The notes beneath the pieces were generated by a model, which saw nothing but the letters and a program-made list of their open reading frames with translations, ran no database searches and was not told where the DNA came from. The translations under genes were made by a program, and so were the position numbers. Positions 1-64,000 of a stretch of 64,000 nucleotides of DNA are shown here, piece by piece (position 1 is the stretch's first letter; the number at the start of each line of letters is the position of its first letter). The stretch comes from Polynucleobacter sp. MWH-UH19D (GTDB lineage Bacteria > Pseudomonadota > Gammaproteobacteria > Burkholderiales > Burkholderiaceae): positions 310,001-374,000 of the forward strand of contig NZ_CP099571.1 in NCBI RefSeq assembly GCF_040409795.1. Direction: 5' to 3'.

Positions 1-1
1 A

Positions 2-580
2 GCGCTCATAGCAGCCCTTTATCTACTTTTTTATCTTAAGACAAAAAGAATCATCATCTATGGATTATCGGCCGCTTTTGTTCTGGGGGTATTTTTAGGT
101 GTTGCTTACTTGGCAAGCCATAACCCAGAATTAACGGCTCATAATGAGCGAATATTTCGTTGGGAATATGGTTATGAAGTCATCACAAGCAATCTGTCAA
201 ATTTCAATAGCTATATTCGGTTGCAGCCAGAGATATTTCATCCAATATCAATCAATTTAATCAATTCGCCATTTAATCAAAACGAGCCACTATTCTTATT
301 TAATGCTGAAGGGTATTATTTAACAGATATGGTAAATTATGGTTTGATACCAGGGTTAGTATCACTGTTTGTATTGTTTTGCATCTATATTATAAAGTGC
401 TCAGAACTCCAAAATACAAAATCAATTGAAAGTTTAGCGCTGAGTGTCTTTTCCTACTTTATTTTTCTAGATTGCTTCTACTCTTACACCATTGGAGCAA
501 TTCTAGTCATCCTCTTCTATTGTATTTATCTTGCTCGTAGCCCTAACCCACTGAGAGCGGGCATTAGGGGGTGCTATTAA
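2..580 (+). CDS. C-terminal part of a polytopic membrane protein, probable Wzy-type polysaccharide polymerase (5' truncated by window edge)
   Basis: The frame is open from base 2, so the true start lies outside the window; the TTG near 110 is only an internal codon. The visible part has a hydrophobic segment at once (around YGLSAAFVLGVFLGVAYLA), then a ~70-residue polar loop with several aromatic residues, then two or three hydrophobic helices at the C terminus. A large extracytoplasmic loop followed by terminal helices is the layout of O-antigen polymerases/ligases (Wzy, WaaL, O-antigen ligase-like families). The position just upstream of sugar-nucleotide genes fits a polymerase. Sequence conservation in this class is too low to name it firmly. 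It matters because the only other polymerase in the window, at 28485-29734, is broken. Confidence 0.55.
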   Translation, partial: ALIAALYLLFYLKTKRIIIYGLSAAFVLGVFLGVAYLASHNPELTAHNERIFRWEYGYEVITSNLSNFNSYIRLQPEIFHPISINLINSPFNQNEPLFLFNAEGYYLTDMVNYGLIPGLVSLFVLFCIYIIKCSELQNTKSIESLALSVFSYFIFLDCFYSYTIGAILVILFYCIYLARSPNPLRAGIRGCY

Positions 581-730
581 AAAATTATGCAGAATGTTAA
601 TAACTTTCGGTAAAGCGCCTTCGTATGAACTTATTGGTATGTGCGTGTTAAAAAATTTAACAGTATGTTGATTATTAAATCATTGTGAAAGCTCTTAGAA
701 TAGAGATCACCCTTATTAAAGGTTTAAGTT

Positions 731-2008
731 ATGAATGTTGAGTTAAGGAAATTAAAAATATGCATTGTGGGCCTGGGATATGTTGGTCTTCCTTTGGCTA
801 TAGAATTTTCAAGAAAATTCTCAGTAATCGGATTTGATATTAACTCTAGACGTGTTGAGGAATTAAGAAATGGGGAGGATGCTACTAAGGAGGTAAGTCC
901 TGGCTCCTTAGTAAATTTAAATTTACTTTTCACCGATGATGATGCTTTATTGAGGGACTGTAATTGTTTCATAATTACCGTTCCAACACCTGTTGATAAG
1001 CATAAACAACCTAATTTAAGACCCTTGCTCTCTGCAAGCAGAATAGTTGGGAAATCAATTGGGAAAGACGATCTTATAATTTTTGAATCAACAGTCTACC
1101 CAGGCGCAACTGAAGAGGAGTGTGTTCCAGTGATAGAGGAGGTCTCTGGACTTCTATATAACAGAGATTTTTTTGTTGGCTATAGCCCAGAAAGAATAAA
1201 CCCTGGCGATAGGACTCGAACCCTTTCATCAATTAAAAAAATTACTTCAGGATCAAATCCTAAAACAGCAAATTTTGTGGATGAACTTTATAAGTCAATC
1301 ATTGAGGCTGGGACATATCAAGCCGAGAGTATTAGGGTTGCAGAAGCTGCTAAAGTGGTGGAGAATACCCAGCGTGATTTAAATATTGCCTTAATGAATG
1401 AATTGGCAATTATATTTAATAGACTTGAGATTGATACTGAAGCTGTTTTAAAGGCTGCAGCAACAAAGTGGAATTTCATGCCCTTTCGTCCTGGATTGGT
1501 TGGTGGCCACTGTATTGGTGTTGACCCTTACTACTTAACACATAAAGGTCAAGCGATTGGCTGTTATCCTGAAATCATATTGGCGGGGCGAAGGTTGAAT
1601 GATGGTATGGGGGCCTATATATCGTCACAACTTGTTAAGCTAATGATGAAGCATGGCATTCAGGTACGAAATTCAAAAATTCTTCTAATGGGTTTATCTT
1701 TTAAGGAAAATTGCCCTGATATTCGTAACACCAGAATTGTTGACGTTATAGCAGAGTTAAGGGATTTTGAATGTGATCTAGATGTCTATGACCCTTGGGT
1801 ATTACCTGAGGAAGCTCTAAGAGAGTATGCCATCACGCTGACTACTGAGCTCAATCCTGCTAAATATGATGCAATTGTATTGCTTGTTGCACACGATAAT
1901 TTTAAGGAAATGGGTGTTGATAAGATTCATGCGCTTGGAAAAGAGAAGCATGTTTTGTTCGATATTAAAAGTATCTTTCCAAGAGATCGGACCGATTTAA
2001 GGCTCTAA
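731..2008 (+). CDS. tviB: UDP-N-acetylhexosamine 6-dehydrogenase (TviB/WbpO family)
   Basis: The 425-aa protein has an N-terminal Rossmann motif [10 protein letters not shown] (about residues 15-24) and the acidic end of the second strand (GFDINSRRV). The catalytic Cys lies in [12 protein letters not shown] near residue 262. Length and motifs match the UDP-glucose/GDP-mannose dehydrogenase family, and the opening resembles TviB/VipA and WbpO, which oxidise UDP-GlcNAc or UDP-GalNAc to the uronic acid with two NAD+. The enzyme is cytoplasmic. AAAGG at 718-722 is a suitable ribosome binding site for the ATG. It is the first complete gene of a long co-directional run, and its stop overlaps the next start by one base. 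The product would be a HexNAcA donor, a natural substrate for the amidotransferases further on. Choice between Glc and Gal configuration cannot be made from sequence alone. Confidence 0.9.
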
Positions 2009-2682
2009 TGTTGCTAATTATTCAAGCTCGAATGTCCTCGGTGCGTCTTCCGGGAAAGGTGCTTATGAATATTTCTGGGCGACCAATGCTTGAAAGAGTT
2101 TGCGACCGAGTACTGCAATCTAGTGGTGTTAAGAAGGTGGTTATTGCAACTTCCAACCATTCATCGGACGATCCAATAGAGCAATTCTGTCGTTTGCGAA
2201 ATTTTTCCTATTTTAGGGGGGCGCTTGATGACGTGGCAGGAAGATTCCTGTCTGTAATTCAAAGAGAGGGGGCTGAAGAATTTATAAGAATTAGTGCAGA
2301 TAGCCCTTTAATTGATCCCAAGTTAATCGATAAGGCAGTGGAAGAGTATAGGCGTGAAAATTACGATTTGGTTACAAATGTATTACATAGAACTTTTCCA
2401 AAAGGTCAGTCTGTAGAGATAATTCGGAGTACCTCGTATAAGCGCATGTGCTGTGATTTAATAGATCTTGATGATCGTGAGCATGTTACTAAAGCGTTTT
2501 ACAGAAATTCTAGTGCTTACAAAATTAAAAATTTTTCAGCAGAGCTTCAAGCGGGAGAGTATCAACTTTCAGTTGATACTCTCGAAGATTTTGAAAGAAT
2601 ATCTACGATAGTTAATCTTTCAAGTGGGAAAGATGATGGCTGGCTGGATTTTGTAAAATTGATTGATAAGTTTGATCTATGA
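2008..2682 (+). CDS. SpsF-type cytidylyltransferase/nucleotidyltransferase
   Basis: The 224-aa protein begins with the signature QARMSSVRLPGKVL, typical of the SpsF/acylneuraminate cytidylyltransferase family (GT-A-like nucleotidyltransferase fold). It continues with RISADSPLIDP, where the Asp pair would bind metal. In Bacillus spore-coat clusters SpsF sits with a DegT aminotransferase (SpsC), a GNAT (SpsD) and a NeuB homologue (SpsE), and it is thought to activate the sugar with CTP. All four types occur here within 5.6 kb, so CMP activation of a nonulosonic-type acid is the favoured inference. Start ATG overlaps the upstream TAA (TAATG), indicating translational coupling. The exact substrate is unknown. 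Confidence 0.8.
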   Translation: MLLIIQARMSSVRLPGKVLMNISGRPMLERVCDRVLQSSGVKKVVIATSNHSSDDPIEQFCRLRNFSYFRGALDDVAGRFLSVIQREGAEEFIRISADSPLIDPKLIDKAVEEYRRENYDLVTNVLHRTFPKGQSVEIIRSTSYKRMCCDLIDLDDREHVTKAFYRNSSAYKIKNFSAELQAGEYQLSVDTLEDFERISTIVNLSSGKDDGWLDFVKLIDKFDL

Positions 2683-3683
2683 ATTCACAGCTGCTTAAGG
2701 TTGGAATTATTGGTCTAGGAGTTGGTGAGCGACACATAGCTGGATATCAACAGGATGAACGATGTAATGTTGTCGCTCTGTGCGATTTTAATAAATCTAA
2801 ATTGCTGGAGGTGGGGGGTAGGTATCCTGGAATTGATTTGTATGAAGATGCGAAAAGTGTACTGAGGAATCCTGAGATTGACGTTGTCTCTATAGCTACG
2901 TTTGACACCTTTCATTATGAGCAAATTATGCTTGCTATCCAGAATGATAAGCACATATTTGTGGAAAAGCCAATTTGCTTATTTCAGCATGAATTGAATG
3001 AGATAAAAAAAGCGCTTCAGAGTAAGCCACATATCCGACTATCCTCAAATCTCATTCTTAGACGTGAATCTCGCTTTGAGGAGTTATATAGAAGAATTGC
3101 TGCCGGTGATCTTGGTGAATTGTATTATTTTGAAGGAGATTATGACTACGGAAGATTGCTAAAGTTGACCGATAGCTGGAGAGGGCAGATCCCTTTTTAC
3201 TCTGTAACCCATGGGGGTGGTATACATTTAATCGATCTTATTTTATGGTTATCTGGCCAAGTTCCTTGCGAAGTGTTCGCGTTTGGTAATCAAATCTCAA
3301 CAAAGGGTAGCGCATTTAGATATCCAGATTTTGTGGCCGCTCTAATAAAGTTTGAGTCTGGTCTAGTTGCCAAAGTTAGTGCAAATTTTGGAAGTGTAAT
3401 TCCACATGGACATAAGCTTTGTGTTTATGGAACAAAAGGCACATTTATTCACGGGCATGATGGTGCATTCTATTACTTCTCTAGAGATCCGCTGTTGCCA
3501 CCTGAGATTGTTAAAGATTCATATCCGAGCGCAAACAAGGGTGATATGATTCCAAGTTTTATAGATTATATTTTGACTGCGAAAAGACCTCAAGTTGCCG
3601 AAAAAGAAGTTTTTGATGCCATGTCGACATCATTAGCAATAGAGCGCTCATTAAATGAAAAATGCTTAGTCAAAGTTGAGTAA
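2679..3683 (+). CDS. Gfo/Idh/MocA family NAD(P)-dependent oxidoreductase
   Basis: The 334-aa protein has an N-terminal nucleotide-binding motif GLGVGERHIAGY (residues 10-21). The EKPI motif near residue 98 holds the conserved catalytic Lys of the Gfo/Idh/MocA family. Family members oxidise or reduce sugar carbons with a tightly used NAD(P); in surface-sugar pathways they commonly make the 3-keto sugar that a DegT aminotransferase then aminates, as WbpB does before WbpE. That pairing exists here: the aminotransferase follows directly, with its ORF opening inside the end of this gene. The ATG at 2679 overlaps the previous gene's stop by four bases. Substrate is inferred as the uronic acid made by the 731 gene or a related keto sugar. 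Confidence 0.87.
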   Translation: MNSQLLKVGIIGLGVGERHIAGYQQDERCNVVALCDFNKSKLLEVGGRYPGIDLYEDAKSVLRNPEIDVVSIATFDTFHYEQIMLAIQNDKHIFVEKPICLFQHELNEIKKALQSKPHIRLSSNLILRRESRFEELYRRIAAGDLGELYYFEGDYDYGRLLKLTDSWRGQIPFYSVTHGGGIHLIDLILWLSGQVPCEVFAFGNQISTKGSAFRYPDFVAALIKFESGLVAKVSANFGSVIPHGHKLCVYGTKGTFIHGHDGAFYYFSRDPLLPPEIVKDSYPSANKGDMIPSFIDYILTAKRPQVAEKEVFDAMSTSLAIERSLNEKCLVKVE

Positions 3684-3693
3684 GGGAGTAGAT

Positions 3694-4842
3694 TTGAATA
3701 TACCATTTGGCATGCCGATTATTGGCGATGAGGAAAAATTAGCCGTAATGAAGGTCCTTGAAGGCACAATACTAGTTCATGGCCCCTTAGCCACTAAATT
3801 TGAGGATGATTTCTGTGAGTATACGGGGGCACCCTATTCTGTAAGCGTCTCCTCATGTACGGCTGGAATGCATTTAGTTTATTTTGCACTTGGCTATGGT
3901 CCAGGGGATGAAGTCATCGTTCCTGCGCAAACTCATGTAGCAACCGCCCATGCAGTGGAATTAACAGGCGCAAAGGCAGTTTTTGTGGATGCCGAGATGG
4001 AAACTGGCAATATTGATATCAATGCAATTAAGTCGGCAATCACTGCAAAAACTCGTGCAATTGCTGTAGTGCATTATTTGGGCGTGCCAGCAAATATGCC
4101 TAGAATTGTAGAGATTGCTAAAAAACATAATTTATTCGTCTTGGAAGACTGCGCCTTAGCGCCCGGAGCAAAAATTGATAACATTCACGTTGGTCTTCAT
4201 GGCGATGTTGGAGTATTTTCATTCTATCCGGTTAAGCATTTGACAACCGCTGAAGGTGGAATGATCATATTAAAAGATGAAAATTTTGCAAAGCGCTTGA
4301 GGCTATTAAAAGCTTTTGGTGTCGATAGAACCCACTCAGAGCGAAAAGAGCCAGGTCTTTACGACACGGTGGCCTTGGGATTCAACTATCGTATGAGCGA
4401 AATTCATGCTGCTATCGGTATTGAGCAAATAAAAAAATTGCCTGTATTTTTAGAAAAAAGGCGGCAAAATTTTGAGTTGCTTGAGAAAAATCTAATTGGA
4501 GCAAATGGGTTGAGATTATTGCCTCAACCGTTCGACAATCGCCTACAGAGTTGTCATTATTGCGCCGGAGTAATTCTTGATGAGGCTTTAATTTCGCGCC
4601 GCGGTGAAATTATGACCAAGCTTGGGCAAAAGGGCATTGGTACCAGCGTTTATTATCCGCAACCTGTCCCCAGAATGACTTATTATAAAAATAAGTATGG
4701 TTATGAGGTAACCTCATACCCTAATGCAACACGCATAAGCGATGGGATTATTGCGCTTACTGTTGCCCCCCATGTAACGCCTGAGCAGGTAGTTTATATG
4801 GCTGACGAGCTTAAAGAAATTATGAAAGATATAAATGGATAA
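3694..4842 (+). CDS. DegT/DnrJ/EryC1/StrS-type PLP-dependent sugar aminotransferase
   Basis: The sequence is a full-length sugar aminotransferase of about 380 aa. The PLP-binding region carries the conserved Lys in FSFYPVKHLTTAEGGM (about residue 190), and LEDCALAPGA has the Asp that contacts the pyridine nitrogen. I choose TTG at 3694 as start because a good AAGGGAG ribosome site (3682-3688) precedes it by five bases and the protein then begins MNIPFGMPIIGDEE. The frame is open six codons further upstream to a TTG at 3676 that overlaps the oxidoreductase gene and lacks a ribosome site. The enzyme transfers an amino group from glutamate to a keto-sugar nucleotide. It pairs naturally with the upstream Gfo/Idh/MocA enzyme. 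Confidence 0.88.
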   Translation: MNIPFGMPIIGDEEKLAVMKVLEGTILVHGPLATKFEDDFCEYTGAPYSVSVSSCTAGMHLVYFALGYGPGDEVIVPAQTHVATAHAVELTGAKAVFVDAEMETGNIDINAIKSAITAKTRAIAVVHYLGVPANMPRIVEIAKKHNLFVLEDCALAPGAKIDNIHVGLHGDVGVFSFYPVKHLTTAEGGMIILKDENFAKRLRLLKAFGVDRTHSERKEPGLYDTVALGFNYRMSEIHAAIGIEQIKKLPVFLEKRRQNFELLEKNLIGANGLRLLPQPFDNRLQSCHYCAGVILDEALISRRGEIMTKLGQKGIGTSVYYPQPVPRMTYYKNKYGYEVTSYPNATRISDGIIALTVAPHVTPEQVVYMADELKEIMKDING

Positions 4843-5875
4843 ATTTACAAACCTCAAAGGTAAGCGCATCGCAATCATTGGAGGCGCAGGATTTATTGGG
4901 CATAATTTAGCCCTCAAATTAAAAAGTCTTGGAGCGGAGCCTCACGTTGTAGATGGTTTGCAGGTGAATAACTTAGGGTATTACACAAGCGGTTACACAA
5001 CAGATCCAAATGCTGAGCGTTATATCTCATTTATTAATGAGAGATTAAATTTGCTAAGACAAAATGAGGTGGGACTACACATTATCGACGTGCGCGATTA
5101 CCACTTAATTAGTCATACACTTAATTCTATCAAGCCAGATGCAATAGTACATTTGGCAGCTATTGCACATGCCAATAGATCAAACAAAGATCCATTCTCA
5201 ACCTTTGATCATAGTATGCGCACTCTTGAAAATGTTTTAGATGCAAGCAAGAGTAGTGGTACACATGTAATTTATTTTTCGTCATCAATGGTGTATGGAA
5301 ATTTTGAAGGTAATGCAGTTACTGAAGATAGGCAATGCAATCCCTTGGGAATTTATGGCGCACTAAAGTACGGAGCGGAAAAACTAGTAATTGCCTATAA
5401 CCAGGTATTTGGTTTGCCTTATACAATTATCCGGCCATCTGCTTTATATGGTGAGCGCTGTGTTAGTAGAAGGGTTGGTCAAGCTTTCATTGAGAATGCG
5501 TTAATGGGTCGACCTCTTACAATTAATGGCGATGGAACGGATGGTCTTGACTTTACTTACATTGATGATCTTGCTCAGGGTGTAATTCTTACAATATCCA
5601 AAGAAGAGGCTATCAACGAAACGTTTAACATTACATTCGGAAGCGCAAGGCAAATTAACCAAATGGCTGAAATAGTGTTGTCAGAATTTCCGGGCTTGAA
5701 GTTGATGCGTAATCCAAGAGATGGTTTGATGCCTGAACGTGGGACATTAAGCATTGATAAGGCTAAACAGCTGCTTGGATATGCCCCTGAGTATCCCCTT
5801 GAAAGAGGCTTTATTCAATATATTAAGTGGTACAAGGACTTCGCGGAGCATAACCCTAAATTATTTTCGGGATGA
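4835..5875 (+). CDS. Extended SDR: NAD-dependent sugar epimerase/dehydratase
   Basis: The 346-aa protein has the NAD-binding glycine motif GGAGFIGHNL (residues 16-25), the HLAAIAHANRS segment, the SSS catalytic serine region (FSSSMVYG) and the YGALK YxxxK dyad. These features place it with UDP-glucose 4-epimerase/4,6-dehydratase-like enzymes. Its ATG overlaps the aminotransferase gene by eight bases. It could supply the C4-epimer or the 4-keto intermediate for the neighbouring aminotransferase; no separate dehydratase gene is seen nearby, which makes the second role tempting but unproven. A long insert after strand 2 (around YYTSGYTTDPN to LNLLRQNE) separates it from the commonest GalE forms. 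Confidence 0.82.
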   Translation: MDKFTNLKGKRIAIIGGAGFIGHNLALKLKSLGAEPHVVDGLQVNNLGYYTSGYTTDPNAERYISFINERLNLLRQNEVGLHIIDVRDYHLISHTLNSIKPDAIVHLAAIAHANRSNKDPFSTFDHSMRTLENVLDASKSSGTHVIYFSSSMVYGNFEGNAVTEDRQCNPLGIYGALKYGAEKLVIAYNQVFGLPYTIIRPSALYGERCVSRRVGQAFIENALMGRPLTINGDGTDGLDFTYIDDLAQGVILTISKEEAINETFNITFGSARQINQMAEIVLSEFPGLKLMRNPRDGLMPERGTLSIDKAKQLLGYAPEYPLERGFIQYIKWYKDFAEHNPKLFSG

Positions 5876-5894
5876 AGTAGTTTCATCATAAGCT

Positions 5895-6593
5895 ATGAAA
5901 ACTTTCGATAAGGATCAATGGCTAAGCTCAATTTTGGGGAAGAATGTATTTCAAGTTGACTCTAAATTCGCATCGCAACTAACTCCTTCACACTTGCCAC
6001 AAGGCCCAGCGCTTGTGATGGTAAAAGTACCTGTCAGCAATATTCGGGATTGCAAACATTTACAGGGACTTAATTTTTTTCTAGTAGACACTAATATCCA
6101 GTTGCAAAAATTACGTGATAAAAGCGGTTTATTAGTGAATAGTATGAATGTAAGATTTGCAAATCCCTCTGATGAGGAGGCGATTTTAAAAATCGCAGCT
6201 AACTCATTTACCTATGATAGGTTTCATGGCGATCCTGGTATAGCGCACAAAACTGCTGAAAAAATAAAGGTAGAGTGGGCCCAGAATTACTTCAGGGGGT
6301 CTCGAGGTGACTGGATGGTTGTGGCAGAGGATGGTGGCATTGTTTCTGGTTTTTTGCAGCTATTACATGGTCAAGACGGTGTGCTTATAATCGACCTCAT
6401 TGCAGTGGGTGCGAATTATCGCCATAAAGGAGTCGCCCAAAAGATGATTGGGTTTGCAATCCAAAATTGTGAAGCAAAGATTGATATTGTAAAAGTGGGT
6501 ACTCAGATTGCAAATCTCCCCTCAATTTCTCTATATCTCAAAATGGGGTTTTATATTACCTCTGCACACTATATTTTTCATTGCCACCTATAA
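5895..6593 (+). CDS. GNAT-family N-acetyltransferase acting on an amino sugar (inferred)
   Basis: The C-terminal ~140 residues of this 232-aa protein form a GNAT domain. The N-acyl-CoA pyrophosphate loop is VGANYRHKGVAQKMI (about residues 175-189), a variant of the RxxGxG/A motif, and a typical end LYLKMGF follows. The N-terminal part contains FTYDRFHGDP, reminiscent of dTDP-amino-sugar acetyltransferases such as WecD and of SpsD-type proteins. Its place between an aminotransferase/epimerase pair and a NeuB-type synthase suggests acetylation of a newly introduced amino group. The next ORF opens inside its last codons. Confidence 0.75.
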   Translation: MKTFDKDQWLSSILGKNVFQVDSKFASQLTPSHLPQGPALVMVKVPVSNIRDCKHLQGLNFFLVDTNIQLQKLRDKSGLLVNSMNVRFANPSDEEAILKIAANSFTYDRFHGDPGIAHKTAEKIKVEWAQNYFRGSRGDWMVVAEDGGIVSGFLQLLHGQDGVLIIDLIAVGANYRHKGVAQKMIGFAIQNCEAKIDIVKVGTQIANLPSISLYLKMGFYITSAHYIFHCHL

Positions 6594-6604
6594 AAATTTC
6601 TTAT

Positions 6605-7606
6605 ATGAACTATAGTTTTAATCGAAACAACAAAGTGTTTATTGTTGCTGAAATTGGTAACAATCATGAGGGTAGCTTTGATCTAGCGTTGGAGATGGTG
6701 GAGGCCGCCGCAAAAACAGGTGTTGATGCTGTTAAGTTCCAAACATTCATACCAGCAAAATATGTTTCAAGCGAAGATTCTGTTAGGCTAGAAAGACTTA
6801 ATAAATTTAAGCTATCAAACGAGCAGTATCTACAGATTGCTAAAAGAGCAGAAGAATTAGGAATAGTATTTTTTTCAACTCCTTTTGATCTAGAAAGTGC
6901 TGCATTTCTAAATAAAATTCAACCGATTTTTAAAATTTCATCTGGAGATAATAATTTCTTCCCATTGATTGAGGAGGTGGCATCTTATAAGAAGCCAACA
7001 ATAATTTCCTCTGGCTTGGCAGATTTAGGTGCCTTAAAATATCTGGTTGATTTCTGGCACGGCATTGGAGGGAGGGATGAAAATTTAATTATCATGCATT
7101 GTGTCTCCAGCTATCCAGTCCCTGTTGATCAGGCAAATTTGCGGGCAATTTCAACCCTGAAAAATATTTTCCCAAATTTAATTATTGGATACTCGGATCA
7201 TACCCTGGGTATCCAGGCTTGTGTTTTGGCTGTCGCAGCTGGTGCGGGAGTTATTGAGAAGCACTTTACCTTGAGCAAGAACCAGTCAGACTTTCGTGAC
7301 CATCAACTATCTGCAGACCCTTTAGAAATGAGAAGCTTGGTAACTCAGGTTCGTGAAGCGTCAATTCTGTTGGGGAGTGGAGTAAAAAATTTGCAGCCTT
7401 GCGAAATAGATATGGTAAAGCTTATGAGGAGATCAATTGCTGCTTCTCACGCCCTTAATGCTGGACAATTGATTTGCAAAGAAGATTTAACATGGGTGAG
7501 GCCAGGTAATGGCTTTTCAGTTGGAAGGGAAAATGAGGTAATTGGTAAAAAAATTCTGCGAGATGTTATTCAGGGAGAGTTGATAACAAAAGATAATTTA
7601 ATATGA
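6605..7606 (+). CDS. NeuB/SpsE-type nonulosonic acid synthase (PEP-condensing) with C-terminal SAF domain
   Basis: From ATG 6605 this is a 333-aa protein. The TIM-barrel N-terminal part starts VFIVAEIGNNHEGSFDLALE and continues VDAVKFQTF, FFSTPFD and KISSGD, all hallmarks of sialic/pseudaminic/legionaminic acid synthases that condense PEP with an N-acylated amino hexose. GYSDHTLG, EKHFTL and DHQLSADP are the conserved active-site strands. The last ~60 residues (RRSIAASHALNAGQ to KDNLI) form the antifreeze-like SAF domain. The frame extends upstream to a TTG at 6581 inside the GNAT gene, but the ATG matches family length better. It implies that a nine-carbon or related ulosonic acid is made. 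The sub-type cannot be fixed without phylogeny. Confidence 0.9.
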   Translation: MNYSFNRNNKVFIVAEIGNNHEGSFDLALEMVEAAAKTGVDAVKFQTFIPAKYVSSEDSVRLERLNKFKLSNEQYLQIAKRAEELGIVFFSTPFDLESAAFLNKIQPIFKISSGDNNFFPLIEEVASYKKPTIISSGLADLGALKYLVDFWHGIGGRDENLIIMHCVSSYPVPVDQANLRAISTLKNIFPNLIIGYSDHTLGIQACVLAVAAGAGVIEKHFTLSKNQSDFRDHQLSADPLEMRSLVTQVREASILLGSGVKNLQPCEIDMVKLMRRSIAASHALNAGQLICKEDLTWVRPGNGFSVGRENEVIGKKILRDVIQGELITKDNLI

Positions 7607-8322
7607 AAAAAATAGTTATTCTGACCACTGAAACCATACACCATGCTTTTTTTGTAAAAGAGCTTTCCAGTTCTTTTGGTGAAATTTCTGTTTATTGTGA
7701 AAAGTCAAAAGGAAATTTATTTCCATTTAAAACAAGTCATCCATTTGAAATACGCCGAGATGAATTTGAATTGAATAAGTGGTTTTTTGGAAAAAAAATT
7801 TCCATCGCCGATATAGCACTTGTTAAGTCATTCGATTCTTTAAATAGCCCTCAGGCAATCGAAGCTCTATCAAAAGAGGAGGCTGTCGTCGTAATTGCAT
7901 TCGGGGTTGGACGTTTGGGAAAGGAAATTATTAATTTATTTCCCGGAAAAATATTTAATCTACATGGTGGCGACCCGGCTCTATATCGTGGATTAGATAG
8001 TCATTTATGGGCTATATATCATCATGATTTTTCTTCCCTTGTTACAACACTGCATCGTCTGGACTTGGAATTAGACACAGGAAATATTGTAATGCAGGGG
8101 GACATTAAAATTTCTCGAGGAATGGCAATCGAGTCTCTTAGATCTGTAAATACTGAATTATGTATAACGATGGCACTTACCTTAATCGATTGTGCTTCAA
8201 AACTTCGTGAGGTACCCAGTCGAAAATTATTACATCTTGGCAGATATTATTCCGCCATGCCAACAGAGCTCAAGGAAATATGCGTAGGAAGATTTGAACA
8301 ATATTCTCAGCAAGTAGTATAA
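7603..8322 (+). CDS. Formyltransferase-family protein, probable sugar N-formyltransferase
   Basis: The 239-aa protein has the formyltransferase core: an N-terminal strand/loop region, then NLHGGDPALYRGLDSHLWA (about residues 125-143), which matches the N-x-H catalytic signature and YRG segment, and LELDTGNIV, which carries the conserved Asp. These are the Asn, His and Asp residues used by 10-formyl-tetrahydrofolate-dependent formyltransferases. It is shorter than methionyl-tRNA formyltransferase and lacks that enzyme's C-terminal domain, so a sugar amino group is the likely acceptor. It starts four bases inside the synthase gene. N-formylation would be an alternative to the GNAT acetylation encoded two genes earlier. 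Confidence 0.78.
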   Translation: MKKIVILTTETIHHAFFVKELSSSFGEISVYCEKSKGNLFPFKTSHPFEIRRDEFELNKWFFGKKISIADIALVKSFDSLNSPQAIEALSKEEAVVVIAFGVGRLGKEIINLFPGKIFNLHGGDPALYRGLDSHLWAIYHHDFSSLVTTLHRLDLELDTGNIVMQGDIKISRGMAIESLRSVNTELCITMALTLIDCASKLREVPSRKLLHLGRYYSAMPTELKEICVGRFEQYSQQVV

Positions 8323-8324
8323 AG

Positions 8325-9254
8325 ATGACGCCAAATATCGCTCCATCAAATATATGTGAATTCCTGCACAAGGACAATCTCGTTATTTTTTTATTTCATG
8401 GGGTAATCAAAAAACAAATACATTCAGTTCGCAACTACACAATGAAGCATATAGAGGGAGAATTATTTGATGAGTATATGGGTAAACTAGCGCATCAGGG
8501 AAGTCCAATATCCATGAATATGGTTTTAGATCATTTAGATAAAAAGAAACCGTTTTCGCCAGGCTCCTTTGCCATAACTTTTGACGATGGTTTTGAAAAT
8601 AATATAAGTGTGGCAGCACCAATATTGGAAAAATATAATATTCCAGCTATGATTTACTTGACTACTGATTTTATTCAAAATAATCGAATGTCTTGGATTG
8701 ATCGAATTGAGTATGCCGTACAGAAAACCAAAAAAAGTAAAATTACTTTGCAAGTGAATGATAATACTTATCCCCTGAATCATGTTGATGAAAAAATTAA
8801 TTTTTTAAGAGTCGTTAGAGAGTTAGTAAAAAAAACACCAACCTGCAACCCTAATTTATTTGCACATCAAGTATGTTCTGACCTTGGATTTCCTAGCAAT
8901 ATTAGCTCTGATGATCCGTTGGATTTAAAGTTATCATGGGATCAAATTCAGAAAATTCATAAAGATAATGGATTATTGAGTTTTGGGGGGCATAGCCATA
9001 CGCATCCTATATTAAGTTTTCTTTCTTCAGATGACTTAAGTTATGAGTTAGATAGAAGTATTTCACTAATGAAACATATGGCCGATATTGATTCAACTCA
9101 CTATTCTTATCCTGAGGGCTTGGCTCATTGCTATTCTGATGAAGTTATACGTGAGTTGAAGCAGCGGGGAGTTCGTTGCTGCCCAACTGCCATTCAGGGA
9201 AACAACTCGCTGGATATGGACCCATTCAAATTATTCAGAATTATGGTGGCTTAA
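8325..9254 (+). CDS. Polysaccharide deacetylase (NodB-homology) family protein
   Basis: The 309-aa protein contains the NodB motif 1 FAITFDDGFENN (around residues 82-93, with the catalytic base and metal Asp) and a motif-2-like GGHSHTHP that can supply the two metal-binding His. These indicate a CE4-type metal-dependent de-N-acetylase. No signal peptide is seen at the N terminus, so a cytoplasmic substrate (nucleotide- or lipid-linked sugar) is more likely than mature polymer. It begins two bases after the formyltransferase stop, and the AsnB start follows its stop by two bases, so expression is probably coupled. An alternative role is removal of acetyl to make room for formyl or amidino groups. 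Confidence 0.82.
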   Translation: MTPNIAPSNICEFLHKDNLVIFLFHGVIKKQIHSVRNYTMKHIEGELFDEYMGKLAHQGSPISMNMVLDHLDKKKPFSPGSFAITFDDGFENNISVAAPILEKYNIPAMIYLTTDFIQNNRMSWIDRIEYAVQKTKKSKITLQVNDNTYPLNHVDEKINFLRVVRELVKKTPTCNPNLFAHQVCSDLGFPSNISSDDPLDLKLSWDQIQKIHKDNGLLSFGGHSHTHPILSFLSSDDLSYELDRSISLMKHMADIDSTHYSYPEGLAHCYSDEVIRELKQRGVRCCPTAIQGNNSLDMDPFKLFRIMVA

Positions 9255-9256
9255 AT

Positions 9257-11098
9257 ATGTGTGGAGTTGCTGGTTACTTTGGAACCAATCTAATTTCCAA
9301 TGCTCGACTTGAGAGTTGTAAAAAGCTTATGGAGAGAAGGGGGCCTGATGGAAATGGCTACTTTTATAGAAAAGTTGGTAATGATAGAAATGCTCAAATA
9401 TTACATTCTCGATTGAGAATCCTAGATCTAGATGATCGATCTAATCAGCCATTTTTAACTGATGACGATTGCTTAAGTTTTAATGGTGAAATTTATAACT
9501 ATTTAGAGTTGAGGGATAGATTAAAAAAGAGTGGTGTGTCGTTCGCTACCGATGGAGATACAGAAGTTCTGGCAAAAGTCATACAAAAGTTTGGTGTTGA
9601 TGGCCTAGATCAATGTGAGGGTATGTGGGCATTTGCGTGGCTAGATGAGTCTGGACTGATTCTTTCTAGAGATCGTTTTGGGGAAAAGCCTCTCTATATC
9701 TTAAAGGATGAGACAGGACTTTATTTTGGATCAGAGCCTAAATTTATTTTTGCGCTCATAGGTCACACACTTCCAGTGAATAAAAACCATCTATTGAGAT
9801 ACATGGTTAACGGGTATAAAGCATTGTACAAAAGTGGCGATACATTTTTTGAGGGCTTAAAAGAGGTTCCGCCAGGCTCAGTATTAAAAGTGGACGTTCA
9901 TGGTGTGTGTGTCGAACAAAAATACTGGGTGCCAAAATTCAATCAGCAAATAGACGGGATGTCATTTGGAGATGCGGTATTAAATGCTCGTGAAGCCCTT
10001 ATTAACTCGGTCGAATTAAGGTTGAGATCTGACGTTCCCATAGCATTTTGTTTAAGTGGTGGGATTGATTCAAATGCATTAATTGCCATAGCTAAAAAAT
10101 ACTTAAATTACGATGTTCATGGTTACACAATTATGAATACGGATGAGCGCTATGAAGAGCAAGAAATGGTTAATGCTTCAGTAAATGCGTTACAACTTAG
10201 ACATACTGAGGTCCCAATCAATGAAAGTGACTTTTTAGATAATTTGCGGAAATTAGTTAAGTATCACGATTCCCCAGTTTCCACAATTACATATTATGCG
10301 CAGTGGCAGTTGATGGAAAAAATTGCTGAAGATGGTTATAAGGTTTCAGTATCTGGAACAGCTGCGGATGAATTATTTAGTGGTTATTTTGACCATCATA
10401 ATTTCTACTTAGCTTCGCTAAAAAATTATTCGGATGAGCAATTATTGGCTCGCAAAAATTGGCACGAGGTTGTGGCGCCTATAGTTCGAAATCCTTTCCT
10501 GCAAGATGCAGATTGTTTTATTAAAAATCCTAATTTGAGAGACCATATTTTTTTAGACGCAGCAGTCTTTCTTTCATATTTGAATTCACCTTGGTTTGAG
10601 AGATTCGAAGAAGAGGAATATAGCAATATTATTTTACGAAACCGAATGAATAATGAGTTGTTTCATGAATCGGTGCCGGTTATTCTGCATGAGGACGATT
10701 TGAATGCAATGTATTACTCGGTAGAGAATCGCTCTCCGTTTTTGGATAGAAGATTATTTGAAGTTTGTCAATCAATTCCTACTAGACATTTAATACGTAA
10801 TGGAAGAGCAAAGGCAGTTCTGCGTGAGGCTGTCAGAGGTTTGACTCCCGATATTATTTTAGATAATCCTAGGAAAGTTGGCTTTAATGCTCCAATTTTG
10901 GATTATCTAGACTTGAATAATCCAAAAATTAGAAGTCAAATTCTTGCAGATAGCCCAATTTTTCAGTTGATAAAGCGCGATTCTATAGAGGCTTTATTAA
11001 ATAAAGCGCATTTGCCAAACAGTCAAAGTAAATTCCTCTTTTATTTTTTAAATGCAAAAATGTTCCTTGAGGAATTTTCCGCGCAAGGTATATTATGA
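9257..11098 (+). CDS. asnB: Glutamine-dependent asparagine synthetase-like amidotransferase (complete active site)
   Basis: Starting at ATG 9257 the 613-aa protein begins MCGVAGYFG, leaving Cys2 as the N-terminal nucleophile of the class II glutaminase domain; RRGPDG and NGEIYNY complete that site. The synthetase half has the PP-loop LSGGIDSN (about residues 264-271) and the SGTAADELFSGY segment. The frame extends upstream to 9176, but that would bury the catalytic Cys. In O-antigen loci such AsnB homologues (for example WbpS) convert hexuronic acids to uronamides, and a HexNAc 6-dehydrogenase is present at 731 to make the acid. It overlaps the WbpG-type gene by four bases and may also provide ammonia for it. 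Genuine asparagine synthesis is possible but less likely in this setting. Confidence 0.85.
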   Translation: MCGVAGYFGTNLISNARLESCKKLMERRGPDGNGYFYRKVGNDRNAQILHSRLRILDLDDRSNQPFLTDDDCLSFNGEIYNYLELRDRLKKSGVSFATDGDTEVLAKVIQKFGVDGLDQCEGMWAFAWLDESGLILSRDRFGEKPLYILKDETGLYFGSEPKFIFALIGHTLPVNKNHLLRYMVNGYKALYKSGDTFFEGLKEVPPGSVLKVDVHGVCVEQKYWVPKFNQQIDGMSFGDAVLNAREALINSVELRLRSDVPIAFCLSGGIDSNALIAIAKKYLNYDVHGYTIMNTDERYEEQEMVNASVNALQLRHTEVPINESDFLDNLRKLVKYHDSPVSTITYYAQWQLMEKIAEDGYKVSVSGTAADELFSGYFDHHNFYLASLKNYSDEQLLARKNWHEVVAPIVRNPFLQDADCFIKNPNLRDHIFLDAAVFLSYLNSPWFERFEEEEYSNIILRNRMNNELFHESVPVILHEDDLNAMYYSVENRSPFLDRRLFEVCQSIPTRHLIRNGRAKAVLREAVRGLTPDIILDNPRKVGFNAPILDYLDLNNPKIRSQILADSPIFQLIKRDSIEALLNKAHLPNSQSKFLFYFLNAKMFLEEFSAQGIL

Positions 11099-12219
11099 AA
11101 TGGTGTAAAAATTGTGTTTTGCCGGATACAAGACCGGGCCTTGTTATTGGAGAGGATGGTATTTGTAATGCCTGCAAAAATCACAATACTAAAAAGCACG
11201 TTGATTGGAAACAAAGAGAGATAAGTTTCAAAAAAATTGTTCAGAAGGCAAAGGCATCATCTGATGGATATGACTGTGTTATCCCTGTAAGCGGGGGTAA
11301 AGATAGTACATGGCAAGTTATTAAATGCCTTGAATATGGCTTGACGCCTTTGGCTGTTACTTGGAGAACTCCTGGCAGAACTGAAATTGGCCAGAGAAAT
11401 TTGGATAATCTCATTTCACTAGGTGTTGACCATATTGATTATCAGGTTAGCCCAAAGCTTGAGTCTCAGTTCATGTTACGAGGCCTTGAGCGTTTTGGCT
11501 CTACCGCCATTCCAATGCATATGGCCTTATTTAATATTCCATTAAATATTGCTATTAAATTCAAAATTCCATTGGTTATTTGGGGCGAAAATTCAGCATT
11601 TGAGTACGGCTCTGATGATGATAGCTTGAGTGGTTATAGATTAAATTCGGCTTGGCTTTCTAGGTTTGGGGTGACGCATGGAACGACTGCAGCAGACTGG
11701 GTCGGAGATGGTTTTACACCAAAAAATCTCGCAGCATATTTTGGGCCCAGCCAGGAGTTGATGGACCATTCTGACTTAAATGCAATATTTCTTGGGCATT
11801 ACTTTAAGTGGGATCCTGAGACTAGCTTGGCATCAGCAAAAGCTAACGGGTTTGAGTTTATAAGTGGGGGGGCTCGGACAGGCTTATATGACTACGCTGA
11901 TATAGATGATAACTTTATCTCATTACATCATTGGATTAAATGGTATAAATTTGGCTTTACTAGGCTTTTTGATAATTTATCTCTTGAAATACGTAACAAT
12001 AGATTAAGTAGGAATGAGGCTATTAAAATAATTGCAACTGCAGGTAATCAGAGGCCGAAAGACGATATTTTGAAATTCTGCAATTTCGTAAAAATAGACC
12101 CCAAAAATTTTTATGACATTTGCGAAAAATTTAGGAACTTGGATATTTGGAGTCACTCAGGTGGTCAATGGAAAATCAATAATTTCTTGATAAAAGATTG
12201 GAATTGGGATGCAATTTAA
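11095..12219 (+). CDS. wbpG: N-acetyl sugar amidotransferase, WbpG/PseA-type PP-loop enzyme
   Basis: The 374-aa protein opens with a four-Cys zinc-ribbon pattern (CKNC at 4-7, CNAC near 25-28) and then the ATP pyrophosphatase loop SGGKDST (about residues 67-73). The pair is characteristic of the WbpG/LegG-like amidotransferases that turn an N-acetyl group into an acetamidino group. In the described Pseudomonas system WbpG works with HisH- and HisF-like partners that deliver ammonia; neither partner is found in this window, while a complete AsnB lies immediately upstream. The 126-aa unknown downstream overlaps this gene by eleven bases and may be a partner. Family assignment is firm, the ammonia source is not. 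Confidence 0.87.
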   Translation: MKWCKNCVLPDTRPGLVIGEDGICNACKNHNTKKHVDWKQREISFKKIVQKAKASSDGYDCVIPVSGGKDSTWQVIKCLEYGLTPLAVTWRTPGRTEIGQRNLDNLISLGVDHIDYQVSPKLESQFMLRGLERFGSTAIPMHMALFNIPLNIAIKFKIPLVIWGENSAFEYGSDDDSLSGYRLNSAWLSRFGVTHGTTAADWVGDGFTPKNLAAYFGPSQELMDHSDLNAIFLGHYFKWDPETSLASAKANGFEFISGGARTGLYDYADIDDNFISLHHWIKWYKFGFTRLFDNLSLEIRNNRLSRNEAIKIIATAGNQRPKDDILKFCNFVKIDPKNFYDICEKFRNLDIWSHSGGQWKINNFLIKDWNWDAI

Positions 12220-12589
12220 GCCTCTTGACCCCCCCAGAAAATTCGAGGTTTCTGGCGCTGGCCTGAAGTTGGAGCTTGCGGATTGCGGAAGCCTTGATCT
12301 AAATCCAGATGAGCAGGTTACATTCACGACTGATTCAGGCGGTCAGTATGACGTTACAAGAAAAAGCTGGGGGTTCTATGCCACGCCCTCCATTAATGGC
12401 CGACTAAAATCTTTTGGCTTGAGAGGTGCATTGGTTGTCTCGAAGTTTGGAAAAATTTTTTTAATGCTTGTTGAGGCTGGAAAAGAATCCGAATTTTTTA
12501 CTTACATTAATTCAGATTTACAGAGCTTTTTATGTTGGTTAGACGAGGACCAAGAGGTTGAAAGAATTACAAGACTTTTGAAAAAATAA
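12209..12589 (+). CDS. Conserved-looking 126-aa protein of unknown function, coupled to the amidotransferase
   Basis: I do not recognise a family. The protein is small and soluble-looking, with no signal peptide or membrane helix. Its N-terminal half is rich in short alternating strands (FEVSGAGLKLEL, EQVTFTTDSGGQYDVT), followed by an amphipathic helical tail ending in VERITRLLKK. The start codon lies within the end of the WbpG-type gene, so the two are probably translated together. Position suggests an accessory or stabilising subunit of the amidotransferase, or a sugar-binding protein. That is inference from neighbourhood only. Confidence 0.72.
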   Translation: MQFKPLDPPRKFEVSGAGLKLELADCGSLDLNPDEQVTFTTDSGGQYDVTRKSWGFYATPSINGRLKSFGLRGALVVSKFGKIFLMLVEAGKESEFFTYINSDLQSFLCWLDEDQEVERITRLLKK

Positions 12590-12595
12590 TTTATC

Positions 12596-13432
12596 GTGAA
12601 AGTAAAAAACTTAATTTGCCCCATGTGCTCTCAAGAAGGTATTCAAAAGAAATTTTCTTACGATGCACCTCAAGATGTGGAGAAAAATTTTCCGATAGCC
12701 AATCAAGGGTCATACTGGAGAGAGATGTATTGTTGTAAAAATTGCGGTCATTTTCTTGAGAGTTTTGATGGGAACCAAAATAAGCTGTATTCAGAAGAAT
12801 ATGTTTCCTCTACATACCAAGATTTGATAGGTATTAAAAAAGCTTTCGACAGAATAAATAATCTTAGCCCATCTGAATCAGATAATATTGGGCGGGTAAA
12901 GTATATCGATGAATTTTGTAAAGAATATTGGAAAAGTAATGCATCCACATCAATCAATCTATTAGATGTTGGTGCTGGATTAGGTGTATTTCCATTTCAG
13001 ATGAAAAAGATTGGCTGGGAATGTACTGCCATAGATATGGACGACCGTCTGGTAGAGCATCATAGAGGAGTGGTAGGCATCAAAAGTTTTTGTGGTGATT
13101 TAAGGCAGAATTCCTCACTTGGCTTATATAACTTGATTACCTTTAATAAGGTTTTAGAGCACATTGATAACCCAGTCGAAGTTCTTGCATACGCGGGGCA
13201 ACTATTGTCAGATAATGGATTGATATATGTTGAGTTGCCTGACGGAGAGGCGGCTGCAAATGAGGGAAAGAATAGAGAAGAGTTTTTTATTGGGCACATA
13301 CATGTTTTTAGCTTCTCGTCGTTTGCTTTGCTAGTTCAAAAATCAGGCTATCAATTGATATGTTGTGAGCGAATTAGAGAGCCAAGCACAAAATACACAT
13401 TACGCGGTTTTATGAGGAAATATAGTGAATAA
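12596..13432 (+). CDS. Class I SAM methyltransferase with N-terminal zinc-ribbon
   Basis: Translation starts at GTG 12596. The first 50 residues hold two CxxC pairs (CPMC near 9-12, CKNC near 47-50), a zinc ribbon like that of sugar C-methyltransferases of the TylCIII/NovU group. The SAM-binding motif I is LLDVGAGLGVFPF (about residues 122-134), and FNKVLEHIDNP is the usual post-motif segment. At 278 aa it is much shorter than the ~400-aa C-methyltransferases, lacking their C-terminal domain. It starts six bases after the 126-aa gene and overlaps the next methyltransferase by eight bases. It probably methylates a nucleotide sugar or glycan. Confidence 0.82.
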   Translation: MKVKNLICPMCSQEGIQKKFSYDAPQDVEKNFPIANQGSYWREMYCCKNCGHFLESFDGNQNKLYSEEYVSSTYQDLIGIKKAFDRINNLSPSESDNIGRVKYIDEFCKEYWKSNASTSINLLDVGAGLGVFPFQMKKIGWECTAIDMDDRLVEHHRGVVGIKSFCGDLRQNSSLGLYNLITFNKVLEHIDNPVEVLAYAGQLLSDNGLIYVELPDGEAAANEGKNREEFFIGHIHVFSFSSFALLVQKSGYQLICCERIREPSTKYTLRGFMRKYSE

Positions 13433-14351
13433 TAAAGATACCCCAACAGTTGATATTGAAAAAGCAATTAAAAATTGCTATTCAACCTGGGGCGAGGTTT
13501 ACTATGATGAATATTATGGTGATGGAGCTCCCTATCCCCCTGTCCATTTAAATTTAATCAAGTCTATACTCAACGATGCAGGTTCAAAAAGGGTGCTAGA
13601 TGCTGGTTGTGGTCCAGCGTCTATGTTGAGGCACTTCTTACAAAAAGGGCGGGAAATTTACGGGTTTGATTTAACTCCTGAGATGGTACTTGAGGCTAAA
13701 AGAGTTATGGGACAGCTTGGGGTGCCTGAGTCACACGTATGGGAAGCAAGCGTATTAAATCCTTCTGGGTATTTTTGTGATTCAGCGAATGATGACAAGT
13801 ATGATGCCATCGTAAGCTGCGGGGTGTTCCCTCACCTCAGGGAGGAAGACGAAATTGTGGCAATAAGCAATATTTACAATTCTCTTATGCCGGGAGGGTT
13901 GGCAATAGTCGAGGCTAGAAATGCACTTTTTTCATTATTTGCTTTAAATAGACATACCTATGAATTCTTCACCGAAAAGTTGATTCCCGTTGAGGAGCTT
14001 AGAGGTTTCGCCACAAATGAAGAAAATGTGAAATTAGAAGTTGCATTAGAGCAATTAAAGGCGCAATTAAGAACTGACTTACCCCCAATTAGAAAGGGTA
14101 AGGCGGGGGAGCTTGGTTATGATGAGGTCTTATCTAGACTACATAATCCTCTTGAGCTTGAAAGAGTGTTTAAAGAGGTTGGCTTTCAGGAAGTTGAAGT
14201 TGTTTTTTATCATTTCCATAGTCTTCCGCCGCAATTCTCAGGTTCAATCCGGAACTTGTTTTTACAAGGTAGCATAAATATGGAAGAAAATCCAAGAGAT
14301 TGGAGGGGGTACTTTATGGCCTCTGCATTTTGTGTTGTCGCAAAAAAATGA
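13425..14351 (+). CDS. Class I SAM-dependent methyltransferase
   Basis: The 308-aa protein starts at GTG 13425, overlapping the preceding gene. Motif I is VLDAGCGPASMLRHF (about residues 48-62) with the acidic ribose-binding residue in IYGFDLTPEMV. YDAIVSCGVFPHL is the motif IV region typical of O- or N-methyltransferases. A C-terminal segment of about 100 residues (from FTEKLIPVEE onward) probably forms the substrate lid. It is one of three consecutive methyltransferase genes at 12596-15025 that overlap each other. Acceptor unknown; a sugar hydroxyl or amino group is likely from context. Confidence 0.82.
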   Translation: MNNKDTPTVDIEKAIKNCYSTWGEVYYDEYYGDGAPYPPVHLNLIKSILNDAGSKRVLDAGCGPASMLRHFLQKGREIYGFDLTPEMVLEAKRVMGQLGVPESHVWEASVLNPSGYFCDSANDDKYDAIVSCGVFPHLREEDEIVAISNIYNSLMPGGLAIVEARNALFSLFALNRHTYEFFTEKLIPVEELRGFATNEENVKLEVALEQLKAQLRTDLPPIRKGKAGELGYDEVLSRLHNPLELERVFKEVGFQEVEVVFYHFHSLPPQFSGSIRNLFLQGSINMEENPRDWRGYFMASAFCVVAKK

Positions 14352-15025
14352 TCAAAAAAAATGGGTGGGATAATTATTCAATTTGGGAACATAGTTCTAT
14401 AGTTAAAGAGCTATATAAAAAGAGGTGCAGACAAGAAATTCCGGAGATGACGTGCCATGCGCAGGCGATTGAGTTACTGAGGCCACATATTGTCGACGGA
14501 GATTCAGTATTAGATGTTGGATGTGGTAGTGGTTATTTTTTTCATTCTCTTGTTAGTAGAAAAATATCTGTAGAGTATTGGGGCATTGATTCATCATGCT
14601 CTCTTATAGATATCGGTCGTGAGGAGTTAGGAAAGTTTCAACTCCAACCTGACAAACTTCAAAATATCAGAATTGAAGATGTGGATGGAACCTTTGACCA
14701 TATCATTTGCATTAATGTACTTTCAAACATTGATAATTATCACAAGCCGCTTGAGAGAATGCTCAAAATGTCTAAAAAGACTGTCTTGCTAAGGGAGTCA
14801 ATTAAAGATAAATCAGAGTATGCCTATGTTCACGATCGTTATCTTGACTGCGGTGTGAGTTTAAATGTGCACGTGAATCATTATGGCCAGAATGAAATCC
14901 TGGAATTCATAGGTCGCTATGGATATGAAGCGCAAATAGTAACAGATTTGCGAACTGGCGGGAACTCGGAAATGGTTATAGATCATCCTCACTATTGGAA
15001 GTTTATTTTGGCTAAGAGAAGATAG
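14348..15025 (+). CDS. Class I SAM-dependent methyltransferase
   Basis: From ATG 14348 this is a 225-aa protein beginning MIKKNGWDNYSIWE. That ATG overlaps the upstream stop by four bases (ATGA), so it is preferred to the longer frame that begins at 14300 inside the neighbour. Motif I is VLDVGCGSGYFFHSL (about residues 51-65), and HIICINVLSNIDNYHK matches the motif IV region. The length is that of a minimal Rossmann methyltransferase without extra domains. It ends one base before the second AsnB-like gene. The acceptor cannot be predicted. Confidence 0.82.
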   Translation: MIKKNGWDNYSIWEHSSIVKELYKKRCRQEIPEMTCHAQAIELLRPHIVDGDSVLDVGCGSGYFFHSLVSRKISVEYWGIDSSCSLIDIGREELGKFQLQPDKLQNIRIEDVDGTFDHIICINVLSNIDNYHKPLERMLKMSKKTVLLRESIKDKSEYAYVHDRYLDCGVSLNVHVNHYGQNEILEFIGRYGYEAQIVTDLRTGGNSEMVIDHPHYWKFILAKRR

Positions 15026-15026
15026 T

Positions 15027-16886
15027 ATGTCACGAATCGCTGGAATCATAAGTAGCACCCCTCTTAATTTGCGGGGTCTTATTTCAGAAATGAAGGCAGG
15101 TATTACATCCAATGTCGGGTGGAATGATGCAGCCATAAATACTGGAAAATTTGGGGTATTTATTTGGTCGGGTTGGCGAACTCCTGAAATTTTTCGATAT
15201 GGAGCTACTGTTATAGCTATAGATGGGATTTTTTATAACCGACAGGAAATTGATTTATTAATCGGCGCTAAAGTTGATTGCAACGATACCTATAGATTTA
15301 ATCAGCTTTACGGAATTTTTGGCTTTGAAGGCGCACTTCGGAAAATTAATGGAGATTTCTCAATCTCATTATTTAATGAAGATACCGAAGAGCTCTACTT
15401 AGCGCGGGACCGTTTTGGCGTTAAGCCACTTTACTATGTTAATTTTCCAGATCATTTCGCTTTTGCTTCAAGGCCTAGAGGATTGTTTTGTGTGCCAAAA
15501 GTTACCAAGGAGTTGAATAAGAGATTTGTTGCTGTTTTTGGAGGCGCTCATTATAGATATATAGATAATGTTTCTGAAGAGTCCCCCTACGAACAAATAA
15601 AACAGTTGCCCTCAGCACATTTTTTGAGAGTATTTAAGGGGCGCATAAATATTCAACGTTACTGGGATCTGTATGAGCAGCCTGATTTTAAAGATGATGC
15701 AGCCGATTTGGCTGCCCAATATCAGAGTCTACTGATAGATTCCGTTGAAAAGAGAATGGGCTCTTTGAGCGGAAGATCTGCGTTTACTCTCTCTGGAGGG
15801 TTGGATAGTTCTTCAATTTTATCTTGCGCCGTTCACTCTACCGGTCAAAAACAAATTGCATTTTCAAGTGTATATCTTGACAAAACATATGATGAATCTG
15901 AAGAGATTAAAAGTATGCTTGATTCAAAAGTTGAAATGTGGAATCCAGTAGAAATTAATGTATCCAATGTTTTCAATTTGGTTGATAGTATGGTTGGTGA
16001 TCATGATGAGCCTGTTGCAACGGCAACCTGGTTATCGCATTACATACTCTGTAATGATGTCTCTAACGCGGGCTTTAGTAATCTATTTGGTGGCCTGGGG
16101 GGTGATGAATTAAATGCAGGAGAGTATGAGCACTTTTTCTTTCATTTTGCAGATCTTAAATATGCTAGAAAACAAGAGCTATATTCGCAAGAGGTTGAAA
16201 AGTGGGCTGAATACCATAACCATCCAATTTACCGTAAAAATAGATCTGTGGCGGAAGCGTCACTTCAGAGCAAGGTTGATATCGCTAAGTCTGGAGTGTG
16301 TAATCCACAGATTTACGAAAGCTCTAATTACCTAAATACAATCAACAAAGAATATTTTGATTTAAAGGAATTTAGACCCATAATGGATCATCCATTTGAA
16401 AGTTATTTAAAAAATCGTACTTATCAAGATATCTTTAGAGAAACAGCGCCTTGTTGTCTCAGGGCTGAAGATAGACAAACATCAAAATTTAACATTGATC
16501 ATATTGATCCTTTCTTTGATCATAGATTGGCTGAGTTTATGTTTCGGGTGCCTGGCGAGCTAAAAATTAACAGCGGGATAACGAAGGTATTGCTTCGCAA
16601 GGCTATGCAGGGAATCCTTCCAGAGGAGACACGAAATAGGATTGCTAAAACAGGCTGGAATGCACCAGCGCATTTATGGTTTTCAACGGAAAAATTTTCA
16701 GAAGAGCTTGGTGATTTAATTAACTCTAGCTTCTTCAGGGATTTGCAAATCTACAATATAAGCTTAGTCCATAAATTATTTGATGAGCATAGAAAAATAG
16801 TTCATTCAAATGAAAGTACTGAGAATCATATGATGTTTTTTTGGCAATTAATAAATTTAACAGCCTGGATTAAGAGTATTAATTAG
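15027..16886 (+). CDS. Asparagine synthetase-like protein lacking the glutaminase Cys (Ser at position 2)
   Basis: The 619-aa protein has the two-domain AsnB layout but begins MSRIAGIIS, so Cys2, the obligatory nucleophile of class II glutaminases, is Ser. The usual NGEIYNY is IDGIFYNRQEI, and the RRGPDG motif is not recognisable. RDRFGVKPLYY is kept. The synthetase domain is intact: PP-loop TLSGGLDSSS (about residues 255-264) and GGLGGDELNAGE. Loss of the glutaminase with retention of the adenylating domain is known in beta-lactam synthetase, carbapenam synthetase and lasso-peptide cyclases, which use an internal or external amine. Here it could use free ammonia, an amino acid or an amino sugar to form an amide on a uronic acid. 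It is clearly not a duplicate of the 9257 gene, being very divergent. Confidence 0.85.
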   Translation: MSRIAGIISSTPLNLRGLISEMKAGITSNVGWNDAAINTGKFGVFIWSGWRTPEIFRYGATVIAIDGIFYNRQEIDLLIGAKVDCNDTYRFNQLYGIFGFEGALRKINGDFSISLFNEDTEELYLARDRFGVKPLYYVNFPDHFAFASRPRGLFCVPKVTKELNKRFVAVFGGAHYRYIDNVSEESPYEQIKQLPSAHFLRVFKGRINIQRYWDLYEQPDFKDDAADLAAQYQSLLIDSVEKRMGSLSGRSAFTLSGGLDSSSILSCAVHSTGQKQIAFSSVYLDKTYDESEEIKSMLDSKVEMWNPVEINVSNVFNLVDSMVGDHDEPVATATWLSHYILCNDVSNAGFSNLFGGLGGDELNAGEYEHFFFHFADLKYARKQELYSQEVEKWAEYHNHPIYRKNRSVAEASLQSKVDIAKSGVCNPQIYESSNYLNTINKEYFDLKEFRPIMDHPFESYLKNRTYQDIFRETAPCCLRAEDRQTSKFNIDHIDPFFDHRLAEFMFRVPGELKINSGITKVLLRKAMQGILPEETRNRIAKTGWNAPAHLWFSTEKFSEELGDLINSSFFRDLQIYNISLVHKLFDEHRKIVHSNESTENHMMFFWQLINLTAWIKSIN

Positions 16887-16895
16887 AAAAATATA

Positions 16896-18662
16896 ATGAA
16901 AGTACTTTTTTTTTCGCCACACTCAATACCATGGAAGCATGCATTTCCAGAGGCAATTGTCGCAGATTCTTTGCATAACGCTGGTTGCGAAATATCATAT
17001 TTCACATGTGGGGGTGCATTAGGAGATTATTGCATACCAAAAATATCTAAAATTACTAGCGATGTAAGAAATAGAAAATTAAAAAAAGCTTGTAAAGCTA
17101 TATGCAGTGAGTGCCAAAGTGTTGACAAATATATAAGAAAGACCTTCAATTTGGGAGGGGCAACAATCCAAAGTGCTCTTAGTCAAGATTGTAAAGATGA
17201 AGTAGACCGCATAATCTCCAACTTAGATATTAGAGATGCATTTCAACTAAAGTATCGCGGAATAAGTATTGGAAAAATTGCTTTTTATCAAATAATACTT
17301 AGGCATAAGCTTATAAAGCTAGTAGTAAGCCCGGATTTAAAAGATCGATATTTAAGTGAGTTACGCGACACTTACTATTCTGCATATGCATTAAAAAATA
17401 TTATTGAGTCAAAAAAAATAGATGCAATAGTTTTATATAATTCTATGTATTCTGTAAATAAGATTGTTGCTGAAGTTGCACGATATCATGGAATTGACAC
17501 TTATTCTATCCACGCTGGAAGTAACTTATCAGAACGACTGCAGTCACTCATAATAAGTAAAGATGATGCCTATTCTTTTTATTCAAATCTAATACAAAAT
17601 TGGCCCAAATTTTCTGGGTGCAATCACTCCCCGAGCGAATATAGAAAGGTGACAGAGCACTTTAAAGAATTGCTAAATGCTAAAAGTATTTTCACCTATT
17701 CAACCAAGAAATCATTAGTCACTAAATCTATTAGAGAATTTTTTACCATACCTGATAGAAGCAAGATTCTTGTTGCGACTATGGCTAGTTACGATGAAGA
17801 GGTTGCGGCTGAATTTATTGGTGCAAAAAAAATATTTGACGATGAAATTTTTGATACTCAAATTGATTGGATAAAAGCGCTAATAAATTACGCAGAAAAA
17901 AAGCAAGATATATTTTTAATTATTCGACCACATCCAAGAGAATTTACCAATAAAAGGGAAAAAACGACTTCGGAGCATGCACGACAGATTTTAGAGTTGG
18001 CTGCATCCAAGCTTCCCCCGAATGTTAGTTTTAATTTACCTGAAGACGGTATTTCTATTTATGATTTTATTGGTGAAGCTGATGTATTTCTAAATTCATG
18101 GTCGAATGTAGGGAAAGAAATAGCAATTTTTGGTGTTCCTGTTGTAATTTATTCAAAGAATAACCTATATTATCACCCGGATCTAAATTATATTGGATCA
18201 AACAAAATTGATTACTTTAAAAAAATTGAGGAAGCTATTGCCAATGGATGGAGTTTTGATTATGTGATGAAAGTTTTTAAATGGTATGTTTATGAGCAGC
18301 AAACTGCGCTAATTTCACTTCATTCAGTTTGCAATCTCAAAGAGGCTAACTGTAAGAGTTTAATTACCGTGGCGTTTGAAAAATTCTTAAAAATATTAGA
18401 CCCGAGATTATTATACTTCTTTAATGTGCGTTTTTTCAGGAAAAACTACTTTGATGGAAGCGTAATTCGAGAATTGATTGAGTCGAGACGTAATACATTG
18501 CTTGATTTTTCAAAGGCGACTGACAATCAAAAAGAATATAATGAAATTCATTCGTTAAGAATTGAGTTTTTAAATATACTTAAAATGATGTATCCAAAAA
18601 AAACAATTTTACAAAAATCAAGAATTTATAACAACTTTATATCAAGTTTTACTGTTAATTAA
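16896..18662 (+). CDS. Large glycosyltransferase-like protein, probable capsule/polysaccharide GT-B fold
   Basis: The 588-aa protein begins KVLFFSPHSIPWKHAFPEA, the start of a GT-B N-terminal Rossmann domain. The C-terminal half contains FLIIRPHPREF (about residues 341-351) and DVFLNSWSNVGKEIAIFGVPVV. These resemble the HP...and SxxxxEA...G.P segments of polysaccharide-biosynthesis and CDP-glycerol-type transferases. No signal peptide or transmembrane helix stands out. The N-terminal 200 residues are Lys-rich and helical and I cannot match them. Base composition is especially AT-rich. A transferase that adds a sugar to the lipid-linked unit is the best guess. Confidence 0.6.
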   Translation: MKVLFFSPHSIPWKHAFPEAIVADSLHNAGCEISYFTCGGALGDYCIPKISKITSDVRNRKLKKACKAICSECQSVDKYIRKTFNLGGATIQSALSQDCKDEVDRIISNLDIRDAFQLKYRGISIGKIAFYQIILRHKLIKLVVSPDLKDRYLSELRDTYYSAYALKNIIESKKIDAIVLYNSMYSVNKIVAEVARYHGIDTYSIHAGSNLSERLQSLIISKDDAYSFYSNLIQNWPKFSGCNHSPSEYRKVTEHFKELLNAKSIFTYSTKKSLVTKSIREFFTIPDRSKILVATMASYDEEVAAEFIGAKKIFDDEIFDTQIDWIKALINYAEKKQDIFLIIRPHPREFTNKREKTTSEHARQILELAASKLPPNVSFNLPEDGISIYDFIGEADVFLNSWSNVGKEIAIFGVPVVIYSKNNLYYHPDLNYIGSNKIDYFKKIEEAIANGWSFDYVMKVFKWYVYEQQTALISLHSVCNLKEANCKSLITVAFEKFLKILDPRLLYFFNVRFFRKNYFDGSVIRELIESRRNTLLDFSKATDNQKEYNEIHSLRIEFLNILKMMYPKKTILQKSRIYNNFISSFTVN

Positions 18663-18827
18663 AAGATAATTCACTAAAACCACCTTCTTTTTTCTAAGAT
18701 GTATTATTATTTGGGGAGAGAATATCTAATGATGGGAAGCCCAAATTTACGCTGATATATTTGAATTATTTAAGAGTTTTCGTTAATTCGGATTAGAGTT
18801 ATCAAAGATATTTTTTTTAATGCATTT

Positions 18828-20132
18828 TTGCTTACTATTGACTATTTGGCAGTTATTAATGATTATCTGAGGATTTTTGTGCGTTACCCTGAAATTGATT
18901 ACTCCAAACATTCGGCATATGCCAATTTTCAGTCAGAATCATATGGCGATTGTTCATTAATTGCCTCTATGATTAGTGAGATCGATAATATAAACAATTC
19001 TTTTTCATCGTTGAATTTTGTAAATCATGGTGATGCGATGGATGCTTTATCAGAAATTCAATTATGTATCGATAAAATTATCAAGGATCCAGCGGGCAAA
19101 GATAAATCAATAATTGCAAAAGAGTGGCTAGATTCATCCCTTCGCTGGACTCTTTCTGATATTAGTTACGAATATGCTCGAAGAGTCTTTTCGGCCAGGG
19201 AATATGATGGCGTAAATCTTTCTCATGAGAGAAAGCAACAATTGGAGTTGTTGCGAAATCAGGGTATGTACATCGCAGATTTGTCGAAAAAAACGTATTC
19301 CCACATACGTGAGTTGGCTTTAAGACATAGAGATAAGTTGCGTCAACAGGCTCTGATGGATCCATTGAATCGTTCGGTGATGAATGCACCTTTTAATTCT
19401 TCATTGCTAAATGCGATTAAATTGGCGTCCAAGGAGGCTGGTATTATTGACGTATTAAGCGACTACAAGAAAAATAAGATGACAGTACTTGGAGCTGGAC
19501 TAGAGTATTCTTGTGAAGAGCAAAGCTGGCATCAAGGTTTATATTCCGACGTAGGGCTAGCAGATAGCCCATTGAGATATTTGCATGTAGACGAAGGTGA
19601 TTGTTTGCCTAAATCCATGATTTATATAACTCCTGTTGATGAGGAAAATGGACCTACTAGGGCAATCCCTCAATCGAATCTCTGGGGTAAATCTGATTTC
19701 TTATTTCGAATGCATAAAGCGCTTGATGCTACAGTAGGAGCGCGTTACGCAAATTACGTAAGAAAATCTCACTATCGACCAATTGCTCAACATGCTGAAT
19801 TGCGCCGTATTTTTATGAGTCTTCCAAAACCATTTCAAGGCACAAGTCATTTTGGAGATGATTTATTGGTTGGTTCAGAGCTCACAGAAACTATGGAAAA
19901 GTTAGAAACTCCATATTTTAGTAAAGGTGGTAATGCTTTGGTCTTTGATGGCCCTCATTTATTGCATCGAGGTAGCCTAGTCAGGTCTGGAGAGCGAATG
20001 GCTATTCAGGTTATTTATCGCAATCAAAACTCAGAATCTATCAAATCATATCTTGCTGGTGATTCGTTATTTAAGGATCAATTGTCGCTAGCTAAGAAGT
20101 ATGCGCGTAAATTTATTAAAAAATATCTTTAA
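18828..20132 (+). CDS. Putative Fe(II)/2-oxoglutarate oxygenase, phytanoyl-CoA dioxygenase-like
   Basis: The C-terminal half carries a plausible 2-His-1-carboxylate iron site: H253 and D255 in YLHVDEGD, and a distal His in GPHLLHRG (H377 or H380), followed by SGERMAIQV with an Arg placed to bind 2-oxoglutarate. This spacing is that of the PhyH-like family. The N-terminal ~200 residues are helical with no match that I recognise. The start is uncertain: TTG at 18828 gives 434 aa, there is no good ribosome site, and the frame is open back to a TAA at 18771. A 165-base gap separates it from the upstream gene and holds nothing I can identify. A hydroxylation or desaturation on sugar or lipid is the inferred role. 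Confidence 0.62.
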   Translation: MLTIDYLAVINDYLRIFVRYPEIDYSKHSAYANFQSESYGDCSLIASMISEIDNINNSFSSLNFVNHGDAMDALSEIQLCIDKIIKDPAGKDKSIIAKEWLDSSLRWTLSDISYEYARRVFSAREYDGVNLSHERKQQLELLRNQGMYIADLSKKTYSHIRELALRHRDKLRQQALMDPLNRSVMNAPFNSSLLNAIKLASKEAGIIDVLSDYKKNKMTVLGAGLEYSCEEQSWHQGLYSDVGLADSPLRYLHVDEGDCLPKSMIYITPVDEENGPTRAIPQSNLWGKSDFLFRMHKALDATVGARYANYVRKSHYRPIAQHAELRRIFMSLPKPFQGTSHFGDDLLVGSELTETMEKLETPYFSKGGNALVFDGPHLLHRGSLVRSGERMAIQVIYRNQNSESIKSYLAGDSLFKDQLSLAKKYARKFIKKYL

Positions 20133-20159
20133 TTTATTTTCGCGATAGGAAGGGTATAG

Positions 20160-21251
20160 ATGATTCGTGGCATTGTAAGATGGTTAAGGGCGCGAAGGGA
20201 GGCAAAGCTAATTCCAGCTAAAAAAGCCATCTTAGGTGCAGAAAGAATGATTGCGGTCGACGTGGGTTCTGCCGAAGGATTGCAACCTCATTGGCACTCA
20301 TACCAAGGAATTGTGGACTTTTATCTCTTTGAGCCACACCAGGAAAGTTGTGAGAAGTTGAGATCAATTGTTTCTTCTTATCCTTATGCAAGCCAATTTC
20401 ATATTTTGCCCATAGGTCTTTCGGAGTTTGGAGGTGAGAGAACTCTGTACATACTGAATTATCCAACTGGTAGTTCAATATACGCCATTAATGCCGAAAG
20501 TGAATTTGCAAGCCCAGATAATAGTTATGTATTTCCTATTCGTGAAGAAAAGATACAGACAGATTTTTTGGACAATGTGCTAAATCAGCATAAGGTTGAT
20601 TGTGTCGATATCATCAAACTTGACGTACAAGGAGCTGAATTAGAAGTGCTTCGTGGCATGGGGGACAATCGGGGGAAGCAGTTATTATTAGCCGAAGTTG
20701 AGGTAAATTTATGTACGGGCGTGACTGACAATATTGGCCCATATCATGGTGCACCTAGTTGGGGGCAGATTGATGAATTGTTTGTGAGCAATGGAATGCG
20801 TTTGCTAGATCTCAGCGTTGCACGAGAATATCGATCTAAGGCTGGAGATAGTGATTGGTATCAGCGAAACATTTTTGATGTTTATGAAAATAGCCCCTCT
20901 CTCTCAGCGCGAGTATGGGAGGCCGATGTTGTCTATGTGCGCGACTGGAGGCAGTTGATTGCCAGCAATAATGCTGCAGCTATTCGTAAGCTTGCAGTTG
21001 CACTTTGTGGATATCGATTCTTTAGTGAGGCGTATTTCATGATTGAAAAAGCCGAAGAGGCCGGTATTTTTGAGGTCGAGGCTGCAAATGCTATTAAACA
21101 CAATATTGCCGTTTGGCATCGTGCAAATCGAAATTTTTGGCAAGGTAGAGGTGCATTTTGGGGCGGTATTAGATCAATACTTCGCGCTATGCGGATTTCG
21201 CAGTTGCTACGTTGGAAACAGTATATGTGGTTTGACTATCCAAATGGATAG
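20160..21251 (+). CDS. FkbM-family methyltransferase
   Basis: This 363-aa protein has FkbM-type motifs: VDVGSAEGLQPHWH (SAM motif I, about residues 32-45), LFEPHQESCEKL and VDIIKLDVQGAELEVLRGM (about residues 152-170), the diagnostic KxDxxGxE segment of FkbM O-methyltransferases. AGGAAGGG at 20147-20154 is a strong ribosome binding site. About 100 C-terminal residues beyond the catalytic domain (VALCGYRFF onward) look helical and are extra relative to minimal FkbM proteins. It follows the 2OG oxygenase-like gene by 27 bases. The acceptor would be a sugar hydroxyl. Confidence 0.85.
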   Translation: MIRGIVRWLRARREAKLIPAKKAILGAERMIAVDVGSAEGLQPHWHSYQGIVDFYLFEPHQESCEKLRSIVSSYPYASQFHILPIGLSEFGGERTLYILNYPTGSSIYAINAESEFASPDNSYVFPIREEKIQTDFLDNVLNQHKVDCVDIIKLDVQGAELEVLRGMGDNRGKQLLLAEVEVNLCTGVTDNIGPYHGAPSWGQIDELFVSNGMRLLDLSVAREYRSKAGDSDWYQRNIFDVYENSPSLSARVWEADVVYVRDWRQLIASNNAAAIRKLAVALCGYRFFSEAYFMIEKAEEAGIFEVEAANAIKHNIAVWHRANRNFWQGRGAFWGGIRSILRAMRISQLLRWKQYMWFDYPNG

Positions 21252-21310
21252 CATACACTAAAAGATTCCTTGATCAAGCTGAAGAAAAAATTAAATAGAA
21301 ATTATTTAAA

Positions 21311-22156
21311 ATGAAAAAACTCAATAAATTTGATACAGAAATAAAAAAATTAATTCCACCGTTAAGGAAAAATTGGAACTGGGGGAAAAGTCAGCGGGGG
21401 TATGTTAAACAGTTTTCTTCATATTTTATTGAATATATCTTTCCATATTTGTTAAAAAGTGCTCGCAATCATGGCATTTCATTGGAAAAATTATCAATTT
21501 TAGATGTGGGATGCGGCTGGGCGCCACTTGCAATTCCTTTTACCATATATGAGCAGTCGAGCAATGGTGGCGGAAATCGATATTTGGGGATAGATATTAG
21601 GGAGGATGCAATCGAATGGTTGCAGCGAGCCTACTCGAGCTATGACTTTGTAAGTTTTCAATTGCACGCTGCATCTCAAGAGGCTGACTATATTGGTGCC
21701 GAACATTCAAAAACTAAAACATGTGCCGAATCGGATGGAGTAGAGGCAAAATTTTCTATACCAAGTGATTTTTGTGCAAATATTCAGTGGAGTAGTTCAG
21801 TCTTTACTCACTTAACACCACAAGCGTGTCTTCAAGCCTTGATATCAATCAAGGGTAGCTGCCATTCAAGTGGGATACAGATTAATACTTGGCTCATAAT
21901 TGACGATGAGAGCAAATACTCTCTAGCTGCCCAAATAGCCGATCGCCAATTACCTTTTGATTGTGGAGATTTTTTGACTTATTCAGAAGAGAATCCCTTG
22001 GTATGTACTGCCTATAAAATAGAATGTATTGAAAGAATGTATAAAGATGCTGGGCTGGAAATATTAAAAATTGATCGTGGTTCTTGGCGCGGTCCCACAT
22101 ATCAAAATAATCCAAAGCACTACCAAGATATTATCATCTCACGCATTCAAGATTGA
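21311..22156 (+). CDS. Class I SAM-dependent methyltransferase
   Basis: In this 281-aa protein motif I is LSILDVGCGWAPLAIPF (about residues 62-78), followed by LGIDIREDAIEWL with the acidic residue for ribose. FCANIQWSSSVFTHL fills the motif IV position and resembles the 'S.vftHl' form of Methyltransf_11/23-type proteins. The N-terminal 60 residues (NWNWGKSQRGYVKQF) are basic and aromatic. It lies between an FkbM gene and an ABC transporter with ordinary short gaps. Substrate not predictable. Confidence 0.78.
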   Translation: MKKLNKFDTEIKKLIPPLRKNWNWGKSQRGYVKQFSSYFIEYIFPYLLKSARNHGISLEKLSILDVGCGWAPLAIPFTIYEQSSNGGGNRYLGIDIREDAIEWLQRAYSSYDFVSFQLHAASQEADYIGAEHSKTKTCAESDGVEAKFSIPSDFCANIQWSSSVFTHLTPQACLQALISIKGSCHSSGIQINTWLIIDDESKYSLAAQIADRQLPFDCGDFLTYSEENPLVCTAYKIECIERMYKDAGLEILKIDRGSWRGPTYQNNPKHYQDIIISRIQD

Positions 22157-22195
22157 TGAGAAATTCCTACAAATGTGAGTATTGAACAAATTTAA

Positions 22196-23935
22196 ATGAG
22201 TTCACATAGGCTTAGTCAAATTGTTACGGCATCCCCCATTTTTTTTAAATATGTATTTAAAAACTTCCCGCTAACATATGTGGCCTTAATTGGCATACTT
22301 TTAGGAGTTATTTTAGAGTATGCAGTTCTAAGCATTATGATTCCGCTTAGCGTGAGCGGAGGGGCTCAAAATATAAGATCAGTAAAAGTTATAGAGCTAT
22401 GGAATGAGGTTGCTTATTTTTGCAGTATGCCAAATGATCCGGCAACATGGTTATGGATTTTTTTGCTGTTATTTAGCTTGCGAATGATTATTGGTCTTTT
22501 GCAAATCATATTAAACACAATTATCTCTAAAAAAATTCACGCCGAACTCTCGGCCTCCACCTTTGCAGCGGTAATATCAAAAGTTCCAATAAGCGAGATT
22601 TATAAACGCACAATAGGTTACTACATGGGTTTAGCCGGGGATGATGCTATTCGGGTGGGCCAGTTATTCTTTTCATTTGTTCAAATGTTGTCGGCATTAT
22701 TAGCAGCTTTAGTAGGTTTGGCGGTATTGTATTTATATTCTGCAAATGTTTTTATTTTCACTGTTATATTTTTGTCTATATGTGGTTTCATTTTAGGGTT
22801 TTTACTTGAAAAAATATTAACTCTCAGTATTGAGTCTTCTAAATTTTCTCGGGAGGCATCAACAGCATTTATTGAGGCTTTTAATGGACTTAGATCTATA
22901 AGATCCATGGCTGCAGAAAATTATGTAGATGCGCGATATAAGAAAGCTGTTTACCGTTATACAAAAGTACTATTTAGGATTGAGGTATTTAATCATGCTT
23001 CTCGAACTATTCCAGGGTTAGTGCTATTGGTTGGGGGATTAGTTTTAATTTTCCCGGGGTCTGGATTGATCGAGAATGTCTCGATAGTATATTTTTTTGT
23101 AGTTACTACAATGTTGGTGAGAGTACTCTCATTTTTGGGTGTAGCAGTTTATTCTGGGGGGAAGCTCGCGGCTGATATAAGGGCTGTGCTTGATTTGAAG
23201 CAGATTATCATTGAGTCTGAAAAATATAAAGGCATTGAAACTAAAAATAGCCCTATAGAAACAGTTAATAAAATAGTCTTGTCAGATTTATCTTGTGGTT
23301 ATATTGCAGGACAGCCAATACTAAGTGGTATTACGGCGCAAATGAAGCCGGGAACAGTTTATGCATTAATTGGCAAGTCTGGATCAGGAAAATCTACTCT
23401 GTCAGATATTTTATTGGGGTTGCTTCAACCCATGGCAGGGGGACTAGAGATAAGTGGTATTCCATTTGAGAGGCTTGATATTAACTCGATACGCCGAAGA
23501 ATAATATTAGTTGAGCAGCAAACGCGTATATTTAGTGCAAGTATTAGAGAAAATATTACATTTGGATTCCCATCAACCGATAGTGGAATACGGGCTGCAG
23601 TTGATGCATCTGGATTAACCGAGTTTATAGATTCGTTACCATTTGGAATAGATACTGAACTGGACTATCAAGGGGGAAATTTGTCTGGCGGACAGCGTCA
23701 ACGTATTGGGTTGGCACGAGCTTTAATAAGAAATCCTGATATGCTGATACTTGATGAGGCAACCAGCGCATTAGATCCACAAACAAGAGATGCGGTCTTG
23801 AAAAATTTAATGATGTTGTATAAGGAAAAAATACTCCTATTCATTACCCACGATAAATATTTAATTGAACTAGTGGATGAGATATGGCGCATTCATAATG
23901 GAAGGCTCGAAATTAGATCAAATGTTACCCCCTAA
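22196..23935 (+). CDS. ABC transporter with fused membrane and ATPase domains, MsbA/PglK-like exporter or flippase
   Basis: The 579-aa half-transporter has six predicted helices in the first ~320 residues (for example YVALIGILLGVILEYAVLS). A complete nucleotide-binding domain follows: Walker A GKSGSGKST (about residues 393-401), Q-loop VEQQTRIF, signature NLSGGQRQR (about 495-503), Walker B MLILDEATSALD and H-loop FITHDK. Such fused exporters in glycan loci flip lipid-linked oligosaccharides (PglK) or lipids (MsbA). No Wzx-type flippase is seen in the window, so this is the best candidate to translocate the repeat unit. The downstream FkbM gene starts inside its 3' end. Confidence 0.88.
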   Translation: MSSHRLSQIVTASPIFFKYVFKNFPLTYVALIGILLGVILEYAVLSIMIPLSVSGGAQNIRSVKVIELWNEVAYFCSMPNDPATWLWIFLLLFSLRMIIGLLQIILNTIISKKIHAELSASTFAAVISKVPISEIYKRTIGYYMGLAGDDAIRVGQLFFSFVQMLSALLAALVGLAVLYLYSANVFIFTVIFLSICGFILGFLLEKILTLSIESSKFSREASTAFIEAFNGLRSIRSMAAENYVDARYKKAVYRYTKVLFRIEVFNHASRTIPGLVLLVGGLVLIFPGSGLIENVSIVYFFVVTTMLVRVLSFLGVAVYSGGKLAADIRAVLDLKQIIIESEKYKGIETKNSPIETVNKIVLSDLSCGYIAGQPILSGITAQMKPGTVYALIGKSGSGKSTLSDILLGLLQPMAGGLEISGIPFERLDINSIRRRIILVEQQTRIFSASIRENITFGFPSTDSGIRAAVDASGLTEFIDSLPFGIDTELDYQGGNLSGGQRQRIGLARALIRNPDMLILDEATSALDPQTRDAVLKNLMMLYKEKILLFITHDKYLIELVDEIWRIHNGRLEIRSNVTP

Positions 23936-24623
23936 TATAAATAAATCGTTCAAGAGTTTTCTATCCAAGATAATTAGAAATATCCCTCATGGCCGCATAT
24001 CTTTCTCTCAAGAAGGGGAGGATTTAATCCTTTCAAGAATATTTCAAGTAATGGGAATAAAGAATGGTTTTTATGTTGATATAGGAGCTCACCATCCTTT
24101 CAGATTTTCTAATACCTACTATTTTTATAAAAGGGGATGGAGGGGAATCAATATCGATGCACTACCAGGAACTAAGAAAATATTTAATTTTTTCCGTCCT
24201 AGAGATATTACTATTGAATGCGGAATATCATCTATCGAATCTACGATGACATATTATGCGTTCAATGAGTCAGCATTAAATACATTCTCCAAGGAAGAGG
24301 CTCAGTCAAAAGAAAGCTCAAAATATAAAATAATTGATGAAATTCAAATATCTGTAACAACTCTAAAGAAAGTATTAGATAACTATCTGCCAATGGGTGC
24401 AAAGATTGATTTCATGTCAATTGATGTTGAGGGCCTTGATCATGAGGTTATTTGTTCCAATGATTGGTTAAAATATCGGCCTACCATCATAGCGGTTGAG
24501 TTGCTCAATTCATCTATTGAAGACATAAGAAGGCATCCCACTGCTGCTATATTGTTCCAACATAATTACAAGATTCTTGCAAAGACACACAATACCTTCT
24601 TCTTTTCTCAAGCTAACGCCTAA
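23898..24623 (+). CDS. FkbM-family methyltransferase
   Basis: About 241 aa if started at ATG 23898; ATG codons in the same frame also occur at 23877 and 23922, and all three overlap the ABC gene, so the start is uncertain. Core motifs are SFSQEGEDLIL, FYVDIGAHHPFRFSNTY (SAM motif I), GWRGINIDALPG and DFMSIDVEGLDHEVI, the FkbM D-x-E-G-x-(D/E) segment. It is a compact FkbM domain without extensions. The ABC transporter/FkbM overlap suggests translational coupling. It likely O-methylates a sugar, perhaps as a chain-capping or decorating step. Confidence 0.83.
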   Translation: MEGSKLDQMLPPNINKSFKSFLSKIIRNIPHGRISFSQEGEDLILSRIFQVMGIKNGFYVDIGAHHPFRFSNTYYFYKRGWRGINIDALPGTKKIFNFFRPRDITIECGISSIESTMTYYAFNESALNTFSKEEAQSKESSKYKIIDEIQISVTTLKKVLDNYLPMGAKIDFMSIDVEGLDHEVICSNDWLKYRPTIIAVELLNSSIEDIRRHPTAAILFQHNYKILAKTHNTFFFSQANA

Positions 24624-24653
24624 AATTTCCCCAAAGCATATATTGACTATTAA

Positions 24654-26621
24654 ATGAAATATAGAGCTGACATTGATGGTCTTCGTGCCGTTGCAATCAT
24701 CTCAGTAATTGGATTTCATGCGTACCCCAATTTGTTAAAAGGCGGTTTCACTGGCGTAGATATTTTTTTTGTTATATCAGGTTACCTGATTACAACAATT
24801 ATTCTTAATGAATTAGAAAGCGGCGACTTTAAGCTAAAAGAGTTTTATATTCGACGCATTAGGCGCATATTTCCTTCATTATTGCTTGTGCTCCTGTCTT
24901 CTTTAATGTTTGGTTGGTTTGCACTTTTTGCTGATGAATACAAGCAGCTTGGTAAGCATATTTTTGGAGGATCCACTTTTATATCTAATTTCATATATTG
25001 GAAGGAAAGTGGATACTTTGATGATATTGCCGAGAAAAAACCTCTATTGCATTTATGGTCTCTTGCTATAGAGGAGCAGTATTATTTGGTATGGCCGTTG
25101 CTAATTTTAATCTTTTGGATCAAAAAAATAAAATTAGCAGTAATAATTTTAGCACTTATTTTTGCATCCTTTATCTTTAATATATTAACTGCCAAAGTAA
25201 ATATAACCGCTGCCTTTTTCTTGCCACATACAAGATTTTGGGAATTAATGGTTGGTTCAATGGTAGCTTATTCAATGCTATATGCAAGCCAATACGCAAG
25301 ATATTTATCTTTATGGAAAAAGTATCTTTTGAGCATTATCCATGAAAACCTCTTTGGTGCAAATCTTAGTAAATATTACATAGAATTGCCATCAATTATT
25401 GGTGGCATATTAATTATCGGATCAATTTTCTTAATAACTAAGGAATTTAAATTTCCTGGATGGTGGGCAACACTTCCGATAATGGGTGCTACATTCGTAA
25501 TAGTTAGTTCACAGGATGCATGGATAAACAGAGTCATATTAAGTCATAAATTTATGGTTTGGCTTGGCTTGATAAGTTTCCCTTTATATTTATGGCATTG
25601 GCCTATCTTGTCATTTGCAAGAATATTAGAAGGTAAAGAACTATCTGCATGGACTAGTTCATTTTGCATTTTTTTATCCTTAATTTGCGCTACTATCACA
25701 TACTACTTTATAGAAAAACCCATTAGATTTGCTGAAAATAAATATAAAGTTTTAATGCTTATGGCTTTAATGATTGTAATAGGCGTGAGCGGTTATATAG
25801 TCAGCAAGGAGAATGGTTATGATTTTCGAATTCAATCTCGTGAGATTATTCTGAAGCAGTTTGATTGGGACACTTTGTATAATAAAAGCGAGGAATGTCA
25901 AAAAAAATTCCCAGGGGGGGATTATTGCAATATCTCCAATTCTAATAGCCCTCCAAACGTAGCCATTATTGGAGACTCCCATGCGAATCATTTCTATTGG
26001 GGGTTAAGTGAATACTATAAAGCTAAAAATAAGAATTTAATTAATATGGGAGTTGGTGGATGCCCACCTTTTCTCGGTATCAGTATGAGTGGTCCAAGCA
26101 CTTCGCCTAATTGCTATTCAAGAATGCTTCCAATATTTAACTATGTCCTAAACAATAAATCCATTGATACGGTCTATATTGCATTTTGGCATAACGCATA
26201 TTTTGATAAACGATTAATTTATACAGATAATATGGGGAGTATCTGGGGCAATGATAATTATGAATATGTTTTTAAGGCTTTTGAGCGAACGCTTATGAAA
26301 CTGCGTAGCCATGGAAAGCGTGTAATCCTAATTTACGATTTGCCAGATATGAAGGAAGGAATAAAAGATTGCTTCCTGAAAAGGCCCATTGTCCCAACAA
26401 AGATATGCACATTAGATGAATCTATATTTATTGATGACTATAGTCAGTATGATCGATTGATTAAAGATCTTGTTATTAAGCATAATCTTGAAATATTTGA
26501 TGCAAGAAAATATATTAATGGAAACTTCCCGGTCGATAAGTATGGAGTGCCAATGTATCGAGACTACTCTCATTTATCCATAAATGGTTCTCTATTCTTT
26601 GCTGATAAATATTGGCAATAA
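24654..26621 (+). CDS. OafA/YrhL-type O-acyltransferase with C-terminal SGNH domain
   Basis: The 655-aa integral membrane protein starts YRADIDGLRAVAIISVIGFH, the signature of acyltransferase-3 proteins with the catalytic His in the first helix. GGFTGVDIFFVISGYLIT and the R-R-x-R-R motif in YIRRIRRIFPSLL follow. About ten membrane helices extend to residue ~390. The C-terminal ~260 residues are an extracytoplasmic SGNH-like domain: AIIGDSHANHFYWGL (block I, Ser) and DYSHLS (block V, Asp/His). This fused form moves acetyl groups across the membrane and places them on glycans. It would O-acetylate the locus polysaccharide. Confidence 0.9.
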   Translation: MKYRADIDGLRAVAIISVIGFHAYPNLLKGGFTGVDIFFVISGYLITTIILNELESGDFKLKEFYIRRIRRIFPSLLLVLLSSLMFGWFALFADEYKQLGKHIFGGSTFISNFIYWKESGYFDDIAEKKPLLHLWSLAIEEQYYLVWPLLILIFWIKKIKLAVIILALIFASFIFNILTAKVNITAAFFLPHTRFWELMVGSMVAYSMLYASQYARYLSLWKKYLLSIIHENLFGANLSKYYIELPSIIGGILIIGSIFLITKEFKFPGWWATLPIMGATFVIVSSQDAWINRVILSHKFMVWLGLISFPLYLWHWPILSFARILEGKELSAWTSSFCIFLSLICATITYYFIEKPIRFAENKYKVLMLMALMIVIGVSGYIVSKENGYDFRIQSREIILKQFDWDTLYNKSEECQKKFPGGDYCNISNSNSPPNVAIIGDSHANHFYWGLSEYYKAKNKNLINMGVGGCPPFLGISMSGPSTSPNCYSRMLPIFNYVLNNKSIDTVYIAFWHNAYFDKRLIYTDNMGSIWGNDNYEYVFKAFERTLMKLRSHGKRVILIYDLPDMKEGIKDCFLKRPIVPTKICTLDESIFIDDYSQYDRLIKDLVIKHNLEIFDARKYINGNFPVDKYGVPMYRDYSHLSINGSLFFADKYWQ

Positions 26622-26684
26622 CTCATAGAACATTGCGTTTTAATTGACTATTTTTATTATTGGGGCTTTATTTAAAGACATGGT

Positions 26685-27638
26685 ATGAAAAATAAGGATT
26701 ATCATTCTCATGACTTTGCTCCAATAGTGCTGTTTGCATATAATAGACCAGAACATCTGTCTAAAACCTTAAGCGCTTTAGCAAATAATCCAGAGTTTTC
26801 TTTAAGTCCACTGTTCATATATTGTGATGGGGCAAAACGCTCTAGTGACCAAGTGAATGTGAATAAAACCCGAGTTATTGCAAATCAGTTCCCCCATCCT
26901 AACAAGGTCGTAATTGAGTCAACTCTTAATTTAGGTCTAGCTGCATCAGTAATACAAGGTGTTACCCAAATAACTAATAAATACGGGCGGATTATTGTTC
27001 TCGAGGACGACTTAATTGTCGATGTTTATTTTCTAAAATTTCTTAATCAGGCATTGAACCAATATGAAAATAATTCGAAAGTAATGCAGATTTCTGCATA
27101 CATGTTTCCAATACCCATTTTTTCTCAAAGGGCTACTTCGTTGCTTTTGCCAAATATATCAAGCTGGGGTTGGGCCACATGGAGACGCGCTTGGAAAAAT
27201 TTTGATCCAACATCTACTGGATGGGAGTTGCTTTTGAATAATAAAGCTATGAGGCAAGAATTTGATGTTGGTGGGAGTTATGCATATTCGGATATGCTGT
27301 TCAGGCAAGTATTAGGAGAGATAGATTCTTGGGCGATTCGTTGGAATTGGAGTGTTTATCTTTGCTCGGGGTTAGTTTTGTACCCCCCAGTTTCTTTGGT
27401 GAAAAATATTGGGTTTGATGGAAGCGGCACGCATTGTGCTGCTTTGGATATTGATGAGGTAAAATTTAGTTCTGGAATAAAAGATATTAAATTCCCTGAA
27501 GATGTACGTCGGTCTAAAGAGGATTTGTTCCATATCGAAGCTGCGCTAAAAAAGTTGAGCGGTCCAAGCTACATAAGATTCTTAAAATCAATTGCCAATA
27601 ATTTTCGCCGTTTAAGGCTTAGGCATAATTTTTTATGA
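26685..27638 (+). CDS. GT-A fold glycosyltransferase-like protein
   Basis: The 317-aa protein begins with a GT2-like Rossmann opening (APIVLFAYNRPEHLSKTLSAL, about residues 12-32). It has a metal-binding acidic motif in RIIVLEDDLIV (about residues 104-114), followed by SSWGWATWRRAW, a segment frequent in glycosyltransferases of O-antigen loci that also carry the LEDD motif. No membrane helix is visible. It stands alone between an O-acyltransferase and a methyltransferase gene with modest gaps. Donor and acceptor unknown. Confidence 0.8.
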   Translation: MKNKDYHSHDFAPIVLFAYNRPEHLSKTLSALANNPEFSLSPLFIYCDGAKRSSDQVNVNKTRVIANQFPHPNKVVIESTLNLGLAASVIQGVTQITNKYGRIIVLEDDLIVDVYFLKFLNQALNQYENNSKVMQISAYMFPIPIFSQRATSLLLPNISSWGWATWRRAWKNFDPTSTGWELLLNNKAMRQEFDVGGSYAYSDMLFRQVLGEIDSWAIRWNWSVYLCSGLVLYPPVSLVKNIGFDGSGTHCAALDIDEVKFSSGIKDIKFPEDVRRSKEDLFHIEAALKKLSGPSYIRFLKSIANNFRRLRLRHNFL

Positions 27639-27723
27639 AATTATTACTCGTAATTAGTTATGATGTCTTTAGATCTAAGTTGATAAATTAAATCAATAGC
27701 AATTATCAATACATGAGGATTTT

Positions 27724-28458
27724 ATGGATCACCAGGATCAACTATTAAATGAGAAATATGCGAGGTTATACGAGGGCTACTATGATAAGAATGAGTGGTT
27801 AGTTAAAAAGCGAAAGTTATCTGCAATCGATTCGGCGAGAAATATCATTGATGCGACTAACAAATCTACTAATTTAAGTCTGCTTGATGTCGGGGCGGGC
27901 GATGGCAATGTCTTGGCTGAGCTTTCGGGAACGGGGGTCTTTGTTAGGATGGTAGCCCTAGAGATTTCCGACAGCGGAATAGAAAAAATAAAATTGCGAA
28001 ATATTTCAGAGTTAAATGAAGTAAAGAAATTTGACGGTTATCAAATTTCTTTTAAAAATAAAGAATTTGATCTTGGTATTGCCATACATGTACTTGAGCA
28101 CGTCGAACATGAGCGTTTGTTTCTAAGTGAGTTGGGTAGAGTCTCCAAAAAAGCTCTCATTGAAGTGCCCCTTGAGCATGGATTCAATATTTGTCGCGCA
28201 ATTTCAAATGGAAAGAAAACTGGACATATTAATTTTTATACGATAGAAACTTTGGCCAGCCTGTTGGAAACCTCCGGTTATAAAATTATTGAGAGCAAAG
28301 TGACAGCCCCTTCTGTTGAGTATGAGAAGCTTTTGTATGGAGCAAGTAGAGGTAGAGTGAAAAATATTTTGCGCAAAATTTTATTAAAATTTTTCCCTAC
28401 CACTGCACCAAAATTTTTTACATATAACGGTTATGTATATTGCGACTGCCCTGATTAA
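27724..28458 (+). CDS. Class I SAM-dependent methyltransferase
   Basis: In this 244-aa protein motif I is LSLLDVGAGDGNVLAEL (about residues 52-68). The second acidic position lies in MVALEISDSGIEKI, and FDLGIAIHVLEHVEHERLFLSEL is a typical motif IV/post-IV region of Methyltransf_11-type enzymes. GHINFYTIETLASLLETSGY is a common C-terminal helix. It is the last intact gene before the wzy pseudogene. Probably sugar or lipid-intermediate methylation. Confidence 0.82.
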   Translation: MDHQDQLLNEKYARLYEGYYDKNEWLVKKRKLSAIDSARNIIDATNKSTNLSLLDVGAGDGNVLAELSGTGVFVRMVALEISDSGIEKIKLRNISELNEVKKFDGYQISFKNKEFDLGIAIHVLEHVEHERLFLSELGRVSKKALIEVPLEHGFNICRAISNGKKTGHINFYTIETLASLLETSGYKIIESKVTAPSVEYEKLLYGASRGRVKNILRKILLKFFPTTAPKFFTYNGYVYCDCPD

Positions 28459-28484
28459 TTACAGGCTATTCTATACGGTCTTTC

Positions 28485-29734
28485 ATGAATAAGTCGATTT
28501 ACTTATTCTATGGATTGGTGTTGCTCTCATTCGGTCTAGTTGTGAATGTAGTGCATTTTGATCAAAACTTTCCACTGATCATAGTGTATCTATTAATAGG
28601 AATTATCTCGATAAAAGTTGTAGCCAAAAAGGATTGCGGGACGATGACGCAAGCGGCAGGAATTTTTTCCCCTTATTCTCTTTTCAATTTTCCCAATAAA
28701 TGAGTTGGATAATGAGAGTATTTACTGGGGTGGAGAAGAATTTTCCGAAGAAGCTAGGTTACTTGGCGTACGCACTTCATTATTATTCGTATCCCTTTTT
28801 TGGATGGCATTATAAGTAAGATTTTCATCAAGCAATTTAGGCCATCCATTAATTAATATGTCATTTAATATTTACGCTTTATCGGCTCAAAATATAAAGT
28901 GGTTTTTAGTTCTTTCATCTGGCGGACTATTCATTTTTTTGAGATTTTTGATCTTCACATATATTATTATTTGTTAAGGGCGGTGAATTTAGTGAGGGGA
29001 TAAATATTGAATCTAAGGCTGGCTACCTTTTCGTTGGATTTTTTTTTAAGCTCTATGTTATTAAATATGAGTTAGACTTATATCCTGTTGTGCGCAAAAA
29101 AAGTACACCATAAAGTATTTTTTAGGCTAGGGTTGCTTTTTTCAGCTTCGCCAAGCGGAATTTCACGGTTTCTTGTGGGCGCTCTCTACATACCACTGGT
29201 TTTGACATTCCTGATGAGGCAATAAAAAAATCATATATGTACGCCTCAAGATTTTTACTTATTTCCAAGTTTATTACTATCGGAATTGTTTTTTATATTC
29301 CCCATTCTTGAGATATTCAGGGAATTTTCATTTTTTGAATATCAGAGCGGGGGCACTTTGATGCATTCCAAATGTTCATGAGGGCATTAGATGCGGGCGA
29401 AATGAACTACATCTATGGATCTCTAGGAGCACTATTTTTTTATTCCAAGATCTATTTGGCCCTCAAAGCCGGTAAAATCAGACATCGAGATTTCTCTGTT
29501 GGTAGATTTGAGGTTGGAAAATGTATCCTTGCCAATCATAGGGGAATTATATTAGGCGCACCATTAATGAGGTTATTATTCAAAAAAATTGATTCAATTT
29601 ACTTAAAATACAAACACAGCTCCTTATCAATTGACCATTTAATATATTTTCAGTTTGTGGGCTCGGTTGTTTATAATATGAGGGGTGGCTTTCTTTCATC
29701 TTTTGCATTTACCGTCAGTATTCTCATGACTTAG
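28485..29734 (+). pseudogene. Frameshifted O-antigen polymerase (Wzy) pseudogene
   Basis: Reading the region piecewise in all three + frames recovers the parts of one membrane protein in order. A hydrophobic N terminus (28485-28703) comes first, then NESIYWGGEEFSEEARLLGV in another frame and ISRFLVGALYIPLVLTFLMR near 29160. HFDAFQMFMRALDAGEMNY lies around 29353-29410, and PRSIWPSKPVKSDIEISLLV plus LENVSLPIIGE follow in yet another frame from about 29440. LFKKIDSIYLKYKH and NMRGGFLSSFAFTVSILM end the gene in frame. These are the conserved blocks of Wzy-type polymerases (FDxxxMxMRAL, VPRxxWPxKP, GEhYxNFG and the RGDLLxSFAY-like end). I count at least seven frame changes and one in-frame stop, so it cannot make a polymerase. 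The short ORFs here, including 29372-29734, are fragments, not genes. Confidence 0.87.
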
Positions 29735-29805
29735 CTTCTAATCAGTTTGATAATTGACAATAAAATGCTTATAGCGTTAATTTTTCTAATAAATAAGATG
29801 CTTAT

Positions 29806-30726
29806 ATGCTTACTAAAATTGGCTCACTTTTTATCGCTTTGCGAACATTATTTACCCTCAATCGCGATCTAGATTTGATTAAGATTAACCAGGGGTTAAT
29901 ATTATCTAAAATGAACTTAAAAAAACCCCACTCTAGTTTGTCTAATTATGAGTTCAAAGTGTTTTCTCAGTGGGGTGAGGATGGAATCATACAGCATTTA
30001 ATTCAGAATGTTTTTATTAAAAATAAAAATTTTATTGAGTTTGGTGTCGAGGATTTTTTTGAGTCAAATTGCCGTTTTTTGCTACAAAAAGACAATTGGG
30101 ATGGATTTGTAATTGATGGATCAAGTCGAAATATTAAGAGACTTAGAAATTCATATTTTTATTGGAAGCATTCAATAAATGCATTGTGCTCATTTATTAC
30201 CCGAGAAAATATAGAAGAGCTTCTTTCGGTAAGTGGTTTTGATAAAGATATTGGGCTTTTGTCGGTTGATATTGATGGGGTGGATTATTTTGTCTTAGAA
30301 AAACTTACTACCTGGACTCCACGAGTTTTGATTGTAGAATTTAACGCAATGTTTGGGATGAATAGAGCGGTATCAGTACCGTATTCATCGGATTTTGTGC
30401 GATCAAATATGCACCACTCCAATTTATATTATGGTGCTAGCTTGCCAGCCTTTATTCATTTAGCTAACAATATGAATATGGCATTGGTAGGTGTTAATTC
30501 TGCTGGTAGTAATGCATTTTTTGTTCGCAGAGATTTATTGAATGAGAGTGTGTCAGAAGTATCTATTGGCAACTGTTTTGTTGGGGCTAAATTTCGTGAA
30601 GGTCGTGACGTAAACGGTGCTCTTATTTGTCAATCTAGTAGAGAGGAATTAAGTTCAATTATGCAATTGCCTTTAATAGACGTCATTACTCAAGCAACTT
30701 TAAAAGTTGGGGATTTGGCATGTTAG
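29806..30726 (+). CDS. FkbM-like methyltransferase-fold protein
   Basis: The 306-aa protein shows the FkbM-like opening FSQWGEDGIIQHLI (about residues 51-64), then NFIEFGVEDFFESNCRFLL at the SAM motif I position and LLSVDIDGVDYFVLEKL at the FkbM D-x-D/E-G segment. Motif I is degenerate (EFGVED in place of DxGAxxG), so SAM binding is less certain than for the other FkbM proteins here. A hydrophobic N-terminal stretch (KIGSLFIALRTLFTL) may touch the membrane. It lies directly after the dead polymerase gene. Similar proteins occur in polysaccharide loci, but I know of no assigned reaction. Confidence 0.68.
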   Translation: MLTKIGSLFIALRTLFTLNRDLDLIKINQGLILSKMNLKKPHSSLSNYEFKVFSQWGEDGIIQHLIQNVFIKNKNFIEFGVEDFFESNCRFLLQKDNWDGFVIDGSSRNIKRLRNSYFYWKHSINALCSFITRENIEELLSVSGFDKDIGLLSVDIDGVDYFVLEKLTTWTPRVLIVEFNAMFGMNRAVSVPYSSDFVRSNMHHSNLYYGASLPAFIHLANNMNMALVGVNSAGSNAFFVRRDLLNESVSEVSIGNCFVGAKFREGRDVNGALICQSSREELSSIMQLPLIDVITQATLKVGDLAC

Positions 30727-30759
30727 CAAAAGATCATCTATGCGCGGGAATATTCGGTA

Positions 30760-31710
30760 TTGAATACATTGAATAGACAGTCAATTTGGATAACTGGCGC
30801 CAATGGTTTTATTGGACGCAACCTTGCGCCGCTGCTTGCGGGCCTTGGTTATAAGGTTTTTGGATTAGGGCATGGCGCCTGGCCGGCTCGAGATGCTTTG
30901 GGGTTTGGTGTATCACAATGGGTTGATGGATCTTTAGTTGCTGAAAATCTTGATTTATTAGCAAAATCATCCTGCATACCCGATAAGATTTTTCATCTTG
31001 CCGGAGGCTCTTCTGTTGGAGTGTCATTAGAAGCGCCTTATGAGGATTTTTGTCGTACAGTCACTGGAACGGCAAATTTGTTAGAGTGGATTAGGTTAAA
31101 TGCACCTAAGTCCAAGTTGATTGCAGTCTCTAGTGCAGCTGTTTATGGGGATCTTCATAAACACGTTGTTTCGGAGAGTGCTAAATGTAATCCATGCTCC
31201 CCTTATGGGCATCATAAATTAATGATGGAAATTCTTTGTCAAAGCTATGCAAAGACATTTGGAGTTAATGTTGTTATTGCAAGGCTATTTTCAGTCTATG
31301 GTAAATTTTTGCAAAAACAGTTGCTTTGGGAGCTGTGTACCAAACTTTCATTAGGCAATGCATCAATTACGCTCGGCGGATCAGGTGAAGAAACAAGGGA
31401 TTGGGCAGATATTCGCGATGTAGTTATTGCTTTGCAAGTTGTAGGTGATTTAGCATCTAATGAGTCTCCAATAATAAATATTGGAACCGGCCTAGGTGTC
31501 AGAGTTAGGGAGGTGGTAGAACTTGTGCTGAGCTCTTGGCCCCACAGATCGAAAATTTTATTCAATATGAAAACTCGCAAAGGAGATCCGTTTAGCTTAA
31601 TTGGCGATTGTAGGCAATTGAATTCGTTGGGATTTTCCTCGCAATTTCCCGTCCAAATTGGAGTGCCAAATTATGTTGAATGGTACCTTAGGCACATGAA
31701 AATTAGATAA
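30760..31710 (+). CDS. Extended SDR: NAD-dependent sugar epimerase/dehydratase/reductase
   Basis: The 316-aa protein, from a TTG start, has the NAD motif ITGANGFIGRNLAPLL (about residues 9-24), IFHLAGGSSVGVS, the catalytic serine region VSSAAVYG and the YGHHK YxxxK dyad (about residue 148). It belongs with GDP-mannose dehydratase/UDP-glucose epimerase-like SDRs. The upstream bases have no strong ribosome site, so the start could be a few codons off. It overlaps the following glycosyltransferase gene by one base. It probably makes a deoxy- or epimerised sugar nucleotide for that enzyme. Confidence 0.82.
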   Translation: MNTLNRQSIWITGANGFIGRNLAPLLAGLGYKVFGLGHGAWPARDALGFGVSQWVDGSLVAENLDLLAKSSCIPDKIFHLAGGSSVGVSLEAPYEDFCRTVTGTANLLEWIRLNAPKSKLIAVSSAAVYGDLHKHVVSESAKCNPCSPYGHHKLMMEILCQSYAKTFGVNVVIARLFSVYGKFLQKQLLWELCTKLSLGNASITLGGSGEETRDWADIRDVVIALQVVGDLASNESPIINIGTGLGVRVREVVELVLSSWPHRSKILFNMKTRKGDPFSLIGDCRQLNSLGFSSQFPVQIGVPNYVEWYLRHMKIR

Positions 31711-32885
31711 TGATCACTATTGCATTTAACTATATTGATGGTCGAATATGGCGGGGTGGACATCAATATATATTTAATCTTGTTAGTGCGCTGTCGAGTT
31801 TTTCTCCTGATCGTGTTCGTTCTATTATTTTTGTTGGTACTGATATTGCCGTTGAAGATCTTAGAGTCTTTGAGGGAATTGAGAGGGTCAAGGTAGTTAG
31901 AAATCAGACTTTTAACTCTAGTAGAAATAATCTACGTTTATTCAAAGCAATTTTATTTGGGTCCGATAATGAGGCGCTGAATATTTTTTTAGAAAATAAA
32001 GTTGATATTGTTTTTGAATCAGCGCGATTTTATGGTTGGCATTTTCCACTTCCAGTCTTGACTTGGATTCCAGATTTTCAGCATCGATATTTAAAAAAGC
32101 TATTTGGCTGGCAAGCATATTGGAAAAGAGAAATTGGCTTTCGAGTGCAGGCACTATCTGGTAGACATATCATGTTAAGTAGCGAGGATGCTAGAGGAGA
32201 CTGTGAAAAATATTACCCAATAACCAAGGGTCGCACTAGCGTGGTACGTTTTTGTGCTCCCCCACCTAAATTGCCTAGCATAGAGGAGGCATCTAGGATC
32301 GTTGAGGTATATGGATTGCCAAAGCATTTTTTCTTTTTGCCTAATCAGTTTTGGGCCCATAAAAATCATATCTGCGTAATTCGTGCAGTATCCATACTTA
32401 AGAAACGTGGAATAAGTGTAGTTATTGTATGCTCTGGGAAGCAGGCCGATGAGAGGGACCCTCACTATTTCGAAAAAATTCAGCGGCATATAAATTTCAA
32501 TGGTTTAGGGGATAGCCTAAGATTGCTTGGTATGATCCCTAGTGCACACATAATGGCTTTGATGATGAAATGTGCTGCCTTAATAAATCCATCTAAATTT
32601 GAGGGGTGGAGCACTACTGTTGAGGAGGCGAAGGTAATTGGGGTCCCTATAATTTTGTCTGAGCTGCGTGTGCATAAGGAGCAATGTAATAACGCATTTT
32701 TTTTTGATCCAGATGCACCGGATCAATTAGCCAACATTTTAGAGAGTTTTAATTCCTCCACTCATGGATTTGGCGATATTGGTGGGGGTCACTTTGCTGA
32801 GGTAGCGGAAATCAATTTTAATAAATTTTCAGAAGAGTTTACTAATTTGATAGAGCAACAAGTACAAATACAAAGAGGCTCATAA
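31710..32885 (+). CDS. GT4-type (GT-B fold) glycosyltransferase
   Basis: The 391-aa protein begins with GRIWRGGHQYIFNLVSAL, the glycine-rich acceptor-side loop of GT-B enzymes. The C-terminal donor domain has FFLPNQFWAHKNH (the 'n...hKn' motif) and NPSKFEGWSTTVEEAKVIGVPIILS (about residues 293-317), equivalent to the E-x7-E motif of GT4 retaining glycosyltransferases. No membrane helix. Start ATG overlaps the SDR stop (TAATG). It likely adds a sugar to the undecaprenyl-linked repeat unit at the cytoplasmic membrane face. Confidence 0.88.
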   Translation: MITIAFNYIDGRIWRGGHQYIFNLVSALSSFSPDRVRSIIFVGTDIAVEDLRVFEGIERVKVVRNQTFNSSRNNLRLFKAILFGSDNEALNIFLENKVDIVFESARFYGWHFPLPVLTWIPDFQHRYLKKLFGWQAYWKREIGFRVQALSGRHIMLSSEDARGDCEKYYPITKGRTSVVRFCAPPPKLPSIEEASRIVEVYGLPKHFFFLPNQFWAHKNHICVIRAVSILKKRGISVVIVCSGKQADERDPHYFEKIQRHINFNGLGDSLRLLGMIPSAHIMALMMKCAALINPSKFEGWSTTVEEAKVIGVPIILSELRVHKEQCNNAFFFDPDAPDQLANILESFNSSTHGFGDIGGGHFAEVAEINFNKFSEEFTNLIEQQVQIQRGS

Positions 32886-32886
32886 A

Positions 32887-33648
32887 TTGCTAAAAATATC
32901 AGTCATTACCGCCTCATACAATAATTGTGGGACAATACAGCAGACATTAGACTCCGTATTATCTCAGACCTATCCAATTGTTGAGTATATAGTTATTGAC
33001 GGCGGCTCAACTGATGGCACCTTGAAAATCCTTGATTTATATAAATCAAAATTGGATGTTTATATCAGCGAACCAGACGGCGGTATTTATGATGCCTTAA
33101 ATAAAGGGATACTTCACAGCACTGGTGATATTGTTGGGTTTTTGCATGCGGACGATTTATTTGAAAGCGACGATGTTCTTGATAAGATTGCAAACGTTTT
33201 TAATGTCTCTAAGGTGGAGGCGGTATATGGAGATCTTGTATATGTTCGTAAAAATGATACTTCCAAAATTGTACGATATTGGAAATCCTGCGAGTTTAAC
33301 GAGATATTTTTACATAAGGGTTGGATGCCACCTCATCCAACCCTTTATATAAGGCGCTCCGTTTATAAAAGATTGGGAACCTTTGATACATCTTATCTTA
33401 TAGCGGCTGACTATGACTTAGTATTGCGGTTTTTTGGCAAAGGGAAATTATTTTCATCTCATATACCGGAGGTGCTGGTTCGTATGCGTCATGGCGGTAT
33501 AAGCAATAAATCAGTTAAAACAATTATTAAAAAGTCTTTAGAGGATCTTTCTATATTAAGGCGAAATCAAATTGGCGGAATTTTAACTTTAATAAGTAAG
33601 AATCTATTAAAGTTGGCACAGCTTATTCCAGGTCAAACGAAAAAATAA
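32887..33648 (+). CDS. GT2-family glycosyltransferase
   Basis: The 253-aa protein begins, from a TTG start, LKISVITASYNNCGTIQQTL with the GT2 nucleotide-binding strand. It continues VIDGGSTDGT (about residues 36-45), EPDGGIYDALNKG and the metal-binding HADD (about residues 84-87). This is a classic GT-A inverting transferase of the WcaA/WbyL kind, complete within one domain. It starts one base after the GT4 gene and is the last gene of the + strand polysaccharide run. Beyond it the mobile-DNA scar begins. Confidence 0.92.
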   Translation: MLKISVITASYNNCGTIQQTLDSVLSQTYPIVEYIVIDGGSTDGTLKILDLYKSKLDVYISEPDGGIYDALNKGILHSTGDIVGFLHADDLFESDDVLDKIANVFNVSKVEAVYGDLVYVRKNDTSKIVRYWKSCEFNEIFLHKGWMPPHPTLYIRRSVYKRLGTFDTSYLIAADYDLVLRFFGKGKLFSSHIPEVLVRMRHGGISNKSVKTIIKKSLEDLSILRRNQIGGILTLISKNLLKLAQLIPGQTKK

Positions 33649-33736
33649 GTGCAGAAATTTTTTACTATTGAATTGGATTCTTGCTTTACAGACAAGCACA
33701 TAATGTGATCCGGGATATAGTCGCAAATTATTGATC

Positions 33737-34130
33737 TTAGCTAAGGCGCCTACTTTGCTCTAGATATCTCATTACTGTATCAGTCTTAGACCATCTTCCG
33801 GGTTGCATAATGATGGGCATACTTGCTCCTGAATTGAGTAAATTCTGCGCTCCACCTATGCGCATCGAGTAACCCCTTATTCCTTTGATAACAAACTCAT
33901 CAAGCTCAGCAATTCTGACAATTCTTTTTATAGATTCGATTGACTTGCCCAGAACCCAGACTGCTGCGTGATGTTGCCCTGCGCGATCAATGCTAACCAC
34001 GAGGTATTCCTGCTCTTCAGGAAGTTCTTTTAACTACTTAGTCAAAGCTAAATGAGATCTTTGACTTAGATGTAGCCATTTCCCTGTCGAGTATTGATCG
34101 GCCTTACTTTTTCTCGGGAGGATGAATAAA
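33737..34130 (-). pseudogene. Tyrosine recombinase (integrase) C-terminal pseudogene
   Basis: On the minus strand the frame gives SLFILPRKSKADQYSTGKWL, then LALTK, a TAG stop at 34036-34034, and LKELPEEQEYLVVSIDRAGQ. It continues GIRGYSMRIGGAQNLL and RWSKTDTVMRYLEQSRRLS to the end. This is the catalytic C-terminal domain of a phage-type integrase; the stop sits where a Trp (TGG to TAG) would be expected. The HxxR box reads YSMR, so its His is also lost, while the nucleophile Tyr in MRYLEQ remains. The N-terminal and first catalytic Arg parts are absent. It is a dead remnant that marks an old integration at the edge of the polysaccharide locus. Confidence 0.78.
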
Positions 34131-34370
34131 CTCTCAATTGATCGCCGCTTTACTGAAGAGGTGTATAAGTTATCGATAAATTCGGATGGTAGTGATGCGA
34201 AGGAGATAGAAACGCTCATCCAAATGGTGGAATATATCAAACCCTATCGTCGGCGTAACATTTTAGTGTCTCAGCTTAAGCATATTAAAGCAGAATTTAA
34301 AAAACCATACGCATTGATCTTAGATGCGTATAAACAAGTCAAACCTTTGGCAACTAAGGATCCAACTTAA
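34122..34370 (+). pseudogene. Possible decayed gene fragment of unknown function
   Basis: An 82-codon frame with protein-like content (EIETLIQMVEYIKPYRRR, LVSQLKHIKAEFKKPYALIL) starts at the inner end of the integrase remnant and runs away from it. After its TAA the same frame continues with EELGYLKVRLSDWLENIQFP before a second stop at 34464. That pattern suggests a longer gene broken by stop codons. I recognise no family. It could instead be a chance ORF, since its start overlaps the integrase fragment on the other strand. Confidence 0.3.
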
Positions 34371-34540
34371 GAGGAGTTGGGCTATTTAAAGGTTCGCCTG
34401 TCTGATTGGCTAGAAAATATTCAATTCCCTCGTGTATTGATTGCTTGCTTCCTCCAATTGAATTAAGAATACAGTGCAATAAATCCAGAGAGCAAATCGA
34501 GGAAGGTATTGTCCAGATTCGGTAAGAGCGTTTTTTAAAG

Positions 34541-34833
34541 ATGATGCAATTGGGTGGAGTGCAGCGCGCCAGTGATGAGCTTAATCGCGCCATGATTCGA
34601 GCTATAGATAAGTGCCGTAAGCACCATGAGTGGGGCCTTCAGAACTGGACAGAGCAATTACCTAGTGATGATGCTAAGCAGCTCACTTCAGAGTGGGGGC
34701 TTATTTATTTAAGAATGAGACGTATTCGTAAAGAAGAATGAGTCCGTTTTGTGGATTTTTAGTTGATCAGGTAGGGTAAAGATGCGCCCGCTAATGCCGT
34801 ATATCAAGCTTTGGTGGAGGATATTTTCAAAGG
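34541..34833 (+). pseudogene. Possible decayed gene fragments of unknown function
   Basis: A 66-codon frame (ELNRAMIRAIDKCRKHHEWG, TSEWGLIYLRMRRIRKEE) ends at 34741. The same frame, after two more stops, gives GKDAPANAVYQALVEDIFKG, which looks like a true protein C terminus, ending at a TAG at 34832-34834. The stops break up what may once have been one gene. No family is recognised. The stretch meets the end of the minus-strand glycosyltransferase gene, so that gene and this remnant converge. Confidence 0.25.
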
Positions 34834-35916
34834 TTAGTAAAGACGAAACCACTTTGGTGTTTGGAATTTTACAATTCTCCAATACAGCCAAGTATAAAAA
34901 ATAACATATATACAAAAGAATGAGAAAAGCATCATCGTAGACTGATAGAAGAGGATCCCTGGGGCTATAGCCGAAGAGCACAATACCCAGAGAAAAGGTG
35001 ATGTTTTGGAGTTTGCGGTCTGGGCTGCTATGGCGCTCCCTTTCCCCCCTGTGTTAAGTACCCGTCTAAAAATTAGTGAATGAAAATGTATGCCATCAGG
35101 GTCCCCTGGATTCTTTCCCTGATGAATTTTTCGGCGATAGATTGTAAATAAGGTTTCTGTGATTGGATAGCCATTTACGAGTAATGCAAACCATGGAGAG
35201 ATCTCATTGTGACGTACCACCATTAAGATGCTAATAATTGCAATCCAAAAGCCAATCAAATAAGCTCCACCATCTCCTAAGAAAATTAAGCCACGAGGGT
35301 AGTTCCAAATAAAAAATCCCAAAATCGCTGCGGCCATTGTTATGCTTAAATAAACTAGAGGAAAGTCGTTAAATTTAAATCCTACGTACCCCAGTGCTAA
35401 TAGGGTCATGATGGCTACCATACTTGCTAGTCCATTAAAACCATCAATAATGTTATAGGCATTTGACAGCCCAGTAATGGCAAACGTAGTAAATAGCATT
35501 GCAATTAAGGGAACTTGGAGAACGTAGTCAAAACCCCAGACATCAAGGGATGTAATTTCTGCTCCCAGCCAATGGCTTGCTGCAAGTGCCCCAATAGCAA
35601 TGGAAAGCAATCTTGCCCTAATGCTGATGGATTTGGTGATATCTTCAGCAAAGCCAATTCCAAATGGGAGGATTGCGCATAGAATGAATATCAACTCTAT
35701 ACTTTGGCCATCCTTTCCAAGCCAGCGCAATGCAGTCGAAAGAATGATTCCTAAGCCAATCCCCAGCCCTCCAATTCGAGGTACAGAAAATTCATGAAAT
35801 TTTTGTGGCCCACTAAGGTCATGATCTGCTGAGTAGAGTGCATGCAACCTCTGGGTGCGAATAATCAGAAGTGTTGTGATGAAAGAGGTAAAAAAGGCCA
35901 ATAGAATTCCAGACAT
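34834..35916 (-). CDS. WecA/TagO/MraY-family undecaprenyl-phosphate sugar-1-phosphate transferase
   Basis: From ATG at 35916 this is a 360-aa polytopic protein (the frame extends ten codons further to a TTG). PQKFHEFSVPRIGGLGIGLG matches the first cytoplasmic loop of the family. NAYNIIDGFNGLA carries the catalytic Asp motif, FLGDGGAYLIGFWIA the next, and GNPGDPDGIHFHSLIFRRV corresponds to the basic HIHH-like loop. About ten helices are expected. The enzyme transfers HexNAc-1-P to undecaprenyl phosphate and so starts O-antigen-type units. It is opposite in direction to the polysaccharide run and directly follows a RecT-type gene, so transcription may come from the YqaJ/RecT promoter. It is a strong candidate initiator for the locus. 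Confidence 0.88.
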   Translation of the reverse strand: MSGILLAFFTSFITTLLIIRTQRLHALYSADHDLSGPQKFHEFSVPRIGGLGIGLGIILSTALRWLGKDGQSIELIFILCAILPFGIGFAEDITKSISIRARLLSIAIGALAASHWLGAEITSLDVWGFDYVLQVPLIAMLFTTFAITGLSNAYNIIDGFNGLASMVAIMTLLALGYVGFKFNDFPLVYLSITMAAAILGFFIWNYPRGLIFLGDGGAYLIGFWIAIISILMVVRHNEISPWFALLVNGYPITETLFTIYRRKIHQGKNPGDPDGIHFHSLIFRRVLNTGGKGSAIAAQTANSKTSPFLWVLCSSAIAPGILFYQSTMMLFSFFCIYVIFYTWLYWRIVKFQTPKWFRLY

Positions 35917-35954
35917 GGCTTGATTATAGATTCTAGATGCTCTCAATTTTTCAT

Positions 35955-36719
35955 TTATTGCCCAAGTATGTGTCTAAGCTTCATGGTCTGCGTTTGCTTA
36001 TCCAAAGAATTGAGCATCTCAGCATATTTGGGCTCGCCTTTTCCATTTTGATGTTCGTTTTTGGTATTTTCTGGAATTGGCTGTTTGATGCCTTTTAAGG
36101 ATTCTATTTTCAAAAAATCTGGTATGCAGATGCCAAATGCGATTCTTGCACATTGCTGCAGGGCTTTATATCTGAGCATTCTTCTAGGCATTTTTTGCCA
36201 GATTTCATGATCTTGACTTACTTCCGAGAGGTATTCTCGAACCGTGATGGGCCATATGCGGTCTGATCGACTGATTGTGCATTCGCCCCAAAATGGCAGT
36301 TCACCTACCTTGCACGGTGATTCAGCAAAACTGATCCCTCTAAAAGCCTGTTGATTGTTAATTAATTTGATCCAGGCATCAATACTTAATGATATGTTCC
36401 AGCCTTCAGGGTATTTGTGGGCAAGAATTTCTCTATGAAGTGGGTTGAGTGAATATTTTTGGGCGGTTCGAATAAGTGCCAATACAACATCTTCCGGCAT
36501 ATTGTGAAATTGCGAAAGCCAAGCTTCAATTTCTTCTGGATGAATACTGATCTTTTGAGATAAGCATTTAATTTCAGCTGTAAGTATTCTTGTATACCTC
36601 TCCCCTGGCATGGCTGGACTAACCCTGATTGATGATAATGATTCTATGGGTGACCTATTTTTTTCTGCAGAGAGTTCTTGCGATTGTTCTTTCTCTAAAC
36701 CATCCGTTCTATTTTTCAT
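35955..36719 (-). CDS. recT: RecT/Bet-like single-strand annealing protein
   Basis: In this 254-aa protein the conserved RecT core is visible: ALIRTAQKYSLNPLHREILAHK, WNISLSIDAWIKLINN, then PITVREYLSEV...WQKMPRRMLRYKALQQCARIAFGI in the second half. This is the RecT/Redbeta-type family that anneals complementary single strands during phage recombination. The N-terminal ~45 residues are polar and probably disordered. Its start overlaps the nuclease gene by eleven bases, the common exonuclease/annealase pairing. No other phage gene (portal, capsid, terminase) is seen in the neighbourhood. The downstream neighbour is the WecA-like gene. Confidence 0.88.
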   Translation of the reverse strand: MKNRTDGLEKEQSQELSAEKNRSPIESLSSIRVSPAMPGERYTRILTAEIKCLSQKISIHPEEIEAWLSQFHNMPEDVVLALIRTAQKYSLNPLHREILAHKYPEGWNISLSIDAWIKLINNQQAFRGISFAESPCKVGELPFWGECTISRSDRIWPITVREYLSEVSQDHEIWQKMPRRMLRYKALQQCARIAFGICIPDFLKIESLKGIKQPIPENTKNEHQNGKGEPKYAEMLNSLDKQTQTMKLRHILGQ

Positions 36720-37683
36720 CTTTAGCCCCTAATGAATTTCTATCGTCATTCTGAGTATCTTTAATAACCAACCTTCGAGAATTTAGAATGGGTATTTTGT
36801 AGGCTTCGCAGATGGTAGGATGCTCTGCTTCAAGCCTTTTACTATCAAGCTTGAAGCTAGGCTTTGGCGCCTTCCAGGTCGCTAATACTTTCCCCTCAAA
36901 GGTGAGCGTTTCTGCCTCTCCCATTTGTTGCATGATCCTTTGTTTAATAGACGAGACTTCATCTTCGCTCAGCTCGATATGTTTATTAAGTACGTGTAAT
37001 CGTTTGACGAGTTCAAGCGCTTCTTGTCGTGCTTCTATGGACTTGGTAGGGTTACCTTTTTTAAAGAGAATTTGGCAATCCTGTATATTGCTTGGTGGTG
37101 GGGCAGAATTTTTTAGAACATGCTCATTCCAAAAGTGTTCTGCTTTTTGAAGAACAAGGCTTTCTAAATCGTGATCTCGCTGGAGCTGATAGATGCGAAA
37201 ATCACTATTGCCAAAGAGGACTGCAATATCGGCCTGATCAATCCCCGTAATGGCCATATACCAAATACATTGGCATAAATAACTCATCGGCACTTCATCG
37301 CTACCCACTTGCCCCCATTCTGACTTGGCAAAGCTATTGGCCGTTTTGCATTCCAAAATCTTGGTGGGCAAACGATCTGCGCCATCACCCAAAATAAAAC
37401 GATCGATATGCGCAGCCATATAAGAGTGCTGTGGATGAATATGCGCGCTTTCATCATGTAGTAAAAGTGCTCCAGTAGCTCTGGCATATTCCTGCGCGAT
37501 AAATTCTTCGGCATAACTGCCAAATCGTAAGGGCAAGGAGTCTTTGGTAGAAACCTCCTTGCCGGTCTTTTCTAGCCAAACCTGCAAGGGGGTTTTAAAG
37601 CGGGATAAACCCAAAATGGCACCGATATCGGAGCCACCTATGTATTTAGTTCGATCCACGGTAAAATCTTGATTAATAAGCAT
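36709..37683 (-). CDS. YqaJ-type viral recombinase/exonuclease
   Basis: The 324-aa protein begins DRTKYIGGSDIGAILGLSRF, the diagnostic YqaJ opening. RFGSYAEEFIAQEYARATG supplies the first catalytic Glu, HIDRFILGD the catalytic Asp (about residue 93) and LECKTANSF the E-x-K pair (about residues 110-112). These are the PD-(D/E)XK nuclease elements of lambda-exonuclease-like proteins that resect double-stranded ends. The C-terminal third (KRLHVLNKHIELSEDEV onward) is helical and may contact the annealing protein. It is the first gene of the minus-strand operon and is divergent from the small XRE regulator at 37755. Confidence 0.88.
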   Translation of the reverse strand: MLINQDFTVDRTKYIGGSDIGAILGLSRFKTPLQVWLEKTGKEVSTKDSLPLRFGSYAEEFIAQEYARATGALLLHDESAHIHPQHSYMAAHIDRFILGDGADRLPTKILECKTANSFAKSEWGQVGSDEVPMSYLCQCIWYMAITGIDQADIAVLFGNSDFRIYQLQRDHDLESLVLQKAEHFWNEHVLKNSAPPPSNIQDCQILFKKGNPTKSIEARQEALELVKRLHVLNKHIELSEDEVSSIKQRIMQQMGEAETLTFEGKVLATWKAPKPSFKLDSKRLEAEHPTICEAYKIPILNSRRLVIKDTQNDDRNSLGAKDEK

Positions 37684-37700
37684 TTTTTATATCCAATTAA

Positions 37701-37734
37701 ATATTAAATATTACGTTACTGATATATTTAATAT
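37701..37734. promoter_or_regulatory. Inverted repeat between divergent promoters, candidate XRE operator
   Basis: ATATTAAATAT at 37701-37711 and its exact reverse complement ATATTTAATAT at 37724-37734 are separated by 12 bases. The site lies in the 71-base gap between the divergent YqaJ and XRE genes. Arm length and spacing suit a dimeric helix-turn-helix repressor. The whole gap is very AT-rich, so chance palindromes are easier here than elsewhere; binding is inferred only. Confidence 0.5.
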
Positions 37735-37754
37735 CATTATAAGGTATTTTTAGA

Positions 37755-37988
37755 TTGATTACAAGCGGTCAAATTAAAGCTGCCAGAGCATTATTGGGGC
37801 TCACCGTTGCTGAACTGGCAAAGACTGCTGGAATTGGATTTACAACAATGGTTCGCTTGGAGTCGGCTGATGGGGTTCCATCTGGAAATGTAAAAACCCT
37901 CAGCTCGGTTAAGTCTGCAATTGAAAAGGCTGGGGTTGAATTCATTGGCACACCAGAAAGTGGCGCTGGGGTTCGCTGGCGACCCTAA
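37755..37988 (+). CDS. Small XRE/Cro-type helix-turn-helix regulator
   Basis: The 77-aa protein starts at a TTG. ITSGQIKAARALLGLTVAEL and AKTAGIGFTTMVRLE form the HTH (about residues 4-36), the pattern of Cro/CI-type regulators that bind DNA as dimers. The rest (TLSSVKSAIEKAGVEFIGT) is the short helical/strand tail common to small XRE proteins that end soon after the DNA-binding domain. It is divergent from YqaJ-RecT and faces the inverted repeat at 37701-37734. Repression of both itself and the recombinase operon is the natural inference. Confidence 0.82.
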   Translation: MITSGQIKAARALLGLTVAELAKTAGIGFTTMVRLESADGVPSGNVKTLSSVKSAIEKAGVEFIGTPESGAGVRWRP

Positions 37989-38476
37989 TCTCTCAGTTGC
38001 CATCGCTAGATTGGCGGGCAACAAAATCAGTAGCAAAGCAACCCTCCATTGCAATCTGATGAAAACTGAGCGCTACCAATTAACGCCTTTTGTAAAAGCT
38101 CCCCCTTCGCATGCAAAGTTTTTTGTTTTCAATTACAATGTCAGCATTAGTTACTTAAAAATGATTGACTACGTGCAATCAGCGATGCATCTAAAGACGA
38201 TTAGATGGTCACACTAAAGCAGCTGATCTTGCGGACATGCAAGGCGTGACGAACATGCCAGTAGCAACAGACACATATCTGTGAAGTAAAACGGCTCGGA
38301 CAATGAGCGCGTGAATTACAAACCCCGGACAGTGGGTGTGTGCTTCAGACGGCAAGCACCTTTGTAAATCAAATCAAATTTTTTGAATTAAATAGCGCCA
38401 CAGGTGCGTCCATTTTTTGGCGCTTCTGGTGGCATATCAATTGATTTTGCTTATTTAAGCAGAAAGAGCATTTTTT
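37989..38476. other. 488-base stretch without a supported gene
   Basis: A 98-codon + frame at 37921-38217 overlaps the regulator in another frame and is not convincing. The section 38218-38350 is less AT-rich and contains runs such as CAAACCCCGGACAGTGGGTG, but I find no clear RNA, recombination site or protein in it. It may be remains of the mobile element. The promoter of the 38477 gene should lie in its last part. Confidence 0.5.
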
Positions 38477-39382
38477 ATGAACGCAAATAAAGCAGTAAAC
38501 CATCAGGGCCAAACCGGCCCTAAAACCCAGTTGGGTAAACAAGCCTCAGCCAAGAACTCGCGTAAAAGTGGGATCTTTGTAAAGGGGTATTTAGAGTGGG
38601 AGGATATTGAGCAAAAGCAGCAAATTCATGAGGCGTTGTGTGAGCAGTGGGGTGCTCATGATCCCACTAGTCAGCTCTTCATTACCACCTTTGAACAAGC
38701 TAGTCTAGAGTGTGAGCGTATTATGTACGCACAAAAACTCAAGATTGATGCCACCATGATGCAACTCGATATTGCCAAAGAATTTGCAAGGTTAGCCAAT
38801 CTTGATGACCATCATGCCTATCTACTACCTTCTTGGTATTTTATGGAGGATGACGAGGAAAAATTATGGAGTATTTTTCTCCATCAGGTTTGGCTACAAG
38901 CAAAAGATCTGCAAAGAAACTTTCGCGATTCGCTCATCCCCAAAATACCGCAAGACTATCCACAGCTTTACGAGTACATCATGGATGGGCAAGCGGCAAA
39001 TGCCTCATTTGTGCAGGTACTGGGTAGTCGCTTTTTGCAAAGTGTGCCCACCTTAAACCTAGCAAAGCTCATGAATGAGATCTCGGAAAAATATCCGCAT
39101 CATCTTCAGTGGGCGCAAGATCCCAGGCGCTATCAAGTGATAGTTGATGGACTTAGGGCCAATTTGCTTTTAGAGGCATTGGATTTAGAGAAAAGCTCGC
39201 GTTATATGACGAGCATTCAAAATCGGATGCTCAAAGCAGTGCAAGCTTTAACAGCACTTAAGCAAATGCGTGCCGATAGTCACAATCCGGTTATTGAGCT
39301 TGGGGGTCCTGCAGTGAAGCTTGGGCACTCTAACCGGCGGCGCAAAGACTTGGATGAAGGGGATGAGGCGGTGGCGGCCTAG
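38477..39382 (+). CDS. Uncharacterised 301-aa protein with GPKT...GK N-terminal motif
   Basis: The N terminus reads TGPKTQLGKQASAKNSRKSG, a form of the GP(R/K)T.EGK..S..NALKHG motif found at the start of a large, scattered family of unknown proteins. The rest is almost all alpha-helical and charged, without membrane segments or signal peptide. A long middle part begins ATMMQLDIAKEFARLANLDD and the tail is basic (HSNRRRKDLDEG). Base composition is less AT-rich than in the polysaccharide region. It stands alone between the XRE gene and the secretion operon, followed by two hairpins. I assign no function; the neighbouring mobile genes suggest acquisition with them. Confidence 0.72.
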   Translation: MNANKAVNHQGQTGPKTQLGKQASAKNSRKSGIFVKGYLEWEDIEQKQQIHEALCEQWGAHDPTSQLFITTFEQASLECERIMYAQKLKIDATMMQLDIAKEFARLANLDDHHAYLLPSWYFMEDDEEKLWSIFLHQVWLQAKDLQRNFRDSLIPKIPQDYPQLYEYIMDGQAANASFVQVLGSRFLQSVPTLNLAKLMNEISEKYPHHLQWAQDPRRYQVIVDGLRANLLLEALDLEKSSRYMTSIQNRMLKAVQALTALKQMRADSHNPVIELGGPAVKLGHSNRRRKDLDEGDEAVAA

Positions 39383-39405
39383 AGTGAATTAGGTGCAGGG
39401 GCGAT

Positions 39406-39440
39406 AAACAGGTCATTTTGCAAAACGAAATGGCCTGTTT
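39406..39440 (+). terminator. Hairpin after the 301-aa gene, possible terminator
   Basis: AAACAGGTCATTTT (39406-39419) pairs with GAAATGGCCTGTTT (39427-39440) around a 7-base loop, with G-T pairs at two positions. It starts 24 bases after the 38477 gene's stop codon. A T-run does not follow, so a classical intrinsic terminator is not certain; it may protect the 3' end instead. Confidence 0.45.
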
Positions 39441-39468
39441 ACCCTGCAAATAATGGTCAATAAAGCCC

Positions 39469-39515
39469 TTTTAAAGGCATTTTTCTTGTCGAAAATAGCA
39501 AAAATGCCTTTAAAA
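39469..39515. repeat. Perfect 16-bp inverted repeat
   Basis: TTTTAAAGGCATTTTT (39469-39484) and AAAAATGCCTTTAAAA (39500-39515) are exact reverse complements with a 15-base spacer. The repeat sits about 100 bases upstream of the RTX gene at 39618. It could be a second terminator for the upstream gene or a regulatory stem in the leader region of the secretion operon. No gene occupies this gap. Confidence 0.55.
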
Positions 39516-39617
39516 TTAATAATTAACCTCCATATGATTGTAAATATTCGCTGTTAAGAAGTGCGCTATTAGCAATTAAAAAGGTAGAACAAAGGCAGAC
39601 AAAGTGGATTTAGCAAA

Positions 39618-41255
39618 ATGGCGCAGATTAATACGCTAGTCAATGCAGCTCGGGCAGTGGTGCAAACTACTGGCTCTGCTGTAGGTGTGTCTGCCGCTAA
39701 TGCCAATTTAGTGGCGGTGGCCGGCGCCCTCTCAGGAATGCAATTATCGGGCTATGAGGTAGTTAACCCGCAGATGTTTGTTAGCGTTCCGGATCCTGTT
39801 GATGCCCTAGATGCCCTAGTATCCATGGCTAGTGATATCTCACATGTTATTCCTAGCCCATTTCAATATGAAGGTTTTGATCCAAATATTGCTGCGGGAT
39901 TAGTGGGGCCTGATGCAACATTCAATTTTCAGGATCCCTTTTTTGCCGAGATAATTTCGCAAACAGCGCCCGATAGTGAATCAAGTTGGGGTGGTTTGTT
40001 GCTCGAATCAAATAGTTTGTATGATCCTAGCCACCCAGATGGCGGGGGTATGGGACCCGAAGCGCCGATTCATCATGACCCTGCTGCTGGTTCGCAAGAT
40101 ACGAGTGTAATTTTGGCTGATACTGCGCAGAACAATAATTCAAATGGAGTAGATAGCAGCATTAGTCATGTGCAAAGCGCTATTTCCCAAGCCGCCAATA
40201 CTGCCGCTGCGAATATTAACTATGCATCTTCATTGTCGAATTATGGGTACGGCTCTAGTTATGGTTACTTGGTAGAGCCAAATGGGTTTGTTTACCATAG
40301 TAGTGGAAGTGGGGATGTGATTGAAGGCAGCGCCTTTGCAGATACTCTATTTGGCTCAAGCTCCGGTGGGGATACGTTAAGCGGTGGCGCAGGAAATGAT
40401 ACGTATGCAATCTATGCTTCTACCACTCAAATAGTGGAGCTTGCTGGTGGCGGTGCGCATGATACGGCTTATATTGGGGTTGATAATTACCAAGGCACCA
40501 GTGGTATAGAGCGTATTGTTGCTTTAAATACTCAGTCCTATGCAGATCATGCAGCAGTTAGTGGGCCTTATATTGCTGGATTGGATTCTGGATGGCACCT
40601 GTATGGATCAACTGATGCGCAAACCTTAATTGGTTCTTATGGTGCCGATATTCTCAATGGTGGCGGTGGTGCTGACTTGCTTATCGGCGGGGCAGGCGAT
40701 GATGTGTATTCATACACCGGTAGTGAAACTATTATTGAAGACGCTAACCAAGGCCATGATATTGTGCAAACCTCTGCCAACTTAAGCTTGGCAAATAATG
40801 TAGAAGTTGGACTAGCCCTAAGTACTGCGGGGGACGTAAATATTACCGGCAATGAGCAAGACAACTTATTGATTGGTAATGGAGCAGCAAATAATTTGAG
40901 TGGCGGATTTGGTGCCGATACTTTGATTGGCAATGGTGGAGATGATGTATACACCGGTGGTGCAGGTGCGGATACTTTTATTCTCAATAGCCAAGATAGT
41001 TATATGGGTGAGATTACGGACTTTCACTCCGGGCAAGATCATCTTGCCCTTATTCATGCTGACCCCACTGTGACTTTATCAATGGCCCCTAGCGATGGCT
41101 TTACTGGCGTAGCCGGTCAGCTTTTGGTTACGGATGGTGGATTGCAGGTTGATTGGAATGGTGACGCTCTATTTGATTCTGTATTGCTGATTAATGAAGC
41201 CCCAGTCCTATCTGATTTTACGGTGATTGACCCCAATCACATTCCGCAATTTTAG
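39618..41255 (+). CDS. 545-aa RTX (haemolysin-type calcium-binding repeat) protein, likely T1SS substrate
   Basis: The first ~230 residues are a non-repeat region rich in Ala, Ser and Asn with no Sec signal. From residue ~233 come glycine/aspartate nonapeptide repeats (GGDTLSGGAGNDTYA, GGGGADLLIGGAGDDVY, GGFGADTLIGNGGDDVY), which bind calcium outside the cell. GADTFILNS followed by ITDFHSGQDHLAL is the serralysin-like C-terminal junction, and the tail ends in a probable uncleaved secretion signal (ENEAP... type, here NEAPVLSDFTVIDPNHIPQF). It is the first gene of an operon with a glycosyltransferase, ABC-like protein and adaptor. Role is probably surface adhesion or S-layer-like. No enzymatic motif was found in the N-terminal part. 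Confidence 0.85.
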   Translation: MAQINTLVNAARAVVQTTGSAVGVSAANANLVAVAGALSGMQLSGYEVVNPQMFVSVPDPVDALDALVSMASDISHVIPSPFQYEGFDPNIAAGLVGPDATFNFQDPFFAEIISQTAPDSESSWGGLLLESNSLYDPSHPDGGGMGPEAPIHHDPAAGSQDTSVILADTAQNNNSNGVDSSISHVQSAISQAANTAAANINYASSLSNYGYGSSYGYLVEPNGFVYHSSGSGDVIEGSAFADTLFGSSSGGDTLSGGAGNDTYAIYASTTQIVELAGGGAHDTAYIGVDNYQGTSGIERIVALNTQSYADHAAVSGPYIAGLDSGWHLYGSTDAQTLIGSYGADILNGGGGADLLIGGAGDDVYSYTGSETIIEDANQGHDIVQTSANLSLANNVEVGLALSTAGDVNITGNEQDNLLIGNGAANNLSGGFGADTLIGNGGDDVYTGGAGADTFILNSQDSYMGEITDFHSGQDHLALIHADPTVTLSMAPSDGFTGVAGQLLVTDGGLQVDWNGDALFDSVLLINEAPVLSDFTVIDPNHIPQF

Positions 41256-41260
41256 ACTTT

Positions 41261-42667
41261 ATGACGACACAAAGTCTTGAGGCATCTGCTCAGTTAAGTG
41301 GGAAAAATTTGTATGAAAGGGTAGTTGAGTATATTGGTCGTGGTCAATATGCTAACGCGATTGAAGAGCTTAAATTAGTTGATAAAAAAGTTTTACTTTC
41401 TAGTCATGCGCTCCTTAATGCTTATGGGGTAGCCTTAAGAAGTACGGGTAAGCCAGAAGCGGCAATTCAGATGTACCATTTGGCGCTTAAGTTAGATAGT
41501 CAACATGGCGGCACTTGGTCCAATTTAGGAAATGCTTTAAAAGACGCCAATTACCCGGCAGCCTCAATTGTTGCTCATAAATGTGCGCTAGATATTGCGC
41601 CAAGTCCAGAGGGTAAGTTGTGGCATAACTATGGCATTGCCTTGGCTATGGCAGGTGAGCATCAAATGGCAATTAACGCACTAGAAAAAGCGCTGAGTAT
41701 TACCCCTGAGAAGCAAGGCTTACGCTGGGACCTAGCCCGTTCACAGTTGGCGCTTAAAGATTACCAAAATGGCTTTAAAAACTACCAATATCGATGGGAT
41801 ATGGAGGAGGCGCCACCCAAGCGCGTATTCGGTAAAGAATGGGATGGTTCTCCATTAAAGGAAGATTTGCTGTTTGTATATGCAGAGCAGGGTTTTGGTG
41901 ATTACATACAGTGCGCTCGCTACTTGCCATTATTACTTGAAAAAGCGCCGAACATGATCGTTGAGGTGAAGCCAGAGTTGCGCATATTACTGCAGCATTC
42001 TTATCCGCAAATTACGTTTGTTGAATTTGTCGACAAAAAAATTGAGCGCGAAGCAGGTTTCATTGTTTCCTTGTTAGATGCGCCACGGTTTTTCCCCAAC
42101 GAACCCATCCCTTTTGTTGGCGGGTATTTAAAACCATTACCTACTACACATCAATACGAGACTCGTTTAGAGCAACGATTAAATGATCCTCAAGCCTTAA
42201 AGGTGGGTGTGATTTGGTCTGGTAGTTTAACTTTTAAGCGCAATAAATATCGTTCCGCACCAGTAGAGTGGTTTTTTAATAATCTGGTTTTACCAAAGAT
42301 AAATTTATTTTCATTGCAAATCGGGCCGCGGTCTGATGATTTAAAAAAACTGCCTTTACCATTAATATCAACCGAACTACTCCCACATATAAAAAACTTT
42401 AACGACACCGCACAGATACTACAAAAGTTGGATTTAGTAATTATGACTTGCAGCAGTACTGCACACTTATGTGGCGCTCTAAATGTGCCTTGTTGGGTGT
42501 TATTGGATAGTTCTCCACATTGGTTGTGGGGTCCACAAGGTGCCAGCTCTGATTGGTATCAAAGCCTGAAATTATTTAGACAGCAATCACCGGGAGATTG
42601 GAGATCGGTTTTTGATCAGGCTAGTGCTCAGTTGATTTCTTTAGGAATGCAAAAAAAACATGACTGA
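41261..42667 (+). CDS. TPR-repeat protein with GT9/GT41-like glycosyltransferase domain
   Basis: Residues ~40-180 are tetratricopeptide repeats (LNAYGVALRSTGKPEAAIQM, TWSNLGNALKDANYPAASI, LWHNYGIALAMAGEHQMAI). YAEQGFGDYIQCARYLPLL near residue 206 is the linker found in bacterial TPR-glycosyltransferases, and KVGVIWSGS plus MTCSSTAHLCGALNVPCWVL resemble the donor-binding end of heptosyltransferase-like GT-B domains. It starts five bases after the RTX gene and overlaps the ABC gene by eight bases. TPR-GT proteins commonly glycosylate proteins; the flanking RTX gene is the obvious candidate acceptor. That substrate link is inference. It has no signal peptide, so it would act in the cytoplasm before export. 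Confidence 0.78.
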   Translation: MTTQSLEASAQLSGKNLYERVVEYIGRGQYANAIEELKLVDKKVLLSSHALLNAYGVALRSTGKPEAAIQMYHLALKLDSQHGGTWSNLGNALKDANYPAASIVAHKCALDIAPSPEGKLWHNYGIALAMAGEHQMAINALEKALSITPEKQGLRWDLARSQLALKDYQNGFKNYQYRWDMEEAPPKRVFGKEWDGSPLKEDLLFVYAEQGFGDYIQCARYLPLLLEKAPNMIVEVKPELRILLQHSYPQITFVEFVDKKIEREAGFIVSLLDAPRFFPNEPIPFVGGYLKPLPTTHQYETRLEQRLNDPQALKVGVIWSGSLTFKRNKYRSAPVEWFFNNLVLPKINLFSLQIGPRSDDLKKLPLPLISTELLPHIKNFNDTAQILQKLDLVIMTCSSTAHLCGALNVPCWVLLDSSPHWLWGPQGASSDWYQSLKLFRQQSPGDWRSVFDQASAQLISLGMQKKHD

Positions 42668-44159
42668 CTCTCCGATTGTAAAAATTCTTCGTGACCCACT
42701 GCTTTCTCGCACTATCACTGCCGCAGTAATTGCCGATGGTTTGCTGCTTCTACCATTCTTTTTTACTTCCAATTTATTTAGCAAAATTTTGCCTTCAGGC
42801 AATATTTCTTCTTTGATAGTGTTACTAATTTTTTCTTTGGTAGCGTTACGCCTTAGTAATAACTATGACCGCTTGAGAACTGCTGGTTTGCTATTGATTC
42901 GTCGACGCATGCTGCAATTCTTGGCGCCACAAGAGGGAATTTTGCTCTTTGCACGAGGGCGAGAACTGACGCCTCATATTCGATTGCTCCAATCGATTGT
43001 CATTTCTCTGCGCTCTGGTGATTTTGTGGCAGTTGCTGGTGCTGCACTGCAAGTATTTTTTCCAATGGCTGTATTAATTTTGACGTTATTTGTTAGTTTC
43101 AAACTATTTCTTCTAATTCTCATTTTCTTATTGGTCTATGGATATGTTTTTCAATTTAAGCTAGCCCAACAAGCTAAGGGGGTGCAGGCCGATCGTATTG
43201 CCGGTGTTCGTCAAAGCTGGTTTTATCGCTGGATGGGATCATCGCCACGAAGAATGCGTTTTTATTTTGCTACGCCAAAATTAACCTACTCACCCTGGGA
43301 GGGCGCAGGAGAGGCAGCAAGAATGGGAACTTTTAAGTATTCTGCATCTTTATTGTTGTTATCTTTGGCGGCTTTTTTAATCATTGCCGATAATTTACCA
43401 ACGGGATTTTTATTGCCTATTTCATTCTTTTCGCAAAGACTTTTGCAGCCTGCTGAGCGAATAAGACAAACTTCTATCATTTTTAAAATTTTTACGTTAG
43501 CCGCTGCTAATCCACCTAAACCATCGGTGATTGTCGCAACTGAAAAAGGCTCCAAAAAAGAATCAAGTGTGGTTTTGGTTGATGTAGTTGCCTCTGAAGA
43601 TACCCAATCAGTAGACCCCAAAAAGAAAGTAGATAGTTTGCAATTTGTAGCGCCACTGGAAATTCATCAGGGTGAACTAAAGTTAAGGCTAAGCGATTCA
43701 TTTGAGATTCCTGCGGGGCAAATTTGTGTAGTTTCTGCGGGTGTTGGGCAAGGTAAGACTTTACTGCTGGAGTCCATTTTAGGCATGCGTCCAATGCATA
43801 CAGGACGCATTGATTTGAAGACTCAGTATGCTCAGCCCTGGGATTTAATTCGCTATATGAATCAAGCAGAGTTCTATGATTCAAGTGAAGAACAATCGTA
43901 CTATACGGTTCGTCTGGGCGATATTAAAAAGGTATTGAGTAATACCCCCGGTCAATTATTGGTAATTGATGACCCCATGATGGGAATGGATGCTCGTGCA
44001 CGGAATCAAGTCGTGCAAGCCCTAATTGAAGCTAAGGCCGCTGGCGCAACCATGGTGATTGCTTCAAATGATCGTCAATTAGTTGATATCTCAGATTGTT
44101 GGTTGACGATTAACGACACGGGTGAAATGCAATTACGCAAGAAGGAAGCTAGCGCTTGA
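42660..44159 (+). CDS. T1SS ABC transporter-like protein with motif-deficient ATPase domain
   Basis: The 499-aa protein has membrane helices in the first ~260 residues (ITAAVIADGLLLLPFFF, VFFPMAVLILTLFVSF, FLLPISFF) and a C-terminal nucleotide-binding-like domain. Walker A is present, GVGQGKT with K366. Walker B LLVIDDPMMGMD has D437 but Asp438 instead of the catalytic Glu. K366 to D437 is only 71 residues, whereas HlyB-type domains have about 120; no LSGGQ signature is found between them. The H-loop position reads VIASNDRQ, with Asn for His. Gene order (RTX, GT, this gene, HlyD-type adaptor) says T1SS inner-membrane component, but ATP hydrolysis by this subunit alone is doubtful. It ends in a 4-base overlap with the adaptor gene. 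Confidence 0.78.
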   Translation: MTDSPIVKILRDPLLSRTITAAVIADGLLLLPFFFTSNLFSKILPSGNISSLIVLLIFSLVALRLSNNYDRLRTAGLLLIRRRMLQFLAPQEGILLFARGRELTPHIRLLQSIVISLRSGDFVAVAGAALQVFFPMAVLILTLFVSFKLFLLILIFLLVYGYVFQFKLAQQAKGVQADRIAGVRQSWFYRWMGSSPRRMRFYFATPKLTYSPWEGAGEAARMGTFKYSASLLLLSLAAFLIIADNLPTGFLLPISFFSQRLLQPAERIRQTSIIFKIFTLAAANPPKPSVIVATEKGSKKESSVVLVDVVASEDTQSVDPKKKVDSLQFVAPLEIHQGELKLRLSDSFEIPAGQICVVSAGVGQGKTLLLESILGMRPMHTGRIDLKTQYAQPWDLIRYMNQAEFYDSSEEQSYYTVRLGDIKKVLSNTPGQLLVIDDPMMGMDARARNQVVQALIEAKAAGATMVIASNDRQLVDISDCWLTINDTGEMQLRKKEASA

Positions 44160-45598
44160 AATTAACACGGCTTTTTTGGCGCCTTCTATCTAAGGTACTC
44201 ACTTGGATTAGTAGAGCTTTTCGTCGCTTGACGCATTTCGTGCATCGTTATCTAATTACACCCCCAAGACGCAAAAAATTATTGCGCCTTGTTGCCAGAA
44301 CTAATTTCTTTTTAAAGCATTTTAATCAAGGCTCACGATCATTTTTAGCCATTCGTCGCAATCGAAATGCAGTAACAACTGGATTATTTTTGGCAGTTCT
44401 CTTGGTCCCATTAAGCTCATCCGTTAACTTAGTTGGCCAGTTAGGGTTTGTAAAAAAGAAGCTGCCTGTTGAGACTTTAGAGGGGGGAATTATCCTCGAG
44501 GTCAACGTAGTAGATGGGCAATTTGTTAATCAAGGAGATGTTTTGGCATTGTTGGATGAACCTCGGATTAATTCAGAGTTAACCTCTCAGCTAAATAGTG
44601 CGGCAGCAAAAGCATGTAAGTTGGAGCGTTATAAGGCGATAGTTGAGTTAACCGATTTTCAGAATCCGACAAATGTTGATTTAATTCCGCAGCAATATAT
44701 TGAGCGCTATTGTGTGCATGAGAAAAAAGTGGCCGATGGCTTCGTGGCATCCTATAAATCACGTATTGCGTTTGCTCAAGGCCAGCTAGATCATACTAAT
44801 GAGGATATCCAGCGCCTCGAAAAGTCAGTATCCAATGAAGAGCGTCGTCTGCAAATTCAAAGAGAAATCTATTCTAAAAAGAAAGATTTAGTGAAGCAAA
44901 ATTTTTATGCTGAGGCTGCCTTGCTCGATCAAGAAAATCAGCTGATCAATGCCAAACAAAGTCTCGAAAGTAAAAATATTGAGCTCTCTGATCGTAAAAA
45001 CAAGCAACTGGATTTGCAAAGGCAGATTTTAGATATACGCTCTGAGTTTGGTGATAAAAATCGCGCTGACTATGCCGCATTGATTTCAGATTTTGAATCT
45101 CAGTATGCAAGTTTGAAATACACCTATCGCTCTAGCCAGAACTTGCGTATCACTGCGCCGCAAACAGGCTATGTGACGAACCTAAAAAAATTACGCCCGG
45201 GGATTTTGTTGTCGCCTCGAGAGCCGCTTTTGGAGATTGTGCCCACGGGTGAAGATCTTGTAGCTTTTGCCAGCTATAAGCCAGCCGATCATGCCAATAT
45301 TCAGGTGGGTCAGCAGGCGGTGGTTAGGTTACAGACTCATAATCAAAGCCTTTCCCCAGAATTTCACGGAAAAGTTATTTCAGTAACAGCTGATGTTGCT
45401 CAAGAAAATCCAAATATGCCGCCCATGTATGAGGCGATTGCAGCCTTTTCATGTGACGAGCATTGTCGTAAAGAGGGTTTTTTGACGGCTGGAATTCCGG
45501 TTGATATTTACGTTCTAGGGCCGCGCCGATCTCTGCTATCCTACTTAATCAATACTATGTTTAGAGCAGGTCGGGCAGTCCTCTCTGAGCCAAATTAA
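44156..45598 (+). CDS. HlyD-type periplasmic adaptor (membrane fusion protein) of T1SS
   Basis: The 480-aa protein starts at TTG 44156, overlapping the ABC gene (TTGA). The basic N-terminal cytoplasmic part (about 75 residues, rich in Arg/Lys) is long for an HlyD-type protein. A single anchor helix (TGLFLAVLLVPLSSSVNLVG) is followed by the lipoyl-like half GGIILEVNVVDGQFVNQGDVLALLDEPR. A coiled coil of about 130 residues comes next (RLEKSVSNEERRLQIQREIY and KSLESKNIELSDRKNK-like stretches), then RITAPQTGYVTNL closing the lipoyl fold, and a beta-barrel/membrane-proximal end. It would connect the inner-membrane component to a TolC-type channel, which is not in this window. Together with the ABC gene it defines the secretion machinery for the RTX proteins. 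Confidence 0.9.
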   Translation: MKLTRLFWRLLSKVLTWISRAFRRLTHFVHRYLITPPRRKKLLRLVARTNFFLKHFNQGSRSFLAIRRNRNAVTTGLFLAVLLVPLSSSVNLVGQLGFVKKKLPVETLEGGIILEVNVVDGQFVNQGDVLALLDEPRINSELTSQLNSAAAKACKLERYKAIVELTDFQNPTNVDLIPQQYIERYCVHEKKVADGFVASYKSRIAFAQGQLDHTNEDIQRLEKSVSNEERRLQIQREIYSKKKDLVKQNFYAEAALLDQENQLINAKQSLESKNIELSDRKNKQLDLQRQILDIRSEFGDKNRADYAALISDFESQYASLKYTYRSSQNLRITAPQTGYVTNLKKLRPGILLSPREPLLEIVPTGEDLVAFASYKPADHANIQVGQQAVVRLQTHNQSLSPEFHGKVISVTADVAQENPNMPPMYEAIAAFSCDEHCRKEGFLTAGIPVDIYVLGPRRSLLSYLINTMFRAGRAVLSEPN

Positions 45599-45627
45599 TC
45601 TTAACTACTTGGTATAAAAGGAAAATT

Positions 45628-45924
45628 ATGAGTTTAGAAGGTGCAGATGTTTACATTGATGGAATTGGCTCCATTTTTTTTAATGGTCAGGTTTTAAAGG
45701 TAGATTTACTGACCTTATATCCAGACCCAAAGGAGGCCAATAAGATGAATCCTCGTTTGGCGGGTCGCATAGCGATGCCGATAAATGCTGCTGTGCAGCT
45801 AAGGGATGGGCTTAATCGTTTGGTGGCTGATTTACAAAAGGCTCAAGAGCAAAATCAAAAAGCCAGTACAGCAGCTGCTCAAGGGTTGGAGTCTGATGGC
45901 GCCGAGAAAAAATCAAAAAAGTAA
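45628..45924 (+). CDS. 98-aa protein of unknown function at the end of the T1SS operon
   Basis: A clear AAAAGGA ribosome site (45616-45622) precedes the ATG. The first ~75 residues look like a compact alpha/beta domain (ADVYIDGIGSIFFNGQVLKV, then RIAMPINAAVQLRDGLNRLV), and the rest is a polar, Lys/Gln-rich tail. The layout (strand, central polar loop, strand, then a helix after a 'mP' step) reminds me of DUF3467-type small proteins, but this is a weak impression. It has no signal peptide. It may be a cytoplasmic chaperone or regulator for secretion; position is the only evidence. Confidence 0.72.
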   Translation: MSLEGADVYIDGIGSIFFNGQVLKVDLLTLYPDPKEANKMNPRLAGRIAMPINAAVQLRDGLNRLVADLQKAQEQNQKASTAAAQGLESDGAEKKSKK

Positions 45925-45956
45925 ATATCCAATAAAATCAATATGTTATAAAAATA

Positions 45957-45977
45957 GCCCCACAAAGGGGGGTTTTT
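45957..45977 (+). terminator. Short GC-stem terminator candidate
   Basis: CCCC at 45958-45961 can pair with the G-run from 45967, followed by TTTTT (45973-45977). It begins 33 bases after the end of the 98-aa gene, and with the next hairpin forms a double stop for the T1SS operon. Confidence 0.6.
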
Positions 45978-46018
45978 AAAAAAGTCTTTTTAATTACAAA
46001 AATTAAAAAGACTTTTTT
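45978..46018. terminator. Perfect 18-bp stem terminator, probably bidirectional
   Basis: AAAAAAGTCTTTTTAATT (45978-45995) and AATTAAAAAGACTTTTTT (46001-46018) are exact reverse complements around ACAAA. The stem ends in six T on either strand, so it can stop transcription both ways. It insulates the T1SS operon from the giant RTX gene at 46100, which must therefore have its own promoter in 46019-46099. Confidence 0.82.
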
Positions 46019-46099
46019 GCTTAAAAATACTAGAATGGTTAATATATAAATGTCGTTTTATTGACGGTTTTAAGTCAATTATTTGGATAAAAAGTAAAT

Positions 46100-49000
46100 A
46101 TGCCTACTGCAAATTCAGCCCCATCATTTTTAAATATTGGTGACGGAATAACAGGTGTTCAATTTGGGGGTAATGGTGTTTACTCCTACGCAACGAATTT
46201 GGCTGTTTTGCCAAACGGTTACATTCTTTCTGCTTTATCCACCAACTCTGTAACCAACCCGCCTGTTGGTGTGGCGCTGTTTGATACTAATGGTAATTTA
46301 GTTGCTGGTTTTGGTACTGCTGGCGTTGTCACAATGCCAACGACATCGTATGCGTCTAATTTTCCAACGATTGCAATTGATGCAGCAAATAGTAAGTTTG
46401 TTTTAGCTGGTTACCAATCAATTACTAAATATAACTTTGATGGCACAAAGGATACAAGTTTTGGAGTCGGCGGTACTTTAACCGAAAGTTTAGGGTCCAC
46501 ATGGAGTGATATTGCTTCTGTTCAATTTGATGCTAGCGGCAAGCTGCTAGTTGCAAATAACAATGGTACATTAGCGCGCTTTAATGCAAATGGGTCTGTA
46601 GATAGTTCTTTCGCAAACAATGGTGTTTTAACTGCCAGCGTTGATTTGGCTGCTTTGCAAGCGGATGGAAAGATCTTAATCTCAAATTGGAGTGGCGTTT
46701 TAACACGCTATAACCAAGACGGCACCATTGATTCAAATTTTGCATCTACCACTGTTGCCGCTACCCGCATCTCTTCTTTGCTCAGCGGTGGTTACTTTAA
46801 CCCTTCGGGACTGCTCCAACAAGCCGATGGAAAAATTGTTATTAGCGGTAATGTGAGTAGTTCCAGTATTTCCGGTTCTTATACCTCACAGTTTGCGATT
46901 GCACGATTTAATGCTGATGGAAGTTTAGATACTACTTTTGCTGGAACGGGTATCAAAGGCATTCCATTTAGTGGCACCAATTATACTCAAGCAACCGCTC
47001 TGGATATACAACCTGATGGAAAAATTTTAATTGCCGGCAATGCATACGGCGCAAGCGTAGTCCGTCTTAATGCTGATGGCTCTTTTGATAATTCTTTTGG
47101 TAATGGTGGATTTAGCACTGTTTCCCCCAGTATAGGTATCGGTAGGGTTTGGGATATTGCCTTACAGCCTGATGGAAAAATTATTCTATCTGGAGACGGC
47201 AACTTAGGTTCTGAAGTTGTTCGTTTGACTTCTACAGGTGCTTTAGACACTTCGTTTAGCGCCAATCCTATTGGCCAGAATACGCAGATTACCGAGATTG
47301 CGTATAAGGCTCTCTCAAGCCCTGTGCCGCTAGCACCTTCAGGATTGATTGTGAGCGATGCGGGATTGGCTTCTCAGGGTAATTATGGCGGATCTAGTCT
47401 GACGCTAACTCGTCATGGAGGCTCTAATGCTCAAGATGTATTTAGTTCGTTTGGCGGCCATCTATCTGCATTGAATCCTGGCTCCTTATTGCTCGATGGC
47501 GTAAATATTGGTTCAGTGTCACAAAATTCTGGTGGCACTCTGACTATTAATTTCAATGCCTCTGCTAATCAAAGTCAGGTTAACACTGTACTCAGTTCTA
47601 TTGCGTACGCTAATACTTCCAATTCGGTTTCTGGCAATATTCAACTGGATTGGACTTTCTCAGATGGAAATACTGGATCTCAGGGAACTGGTGGAGCGCT
47701 TACAACAACAGCTTATACCACTGTAGTTGCAACCTCTTCTAGTAACTCCCAAATCTATGTTGACTTGGCGCTCAATCCTCGTAACAGCGATTATTTATCC
47801 AGTTCTACATCGGTTCACGGTGGTCCTAACGGTTTTTACTACGACTCCAATCAAAATACATGGAGCTCTCAGTACTATCGATGGCCAGATCCAAGTAATC
47901 CTTCTTGGGTAACAAATCAAGTTACGCTCTCGGCTAATGGCAATGCGCCAATTTTGCCTGCTGTAAGTCAATTACAGGCAATCGGCGAGCCTTTGTATTA
48001 TGGATATTGGACCAGTCAAACAGTTGGTGGTAACACTGTTTGGACTCAGCAATCAGTTATCAATGATGCAAGGTCAGATTTAGGTCTTTTGCGTATTAAG
48101 GCCGCGGGTAATTATGCGACTGCGCAGCTTGACTTTGCTCCTTGGGTAGATGCTTCTACTAAACCAACTTACTTTTCGCTGTCCGCTAGTGGAGTGCAGC
48201 AAACTGCAAATTGGGTCAGCTTGCCTTCGGTTTGGGATTGGAATCCAGTAACACAAACTAGTAGCGAAATTACGGGGCTAAAAGCTAAAGTTGTAGCTAA
48301 TAGCACTACGGGTTATTACGATTTACTGATTGGGCATTTTGATTCGGCGGGCAATATTTTAAATAATCTGACTGGCTATCAGATGACCGAAGTTTTGCAG
48401 CAGATCAATTTAATTGATACTAATACCGCTCCGCATCAAAGTGCTTATTCATTCTCAGTTGATGTTAGTAACAACGCCCAGGTAAATAATTTATCCTCAG
48501 CCACTTGGTATGGCGCGTCGCAAAGTGGTCAGGCCGATCAAACAACGATTTATTTTGATAATTTAGCTCCAACCCCTAGCACCCTTTATGTCGCACAAAG
48601 CAGTGTGTACCTAGCAATGAATGGTACCGGCACTGGAAATGGCATTGGTAATACAGCTTCACATCAATGGCAAGGCGTCGTTGATTCAAAATTGCTATCG
48701 AGTTTTACCGCGACGGTCAATGGTAGCCAAGTTCAAATACTAAATATTGAATCAGGATGGAATGGTTATGAAATAGACCTTGCTAGCCCTGTCGGGGTGG
48801 GTCAAACCGTAACCATTACCTATACTCCGCCAGCGGGAACGGTTGGTATTAATCAAATCGATGGCGTTGTTCAGGATGAGGCAGGCAATGATGCAAGTGC
48901 TTTTACCATTTCCGGAACAATGGGAGCCCTCAATACTGGGGTAGTAGTAAATGCTGCAACGGTAGCTGGATTCACAAACGACGATAACCTAGGTTCTAGC

Positions 49001-52000
49001 CATTACTTCAAAGGCACTGGTCCTGAAATCAATAATGCAGAGAGCATTACCTTGGTTTCTTATAGTGGTGGACAAGCAACCTTTCAATTTAATTTACCTT
49101 TCTTACCAAATGGAAATAATGGTTTAGACGGCATCACGATCGCTGGAGCGACATCTATTCGTTCACAATTTGAAGCGGTGGTGAACTTTAAGGCTGGGAC
49201 CAGCCCATTTTTACCAGGCTTTTTTACCGCCACAAACCTAACTATTAATGCGAGCTCACTGCCAAATGGCGTGAGGTCTTACCTTGATGCCATTAACAAC
49301 AGCCTTTCTAGCCTTGTTAGCTTCAAGAATACGGCAATCGGTAACAACGGTAGTCAACTTATCGTATCGCAGGAAACCTTCGCAGGTGCAGCCGGAACAA
49401 TACTTGCTGACAACTTGAGTAATGCTGCAGGGTTTATTGGTAACGACACGTTTTTTACTGGGAATGGTAGCGACACAATTTACGGGTATGGTGGTAACGA
49501 TAGCTTTATCTCAGGAACTGGTACCGATACTCTAGATGGCGGCTTTGGTGCCGATACTGTTTCTTTTGCTGGCACTGCTGGCGTATACGCTCGGCTCGGA
49601 AATTTATTAGCTACGAATGTGCCTGATAGTTATGGAGCTGCTACCGGTAGTAATTTGAGTAGTACTTTAATTTCGATTGAAAATCTGATTGGTAGTGGTT
49701 ACAACGACACTCTTTATGGCAATCAGGCCAACAACGTGCTCGATGGTGGTGGCGGCGGTAACGATAGTTTGTTTGGCGCCGAAGGTAATGATACTTTGGT
49801 TGCCGGTATATCGGGTAATGATTATCTAGATGGTGGTACTGGCCTTGATACTGCATTATTGAACGGTGACTCATCTCAGTGGAGCTTGGCTTCCTACAGC
49901 GGTTCTCAGTTGGTGATGTCTAAAAATAATGGTCAGCAAGTGACCATTACCAATACTGTCGAAAATATTACCTTTAGCAATCCTAATGCCTCGGGTACAA
50001 CATACGTTTATGACGTTGCGAGCATTCTTGCTACTGGTCAGTTGCCCTCTATCGTTGGTCCTACGCCTGGAGGTCAAAATACATTTGTTGGTACCGTAGG
50101 TAATGATTATCTATATGGCAACAATAGTAATGACACGATGTGGGGTATGGCGGGCAACGATACCTTGCGTAGTGGCACTGGTAACGACACTTTAATCGGT
50201 GGAAGTGGCAATAATGTGCTGGTTGGTGGTGATGGTAATGACATCTATTCAGTCAATTTTGTATCGCCCTATACTGTTAATGGGCAGACCGATTCAACCG
50301 CATTTACTGGCTATTTTAATACTGGTAGCAACCTATCTAGCCAAACCATTATTGATAGCGCTGGCGTTGATACACTAAGCGTTGTTGTCAATGATCCAGC
50401 AAGTTACAACGCCAATTATTACTTTAATATCCGGCGTGGTGGCGCTAATGGCTCTGATTTATATGTTGGAATTCGTGATGGCTCGCAGTGGTTAGCAGGT
50501 CAAGATGCTTGGTTTGGCAAGATCACAATTGCCGGGCAGTACGACTGGAATGGCCTTACCTATACCGGCAACAATACTGTTGAAAATTTAACCGTATCTG
50601 GAAACATGCTTAATGGTACGGCCAATATTGCTGTTGGTGCCGGATCAAACTTGACCACTTTATTTGGCACAAGTGGGGTGGATTTTCTTGCAGGGTTTGG
50701 TGGCGGAAATACCATTTTTGGCGGCGATGGTAATGACATAATCGCAGGTAGCCGTCTAGATACTCAAGTAGAGCTTGATGTTTATAACCAGCGTTTTGGC
50801 CTGACTGGAGCCAATGCGGTCACGCTTGATACGAATACCAATACTGGTGTTATTGCTCTCTCAAACGCTGGCACGCTTCTTGGAGATACGCTTTACGGTG
50901 GCGCTGGTAATGATACTCTTAATGGGTATTATGGTAACGACTATCTAGATGGTGGTACTGGTACAGATGTTCTAAAGGGTTGGGAGGGCAATGATACCTA
51001 TGTAATTGATAACGCTGGCGATATTGTTAATGAAACCAGCGGTATCGATACGATCATCACTAGCCTTGGTGCTTTAGATTTACGTAATTCACAATACGCC
51101 GGAGTTGAAAATCTCACTTCAATTAGTGCTGCTGGATCTGCCAGCACACTTTATGGTAACTCTGGTAACAATGTGATTATTGGCGGTGCTGGTAACGACA
51201 CGATTGATGGTGTTAGCGGAATTGATACCTTAATCGGTGGCGCTGGCAATGACACAATTATTTGGCATAGCTTAAGTGGTTCAGTTGATGGAGGCGATGG
51301 CGCTGATCTTTTGCAATTGGCGCCTGACTGGAATATCAATTCATTAAACCTGACTAATGCATCAATTAGTAATGTAGAGAATGTGCTTTATTCCGGCGCT
51401 AACAGTTTTACTCTAACTGGCAACTCTGGCAACAACACCCTCACCACAGGCTCTGGTAATGACACCTTAGATGGTGGCCTAGGTAATGACACCTTAATTG
51501 GTAATGCTGGTAATGACACTTATGTCATGACCTTTGGTGCTAATACCGTTACCACTAACGGTGTAGATACCTTAGTTACTACCGGTGGTAGTGATACCTT
51601 TATTGATTACTCTGGAGCATCAACTCTTAAAGTTAATCCTACTGGAACTGCTGCGACCTTTACCTTTACGGAGCGTGGCACAGATGGCAATATTTACACT
51701 CGCACCTATGCCGATAGCTTTGGTAAGCAACTACTTTCTACGCAAACCCTGATTGGTAATTTTGCTAATGAGGGCACTCAGGTGACCATTGGTGTTAATG
51801 GCTACACCACACTGGGTTCTAATGGCAGTCAAACCTATAAGACCTATACGGAAGTTGCTGGCAATACGGTGTATTCCTATAACGCCAACTACAACCAAAA
51901 TAATCTCTTAATCGGTAGCATCTATAGCGACACCATGACTGGTGGCGCAGGTAGCGATTGGATTGAAGGCGGCTCGGGCAATGACACTATTTTTGCTAGC

Positions 52001-55000
52001 GGCGGATACGATCGGGTTGATGGTGGCCTTGGTAATGACTTTATTAGTTACTATGCCCTGGATAATCTGAGTGCTGGTGTTAAAGGGGTTATGGTGCTCG
52101 CTACCGATCAGGGGTCGGCAGCATCGCTTAACGATTATTTTGTCTTTAAGAACCAAAACTACACTAGCTTTACTAGTTCTAACGTTAATACATTATTAGC
52201 TAGTGGTAGTGCAGACTATTTGCAATCAGTCGAGACCATTGCTGGTACGGCGCAGTCTGACCTCTTTATTGGTGGTTACTCTAGTGATTGGTTTGTTGGC
52301 CGTGGCGGTTTAGATACCTTCTATGGCGGTAGCTCTGCTGAGCGCGGTACCGATTGGGTTGATTACAGCAGCTCAGTCTTTACCATGGGCATTACTGCCA
52401 ACTTAGGCGTGAGCACTGGCACCACCAATCTGACTTTAGGTGGTATTGCGATTGGTACTCAGACCAATACGATTACCGGTACCGTCAACACCCAGATGGG
52501 TCCAGACACTCTGTACAACATCGAGGGTATTAAAGGTACTAGTTACAACGATACTTTGATTGGCTCGACAGCGGGTAACTGGCTGCGTGGTGGTGCTGGC
52601 AACGATGTGTTGATCGGTGTGAGCAACGGATTGCCGGGCGCTTTGGTAGATAGCGCTACGGATTGGGCAGACTATTGGGATAACACTTCGGGCATCACCG
52701 TTAATCTTGGCGTGGGCACAAACGCTGCCAGCTCCTTAAATACTGCCTTTATCTCAGGCGTTGCCATTAGCGGCCTGTCTTATGGTACGGCAACGGGTGG
52801 CGATGGTAACGACACCCTGATTGGCATGACTGGTGTGCGTGGCGGTTTTGGTAACGATATCCTTATTGGCGGCGCAGGTAATGACTTCTTGTCTGGTGGC
52901 CAAGGTAGCGACACCCTCATTGGTGGCGCGGGTAGCGACACGGCTTCTTATAAGTGGGCTAATGGCAGCGTCGTAGTGAACCTAGGCGTTGGTACTTATA
53001 ACTACTCGGCTTATAACTACGGTAGCGGTATTGACTTTAATGGCCAGACTTGGGGTACCGCTTCAGGCGCTGATGGCTATGACTATTTAGTAAGCATTGA
53101 CCGTGTGATCGGTTCGCGTTTTGATGATACCTTGATGGGCAATGGTGGTGATAACGTCTTTAGAGGTTTAGACGGTAACGATACGATTGATGGCGGTGCT
53201 GGTAGTGATTGGATCAGTTACTCTGAAGCGCTTATCACCAATAATAGCGCTACTGGCAGTTCTGCTGGTATTACAGTAGACCTCTCTAGCACCAAAGATG
53301 CTAATGGTTACATCAGCGTAACGGTTGCCGATGGTAATGAGCTCTTAGCGAGTGCTGGTACCGATAAGCTCAAAAGTATTGAGAACATCACCGGGACTAT
53401 CTATAACGATACCCTGATCGGTGATGCGGGTGAGAACACTTTACAGGGCTATGGCGGTAATAACCTTCTGAAGGGTGGTAGTGGTAGTGATACCGCTGAC
53501 TATAAGTGGAATAATGCCGGCATTACCGCTACCTTAAACGATGCTGGTATTAATAATGACGCCGTACAAAATGGTACGGTGACCAGTAGCGCAGGTAATG
53601 ATGTGCTTTACAGCATTGAGAACCTTCGTGGTTCTGAGTATGCCGACACCATTACGGGTAATAGTGGTACAAATACAATTGATGGCGGTGCGGGTAATGA
53701 CACCCTTGATGGTGGCGCTGGTATTGATACGCTCTCTTATCGCTCTGCCTTAGGAGGTGTTACTGTTGACTTAGGTGATGGTACAGCGCGTACCGCAACA
53801 GGTGCAGCCGGCACGGATGTGATTAGCCGTTTTGAGAACCTGATTGGTTCTGCCTATAACGACACGCTTACTGCTTTTACTGGCGGCAGTAGCATTGATG
53901 CGGGCGCAGGCAATGACACCCTGATTGGTAATGCGGGCGATGATATCTTGCGTGGTGGCAAAGGTAATGATCTGATTAGTGGTGGCGCCGGCACCGATCG
54001 TGCTTTGTTTGCTGGTTTGTATACGGACTATAGCTATGTCATTAACACTGCAAACACCTCAGATGCCTATGCTGGAGTCACGCTAACTGGTGTCGATGGT
54101 AAAGATGTAGTTAAGTCTGATGTGGAGTACATTTCATTTGATAATAGTAGTGGTTTGGTCCTAGATGTCGCTCAATCTGTGCGATATGGAACCGCTATTT
54201 TTGTTAGCGATGGTATCGGTAATGTAGGCAGTTCAAATCCCACCATCACCGGCACTACCGCCAACGACATCCTTACCGGTACTTCTGTTGCCAACCAAAC
54301 CCTGATTGGTTTGTCAGGTAATGACGTATTAGATGGTGGTGGCGGAACAGCTGCTGGTAGCGCTGGTGGTGATACGCTTATCGGCGGTCAAGGCAATGAT
54401 ACCTATGTGGTGTACTCCTATGCTGATAAGGTGATTGAAGACTACTATGCTGGTACGGATACGGTGCAAGCACGCGTCAGTTACATTTTGCCAACTAATG
54501 TTGAAAATCTCACGATGACCTACTTTAATAGTGGGCTCACCTATTTGGGATTAGGTAATAACTTAGATAACTCGATGACTGGTGGTGCTGGTGCTGACAA
54601 GCTGTATGGTCGCGATGGTAACGATGTGATCAGTGGTTTATCGGGTAATGATTATCTGTCCGGTGGCAACGGCAACGATACGCTGTATGGTGGTGATGGT
54701 AATGATGCACTGTATGGCAACAGTGGTACCGATACATTGTATGGTGGCGCCGGTAACGATATCCTCGACCCAGGAACAGGTTATTACGAAACCCTCGTGG
54801 GCAGCGCAGGCGATGATATTTATATCATTAATGATATTAACTTTAACTGGTCATCCAAAATTATTGAAAACGCTAATGAAGGCAATGACACCGTCATTAC
54901 TTCTAATGGTTCGTTCACCTTGGCTGATAACGTCGAGAGCTTAGCGTTTGTTGGGGTGACTGGTGGCAATGGTATCGGTAATAGTCTAGCCAATACGATT

Positions 55001-57409
55001 GTTGGTAACACGGGTAGTAATACGCTTGATGGCGGTGCTGGTGATGACGTCTTGTATGGTGACACTGCTAATACCAGCTTATCAGACGGCATGGCGGGTG
55101 GCACAAACGATTATCTGATTGGCGGAGCCGGTAATGACGTGCTTTGGGGTCAGTCCGGTGACGATACCTTAGACGGTGGCACTGGTAGCGATACGATGTA
55201 TGGTGGTGCTGGTAACGATACTTATTATGTTGACTCTGCTGGTGACTATGCAATCGACGCTGCAAACTTAGCGGCAGGCTCTAATGGTGGCCTCATTAAT
55301 ACCGGCGGGGTAGATTGGATTTACGCTACAACCACGGTTGAGATGAGTGATACCAATCACTTCCGCTACGTTGAGAATGTGCGTTTGCTCGATACGGCAC
55401 CAGCTTTTACGATGACGGGTAGTGATTACTACAGCACGCAGTACGCAGGCATCATTGGTACTGCAACGAATAATATCTTGCAGGGTAATCAGTACGACAA
55501 TTGGTTTAATGGCCTAGCCGGAGACGATACGATTACCGCTGGCGGTGGTAATGATGTGATGACTGGCGGCTTAGGTAATGACACCTTAGATGGTAGCTAC
55601 GGCAATATGGATATCATCATCTACGGCACCGACAATATTTACGACACTATTAGCAAAAATGATGGTCGTTATGGCTATGACTTAGTGGCCACCTTAACCA
55701 ATCATAATGGCGATGGCATTAAAGCCAACCTGAATTACTATGACTATCGCTTTGATGCTAACAATGTCATTAAAGCCTATACCGTAACGGGTAGTGCAAA
55801 CGTCAACTCTGGTACGGACTTGGTATATAACATCGATGGCATTATCGGCACCAACTTTAATGACACGATTGTGGGTACCGATGGCGATAACTTTATTAAT
55901 GGCGGTCGTGGTAACGATACTTTAGTTGGTGGCTATGGTTTTGACTGGATCGGTCTTGGTGGTAACGCAAACTATGGCATGACAGTTGATTTAGGTGCGA
56001 TCCGCTTGGCTGATAATAGCGTGGTGAGCTTAGATTGGTCTAAATACCAATCTCAAAGCACTGCCTTAGTGATCAATTTGGCAAATTTAAGTACTGCTGC
56101 AAACAGTTATTACGATGGCACAACTCATAGTTCAGCTACCTTTAATGCTAATGGCGGTAACGGCCTTGGCACTTTAACCGCGTGGGGCTTTGAGGGTATT
56201 GCACTATCTGATAACAATGACACCTTGTATGGCACTACCGGTAATGATTATGTACAAGGTGGCGGTGGTAATGATGTGATGTTCGGCGGTGATGGTAATG
56301 ACGTGTTATTCGGTAATAGCATCACTTCGGGGATGACTGCTTCAACTGATGCCACACATGATCAAGATACCCTTTATGGTGGCTATGGTAACGACACCTT
56401 GTATGCTGGTGGCAGCAGTAGCACGCTACTCGGTGAGAGTGGTGACGATAGTCTGATTGGTGCTTATGGCAATGACACCTTGCTAGGTGGTGATGGCAAT
56501 GACTATATCAACGGCGCCGAAGGTAATGACGTACTCAATGGCGGTACAGGATATGACAATATCTACGGCGGCGCTGGTAATGACGTGCTGATTGGTGGTG
56601 GTTCGTATGATTGGCTCTATGGTGGTACGGGCAATGATACTTATCTGTATACCGGTAATGAGTACATTGGCGAGAACTATAACGAAGGTATTGATACGGT
56701 ATTGGTAACTGCTGGTACTTATTACATGGGTGGCAATATTGAAAATGCCGCGCTGGCTAATATGCCAGGAGCTACGCCAAACTTGATGTCCTTGCCTAGC
56801 AATCTGTATGGCAATGAACAAGATAACGCGCTCTTGGGTAACACCGGCGATAACCTACTAGTAGGCAATGGCGGCAATGACACGATTGCTGGTTATGGTG
56901 GCGAAGATACCATTTATGGCGGTTATGGCAACGACCTGTTTGCGCTTACCTTAGATCCAACTCATAGCATTGATCCCTCAACGCTCAATGGCTTTGGTGG
57001 CACGATCATGGACTTTAACCGCTATGGTGAGAATGATCACTTCTTGCTCAACTTTATAGCGGGAGGCTCTGGTAATACAGGCTTCCACTATCAACTCAAC
57101 GTTGGTTATGGTGCTAGCTTTATCAATGGCTCAGCCCAAAGTGATGGCACGCCAGAAGCCATGATTACCTATGACCCAGGATCAGGTTTATTGCAAATTG
57201 AGTTCCAGCATGAAACTAGCAGCGGTAGTGGTCAGTGGACCTATGCTGGCGATAATGGTAACACCAACTTATCCTTTATCGTCAATGGTGCCAATGATTA
57301 CACAGCAGCAACGAATATTAGTGCAGCGAGCTTTACGATCGATCCAAGCATCGATCTAACGCACCCCATGCAAGATCCAAACTCGTACTGGGGAACGCAT
57401 CAGGTGTGA
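46100..57409 (+). CDS. Giant RTX surface protein (3769 aa) with delta-60 repeat N terminus
   Basis: Residues ~1-400 hold delta-60-type repeats (LQQADGKIVISGNV, IQPDGKILIAGNAYG, LQPDGKIILSGDGNL, each followed by RxNADGSxDxxF), probably beta-propeller blades. Residues ~410-550 contain a module with LTRHGGSNAQDVF and FSDGNTGSQGTGGAL that recurs in the next gene. Residues ~555-970 include Ig-like material (YTPPAGTVGINQIDGVVQDE). From ~1120 to ~3620 the chain is a long series of GGxGxDxLxGGxGNDxL calcium-binding repeats broken by beta-rich spacers. The last ~140 residues (TIMDFNRYGENDHFLLNF onward) form an RTX-type terminal cap and secretion signal. No Sec signal at the N terminus. Likely a T1SS-exported adhesin or surface-layer component. 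The coding sequence is intact over 11.3 kb. Confidence 0.92.
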   Translation: MPTANSAPSFLNIGDGITGVQFGGNGVYSYATNLAVLPNGYILSALSTNSVTNPPVGVALFDTNGNLVAGFGTAGVVTMPTTSYASNFPTIAIDAANSKFVLAGYQSITKYNFDGTKDTSFGVGGTLTESLGSTWSDIASVQFDASGKLLVANNNGTLARFNANGSVDSSFANNGVLTASVDLAALQADGKILISNWSGVLTRYNQDGTIDSNFASTTVAATRISSLLSGGYFNPSGLLQQADGKIVISGNVSSSSISGSYTSQFAIARFNADGSLDTTFAGTGIKGIPFSGTNYTQATALDIQPDGKILIAGNAYGASVVRLNADGSFDNSFGNGGFSTVSPSIGIGRVWDIALQPDGKIILSGDGNLGSEVVRLTSTGALDTSFSANPIGQNTQITEIAYKALSSPVPLAPSGLIVSDAGLASQGNYGGSSLTLTRHGGSNAQDVFSSFGGHLSALNPGSLLLDGVNIGSVSQNSGGTLTINFNASANQSQVNTVLSSIAYANTSNSVSGNIQLDWTFSDGNTGSQGTGGALTTTAYTTVVATSSSNSQIYVDLALNPRNSDYLSSSTSVHGGPNGFYYDSNQNTWSSQYYRWPDPSNPSWVTNQVTLSANGNAPILPAVSQLQAIGEPLYYGYWTSQTVGGNTVWTQQSVINDARSDLGLLRIKAAGNYATAQLDFAPWVDASTKPTYFSLSASGVQQTANWVSLPSVWDWNPVTQTSSEITGLKAKVVANSTTGYYDLLIGHFDSAGNILNNLTGYQMTEVLQQINLIDTNTAPHQSAYSFSVDVSNNAQVNNLSSATWYGASQSGQADQTTIYFDNLAPTPSTLYVAQSSVYLAMNGTGTGNGIGNTASHQWQGVVDSKLLSSFTATVNGSQVQILNIESGWNGYEIDLASPVGVGQTVTITYTPPAGTVGINQIDGVVQDEAGNDASAFTISGTMGALNTGVVVNAATVAGFTNDDNLGSSHYFKGTGPEINNAESITLVSYSGGQATFQFNLPFLPNGNNGLDGITIAGATSIRSQFEAVVNFKAGTSPFLPGFFTATNLTINASSLPNGVRSYLDAINNSLSSLVSFKNTAIGNNGSQLIVSQETFAGAAGTILADNLSNAAGFIGNDTFFTGNGSDTIYGYGGNDSFISGTGTDTLDGGFGADTVSFAGTAGVYARLGNLLATNVPDSYGAATGSNLSSTLISIENLIGSGYNDTLYGNQANNVLDGGGGGNDSLFGAEGNDTLVAGISGNDYLDGGTGLDTALLNGDSSQWSLASYSGSQLVMSKNNGQQVTITNTVENITFSNPNASGTTYVYDVASILATGQLPSIVGPTPGGQNTFVGTVGNDYLYGNNSNDTMWGMAGNDTLRSGTGNDTLIGGSGNNVLVGGDGNDIYSVNFVSPYTVNGQTDSTAFTGYFNTGSNLSSQTIIDSAGVDTLSVVVNDPASYNANYYFNIRRGGANGSDLYVGIRDGSQWLAGQDAWFGKITIAGQYDWNGLTYTGNNTVENLTVSGNMLNGTANIAVGAGSNLTTLFGTSGVDFLAGFGGGNTIFGGDGNDIIAGSRLDTQVELDVYNQRFGLTGANAVTLDTNTNTGVIALSNAGTLLGDTLYGGAGNDTLNGYYGNDYLDGGTGTDVLKGWEGNDTYVIDNAGDIVNETSGIDTIITSLGALDLRNSQYAGVENLTSISAAGSASTLYGNSGNNVIIGGAGNDTIDGVSGIDTLIGGAGNDTIIWHSLSGSVDGGDGADLLQLAPDWNINSLNLTNASISNVENVLYSGANSFTLTGNSGNNTLTTGSGNDTLDGGLGNDTLIGNAGNDTYVMTFGANTVTTNGVDTLVTTGGSDTFIDYSGASTLKVNPTGTAATFTFTERGTDGNIYTRTYADSFGKQLLSTQTLIGNFANEGTQVTIGVNGYTTLGSNGSQTYKTYTEVAGNTVYSYNANYNQNNLLIGSIYSDTMTGGAGSDWIEGGSGNDTIFASGGYDRVDGGLGNDFISYYALDNLSAGVKGVMVLATDQGSAASLNDYFVFKNQNYTSFTSSNVNTLLASGSADYLQSVETIAGTAQSDLFIGGYSSDWFVGRGGLDTFYGGSSAERGTDWVDYSSSVFTMGITANLGVSTGTTNLTLGGIAIGTQTNTITGTVNTQMGPDTLYNIEGIKGTSYNDTLIGSTAGNWLRGGAGNDVLIGVSNGLPGALVDSATDWADYWDNTSGITVNLGVGTNAASSLNTAFISGVAISGLSYGTATGGDGNDTLIGMTGVRGGFGNDILIGGAGNDFLSGGQGSDTLIGGAGSDTASYKWANGSVVVNLGVGTYNYSAYNYGSGIDFNGQTWGTASGADGYDYLVSIDRVIGSRFDDTLMGNGGDNVFRGLDGNDTIDGGAGSDWISYSEALITNNSATGSSAGITVDLSSTKDANGYISVTVADGNELLASAGTDKLKSIENITGTIYNDTLIGDAGENTLQGYGGNNLLKGGSGSDTADYKWNNAGITATLNDAGINNDAVQNGTVTSSAGNDVLYSIENLRGSEYADTITGNSGTNTIDGGAGNDTLDGGAGIDTLSYRSALGGVTVDLGDGTARTATGAAGTDVISRFENLIGSAYNDTLTAFTGGSSIDAGAGNDTLIGNAGDDILRGGKGNDLISGGAGTDRALFAGLYTDYSYVINTANTSDAYAGVTLTGVDGKDVVKSDVEYISFDNSSGLVLDVAQSVRYGTAIFVSDGIGNVGSSNPTITGTTANDILTGTSVANQTLIGLSGNDVLDGGGGTAAGSAGGDTLIGGQGNDTYVVYSYADKVIEDYYAGTDTVQARVSYILPTNVENLTMTYFNSGLTYLGLGNNLDNSMTGGAGADKLYGRDGNDVISGLSGNDYLSGGNGNDTLYGGDGNDALYGNSGTDTLYGGAGNDILDPGTGYYETLVGSAGDDIYIINDINFNWSSKIIENANEGNDTVITSNGSFTLADNVESLAFVGVTGGNGIGNSLANTIVGNTGSNTLDGGAGDDVLYGDTANTSLSDGMAGGTNDYLIGGAGNDVLWGQSGDDTLDGGTGSDTMYGGAGNDTYYVDSAGDYAIDAANLAAGSNGGLINTGGVDWIYATTTVEMSDTNHFRYVENVRLLDTAPAFTMTGSDYYSTQYAGIIGTATNNILQGNQYDNWFNGLAGDDTITAGGGNDVMTGGLGNDTLDGSYGNMDIIIYGTDNIYDTISKNDGRYGYDLVATLTNHNGDGIKANLNYYDYRFDANNVIKAYTVTGSANVNSGTDLVYNIDGIIGTNFNDTIVGTDGDNFINGGRGNDTLVGGYGFDWIGLGGNANYGMTVDLGAIRLADNSVVSLDWSKYQSQSTALVINLANLSTAANSYYDGTTHSSATFNANGGNGLGTLTAWGFEGIALSDNNDTLYGTTGNDYVQGGGGNDVMFGGDGNDVLFGNSITSGMTASTDATHDQDTLYGGYGNDTLYAGGSSSTLLGESGDDSLIGAYGNDTLLGGDGNDYINGAEGNDVLNGGTGYDNIYGGAGNDVLIGGGSYDWLYGGTGNDTYLYTGNEYIGENYNEGIDTVLVTAGTYYMGGNIENAALANMPGATPNLMSLPSNLYGNEQDNALLGNTGDNLLVGNGGNDTIAGYGGEDTIYGGYGNDLFALTLDPTHSIDPSTLNGFGGTIMDFNRYGENDHFLLNFIAGGSGNTGFHYQLNVGYGASFINGSAQSDGTPEAMITYDPGSGLLQIEFQHETSSGSGQWTYAGDNGNTNLSFIVNGANDYTAATNISAASFTIDPSIDLTHPMQDPNSYWGTHQV
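49450..56940 (+). repeat. Coding array of RTX nonapeptide repeats
   Basis: Variants of GGTGGTNNNGGTAATGAYACN recur dozens of times inside the giant gene, in clusters of three to six separated by 150-400 bases. At protein level they are GG-x-G-N-D-x-L calcium-binding turns. Repeats are imperfect at DNA level, so they are protein-driven, but they make the region prone to recombination and to assembly errors. Confidence 0.85.
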
Positions 57410-57410
57410 T

Positions 57411-57446
57411 GATCTATTAGGGTGCGATTAAGCACCTTAATAGATC
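57411..57446 (+). terminator. 15-bp stem-loop between the two giant RTX genes
   Basis: GATCTATTAGGGTGC (57411-57425) pairs with GCACCTTAATAGATC (57432-57446), with one G-T pair, around GATTAA. It lies one base beyond the first gene's stop. A weak T/A-rich tail follows, so it is a probable terminator or 3'-end stem rather than a certain one. Confidence 0.6.
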
Positions 57447-57516
57447 TTAAATACTATAAATCTGTTGCCAGCGCTGAGATACTAAACTCAATAAGAATAA
57501 AAATATTTAAGTATTT

Positions 57517-60500
57517 ATGGCAACATCCTACGGATCCTCTAATGATCTAATTGTTATCAGCATTCCGGGAAATTATGCGATTGACGGAGGCGCAGGTAAC
57601 GACACGATTGATTTAAGCGCGATTACTAGCTCTATTAATCTTAATTTAGAGTATGCCAACTATCCGTGGACAATAACTTTTGATGGATACCAAGTAGCCG
57701 TTCAAAATATTGAAAATGCTATTACTGGATCCGGTAATGATTGGTTGGCTGGAACATCAGGGGTAAATACACTAAACGGTGGTGCTGGTAATGATGTGTT
57801 TGCGGCAGCAATTGCTGCTGATTCATTGTTTGGTGGCGATGGCGATGATAGCTTCTCAGGTTCAGCTACGCTTTCAGGGGTGCTCACTTCTCCGGCCAAT
57901 GTTTACATTGATGGCGGTGCTGGTGTTGATTCGATTGACTACAGCAGCACTGGTACTAAGCTGCAAATCAACTTAGCCACTAACTCTGCCCGATATTTGA
58001 ATGACGCATTAACTGTCGTTCAAACCGATACTTTGTTGAATATTGAAAACGTCAAAGGCGGTTCTAATGTAGATACCATTATCGGTAATTCATTGGCAAA
58101 TACCATCAGCGGTGGAAATGGTAACGACACTTTAACTGGTGGTCTTGGAAATGATACTTTCTACTACCAAACTTTTTACACTCCCAATATTGGTATTGAT
58201 CGAATTACGGATTTTTCTAATGGCGATGCAATTGCTGTAGAGGCTACTAATCTTACGATTGTTAATAATCGCAATCAGTCTGCATTATTGGCGGGAGAGG
58301 TATATGTAGTTAATGGAGCAACCACTAGCTCTGTTTATATAGGAACTGATTCATCTATTGGTTATGATATTCAAATAGATCTTGCCGGGTCTTTTTCTAA
58401 CTCTAGTTTTAAGACCCAAGGAAATCAAATACTATTCTCGGATCTCAATGGCGCCAACACCGCACCAACTTTTGCCGTTGGTAATGGCTTTAAACCCAGT
58501 GGACTGGTTGTCTCTGGAAGGCTGCAAAGTGTAGTTCAAAGCGATGGAAAAATTATCGTCGTTGGCTCAATTAATGATAATTTTTATATCGGCCGATATA
58601 CTGCTGAAGGATCGCCGGATCTTACATTTAATGGCACCAGTGCAAAGATTATTGATTTTGGTGGCATTGATGTTGCAACTGATGTTGCCTTGCAGGCAGA
58701 TGGAAAAATTGTAGTAACTGGCTCGACATCTTCAGGCAATAACTTTGCTGTTGCTAGATTGAATGCTAATGGTACTTTAGATACTACTTTTAATTCTGTC
58801 GGATATAAAACGATAGATTTTATTGGTAATGATTACTCATATGGGGTTGCTATACAGCGTGATGGAGCAATAGACATCGTTGGTAATTCGATGTCAAATT
58901 TTGCGGTCGCTCGTTTAACTAGCTCAGGAGCTTTAGATACTACTTTTTCTAGCGATGGTTTGGTAAAAACACCTGTAGCTGGTCTTTCAAATAATCAAGC
59001 AAATGCAATTGCAATTCAGTCGGATGGTAAGTTAGTAGTTGCAGGAATAGCTTACTCTGGCAGTGCTGAAATTTTTGGTATTGTTCGCTACAACACTGAT
59101 GGAACATTAGATCCTTCTTTTTCCTCTGATGGTATTGATACTCAAAGTTTTGGAAGCAGAATTTATGGGGTTTCGATACAAATTGATGGCAAGATTTTAG
59201 TTGCCGGAACTACTAGTGGTAGCAGTGGGGCATCGCTGATTCGATACAACCCTGATGGTAGCCTAGATACAAGCTTTAATGGTAGTGGAAAGCTATCTTT
59301 ACCATCCGGTTCTAAGTTTAATTCATTTGGCGGCATGGAGCAGCAGCCGGATGGAAGGATTCTGATTGTAGGAAGCTCAACGAGCGGTCTTGAAACTGTT
59401 GACTTTACAGTTGCGCGAATCAACCCTAATGGTACTCTAGACACTTCATTTTCCGGTGATGGTTATGTAAGGCTAGATAATAGGAGTGGTACTGATGTAG
59501 CATACAGCGTTGTAACTCAACCAGATGGCAAAATTGTCATCGTTGGAACATCTCCAAACTCACAGCTTTCTTTTGCGAGATTAAATATTGATGGCAGTAC
59601 TGATGTTACTTTTGGCTCGCCTGATTCATTAAGTTACGCGCCTACTTATGTTGAGGGCAATAACCCTCAATTTATAAGCCCACAACCACCAGCATCTAAC
59701 CCCTATATCAGCATTTATGATGCTCAACTAAATGTAACAAGCTATAACGGCGCATCTATTTCGCTTACGCGACATGGGGCTAGTAACGCCGAAGACCATT
59801 TTTACTTTTATGACCGTGGTAGCTCGATTGATTTGGTTAGTGGAACGCGCATAGTTCTTGGCGGCACAACAGAGGTTGGCGTGGTCACCACAAGCGGCGC
59901 TGGCTCTGCAACAATTACTTTTAATGCAAACGCAACAAACGATTTCGTTAATCAAGTATTACAGAGCTTGCAATACAGCAATACTAGCAATGCCCCTCCT
60001 GCTAGTGTACAGATTGATCTTGTATTTAATGATGGAAATACTGGTGCACAAGGTACCGGCGGTGCAATGAGCGCCACAGGTACTGTGAATATGAATATCA
60101 CCCCTGTAAATGACAATCCAATTATTACCTCGGCTTCATCTTTTTCTGTAGAAGAAAATTCTACAAATACATTTTTTTATATAAACGCTATAGATCCTGA
60201 CGGCGGAGCAATCAGTAGTTGGCAGGTATTAAATTTTGATGGCGGCGCGCTTCCATCGGCGTTTTCTTTTGATCCTGTAACCCATATTTTATCAGTTGTA
60301 TCACCGCTAGATTATGAGGCGATACCAACATATCAGTTGCGCGTAGTAGTAGGTGACTCAACTGTGTTTGGTACCACTACTACCCAAACTTTAGCTGTTA
60401 ACGTTGATAACGTAAATGATGCGCCAACATTTGGTGTTGGAGATGGAATCGTACCTTTTGTTGGGGAGCAAATCTCTGCCCAAGCTCTTGATATAGCGCT

Positions 60501-63500
60501 TGATGCTAGTGGAAAGATTATTATCGTTGGTAATGGGGGTCTATCTGGAGCTATGTATCCAGACATGTGGGGTGCTCGCTATAACCTTGATGGAACCCTG
60601 GATACTTCATTCTCTTCTGATGGTTGGTTAACAACCACAATTACTGCGTCGCCAACTAATTATCAAAATAGTGTTGCTTGGGGTGTTGCCGTAGATGCTT
60701 TTGGGAAAATTATTTTAGGCGGTAGTGCTTATAGATCTATTGATTCAACTGTATCTGATTTTGCTGTTGTTCGTTATAACGCTGATGGATCGCTGGATAC
60801 AAGTTTTTCTTCTGATGGTTGGGCTACCACTGCAATAGGTAGCGGTAGAGACTATGCGTACGATCTTGCTATTCAGTCTGATGGAAAAATTGTTCTTGCT
60901 GGCGAGAGTTTTAATGGAACCACAAGTGATTTTGCGCTTGTACGGTTTAACTCAGACGGTAGTTTGGATAATTCATTTTCTTATGACGGAAAAGCTGGCA
61001 GTGATTTTGGCTCAAAACAGGAAATTGGCCAAGCCCTTGCTATTCAGTCTGATGGAAAAATATTGGTGGCTGGTTATGCCTATCAGCTTGGCGGAAATTC
61101 AGCCAATCAAATTGTCCGTTATAACGCAGATGGAAGTATTGACACTACTTTTTCTGGCGATGGAATAAGTTCAGATTCAATTAATTCTGGTAGTGAATAT
61201 TTTTATAGCGTTGCTATTCAGGCGGATGGCAAGATATTGGCAGGAGGGTCAAGTAATAACGACTACTCTTTGATTCGTTACAACAGTAATGGCTCTCTTG
61301 ATACTAGCTTTTCAACCGATGGAAAGTTAACTACAGATATTGGGGGGTCTGATCAGGTTCGTAAAATTCTAGTTCAATCCGATGGAAAAATTATTGCTGT
61401 TGGTACAGCATATGGTTCCAGTAGAGCCATAGGGTTGGTTCGTTATAACGCAGATGGTTCATTAGATGGTTCATTTGGGTCAAATGGTATTGTCACTACT
61501 AGAGTTTCTAGTAGTGAATCAGGCATGGCAGCGGTTTTACAATCCGACGGAAAAATTCTGGTTACTGGGGGAGGCGTCACTGTTCGTTATAACACCAATG
61601 GCGTATTGGATTCTTCCTTTGATTCAAACAATATTCTCAATGGTAGACCGGTATACCATGAAAATTCTTTGCCTGTAGTTTTGGATGCTGATGTCAATAT
61701 TTCTGATGATGACCTTAATCGACTTGGATATAACAACGCCACCTTAACAATTATTCGTCATAGCGGCGTAAATTCAGACGATTATTTCACTAGTAACTTT
61801 AATGCCGGACCTGGCAATTCAACATTAAGTCCATTTTCGCCAAATGCTCCGTTGGTAGTGGATGGCATTGTGATAGGCAATGTCGCAACAAATACCGGCA
61901 TTTTGTCTTTGGTTTTCAATGCAAATGCTACTCAAGCGCTTGTTAATTCTGCACTTCATCAAATTACCTACAGTAATTTAAGTGACACACCTCCATCTAG
62001 TGTTCAATTAGATTGGACTTTTAGTGATGGCAATGGCGGCCTTCAGGGATCTGGTGGTGTCTTATCTACCACTGGAAGTATGTTAGTAAGTATCGTTTCT
62101 GATGCCGAAGCATCGGGGACACTATTGCTAAATGGTGTTTTTGAAGAGGGCGCCACAATTACCTCTGTTATCTCTGGTTTAACTGATCCAGACGGGTCCA
62201 TTGCTCAATATGCATATACATGGCAGGAATATAGTGGTGGGCAATGGAATACTCTCTCTAGTGGTTCATCACAGCTTAATATTCCATCCGATCAGAGTTA
62301 TGTTGGCAAGAATGTTCGACTAGTTGCTCAAACAACTGATGTTTATGGTGGAACGACTCAGTTCATCAGCGCTAATTACATAGTCGCAAACGTTAATGAT
62401 TTACCTACTGGCGGAATTGCCATTCCTAGTACGCCATTTAAAGATTCAACAATTATGGCAACGGTTGATCCCATCGGCGATCAAGATGGATTGGGCTCGA
62501 TTACTTATCAGTGGCAGGCGGGAACCTATCTTAACGGACAGGTTGACCCTATGGGTTGGATCAATATTTCTGGTGCTAACAGTACTTCCTATTTAGTAAC
62601 ATCTGGGGTTATAGGTCAGCCGCTAAGACTAATTGCTAGTTATACAGATGGATATGGGCATTTAGAGACAGTCCAGTCAAATATTTCAAATGCAGTTGTT
62701 TCCCAAAATCTGATTATGGGTAGCGATCTGGGTGAGCTTTTGAGCGGAACGATTGCTCCAGATTATATTGATGCAAAAGATGGTAATGATACTGTTTATG
62801 GATTTTCCGGAAATGACATTCTGTTTGGTGGATTTGGCAATGATACCCTCGATGGTGGCGCTGATAATGACACTTTAGATGGTGGCGTTGGTAATGACAC
62901 ACTCTATGGTGGCTCTGGTAATGACACCTTAATCGGCGGAGCTGGTTTAGGTGTTGATGTACTTGATGGCGGCATTGGCAATGATAATCTTCAGCTAGGC
63001 TCTGATGGTGGCACCGCATTAGGCGGAGATGGTGATGACACTATTACTGGCAAAGGCTTATTGGATGGTGGCGCTGGTAATGACGTAATCCGTCAGCAAA
63101 CTAGAGATGAAAGCTTAGCCCTCGCAAGTAATAATGTCATTCTTGGTGGTGATGGCAACGACCAAATTCAAGTAACAGAATTTTTTGCGACTGTAGATGC
63201 TGGTACGGGCGATGACATCATCACTATCCATGAAAATAATGGAACTGCAGCAGACTCTACTGCTGGTTTTAATATTCAGGGCGGCACTGGATATGACCAG
63301 CTAGTGATTGATGGCTATGCTGGTGGCGCTTGGGGTAACTGGACTTTACCTGCAACTTTTGGTGGTGTTGAGCGAATTACCTTTAAAAACACACAAGCCC
63401 TCAATACGCAATTTGGCTTTGTTGTGGCGGACTCTAATATTGCCGCAGGCCAAACTTTAGTTATCGATACTTTAAATTGGGATATAAATTTAAGTCATTC

Positions 63501-64000
63501 AGATAGCGACTGGGTTGGACTTAAGATAGATGCATCTCGCGAGACCAATGGCTATCTCAATATCACAGGGACTACAAAAGCCGATTATTTAATAGGTGGT
63601 GCATTAGCAGATACTTTCCAGTCAGGCGATGGCAACGATACCCTAATTGGTGGTGCAGGCAATGACACGCTTGATGGCGGAGCTGGCGATGATACTTTAA
63701 CTGGTGGTGCGGGCAATGACACCTTATATGGTGGTGATGGTACAGATACCGCTATTTATGCGGGCAACTCTTCTGCCTACACTTGGACTAGGTTAATTGA
63801 TGGTGCAAACCAGAGTTATGTGTCTGTTATTAATAATCAGACGCAAGAACAAGATGTGCTCTATTCTATTCGGTATCTAAAGTTTGATAATCAGCAGGTG
63901 ACCTTGCGTGAGGCGGGTGTAATGTTGCAGGGTACTAGTATTGCTGATTCTTTAGTTGGAACTGATGCTGGTGATGATGTTCTCTTTGGCAATGCCGGCA
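57517..64000 (+). CDS. Second giant RTX protein (at least 2161 aa, 3' end outside the window)
   Basis: ATG 57517 opens a frame that stays open to the last base; no stop codon was found, so the C terminus is missing. RTX repeats begin almost at once (AIDGGAGNDTIDL from residue ~21) and run to ~250, ending with RITDFSNGDAI. Residues ~320-700 are delta-60 repeats (VVQSDGKIIVVGS, LQADGKIVVTGS, IQIDGKILVAGT). Then come the module with LTRHGASNAEDHF/FNDGNTGAQGTGG (~735-865), a cadherin-like domain (PIITSASSFSVEENSTNTFF, DPDGG, ~865-965), and a second delta-60 array (~970-1370). A second copy of the module (IIRHSGVNSDDYF, FSDGNGGLQGSGG, ~1385-1530), Ig-like domains (~1530-1740) and a second RTX array (from ~1745) follow. 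No Sec signal. Likely an adhesin exported by a T1SS. Confidence 0.9.
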   Translation, partial: MATSYGSSNDLIVISIPGNYAIDGGAGNDTIDLSAITSSINLNLEYANYPWTITFDGYQVAVQNIENAITGSGNDWLAGTSGVNTLNGGAGNDVFAAAIAADSLFGGDGDDSFSGSATLSGVLTSPANVYIDGGAGVDSIDYSSTGTKLQINLATNSARYLNDALTVVQTDTLLNIENVKGGSNVDTIIGNSLANTISGGNGNDTLTGGLGNDTFYYQTFYTPNIGIDRITDFSNGDAIAVEATNLTIVNNRNQSALLAGEVYVVNGATTSSVYIGTDSSIGYDIQIDLAGSFSNSSFKTQGNQILFSDLNGANTAPTFAVGNGFKPSGLVVSGRLQSVVQSDGKIIVVGSINDNFYIGRYTAEGSPDLTFNGTSAKIIDFGGIDVATDVALQADGKIVVTGSTSSGNNFAVARLNANGTLDTTFNSVGYKTIDFIGNDYSYGVAIQRDGAIDIVGNSMSNFAVARLTSSGALDTTFSSDGLVKTPVAGLSNNQANAIAIQSDGKLVVAGIAYSGSAEIFGIVRYNTDGTLDPSFSSDGIDTQSFGSRIYGVSIQIDGKILVAGTTSGSSGASLIRYNPDGSLDTSFNGSGKLSLPSGSKFNSFGGMEQQPDGRILIVGSSTSGLETVDFTVARINPNGTLDTSFSGDGYVRLDNRSGTDVAYSVVTQPDGKIVIVGTSPNSQLSFARLNIDGSTDVTFGSPDSLSYAPTYVEGNNPQFISPQPPASNPYISIYDAQLNVTSYNGASISLTRHGASNAEDHFYFYDRGSSIDLVSGTRIVLGGTTEVGVVTTSGAGSATITFNANATNDFVNQVLQSLQYSNTSNAPPASVQIDLVFNDGNTGAQGTGGAMSATGTVNMNITPVNDNPIITSASSFSVEENSTNTFFYINAIDPDGGAISSWQVLNFDGGALPSAFSFDPVTHILSVVSPLDYEAIPTYQLRVVVGDSTVFGTTTTQTLAVNVDNVNDAPTFGVGDGIVPFVGEQISAQALDIALDASGKIIIVGNGGLSGAMYPDMWGARYNLDGTLDTSFSSDGWLTTTITASPTNYQNSVAWGVAVDAFGKIILGGSAYRSIDSTVSDFAVVRYNADGSLDTSFSSDGWATTAIGSGRDYAYDLAIQSDGKIVLAGESFNGTTSDFALVRFNSDGSLDNSFSYDGKAGSDFGSKQEIGQALAIQSDGKILVAGYAYQLGGNSANQIVRYNADGSIDTTFSGDGISSDSINSGSEYFYSVAIQADGKILAGGSSNNDYSLIRYNSNGSLDTSFSTDGKLTTDIGGSDQVRKILVQSDGKIIAVGTAYGSSRAIGLVRYNADGSLDGSFGSNGIVTTRVSSSESGMAAVLQSDGKILVTGGGVTVRYNTNGVLDSSFDSNNILNGRPVYHENSLPVVLDADVNISDDDLNRLGYNNATLTIIRHSGVNSDDYFTSNFNAGPGNSTLSPFSPNAPLVVDGIVIGNVATNTGILSLVFNANATQALVNSALHQITYSNLSDTPPSSVQLDWTFSDGNGGLQGSGGVLSTTGSMLVSIVSDAEASGTLLLNGVFEEGATITSVISGLTDPDGSIAQYAYTWQEYSGGQWNTLSSGSSQLNIPSDQSYVGKNVRLVAQTTDVYGGTTQFISANYIVANVNDLPTGGIAIPSTPFKDSTIMATVDPIGDQDGLGSITYQWQAGTYLNGQVDPMGWINISGANSTSYLVTSGVIGQPLRLIASYTDGYGHLETVQSNISNAVVSQNLIMGSDLGELLSGTIAPDYIDAKDGNDTVYGFSGNDILFGGFGNDTLDGGADNDTLDGGVGNDTLYGGSGNDTLIGGAGLGVDVLDGGIGNDNLQLGSDGGTALGGDGDDTITGKGLLDGGAGNDVIRQQTRDESLALASNNVILGGDGNDQIQVTEFFATVDAGTGDDIITIHENNGTAADSTAGFNIQGGTGYDQLVIDGYAGGAWGNWTLPATFGGVERITFKNTQALNTQFGFVVADSNIAAGQTLVIDTLNWDINLSHSDSDWVGLKIDASRETNGYLNITGTTKADYLIGGALADTFQSGDGNDTLIGGAGNDTLDGGAGDDTLTGGAGNDTLYGGDGTDTAIYAGNSSAYTWTRLIDGANQSYVSVINNQTQEQDVLYSIRYLKFDNQQVTLREAGVMLQGTSIADSLVGTDAGDDVLFGNAG
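58500..59620 (+). repeat. Delta-60 repeat array A in the second giant RTX gene
   Basis: Repeats spaced by roughly 150-190 bases encode (Q)xDGKI(x)VxGxx followed about 20 residues later by RxNxxGxLDTTFxxxG. At least six units are visible. The family is thought to form beta-propeller-like blades. It is separated from array B by the ~130-aa module and a cadherin-like domain. Confidence 0.72.
60420..61640 (+). repeat. Delta-60 repeat array B in the second giant RTX gene
   Basis: At least six units of the same kind as array A, with IQSDGKIVLAGESFNG, IQSDGKILVAGYAYQL, IQADGKILAGGSSNND and VQSDGKIIAVGTAYGS followed by RYNADGSLDTSFSSDG-type ends. Units resemble each other more closely than those of array A, suggesting more recent duplication inside this array. 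That comparison is by eye. Confidence 0.7.

Follow-up and report, generated by a model that had tools for sequence, protein, structure and literature searches.

A WbpG-type sugar amidotransferase lineage without its own HisH/HisF pair, linked to an AsnB homologue and a conserved small protein

WbpG, a PP-loop N-acetyl sugar amidotransferase (NASAT), needs the HisH2/HisF2 pair. The window analysed here, a stretch of 64,000 nucleotides from Polynucleobacter sp. MWH-UH19D (NZ_CP099571.1, positions 310,001 to 374,000), encodes a WbpG-type protein for which a preliminary description saw no HisH/HisF partners. How, then, is this enzyme supplied with nitrogen? The answer may lie with three consecutive genes:

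9257..11098, + strand: AsnB1, glutaminase plus PP-loop ligase, in a clade of its own
11095..12219, + strand: NASAT, WbpG/WbuX-type PP-loop N-acetyl sugar amidotransferase of an AsnB/p126-linked lineage (TIGR03573, PP-loop, Cys motif, 8WEX, tree)
12209..12589, + strand: p126, conserved unnamed small protein (24 homologous loci; alignment; model)

The 374-residue NASAT, which starts with ATG, scores 308.7 bits against TIGR03573 (cut-off 203.2) and is thus a member of this family, as the preliminary description had proposed. It carries both motifs given for NASATs in the available passages of PMC10607449, i.e., the PP-loop SGGxDS (SGGKDS, S66 to S71) and the zinc motif CxxC...CxxC (Cys 4, 7, 24 and 27). 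The gene overlaps noted earlier were also borne out: AsnB1 is complete and ends at 11098, overlapping the start of NASAT by 4 bases, and p126 starts at 12209, overlapping its end by 11. AsnB1, whose start we set at the methionine of MCG (the open reading frame listing begins at TTG 9176), reaches 358 bits against TIGR01536, the glutamine-hydrolysing asparagine synthase family (cut-off 267.1).

The absence of HisH/HisF partners extends from the window to the whole genome, which is complete (1.95 Mb, a single contig that includes the window; tool-estimated completeness 100%) and is the one p126-bearing genome that this search covers. With TIGR01855, a single HisH lies above the cut-off, in the his operon (102574-103206), and the other four matches have at most 19.4 bits; a dedicated HisH-like glutaminase was not found. 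With PF00977 (cut-off 23.6 bits), we detected HisA and HisF of the his operon (103254-104713), an extra partial match (1770128-1770565, profile positions 77-221) that at 23.6 bits is barely at the cut-off, and one further match under it (22.5 bits). TIGR03572, which describes WbuZ, the NASAT-associated HisF, has nothing above its cut-off of 299.7 in the genome: HisF of the his operon scores 281.7, HisA 98.9 and the partial PF00977 match 21.7. Thus, neither WbuZ nor an extra full PF00977 copy accompanies the one NASAT above the TIGR03573 cut-off in this genome, and the search for additional hisH/hisF copies that the preliminary description had called for gave no second pair. By comparison, 10 of 10 other above-cut-off NASAT genomes sampled in the family have an extra PF00977 (HisF-like) copy, with HisH/HisF at most 4.5 kb from NASAT, and p126 is absent from all 10.

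The AsnB-NASAT-p126 order recurs on an Azospirillum plasmid and on genome contigs of about eleven phyla (judged by record title), which indicates that the arrangement is more than chance. Among 27 p126 units, NASAT lies at most 225 bp upstream of p126 in 25, and AsnB1 at most ~1.2 kb upstream of NASAT in 23, with 3 others having it at another place in the genome; NASAT and p126 overlap by exactly 4 bases in 18 loci. In L042, NASAT is broken into two open reading frames. NASAT domains entered the neighbourhood table if they were 770 bases or longer, so that it contains neither the fragments of L041, L042, L045 and L054 nor the partial matches L155-L158; the latter, from 4 of 10 such genomes, have no HisH/HisF or p126 in the stretches examined. 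Among 392 genomes sampled independently from the phylum to which G790 belongs, two carry p126, G790 (L054) itself and G795; G795 has the same match scores as L052 and is judged to be the same genome, so that the sample adds no new case. Altogether, AsnB1, NASAT and p126 form a conserved, usually touching unit over many phyla, and this gene association is solid.

The NASATs of these units also belong together. In the tree, 24 of 25 p126-linked NASATs fall on one branch (SH-aLRT 98); a second tree was made without eight long or doubtful rows, including L059 of the p126 group. Sixteen positions are specific to this lineage. Nine of these fall within residues 263-294, where residues invariant across the wider NASAT alignment are found as well; since many other rows have gaps at several of the lineage-specific columns, part of the signal may be alignment shift. 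Aligned with five HisF-linked or HisF-fused NASATs, the window protein is 25-31% identical. In seven loci, a single protein combines HisF with a NASAT from a different lineage, a hint that HisF, the usual partner, works in contact with a NASAT.

p126, described at first as unknown, is indeed unnamed, without a family match in Pfam, NCBIfam or PHROG, but it is a conserved family. In an alignment of 23 of 25 sequences (leaving out L048, a near-copy of L047, and the truncated L058), 18 residues are invariant, none of them Cys or His; the one frequent Cys, C26, gives way to Thr or Val in 3 of the 23. Lacking an invariant Cys or His and an N-terminal nucleophile Cys, p126 is not recognisable as a HisH-type or other Cys glutaminase, and this role was rejected. 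Nor does it qualify as a full-length HisF TIM barrel, having 126 residues against the 228 positions of the PF00977 model and no Pfam match. The predicted model (pLDDT 89.5) consists mostly of strands with three helices; a Foldseek comparison with PDB and BFVD matched nothing at E ≤ 0.001, and the p126 profile has a single match among PDB sequences (E 0.53). The one likeness given by VIA-align is between the C-terminal part (residues 69-114) and linker domains of phycobilisomes (best Z 5.5, 3.2 Å, 46 residues). We draw no function from it, as this Z is in a range that the tool reports as common; residues before 69 are barely covered. A phage origin was also rejected (no relative in viral contigs; phage tblastn matches only at E 0.5). 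Thus, the earlier idea that p126 replaces the missing subunit holds in that p126 is a conserved neighbour across phyla, but not for glutaminase function: judged from its residues, p126 could at most take over a structural, HisF-like role.

In AsnB1, the catalytic glutaminase Cys (Cys2) is kept in 20 of 20 rows, as are the PP-loop and the conserved Lys. At the acceptor site, Thr replaces the Glu of SGExxDE, which we take to be E348 in E. coli numbering, in all 20. The loss of this Glu is not peculiar to AsnB1: of the other AsnB rows, the 10 that have a residue here all lack Glu (5 Leu, 3 Asp, 1 His and 1 Gln). Because the ligase residues are kept, AsnB1 may run a separate reaction.

Further genes around the trio are:

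731..2008, + strand: UDP-glucose/GDP-mannose dehydrogenase family protein (PF03721, PF00984, PF03720)
2008..2682, + strand: cytidylyltransferase family protein, possible CMP-sugar activation (PF02348, 107 bits)
4835..5875, + strand: NAD-dependent epimerase/dehydratase family protein, recurrent neighbour (PF01370, 146.9 bits)
5895..6593, + strand: GNAT acetyltransferase, WecD-like (PF00583, 45.7 bits; NF008212, 85.2 bits, under cut-off 219)
6581..7606, + strand: NeuB-type nonulosonate synthase (PF03102, 232 bits)
7603..8322, + strand: formyltransferase-like protein (PF00551, 40.9 bits)
8325..9254, + strand: polysaccharide deacetylase-like protein (PF01522, 63.1 bits)
12596..13432, + strand: MT1, SAM methyltransferase, GTG start (PF13489)

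The epimerase/dehydratase has a relative of at least 100 bits in 14 of the 24 loci L036-L059. Relatives of the formyltransferase-like protein occur in L041, L052 and L056 (188-194 bits) and, weakly, in L038 and L051, and the deacetylase-like protein has relatives in L041, L052 and L056. The NeuB-type protein is under the NnaB/PseI cut-offs (TIGR03569, 309.2 of 399.65; TIGR03586, 242.6 of 340.25). MT1 adjoins p126 in 21 of 27 units, and in L040 the two are fused in one open reading frame. We considered p126 as a partner of MT1 instead of NASAT; MT1 is not next to p126 in L037, L057 and G688, and the sequences of the remaining three units, L047, L056 and L058, stop within ~0.8 kb.

We tentatively favour a model, to which we give somewhat less than an even chance, in which NASAT belongs to a distinct HisH/HisF-independent lineage and works in a glutamine-fed amidine module where AsnB1 and the adaptor p126 replace HisH/HisF. 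AsnB1 would hydrolyse glutamine to supply the nitrogen, and p126 would dock on NASAT, as HisF in the usual system, thereby coupling it to AsnB1; we infer that ammonia passes from AsnB1 to NASAT in this way. The substrate of NASAT would be a nonulosonic-acid-like sugar made by NeuB, on which it would convert an N-acetyl (or N-formyl) group to an amidine while splitting ATP to AMP and PPi; MT1, a candidate amidine N-methyltransferase, may then N-methylate this amidine. In favour of this model, the subject genome is without HisH2/HisF2 while 10 of 10 family genomes have a dedicated pair; the PP-loop and zinc cysteines are retained in NASAT, and the glutaminase residues in AsnB1; and the lineage combines a single NASAT branch (24 of 25), conserved gene neighbours, 4-base overlaps in 18 loci and the AsnB1 Cys and Thr (each 20 of 20). 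Conservation of AsnB1 and p126 beside this NASAT lineage across phyla is as expected of replacement partners. The broader claim that p126 represents a novel type of coupling subunit, as its first member, through which an AsnB-type (Ntn) glutaminase feeds a separate PP-loop amidotransferase in an independent replacement of the HisH/HisF channel spread horizontally across many phyla, strikes us as rather unlikely.

Several observations count against the module. The PP-loop and Lys kept in 20 of 20 AsnB1 rows imply a ligase reaction of its own, and AsnB proteins of known structure carry their ammonia through an internal tunnel. Where AsnB1 is split from NASAT (L048, L053, L058), it lies beside NeuB in 3 of 3 genomes, i.e., it tracks NeuB at least as closely as NASAT. 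No AsnB1 was found in G785 (L047), and HisH and a HisF-NASAT fusion adjoin the module in the Actinobacteria loci L047, L048 and L053. A further five NASATs, with enough flanking sequence on either side, have neither HisH/HisF within 4.5 kb nor p126. Moreover, p126 is tied to MT1 too, and some 17 kb separate it from its NASAT in G688. The earlier proposal that ammonia may be channelled from AsnB is supported in part: AsnB1 is a conserved neighbour of the NASAT lineage, but it may run a separate reaction.

Such a separate reaction is the core of the main rival, to which we give serious weight as a possibility. AsnB1 would be a separate, glutamine-dependent carboxamide synthetase whose acceptor is a carboxylate, either on the same sugar or on a uronic acid in the same glycan, NASAT would use free ammonia, p126 would aid substrate binding or hand-over to MT1, and the genes would be grouped by a shared sugar rather than a complex. 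The motifs of both AsnB1 halves are intact, the acceptor residue being the one departure from the solved synthetases; the dehydrogenase at 731-2008 would make a uronic acid, a possible acceptor for AsnB1. AsnB homologues amidate diaminopimelate in peptidoglycan (PMC8554201, in part), and available text of PMC6120980 proposes, without a test, an AsnB homologue for nonulosonate modification in Tannerella, in a cluster also predicted to make UDP-ManNAcA. The NeuB adjacency in the split genomes and the other AsnB rows without Glu make the module slightly less and the carboxamide synthetase slightly more probable. However, the carboxamide synthetase leaves unexplained why the NASAT lineage has no dedicated HisH/HisF in the presence of AsnB1 and p126, and why AsnB1 and NASAT are paired where NeuB is unseen or on the opposite strand (L055, L057, L059).

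It is improbable that this NASAT lineage adds another amine or amide, prepared by AsnB1 or p126, and needs no ammonia channel: the lineage-specific positions, with the proviso of alignment shift, and the lack of a HisH-type partner would fit, but the PP-loop and zinc cysteines are conserved and there is no direct sign of a different donor. Slightly less probable still is service by the housekeeping HisH/HisF, which are the sole copies in the genome, given that a dedicated pair is kept in the 10 other family genomes and that HisF of the his operon is under the WbuZ cut-off (281.7 vs 299.7).

The ammonia supply of sugar-amidine enzymes has so far been tied to HisH/HisF, and the partner gene arrangement described here suggests a second route of nitrogen supply for rare surface sugars. 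A lineage that has no such pair of its own, and is accompanied by an altered AsnB and by a conserved protein not yet described, is a natural test of how an amidotransferase changes its ammonia source; it puts a testable role on the unnamed p126 family, and the trio marks gene clusters likely making unknown amidine-bearing sugars. Among the PMC matches listed, no paper addresses the trio, p126 having no name to search by.

With regard to known systems, AsnB1 has the two-domain layout, glutaminase Cys, PP-loop and Lys of the asparagine synthetases 1CT9 and 6GQ3 and the hydroxyamidotransferase 7YLZ, but all three have the acceptor Glu where AsnB1 has Thr. The legionaminic acid pathway of Campylobacter and Legionella (PtmH, Legionella ORF 8) shares with the window a nonulosonate cluster, a methyltransferase and an amidine, the latter predicted in the window, MT1 being likened by gene context, but differs in that the window NeuB is under both the NnaB and PseI cut-offs. 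PtmG is presumably part of amidine formation and N-methylation of legionaminic acid in these systems. N-methylated amidines are known from them, according to parts of PMC3766260 and PMC13306086. LpNASAT of Legionella pneumophila (8WEX) is the only PDB relative found for the window NASAT (profile match, E 2.1e-73); its paper infers conversion of ATP to AMP and PPi and, in the text available, gives ammonia as the nitrogen and names no partner protein (PMC10607449). The same source, in part, lists WbpG and WbuX as NASATs, and wbpG, hisH and hisF lie together in the Pseudomonas B-band locus (PMC2147049, in part). WbpG-HisH2/HisF2 of Pseudomonas aeruginosa O5 and WbuX-WbuY/WbuZ of E. coli O145 have TIGR03573, the PP-loop, the tetracysteine site and a sugar-polymer cluster in common with the window NASAT, which differs from them in being without its own HisH/HisF-like partner and having AsnB1 upstream and p126 downstream instead.

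The NASAT (N-acetyl sugar amidotransferase, WbpG/WbuX-type) of Polynucleobacter sp. MWH-UH19D represents a lineage in which the glutaminase-bearing AsnB1 and the 126-residue p126 stand where HisH and HisF are missing. The genes concerned lie in the window as follows:

6581-7606, + strand, NeuB-type nonulosonate synthase
9257-11098, + strand, AsnB1, glutaminase and PP-loop ligase
11095-12219, + strand, NASAT, PP-loop protein of 374 aa
12209-12589, + strand, p126
12596-13432, + strand, MT1, SAM methyltransferase (PF13489)
13425-15025, two methyltransferases
15027-16886, AsnB2, AsnB-like protein

The NASAT scores 308.7 bits against TIGR03573 (N-acetyl sugar amidotransferase, NCBIfam; cut-off 203.2 bits), and its PP-loop SGGKDS (residues 66-71) and Cys 4, 7, 24 and 27 are intact. 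A profile of its relatives matched a single solved structure, Legionella 8WEX (E 2.1e-73; PMC10607449). As stated in the preliminary description, AsnB1 overlaps the NASAT start by 4 bases and p126 overlaps its end by 11. The surrounding genes encode a nucleotide-sugar dehydrogenase, a cytidylyltransferase, a DegT-family aminotransferase, an epimerase family protein, GNAT, the NeuB-type synthase, formyltransferase-like and deacetylase-like proteins, and methyltransferases, a set that we infer to be a pathway for a nonulosonic-acid-like sugar. Because the NeuB-type synthase scores below both the NnaB and PseI cut-offs, its product is possibly an undescribed nonulosonate.

The earlier claim that HisH and HisF partners are absent from the window was borne out, and extended, by a search of the whole genome, a single 1.95 Mb contig estimated to be 100% complete. 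This genome has one NASAT and one HisH over the cut-off, and a PF00977 search gave one HisA and one HisF, with a further partial match barely at the cut-off (23.6 bits) and another below it; a profile search of the complete genome found no WbuZ, the HisF-like partner, over the cut-off. In a same-family sample, 11 of 398 genomes had a NASAT over the cut-off, i.e., the window's and ten others, six from the same genus (G033, G084, G264, G269, G349, G383) and four from other genera of the family (G002, G082, G125, G257). In all ten, the NASAT has HisH and HisF no more than 4.5 kb away and the genome holds a third strong PF00977 copy, compared with two copies in the window's genome; none of the ten has p126. 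Ten family genomes with only partial, below-cut-off NASAT matches have neither a third PF00977 copy nor p126.

A phylum-wide sample of 398 genomes contained 53 NASAT places in 42 genomes, and neighbourhoods were fetched for every one of the 52 that lie in other genomes than the window's, with a partner range of 4.5 kb. HisH and HisF were both in range at 38 of the 52, one pair being common to two NASATs in some loci; two NASATs were fused to HisF, two were AsnB-linked like the window's, and ten had no partner in range, five of them no more than 1.5 kb from where their contig ends. The partnerless NASATs away from contig ends (L133, L136, L140, L146 and L170, examined as stretches rather than whole genomes) demonstrate that adjacent HisH/HisF can be absent also outside the AsnB1/p126 lineage; the L146 NASAT does not reach the family cut-off, and the L140 genome carries a HisH/HisF pair beside its second NASAT, L121.

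p126 has no match in Pfam, NCBIfam or PHROG. A scan of genome contigs identified 23 loci at 39-66% identity, with record titles naming Pseudomonadota (Pelagibacteraceae, Afipia, Alphaproteobacteria), Omnitrophota, NC10, Nitrospira, Cyanobacteria, Desulfobacteraceae/Desulfobaccales, Handelsmanbacteria, Actinobacteria/Thermoleophilia, Planctomycetota/Phycisphaerae, Chloroflexi and Eisenbacteria, and one without assignment; because most of these loci are metagenome-assembled, individual phylum labels may be binning errors. One plasmid relative (tblastn, 53%, annotated hypothetical) lies in Azospirillum brasilense in a similar order (oxidoreductase/epimerase-like, GNAT, NeuB, AsnB, NASAT, p126, methyltransferase), and none of the 15 further plasmid records showing NASAT-like matches (≤32% identity) gave a p126 match. 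p126 is rare, occurring in 3 of 398 genomes of the phylum-wide sample (the window's plus two added genomes, G399 and G688) and in 2 of 392 sampled from the phylum of G790. Eighteen residues are invariant in its alignment; they include the stretch W54-S61 (WGFYATPS), and neither Cys nor His is among them. AlphaFold2 gave a confident model (pLDDT 89.5, pTM 0.76), for which Foldseek returned no match at E ≤ 0.001.

Altogether, 27 p126 units were compared (the window, L036-L059, G399 and G688; L047 is a near-copy of L048). In 25 of them the p126 start is no more than 225 bp from the end of a NASAT, the exceptions being L059, with MT1 in between (807 bp), and G688, with p126 ~17 kb away; 18 loci share a NASAT-p126 overlap of precisely 4 bases. 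In 23 units AsnB1 precedes the NASAT at a distance of up to ~1.2 kb. Twenty-one of these have both genes on a single stretch (in L040 the contig opens with just the C-terminal part of AsnB1); for L045 and L054, the link comes from another contig of the respective genome, on which AsnB1 adjoins a partial NASAT. AsnB1 is elsewhere in the genome in L048, L053 and L058, beside a NeuB in all three, and was not found in G785 (L047), where the best match is 28% identical. In 21 of 27 units, p126 has MT1 as a direct neighbour; in L040 (Nitrospira MAG), a single open reading frame (1771-3030) holds both, a possible fusion. Six units (L043, L047, L048, L049, L053, G688) also have HisH and a second, HisF-fused NASAT on the stretch. 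Such fusions are single chains of ~700 aa with a separate HisH gene (L043, 17174-19264; also listed at L047, L048, L049, L053, L166 and L168), and all seven from these six units and L168 form one clade on a single branch (SH-aLRT 100).

In a tree of 89 NASAT domains, 24 of 25 AsnB/p126-linked NASATs are on one branch (SH-aLRT 98), the divergent L056 copy being the sole exception. With eight long or doubtful rows removed, 23 of the remaining 24 are on one branch at 99, and a topology with L056 also inside the group was not rejected for this 81-row set (p-AU 0.667, likelihood even higher). At L056 (8636-10342), this NASAT lies next to AsnB1 and p126, with no HisH/HisF within the 11-kb stretch, and may have been exchanged. 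Sixteen NASAT positions are lineage-specific (≥95% fixed in 24 lineage rows, <10% in the other 65), and nine fall in the stretch from residue 263 to residue 294; many of the other rows have gaps in some of these columns.

AsnB1 forms a clade (20 rows, SH-aLRT 100) separate from AsnB2 and from AsnB genes near HisH/HisF-type NASATs. All 20 rows keep the glutaminase Cys, the PP-loop SGG[IV]DS and the Lys; 19 have RGPD (the other RGPN) and 19 have NGExYN (the other NGEIFN). Where 1CT9, 6GQ3 and 7YLZ have the Glu of SGExxDE, all 20 rows have Thr. Because this position holds Leu, Asp, His or Gln in ten other AsnB rows, departure from Glu is common in such clusters, and Thr was seen only in AsnB1. 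The window's genome has no two-domain AsnB other than AsnB1 and AsnB2. AsnB2 has Ser for the glutaminase Cys, lacks the RGPD motif and retains an intact PP-loop; from these residues, we infer a ligase whose glutaminase is dead. Together with relatives of the two preceding methyltransferases, AsnB2 is found again in L036, L048 and L053, and its clade includes the L050 and L166 copies. AsnB genes outside the AsnB1 clade occur in the NASAT stretches L122, L170, L174 and L176; in L170, AsnB is 6 kb from the NASAT in a 15-kb stretch without HisH/HisF.

NASATs of the usual system obtain ammonia from HisH through HisF. In HisFH, the ammonia that HisH releases from glutamine is handed on by HisF (PMC8115485). 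Because natural HisF-NASAT fusions occur, HisF is suggested to work in contact with a NASAT. On the simplest reading of the present lineage, AsnB1 would supply the nitrogen and p126 would couple AsnB1 to the NASAT. Counting against this reading, AsnB1 retains a ligase site of its own and keeps company with NeuB, so its reaction may instead be the amidation of a carboxylate on the same sugar; AsnB homologues carry out such an amidation on peptidoglycan (PMC8554201).

Judged by title and abstract start, no paper among the PMC matches listed, a scope with few subscription papers, covers the AsnB1-NASAT-p126 trio; one of those listed, PMC12243275, contains both "sugar amidotransferase" and "asparagine synth". 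The NASAT family is already known, whereas neither its partner set here nor the p126 family appears to have been described. For the Tannerella acetamidino group, an AsnB was put forward as a proposal only (PMC6120980). By analogy with PtmH and Legionella ORF 8 (PMC3766260, PMC13306086), MT1 is suggested to be a candidate amidine N-methyltransferase.

Follow-up and report, generated by a model that had tools for sequence, protein, structure and literature searches.

A surface-polysaccharide locus in the window (the whole stretch of DNA analysed here, 64,000 nucleotides corresponding to C1:310001-374000 of a one-contig genome of 1,950,979 bases) carries the remains of a polymerase gene. The best explanation, to which we assign a probability of about 0.8, is that this gene is a decayed wzy relic, that the locus now yields no more than single repeat units or is becoming silent, and that a second assembly line makes the loss tolerable. 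Here, we lay out the evidence for the decay of the gene, describe its surroundings, and weigh other accounts of the broken frame and of the fate of the repeat units.

The broken frame and the former identity of the gene

All three forward frames were examined between positions 28459 and 29805, and none of them is open throughout; they contain 36, 15 and 27 stops, respectively, and the longest stop-free run is 131 codons. Polymerase blocks are read in order as one protein across alternating frames, as the original prediction had stated, and the absence of an open frame together with a full-length alignment to an intact homologue confirms that description. The features concerned are:

28485..29734, + strand: Wzy-class oligosaccharide repeat-unit polymerase pseudogene, assigned by homology to the intact G163 protein, frameshift alignment, controls and lost family residues
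29372..29734, + strand: longest ATG-started open piece left in the relic, 120 amino acids from its C-terminal part

When the relic is read through as a single protein (with X at unclear joints), it finds one close homologue in the genus sample of 186 genomes, a 446-amino-acid open reading frame in genome G163 (E 1.8e-44). Frameshift-tolerant alignment of the two extends over G163 residues 7-438, with 157 identities in 401 positions, 7 frame changes and 2 in-frame stops, so that the relic is homologous over its full length to an intact member of the family, itself situated in a partly syntenic polysaccharide locus. The stop at 29732 is the relic's own end, and therefore one internal stop is firm; further internal stops may be hidden by the frame changes. 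Lowering the frameshift penalty from 25 to 8 raises the frame changes from 5 to 14, and because the G163 reference is just 35-39% identical or thereabouts, the exact number and position of the breaks are uncertain. The proposed figure of at least seven frame changes thus survives as the best estimate, while the safe minimum is five.

Two controls bear on this alignment. Its score of 526 compares with scores of 75 or less in 20 dinucleotide-preserving shuffles. Moreover, four intact genes of the locus, aligned in the same way to their G163 homologues (44-62% identical), gave 0 frameshifts and 0 stops, in agreement with the claim that the flanking genes are clean. The comparison with a relative holding an intact gene, which had been suggested as a check, has in this way been made, and the relic is broken against an intact homologue. 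Judged from the sequence, the gene has suffered several independent disabling changes relative to that homologue, as expected of a pseudogene, and positions 28485-29734 can no longer specify a complete polymerase under the standard code. Homology to G163, the frameshift alignment and the shuffle and neighbour controls all support the predicted Wzy-class polymerase pseudogene.

What assigns the dead gene to this class? The intact G163 homologue matches NCBIfam family TIGR04370 (oligosaccharide repeat unit polymerase) with E 9.1e-10 and 38.1 bits, the curated cut-off being 40 bits, and matches PF14296 only marginally. It resembles TIGR04370, a Wzy-class family related to PF14296, in its length and in its DAY/DAF, LLFFxPRSIWPxKP and MRGG blocks, whereas the window copy has five or more breaks and, read through, gave no Pfam or NCBIfam match in the family scans. 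A scan of genome contigs uncovered 41 intact relatives in many phyla, and the family alignment contains the conserved elements HFDAY, LLFFVPRSIWPxKPxGSG and an RG near the C-terminus. The structure of one intact relative was modelled with pLDDT 82 and pTM 0.85. The best solved neighbour of this model is the WaaL O-antigen ligase 7TPG, a weak match (Z 6.6, rmsd 5.9 A over 249 residues); Foldseek with the same model returned no significant match, and a search for sequence matches to solved structures for the polymerase family found none. By family and locus context, then, the gene is judged to have been a Wzy-class polymerase, with the fold serving only as a hint.

The surrounding locus and a proposed adjacent assembly line

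The genes on either side of the relic, in order, are as follows:

22196..23935, + strand: intact ABC exporter of MsbA/PglK type (PF00005, PF00664), candidate unit flippase
23877..24623, + strand: intact FkbM-like gene, 45% identical to its G163 counterpart, with 0 frameshifts
26685..27638, + strand: intact glycosyltransferase-like gene, 44% identical to its G163 counterpart
27724..28458, + strand: SAM methyltransferase-like gene (by reading), intact upstream neighbour of the relic
29806..30726, + strand: FkbM-like methyltransferase gene (by reading), intact downstream neighbour of the relic
32887..33648, + strand: intact family-2 glycosyltransferase-like gene; its G163 counterpart (47% identity) immediately follows the intact polymerase gene
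33727..34127, - strand: tyrosine recombinase (phage-type integrase) remnant, a second decayed gene, with 76.7% nucleotide identity to G163 over 403 columns
34834..35946, - strand: intact GT4 initiating transferase (undecaprenyl-phosphate sugar-1-phosphate transferase type; PF00953), right border of the locus, 62% identical to the G163 border gene

The window and G163 have in common the order FkbM-like gene, glycosyltransferase, wzy, family-2 transferase, tyrosine recombinase and minus-strand GT4 border gene, and the intact shared genes are 44-62% identical at the protein level. The intact G163 polymerase thus sits at the corresponding end of a surface-polysaccharide locus with partial synteny to that of the window. 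An ABC exporter is also common to the two loci and is more distant, the C-terminal half of the window protein being 35% identical to the ABC gene of the G163 locus; the exporter matches NF050066 (PglK) with E 2e-50, a score far below the cut-off and one among many ABC families matched.

The recombinase remnant sits between the last transferase of the locus and the GT4 border gene. G163 has an intact recombinase (324 amino acids) in the corresponding position, and PF00589, which is weak in the window remnant, is clear in the G163 protein. Since this gene has also decayed, the right end of the locus consists of two relics, and the earlier description of an otherwise intact locus holds for the remaining sugar genes and fails for the recombinase. 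More broken open pieces occur at 34122-34740, including an 82-amino-acid open reading frame at 34122-34370 with no family match; perhaps they represent another relic.

The two immediate neighbours of the relic were considered as a means of dating the decay through close relatives of the same version of the locus. This approach was abandoned: none of the 186 genus genomes contains a relative of the upstream methyltransferase at E<=1e-15, and the downstream FkbM-like gene has relatives in 6 other genomes of the genus, the best of which, in G176, is located elsewhere, between housekeeping genes. A search among plasmid records gave no DNA match.

From a reading of its genes, the locus probably makes a nonulosonic acid, with a NeuB-like synthase at 6581-7606 and a cytidylyltransferase-like gene at 2008-2682. 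Between positions 731 and 33648, no multispanning protein was found beyond the ABC exporter and an acyltransferase (24654-26621), which leaves no other polymerase of the locus's own. One further membrane protein lies at the left edge of the window:

window 2..580 (C-terminal 192 amino acids; complete gene at genome C1:309375-310580), + strand: intact 401-amino-acid multispanning protein, candidate remaining polymerase

The original prediction had taken this protein to be truncated. That reading is corrected here, as the gene is cut by the window edge only. The 401-amino-acid protein has about 9 hydrophobic helices, and its gene comes directly after a minus-strand GT4 gene (L002:18268-19347), upstream of which is a cluster with a MOP-type flippase, transferases and, by reading, GtrB/GtrC-like genes. 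This GT4 gene and the one at window 34834-35946, both on the minus strand, bracket the nonulosonate-type locus; their products are 47% identical to each other, and the window GT4 is nearer to its G163 counterpart (62%).

No Pfam, NCBIfam or PDB sequence match was obtained for the 401-amino-acid protein, and hhalign detected no similarity between it and the polymerase family of the relic. Many Wzy proteins lack family matches. The only relative of the protein in the genus is found in G283 (L069:1222-2478). A galE-like N-terminus, with 77% identity over 62 residues, falls within the first 95 or so residues of this G283 open reading frame and is fused in frame to the polymerase-like part, an arrangement that would be a recombination scar or a fusion, and the reading frame adjoins a Wzz gene, lying before it. 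Its topology and its place beside an initiating glycosyltransferase make it plausible that the 401-amino-acid protein is a polymerase. The proposal of this protein as a candidate polymerase thus retains these two arguments and lacks a curated family match. Taken as a whole, the region resembles a pair of neighbouring assembly lines that each have an initiating transferase, the second of the pair having lost its polymerase.

Alternative accounts of the units and of the breaks

What becomes of the repeat units? It is possible, if somewhat doubtful, that the locus exports single units, giving a capped core or serving some other acceptor, and that the dead polymerase reflects selection for short glycans. 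A single unit on lipid A-core corresponds to semi-rough LPS (PMC12004945). The ABC-type exporter and the transferases are intact, a WaaL-like ligase is encoded elsewhere in the genome (C1:250598-251944), and no Wzz was found in the window's genome, all as this account would have it. However, the profile detected Wzz in no more than 52 of 129 congeners, missing some likely ones, so that the absence of Wzz says little and was dropped as a sign of lost polymerisation. In addition, no PglB/STT3-type transferase was found, and the intactness of the other genes may reflect recent loss alone.

A polymerase switch, in which the units are now polymerised by the 401-amino-acid protein encoded about 28 kb upstream, seems unlikely. 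At the left edge of the locus, an intact protein with about 9 helices does adjoin an initiating transferase, and its sole relative in the genus adjoins the gene of a chain-length regulator. Against a switch, a Wzy enzyme usually acts specifically on its own unit (PMC12004945), and this protein has neither a family match nor similarity to the dead polymerase; it fits equally well as the polymerase of the neighbouring MOP-type flippase cluster. A stable surface change, with the complete locus and its ABC-type exporter displaying single nonulosonate-type units while the adjacent locus provides polymer, appears improbable. If it were true, one bacterium would bear both a capped and a polymerised glycan, arising from two initiating transferases.

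Are the breaks real? Sequencing error is an unlikely cause, to judge from the kind and distribution of the changes. The competing account, to which we give very little weight, is that the gene is intact and that a poorly covered patch acquired indels at homopolymers. Indeed, four of the seven breaks are no more than 5 bases away from a homopolymer of at least 5, and the A+T-rich relic has 12 runs of at least 6 in 1250 bases, as against 103 in 31.1 kb of the locus. The other three breaks, however, are 26-35 bases from any homopolymer of at least 5. Moreover, the 29 intact genes of the locus in the window, which make up those 31.1 kb and include 44 runs of at least 7, have no break at all. If errors fell at random on runs of at least 6, the chance that all seven breaks would land in the polymerase gene is about 1e-7, although a local patch of low coverage would not be random.

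The residues of the protein bear on the same question. Among the conserved family residues, defined as those kept in at least 17 of 19 intact relatives, 23 are kept in the relic and 13 are absent, and several of the 13 also differ in intact G163. Those kept in G163 and changed or missing in the relic are F65, F261, G308, G332 and the Asn-Phe pair N357-F358, and the segment containing this pair is missing from the relic. Errors at homopolymers do not account for in-frame stops, for the absent conserved segment or for substitutions at positions conserved in the family. The original prediction had argued against poor sequence quality, and breaks away from homopolymers, the lost segment and 31 kb of clean sequence support it indirectly. 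Phase variation, or recoding in which programmed frameshifting carries translation through the gene, might account for the breaks at homopolymers, but 5-14 breaks, in-frame stops and a lost conserved segment are beyond rescue by single-tract slippage, and this idea was ruled out by the number and kind of the breaks, leaving it a negligible chance.

Proposed tolerance of the loss and its significance

Most likely, polymer now comes from the neighbouring locus, and the present locus, its polymerase lost, yields single units or no product. In such a scheme, one horizontally variable wzy gene would have decayed through several small indels, one or more in-frame stops and the disappearance of a conserved segment. 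The other reading frames of the locus, for sugar synthesis, transferases, the ABC-type exporter and the initiating transferase, are still open, and its output would presumably be limited to single repeat units or be dwindling to none. The adjacent second line has its own initiating transferase, its MOP-type flippase and the intact 401-amino-acid polymerase-like protein, and the loss would be tolerated because this line could keep recycling the shared lipid carrier. We infer separate action of the two loci and a polymerising role for the 401-amino-acid protein; the buffering through a shared carrier would be analogous to that in Enterobacteria.

E. coli survives the loss of an O-antigen polymerase as long as the carrier lipid is recycled by a parallel pathway, whereas in S. 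flexneri, where the parallel pathway is limited, the polymerase is essential (PMC11813082). The situation proposed here is like that in E. coli in that a stalled polymerase step would be tolerated given another carrier-recycling pathway. It differs in that the E. coli result was obtained in Enterobacteria with ECA, while the present case involves two gene clusters with two initiating transferases.

Decay of genes in O-antigen clusters is common, and wzx, wbaU, manB and others have decayed in the rfb clusters of Salmonella (PMC6712391). The likeness to the present locus lies in the loss of single genes from otherwise intact O-antigen clusters; the difference is that the Salmonella survey set thousands of strains from a single genus against reference clusters, and here the comparison is with distant intact homologues only. 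The loss of the polymerase is thus an ordinary kind of gene loss, a new instance of the known decay of O-antigen genes. The locus offers a clean example of a surface-polysaccharide locus without its polymerase beside a neighbouring line that has been retained, and the carrier-recycling model predicts tolerance of exactly such a polymerase loss beside a second line.
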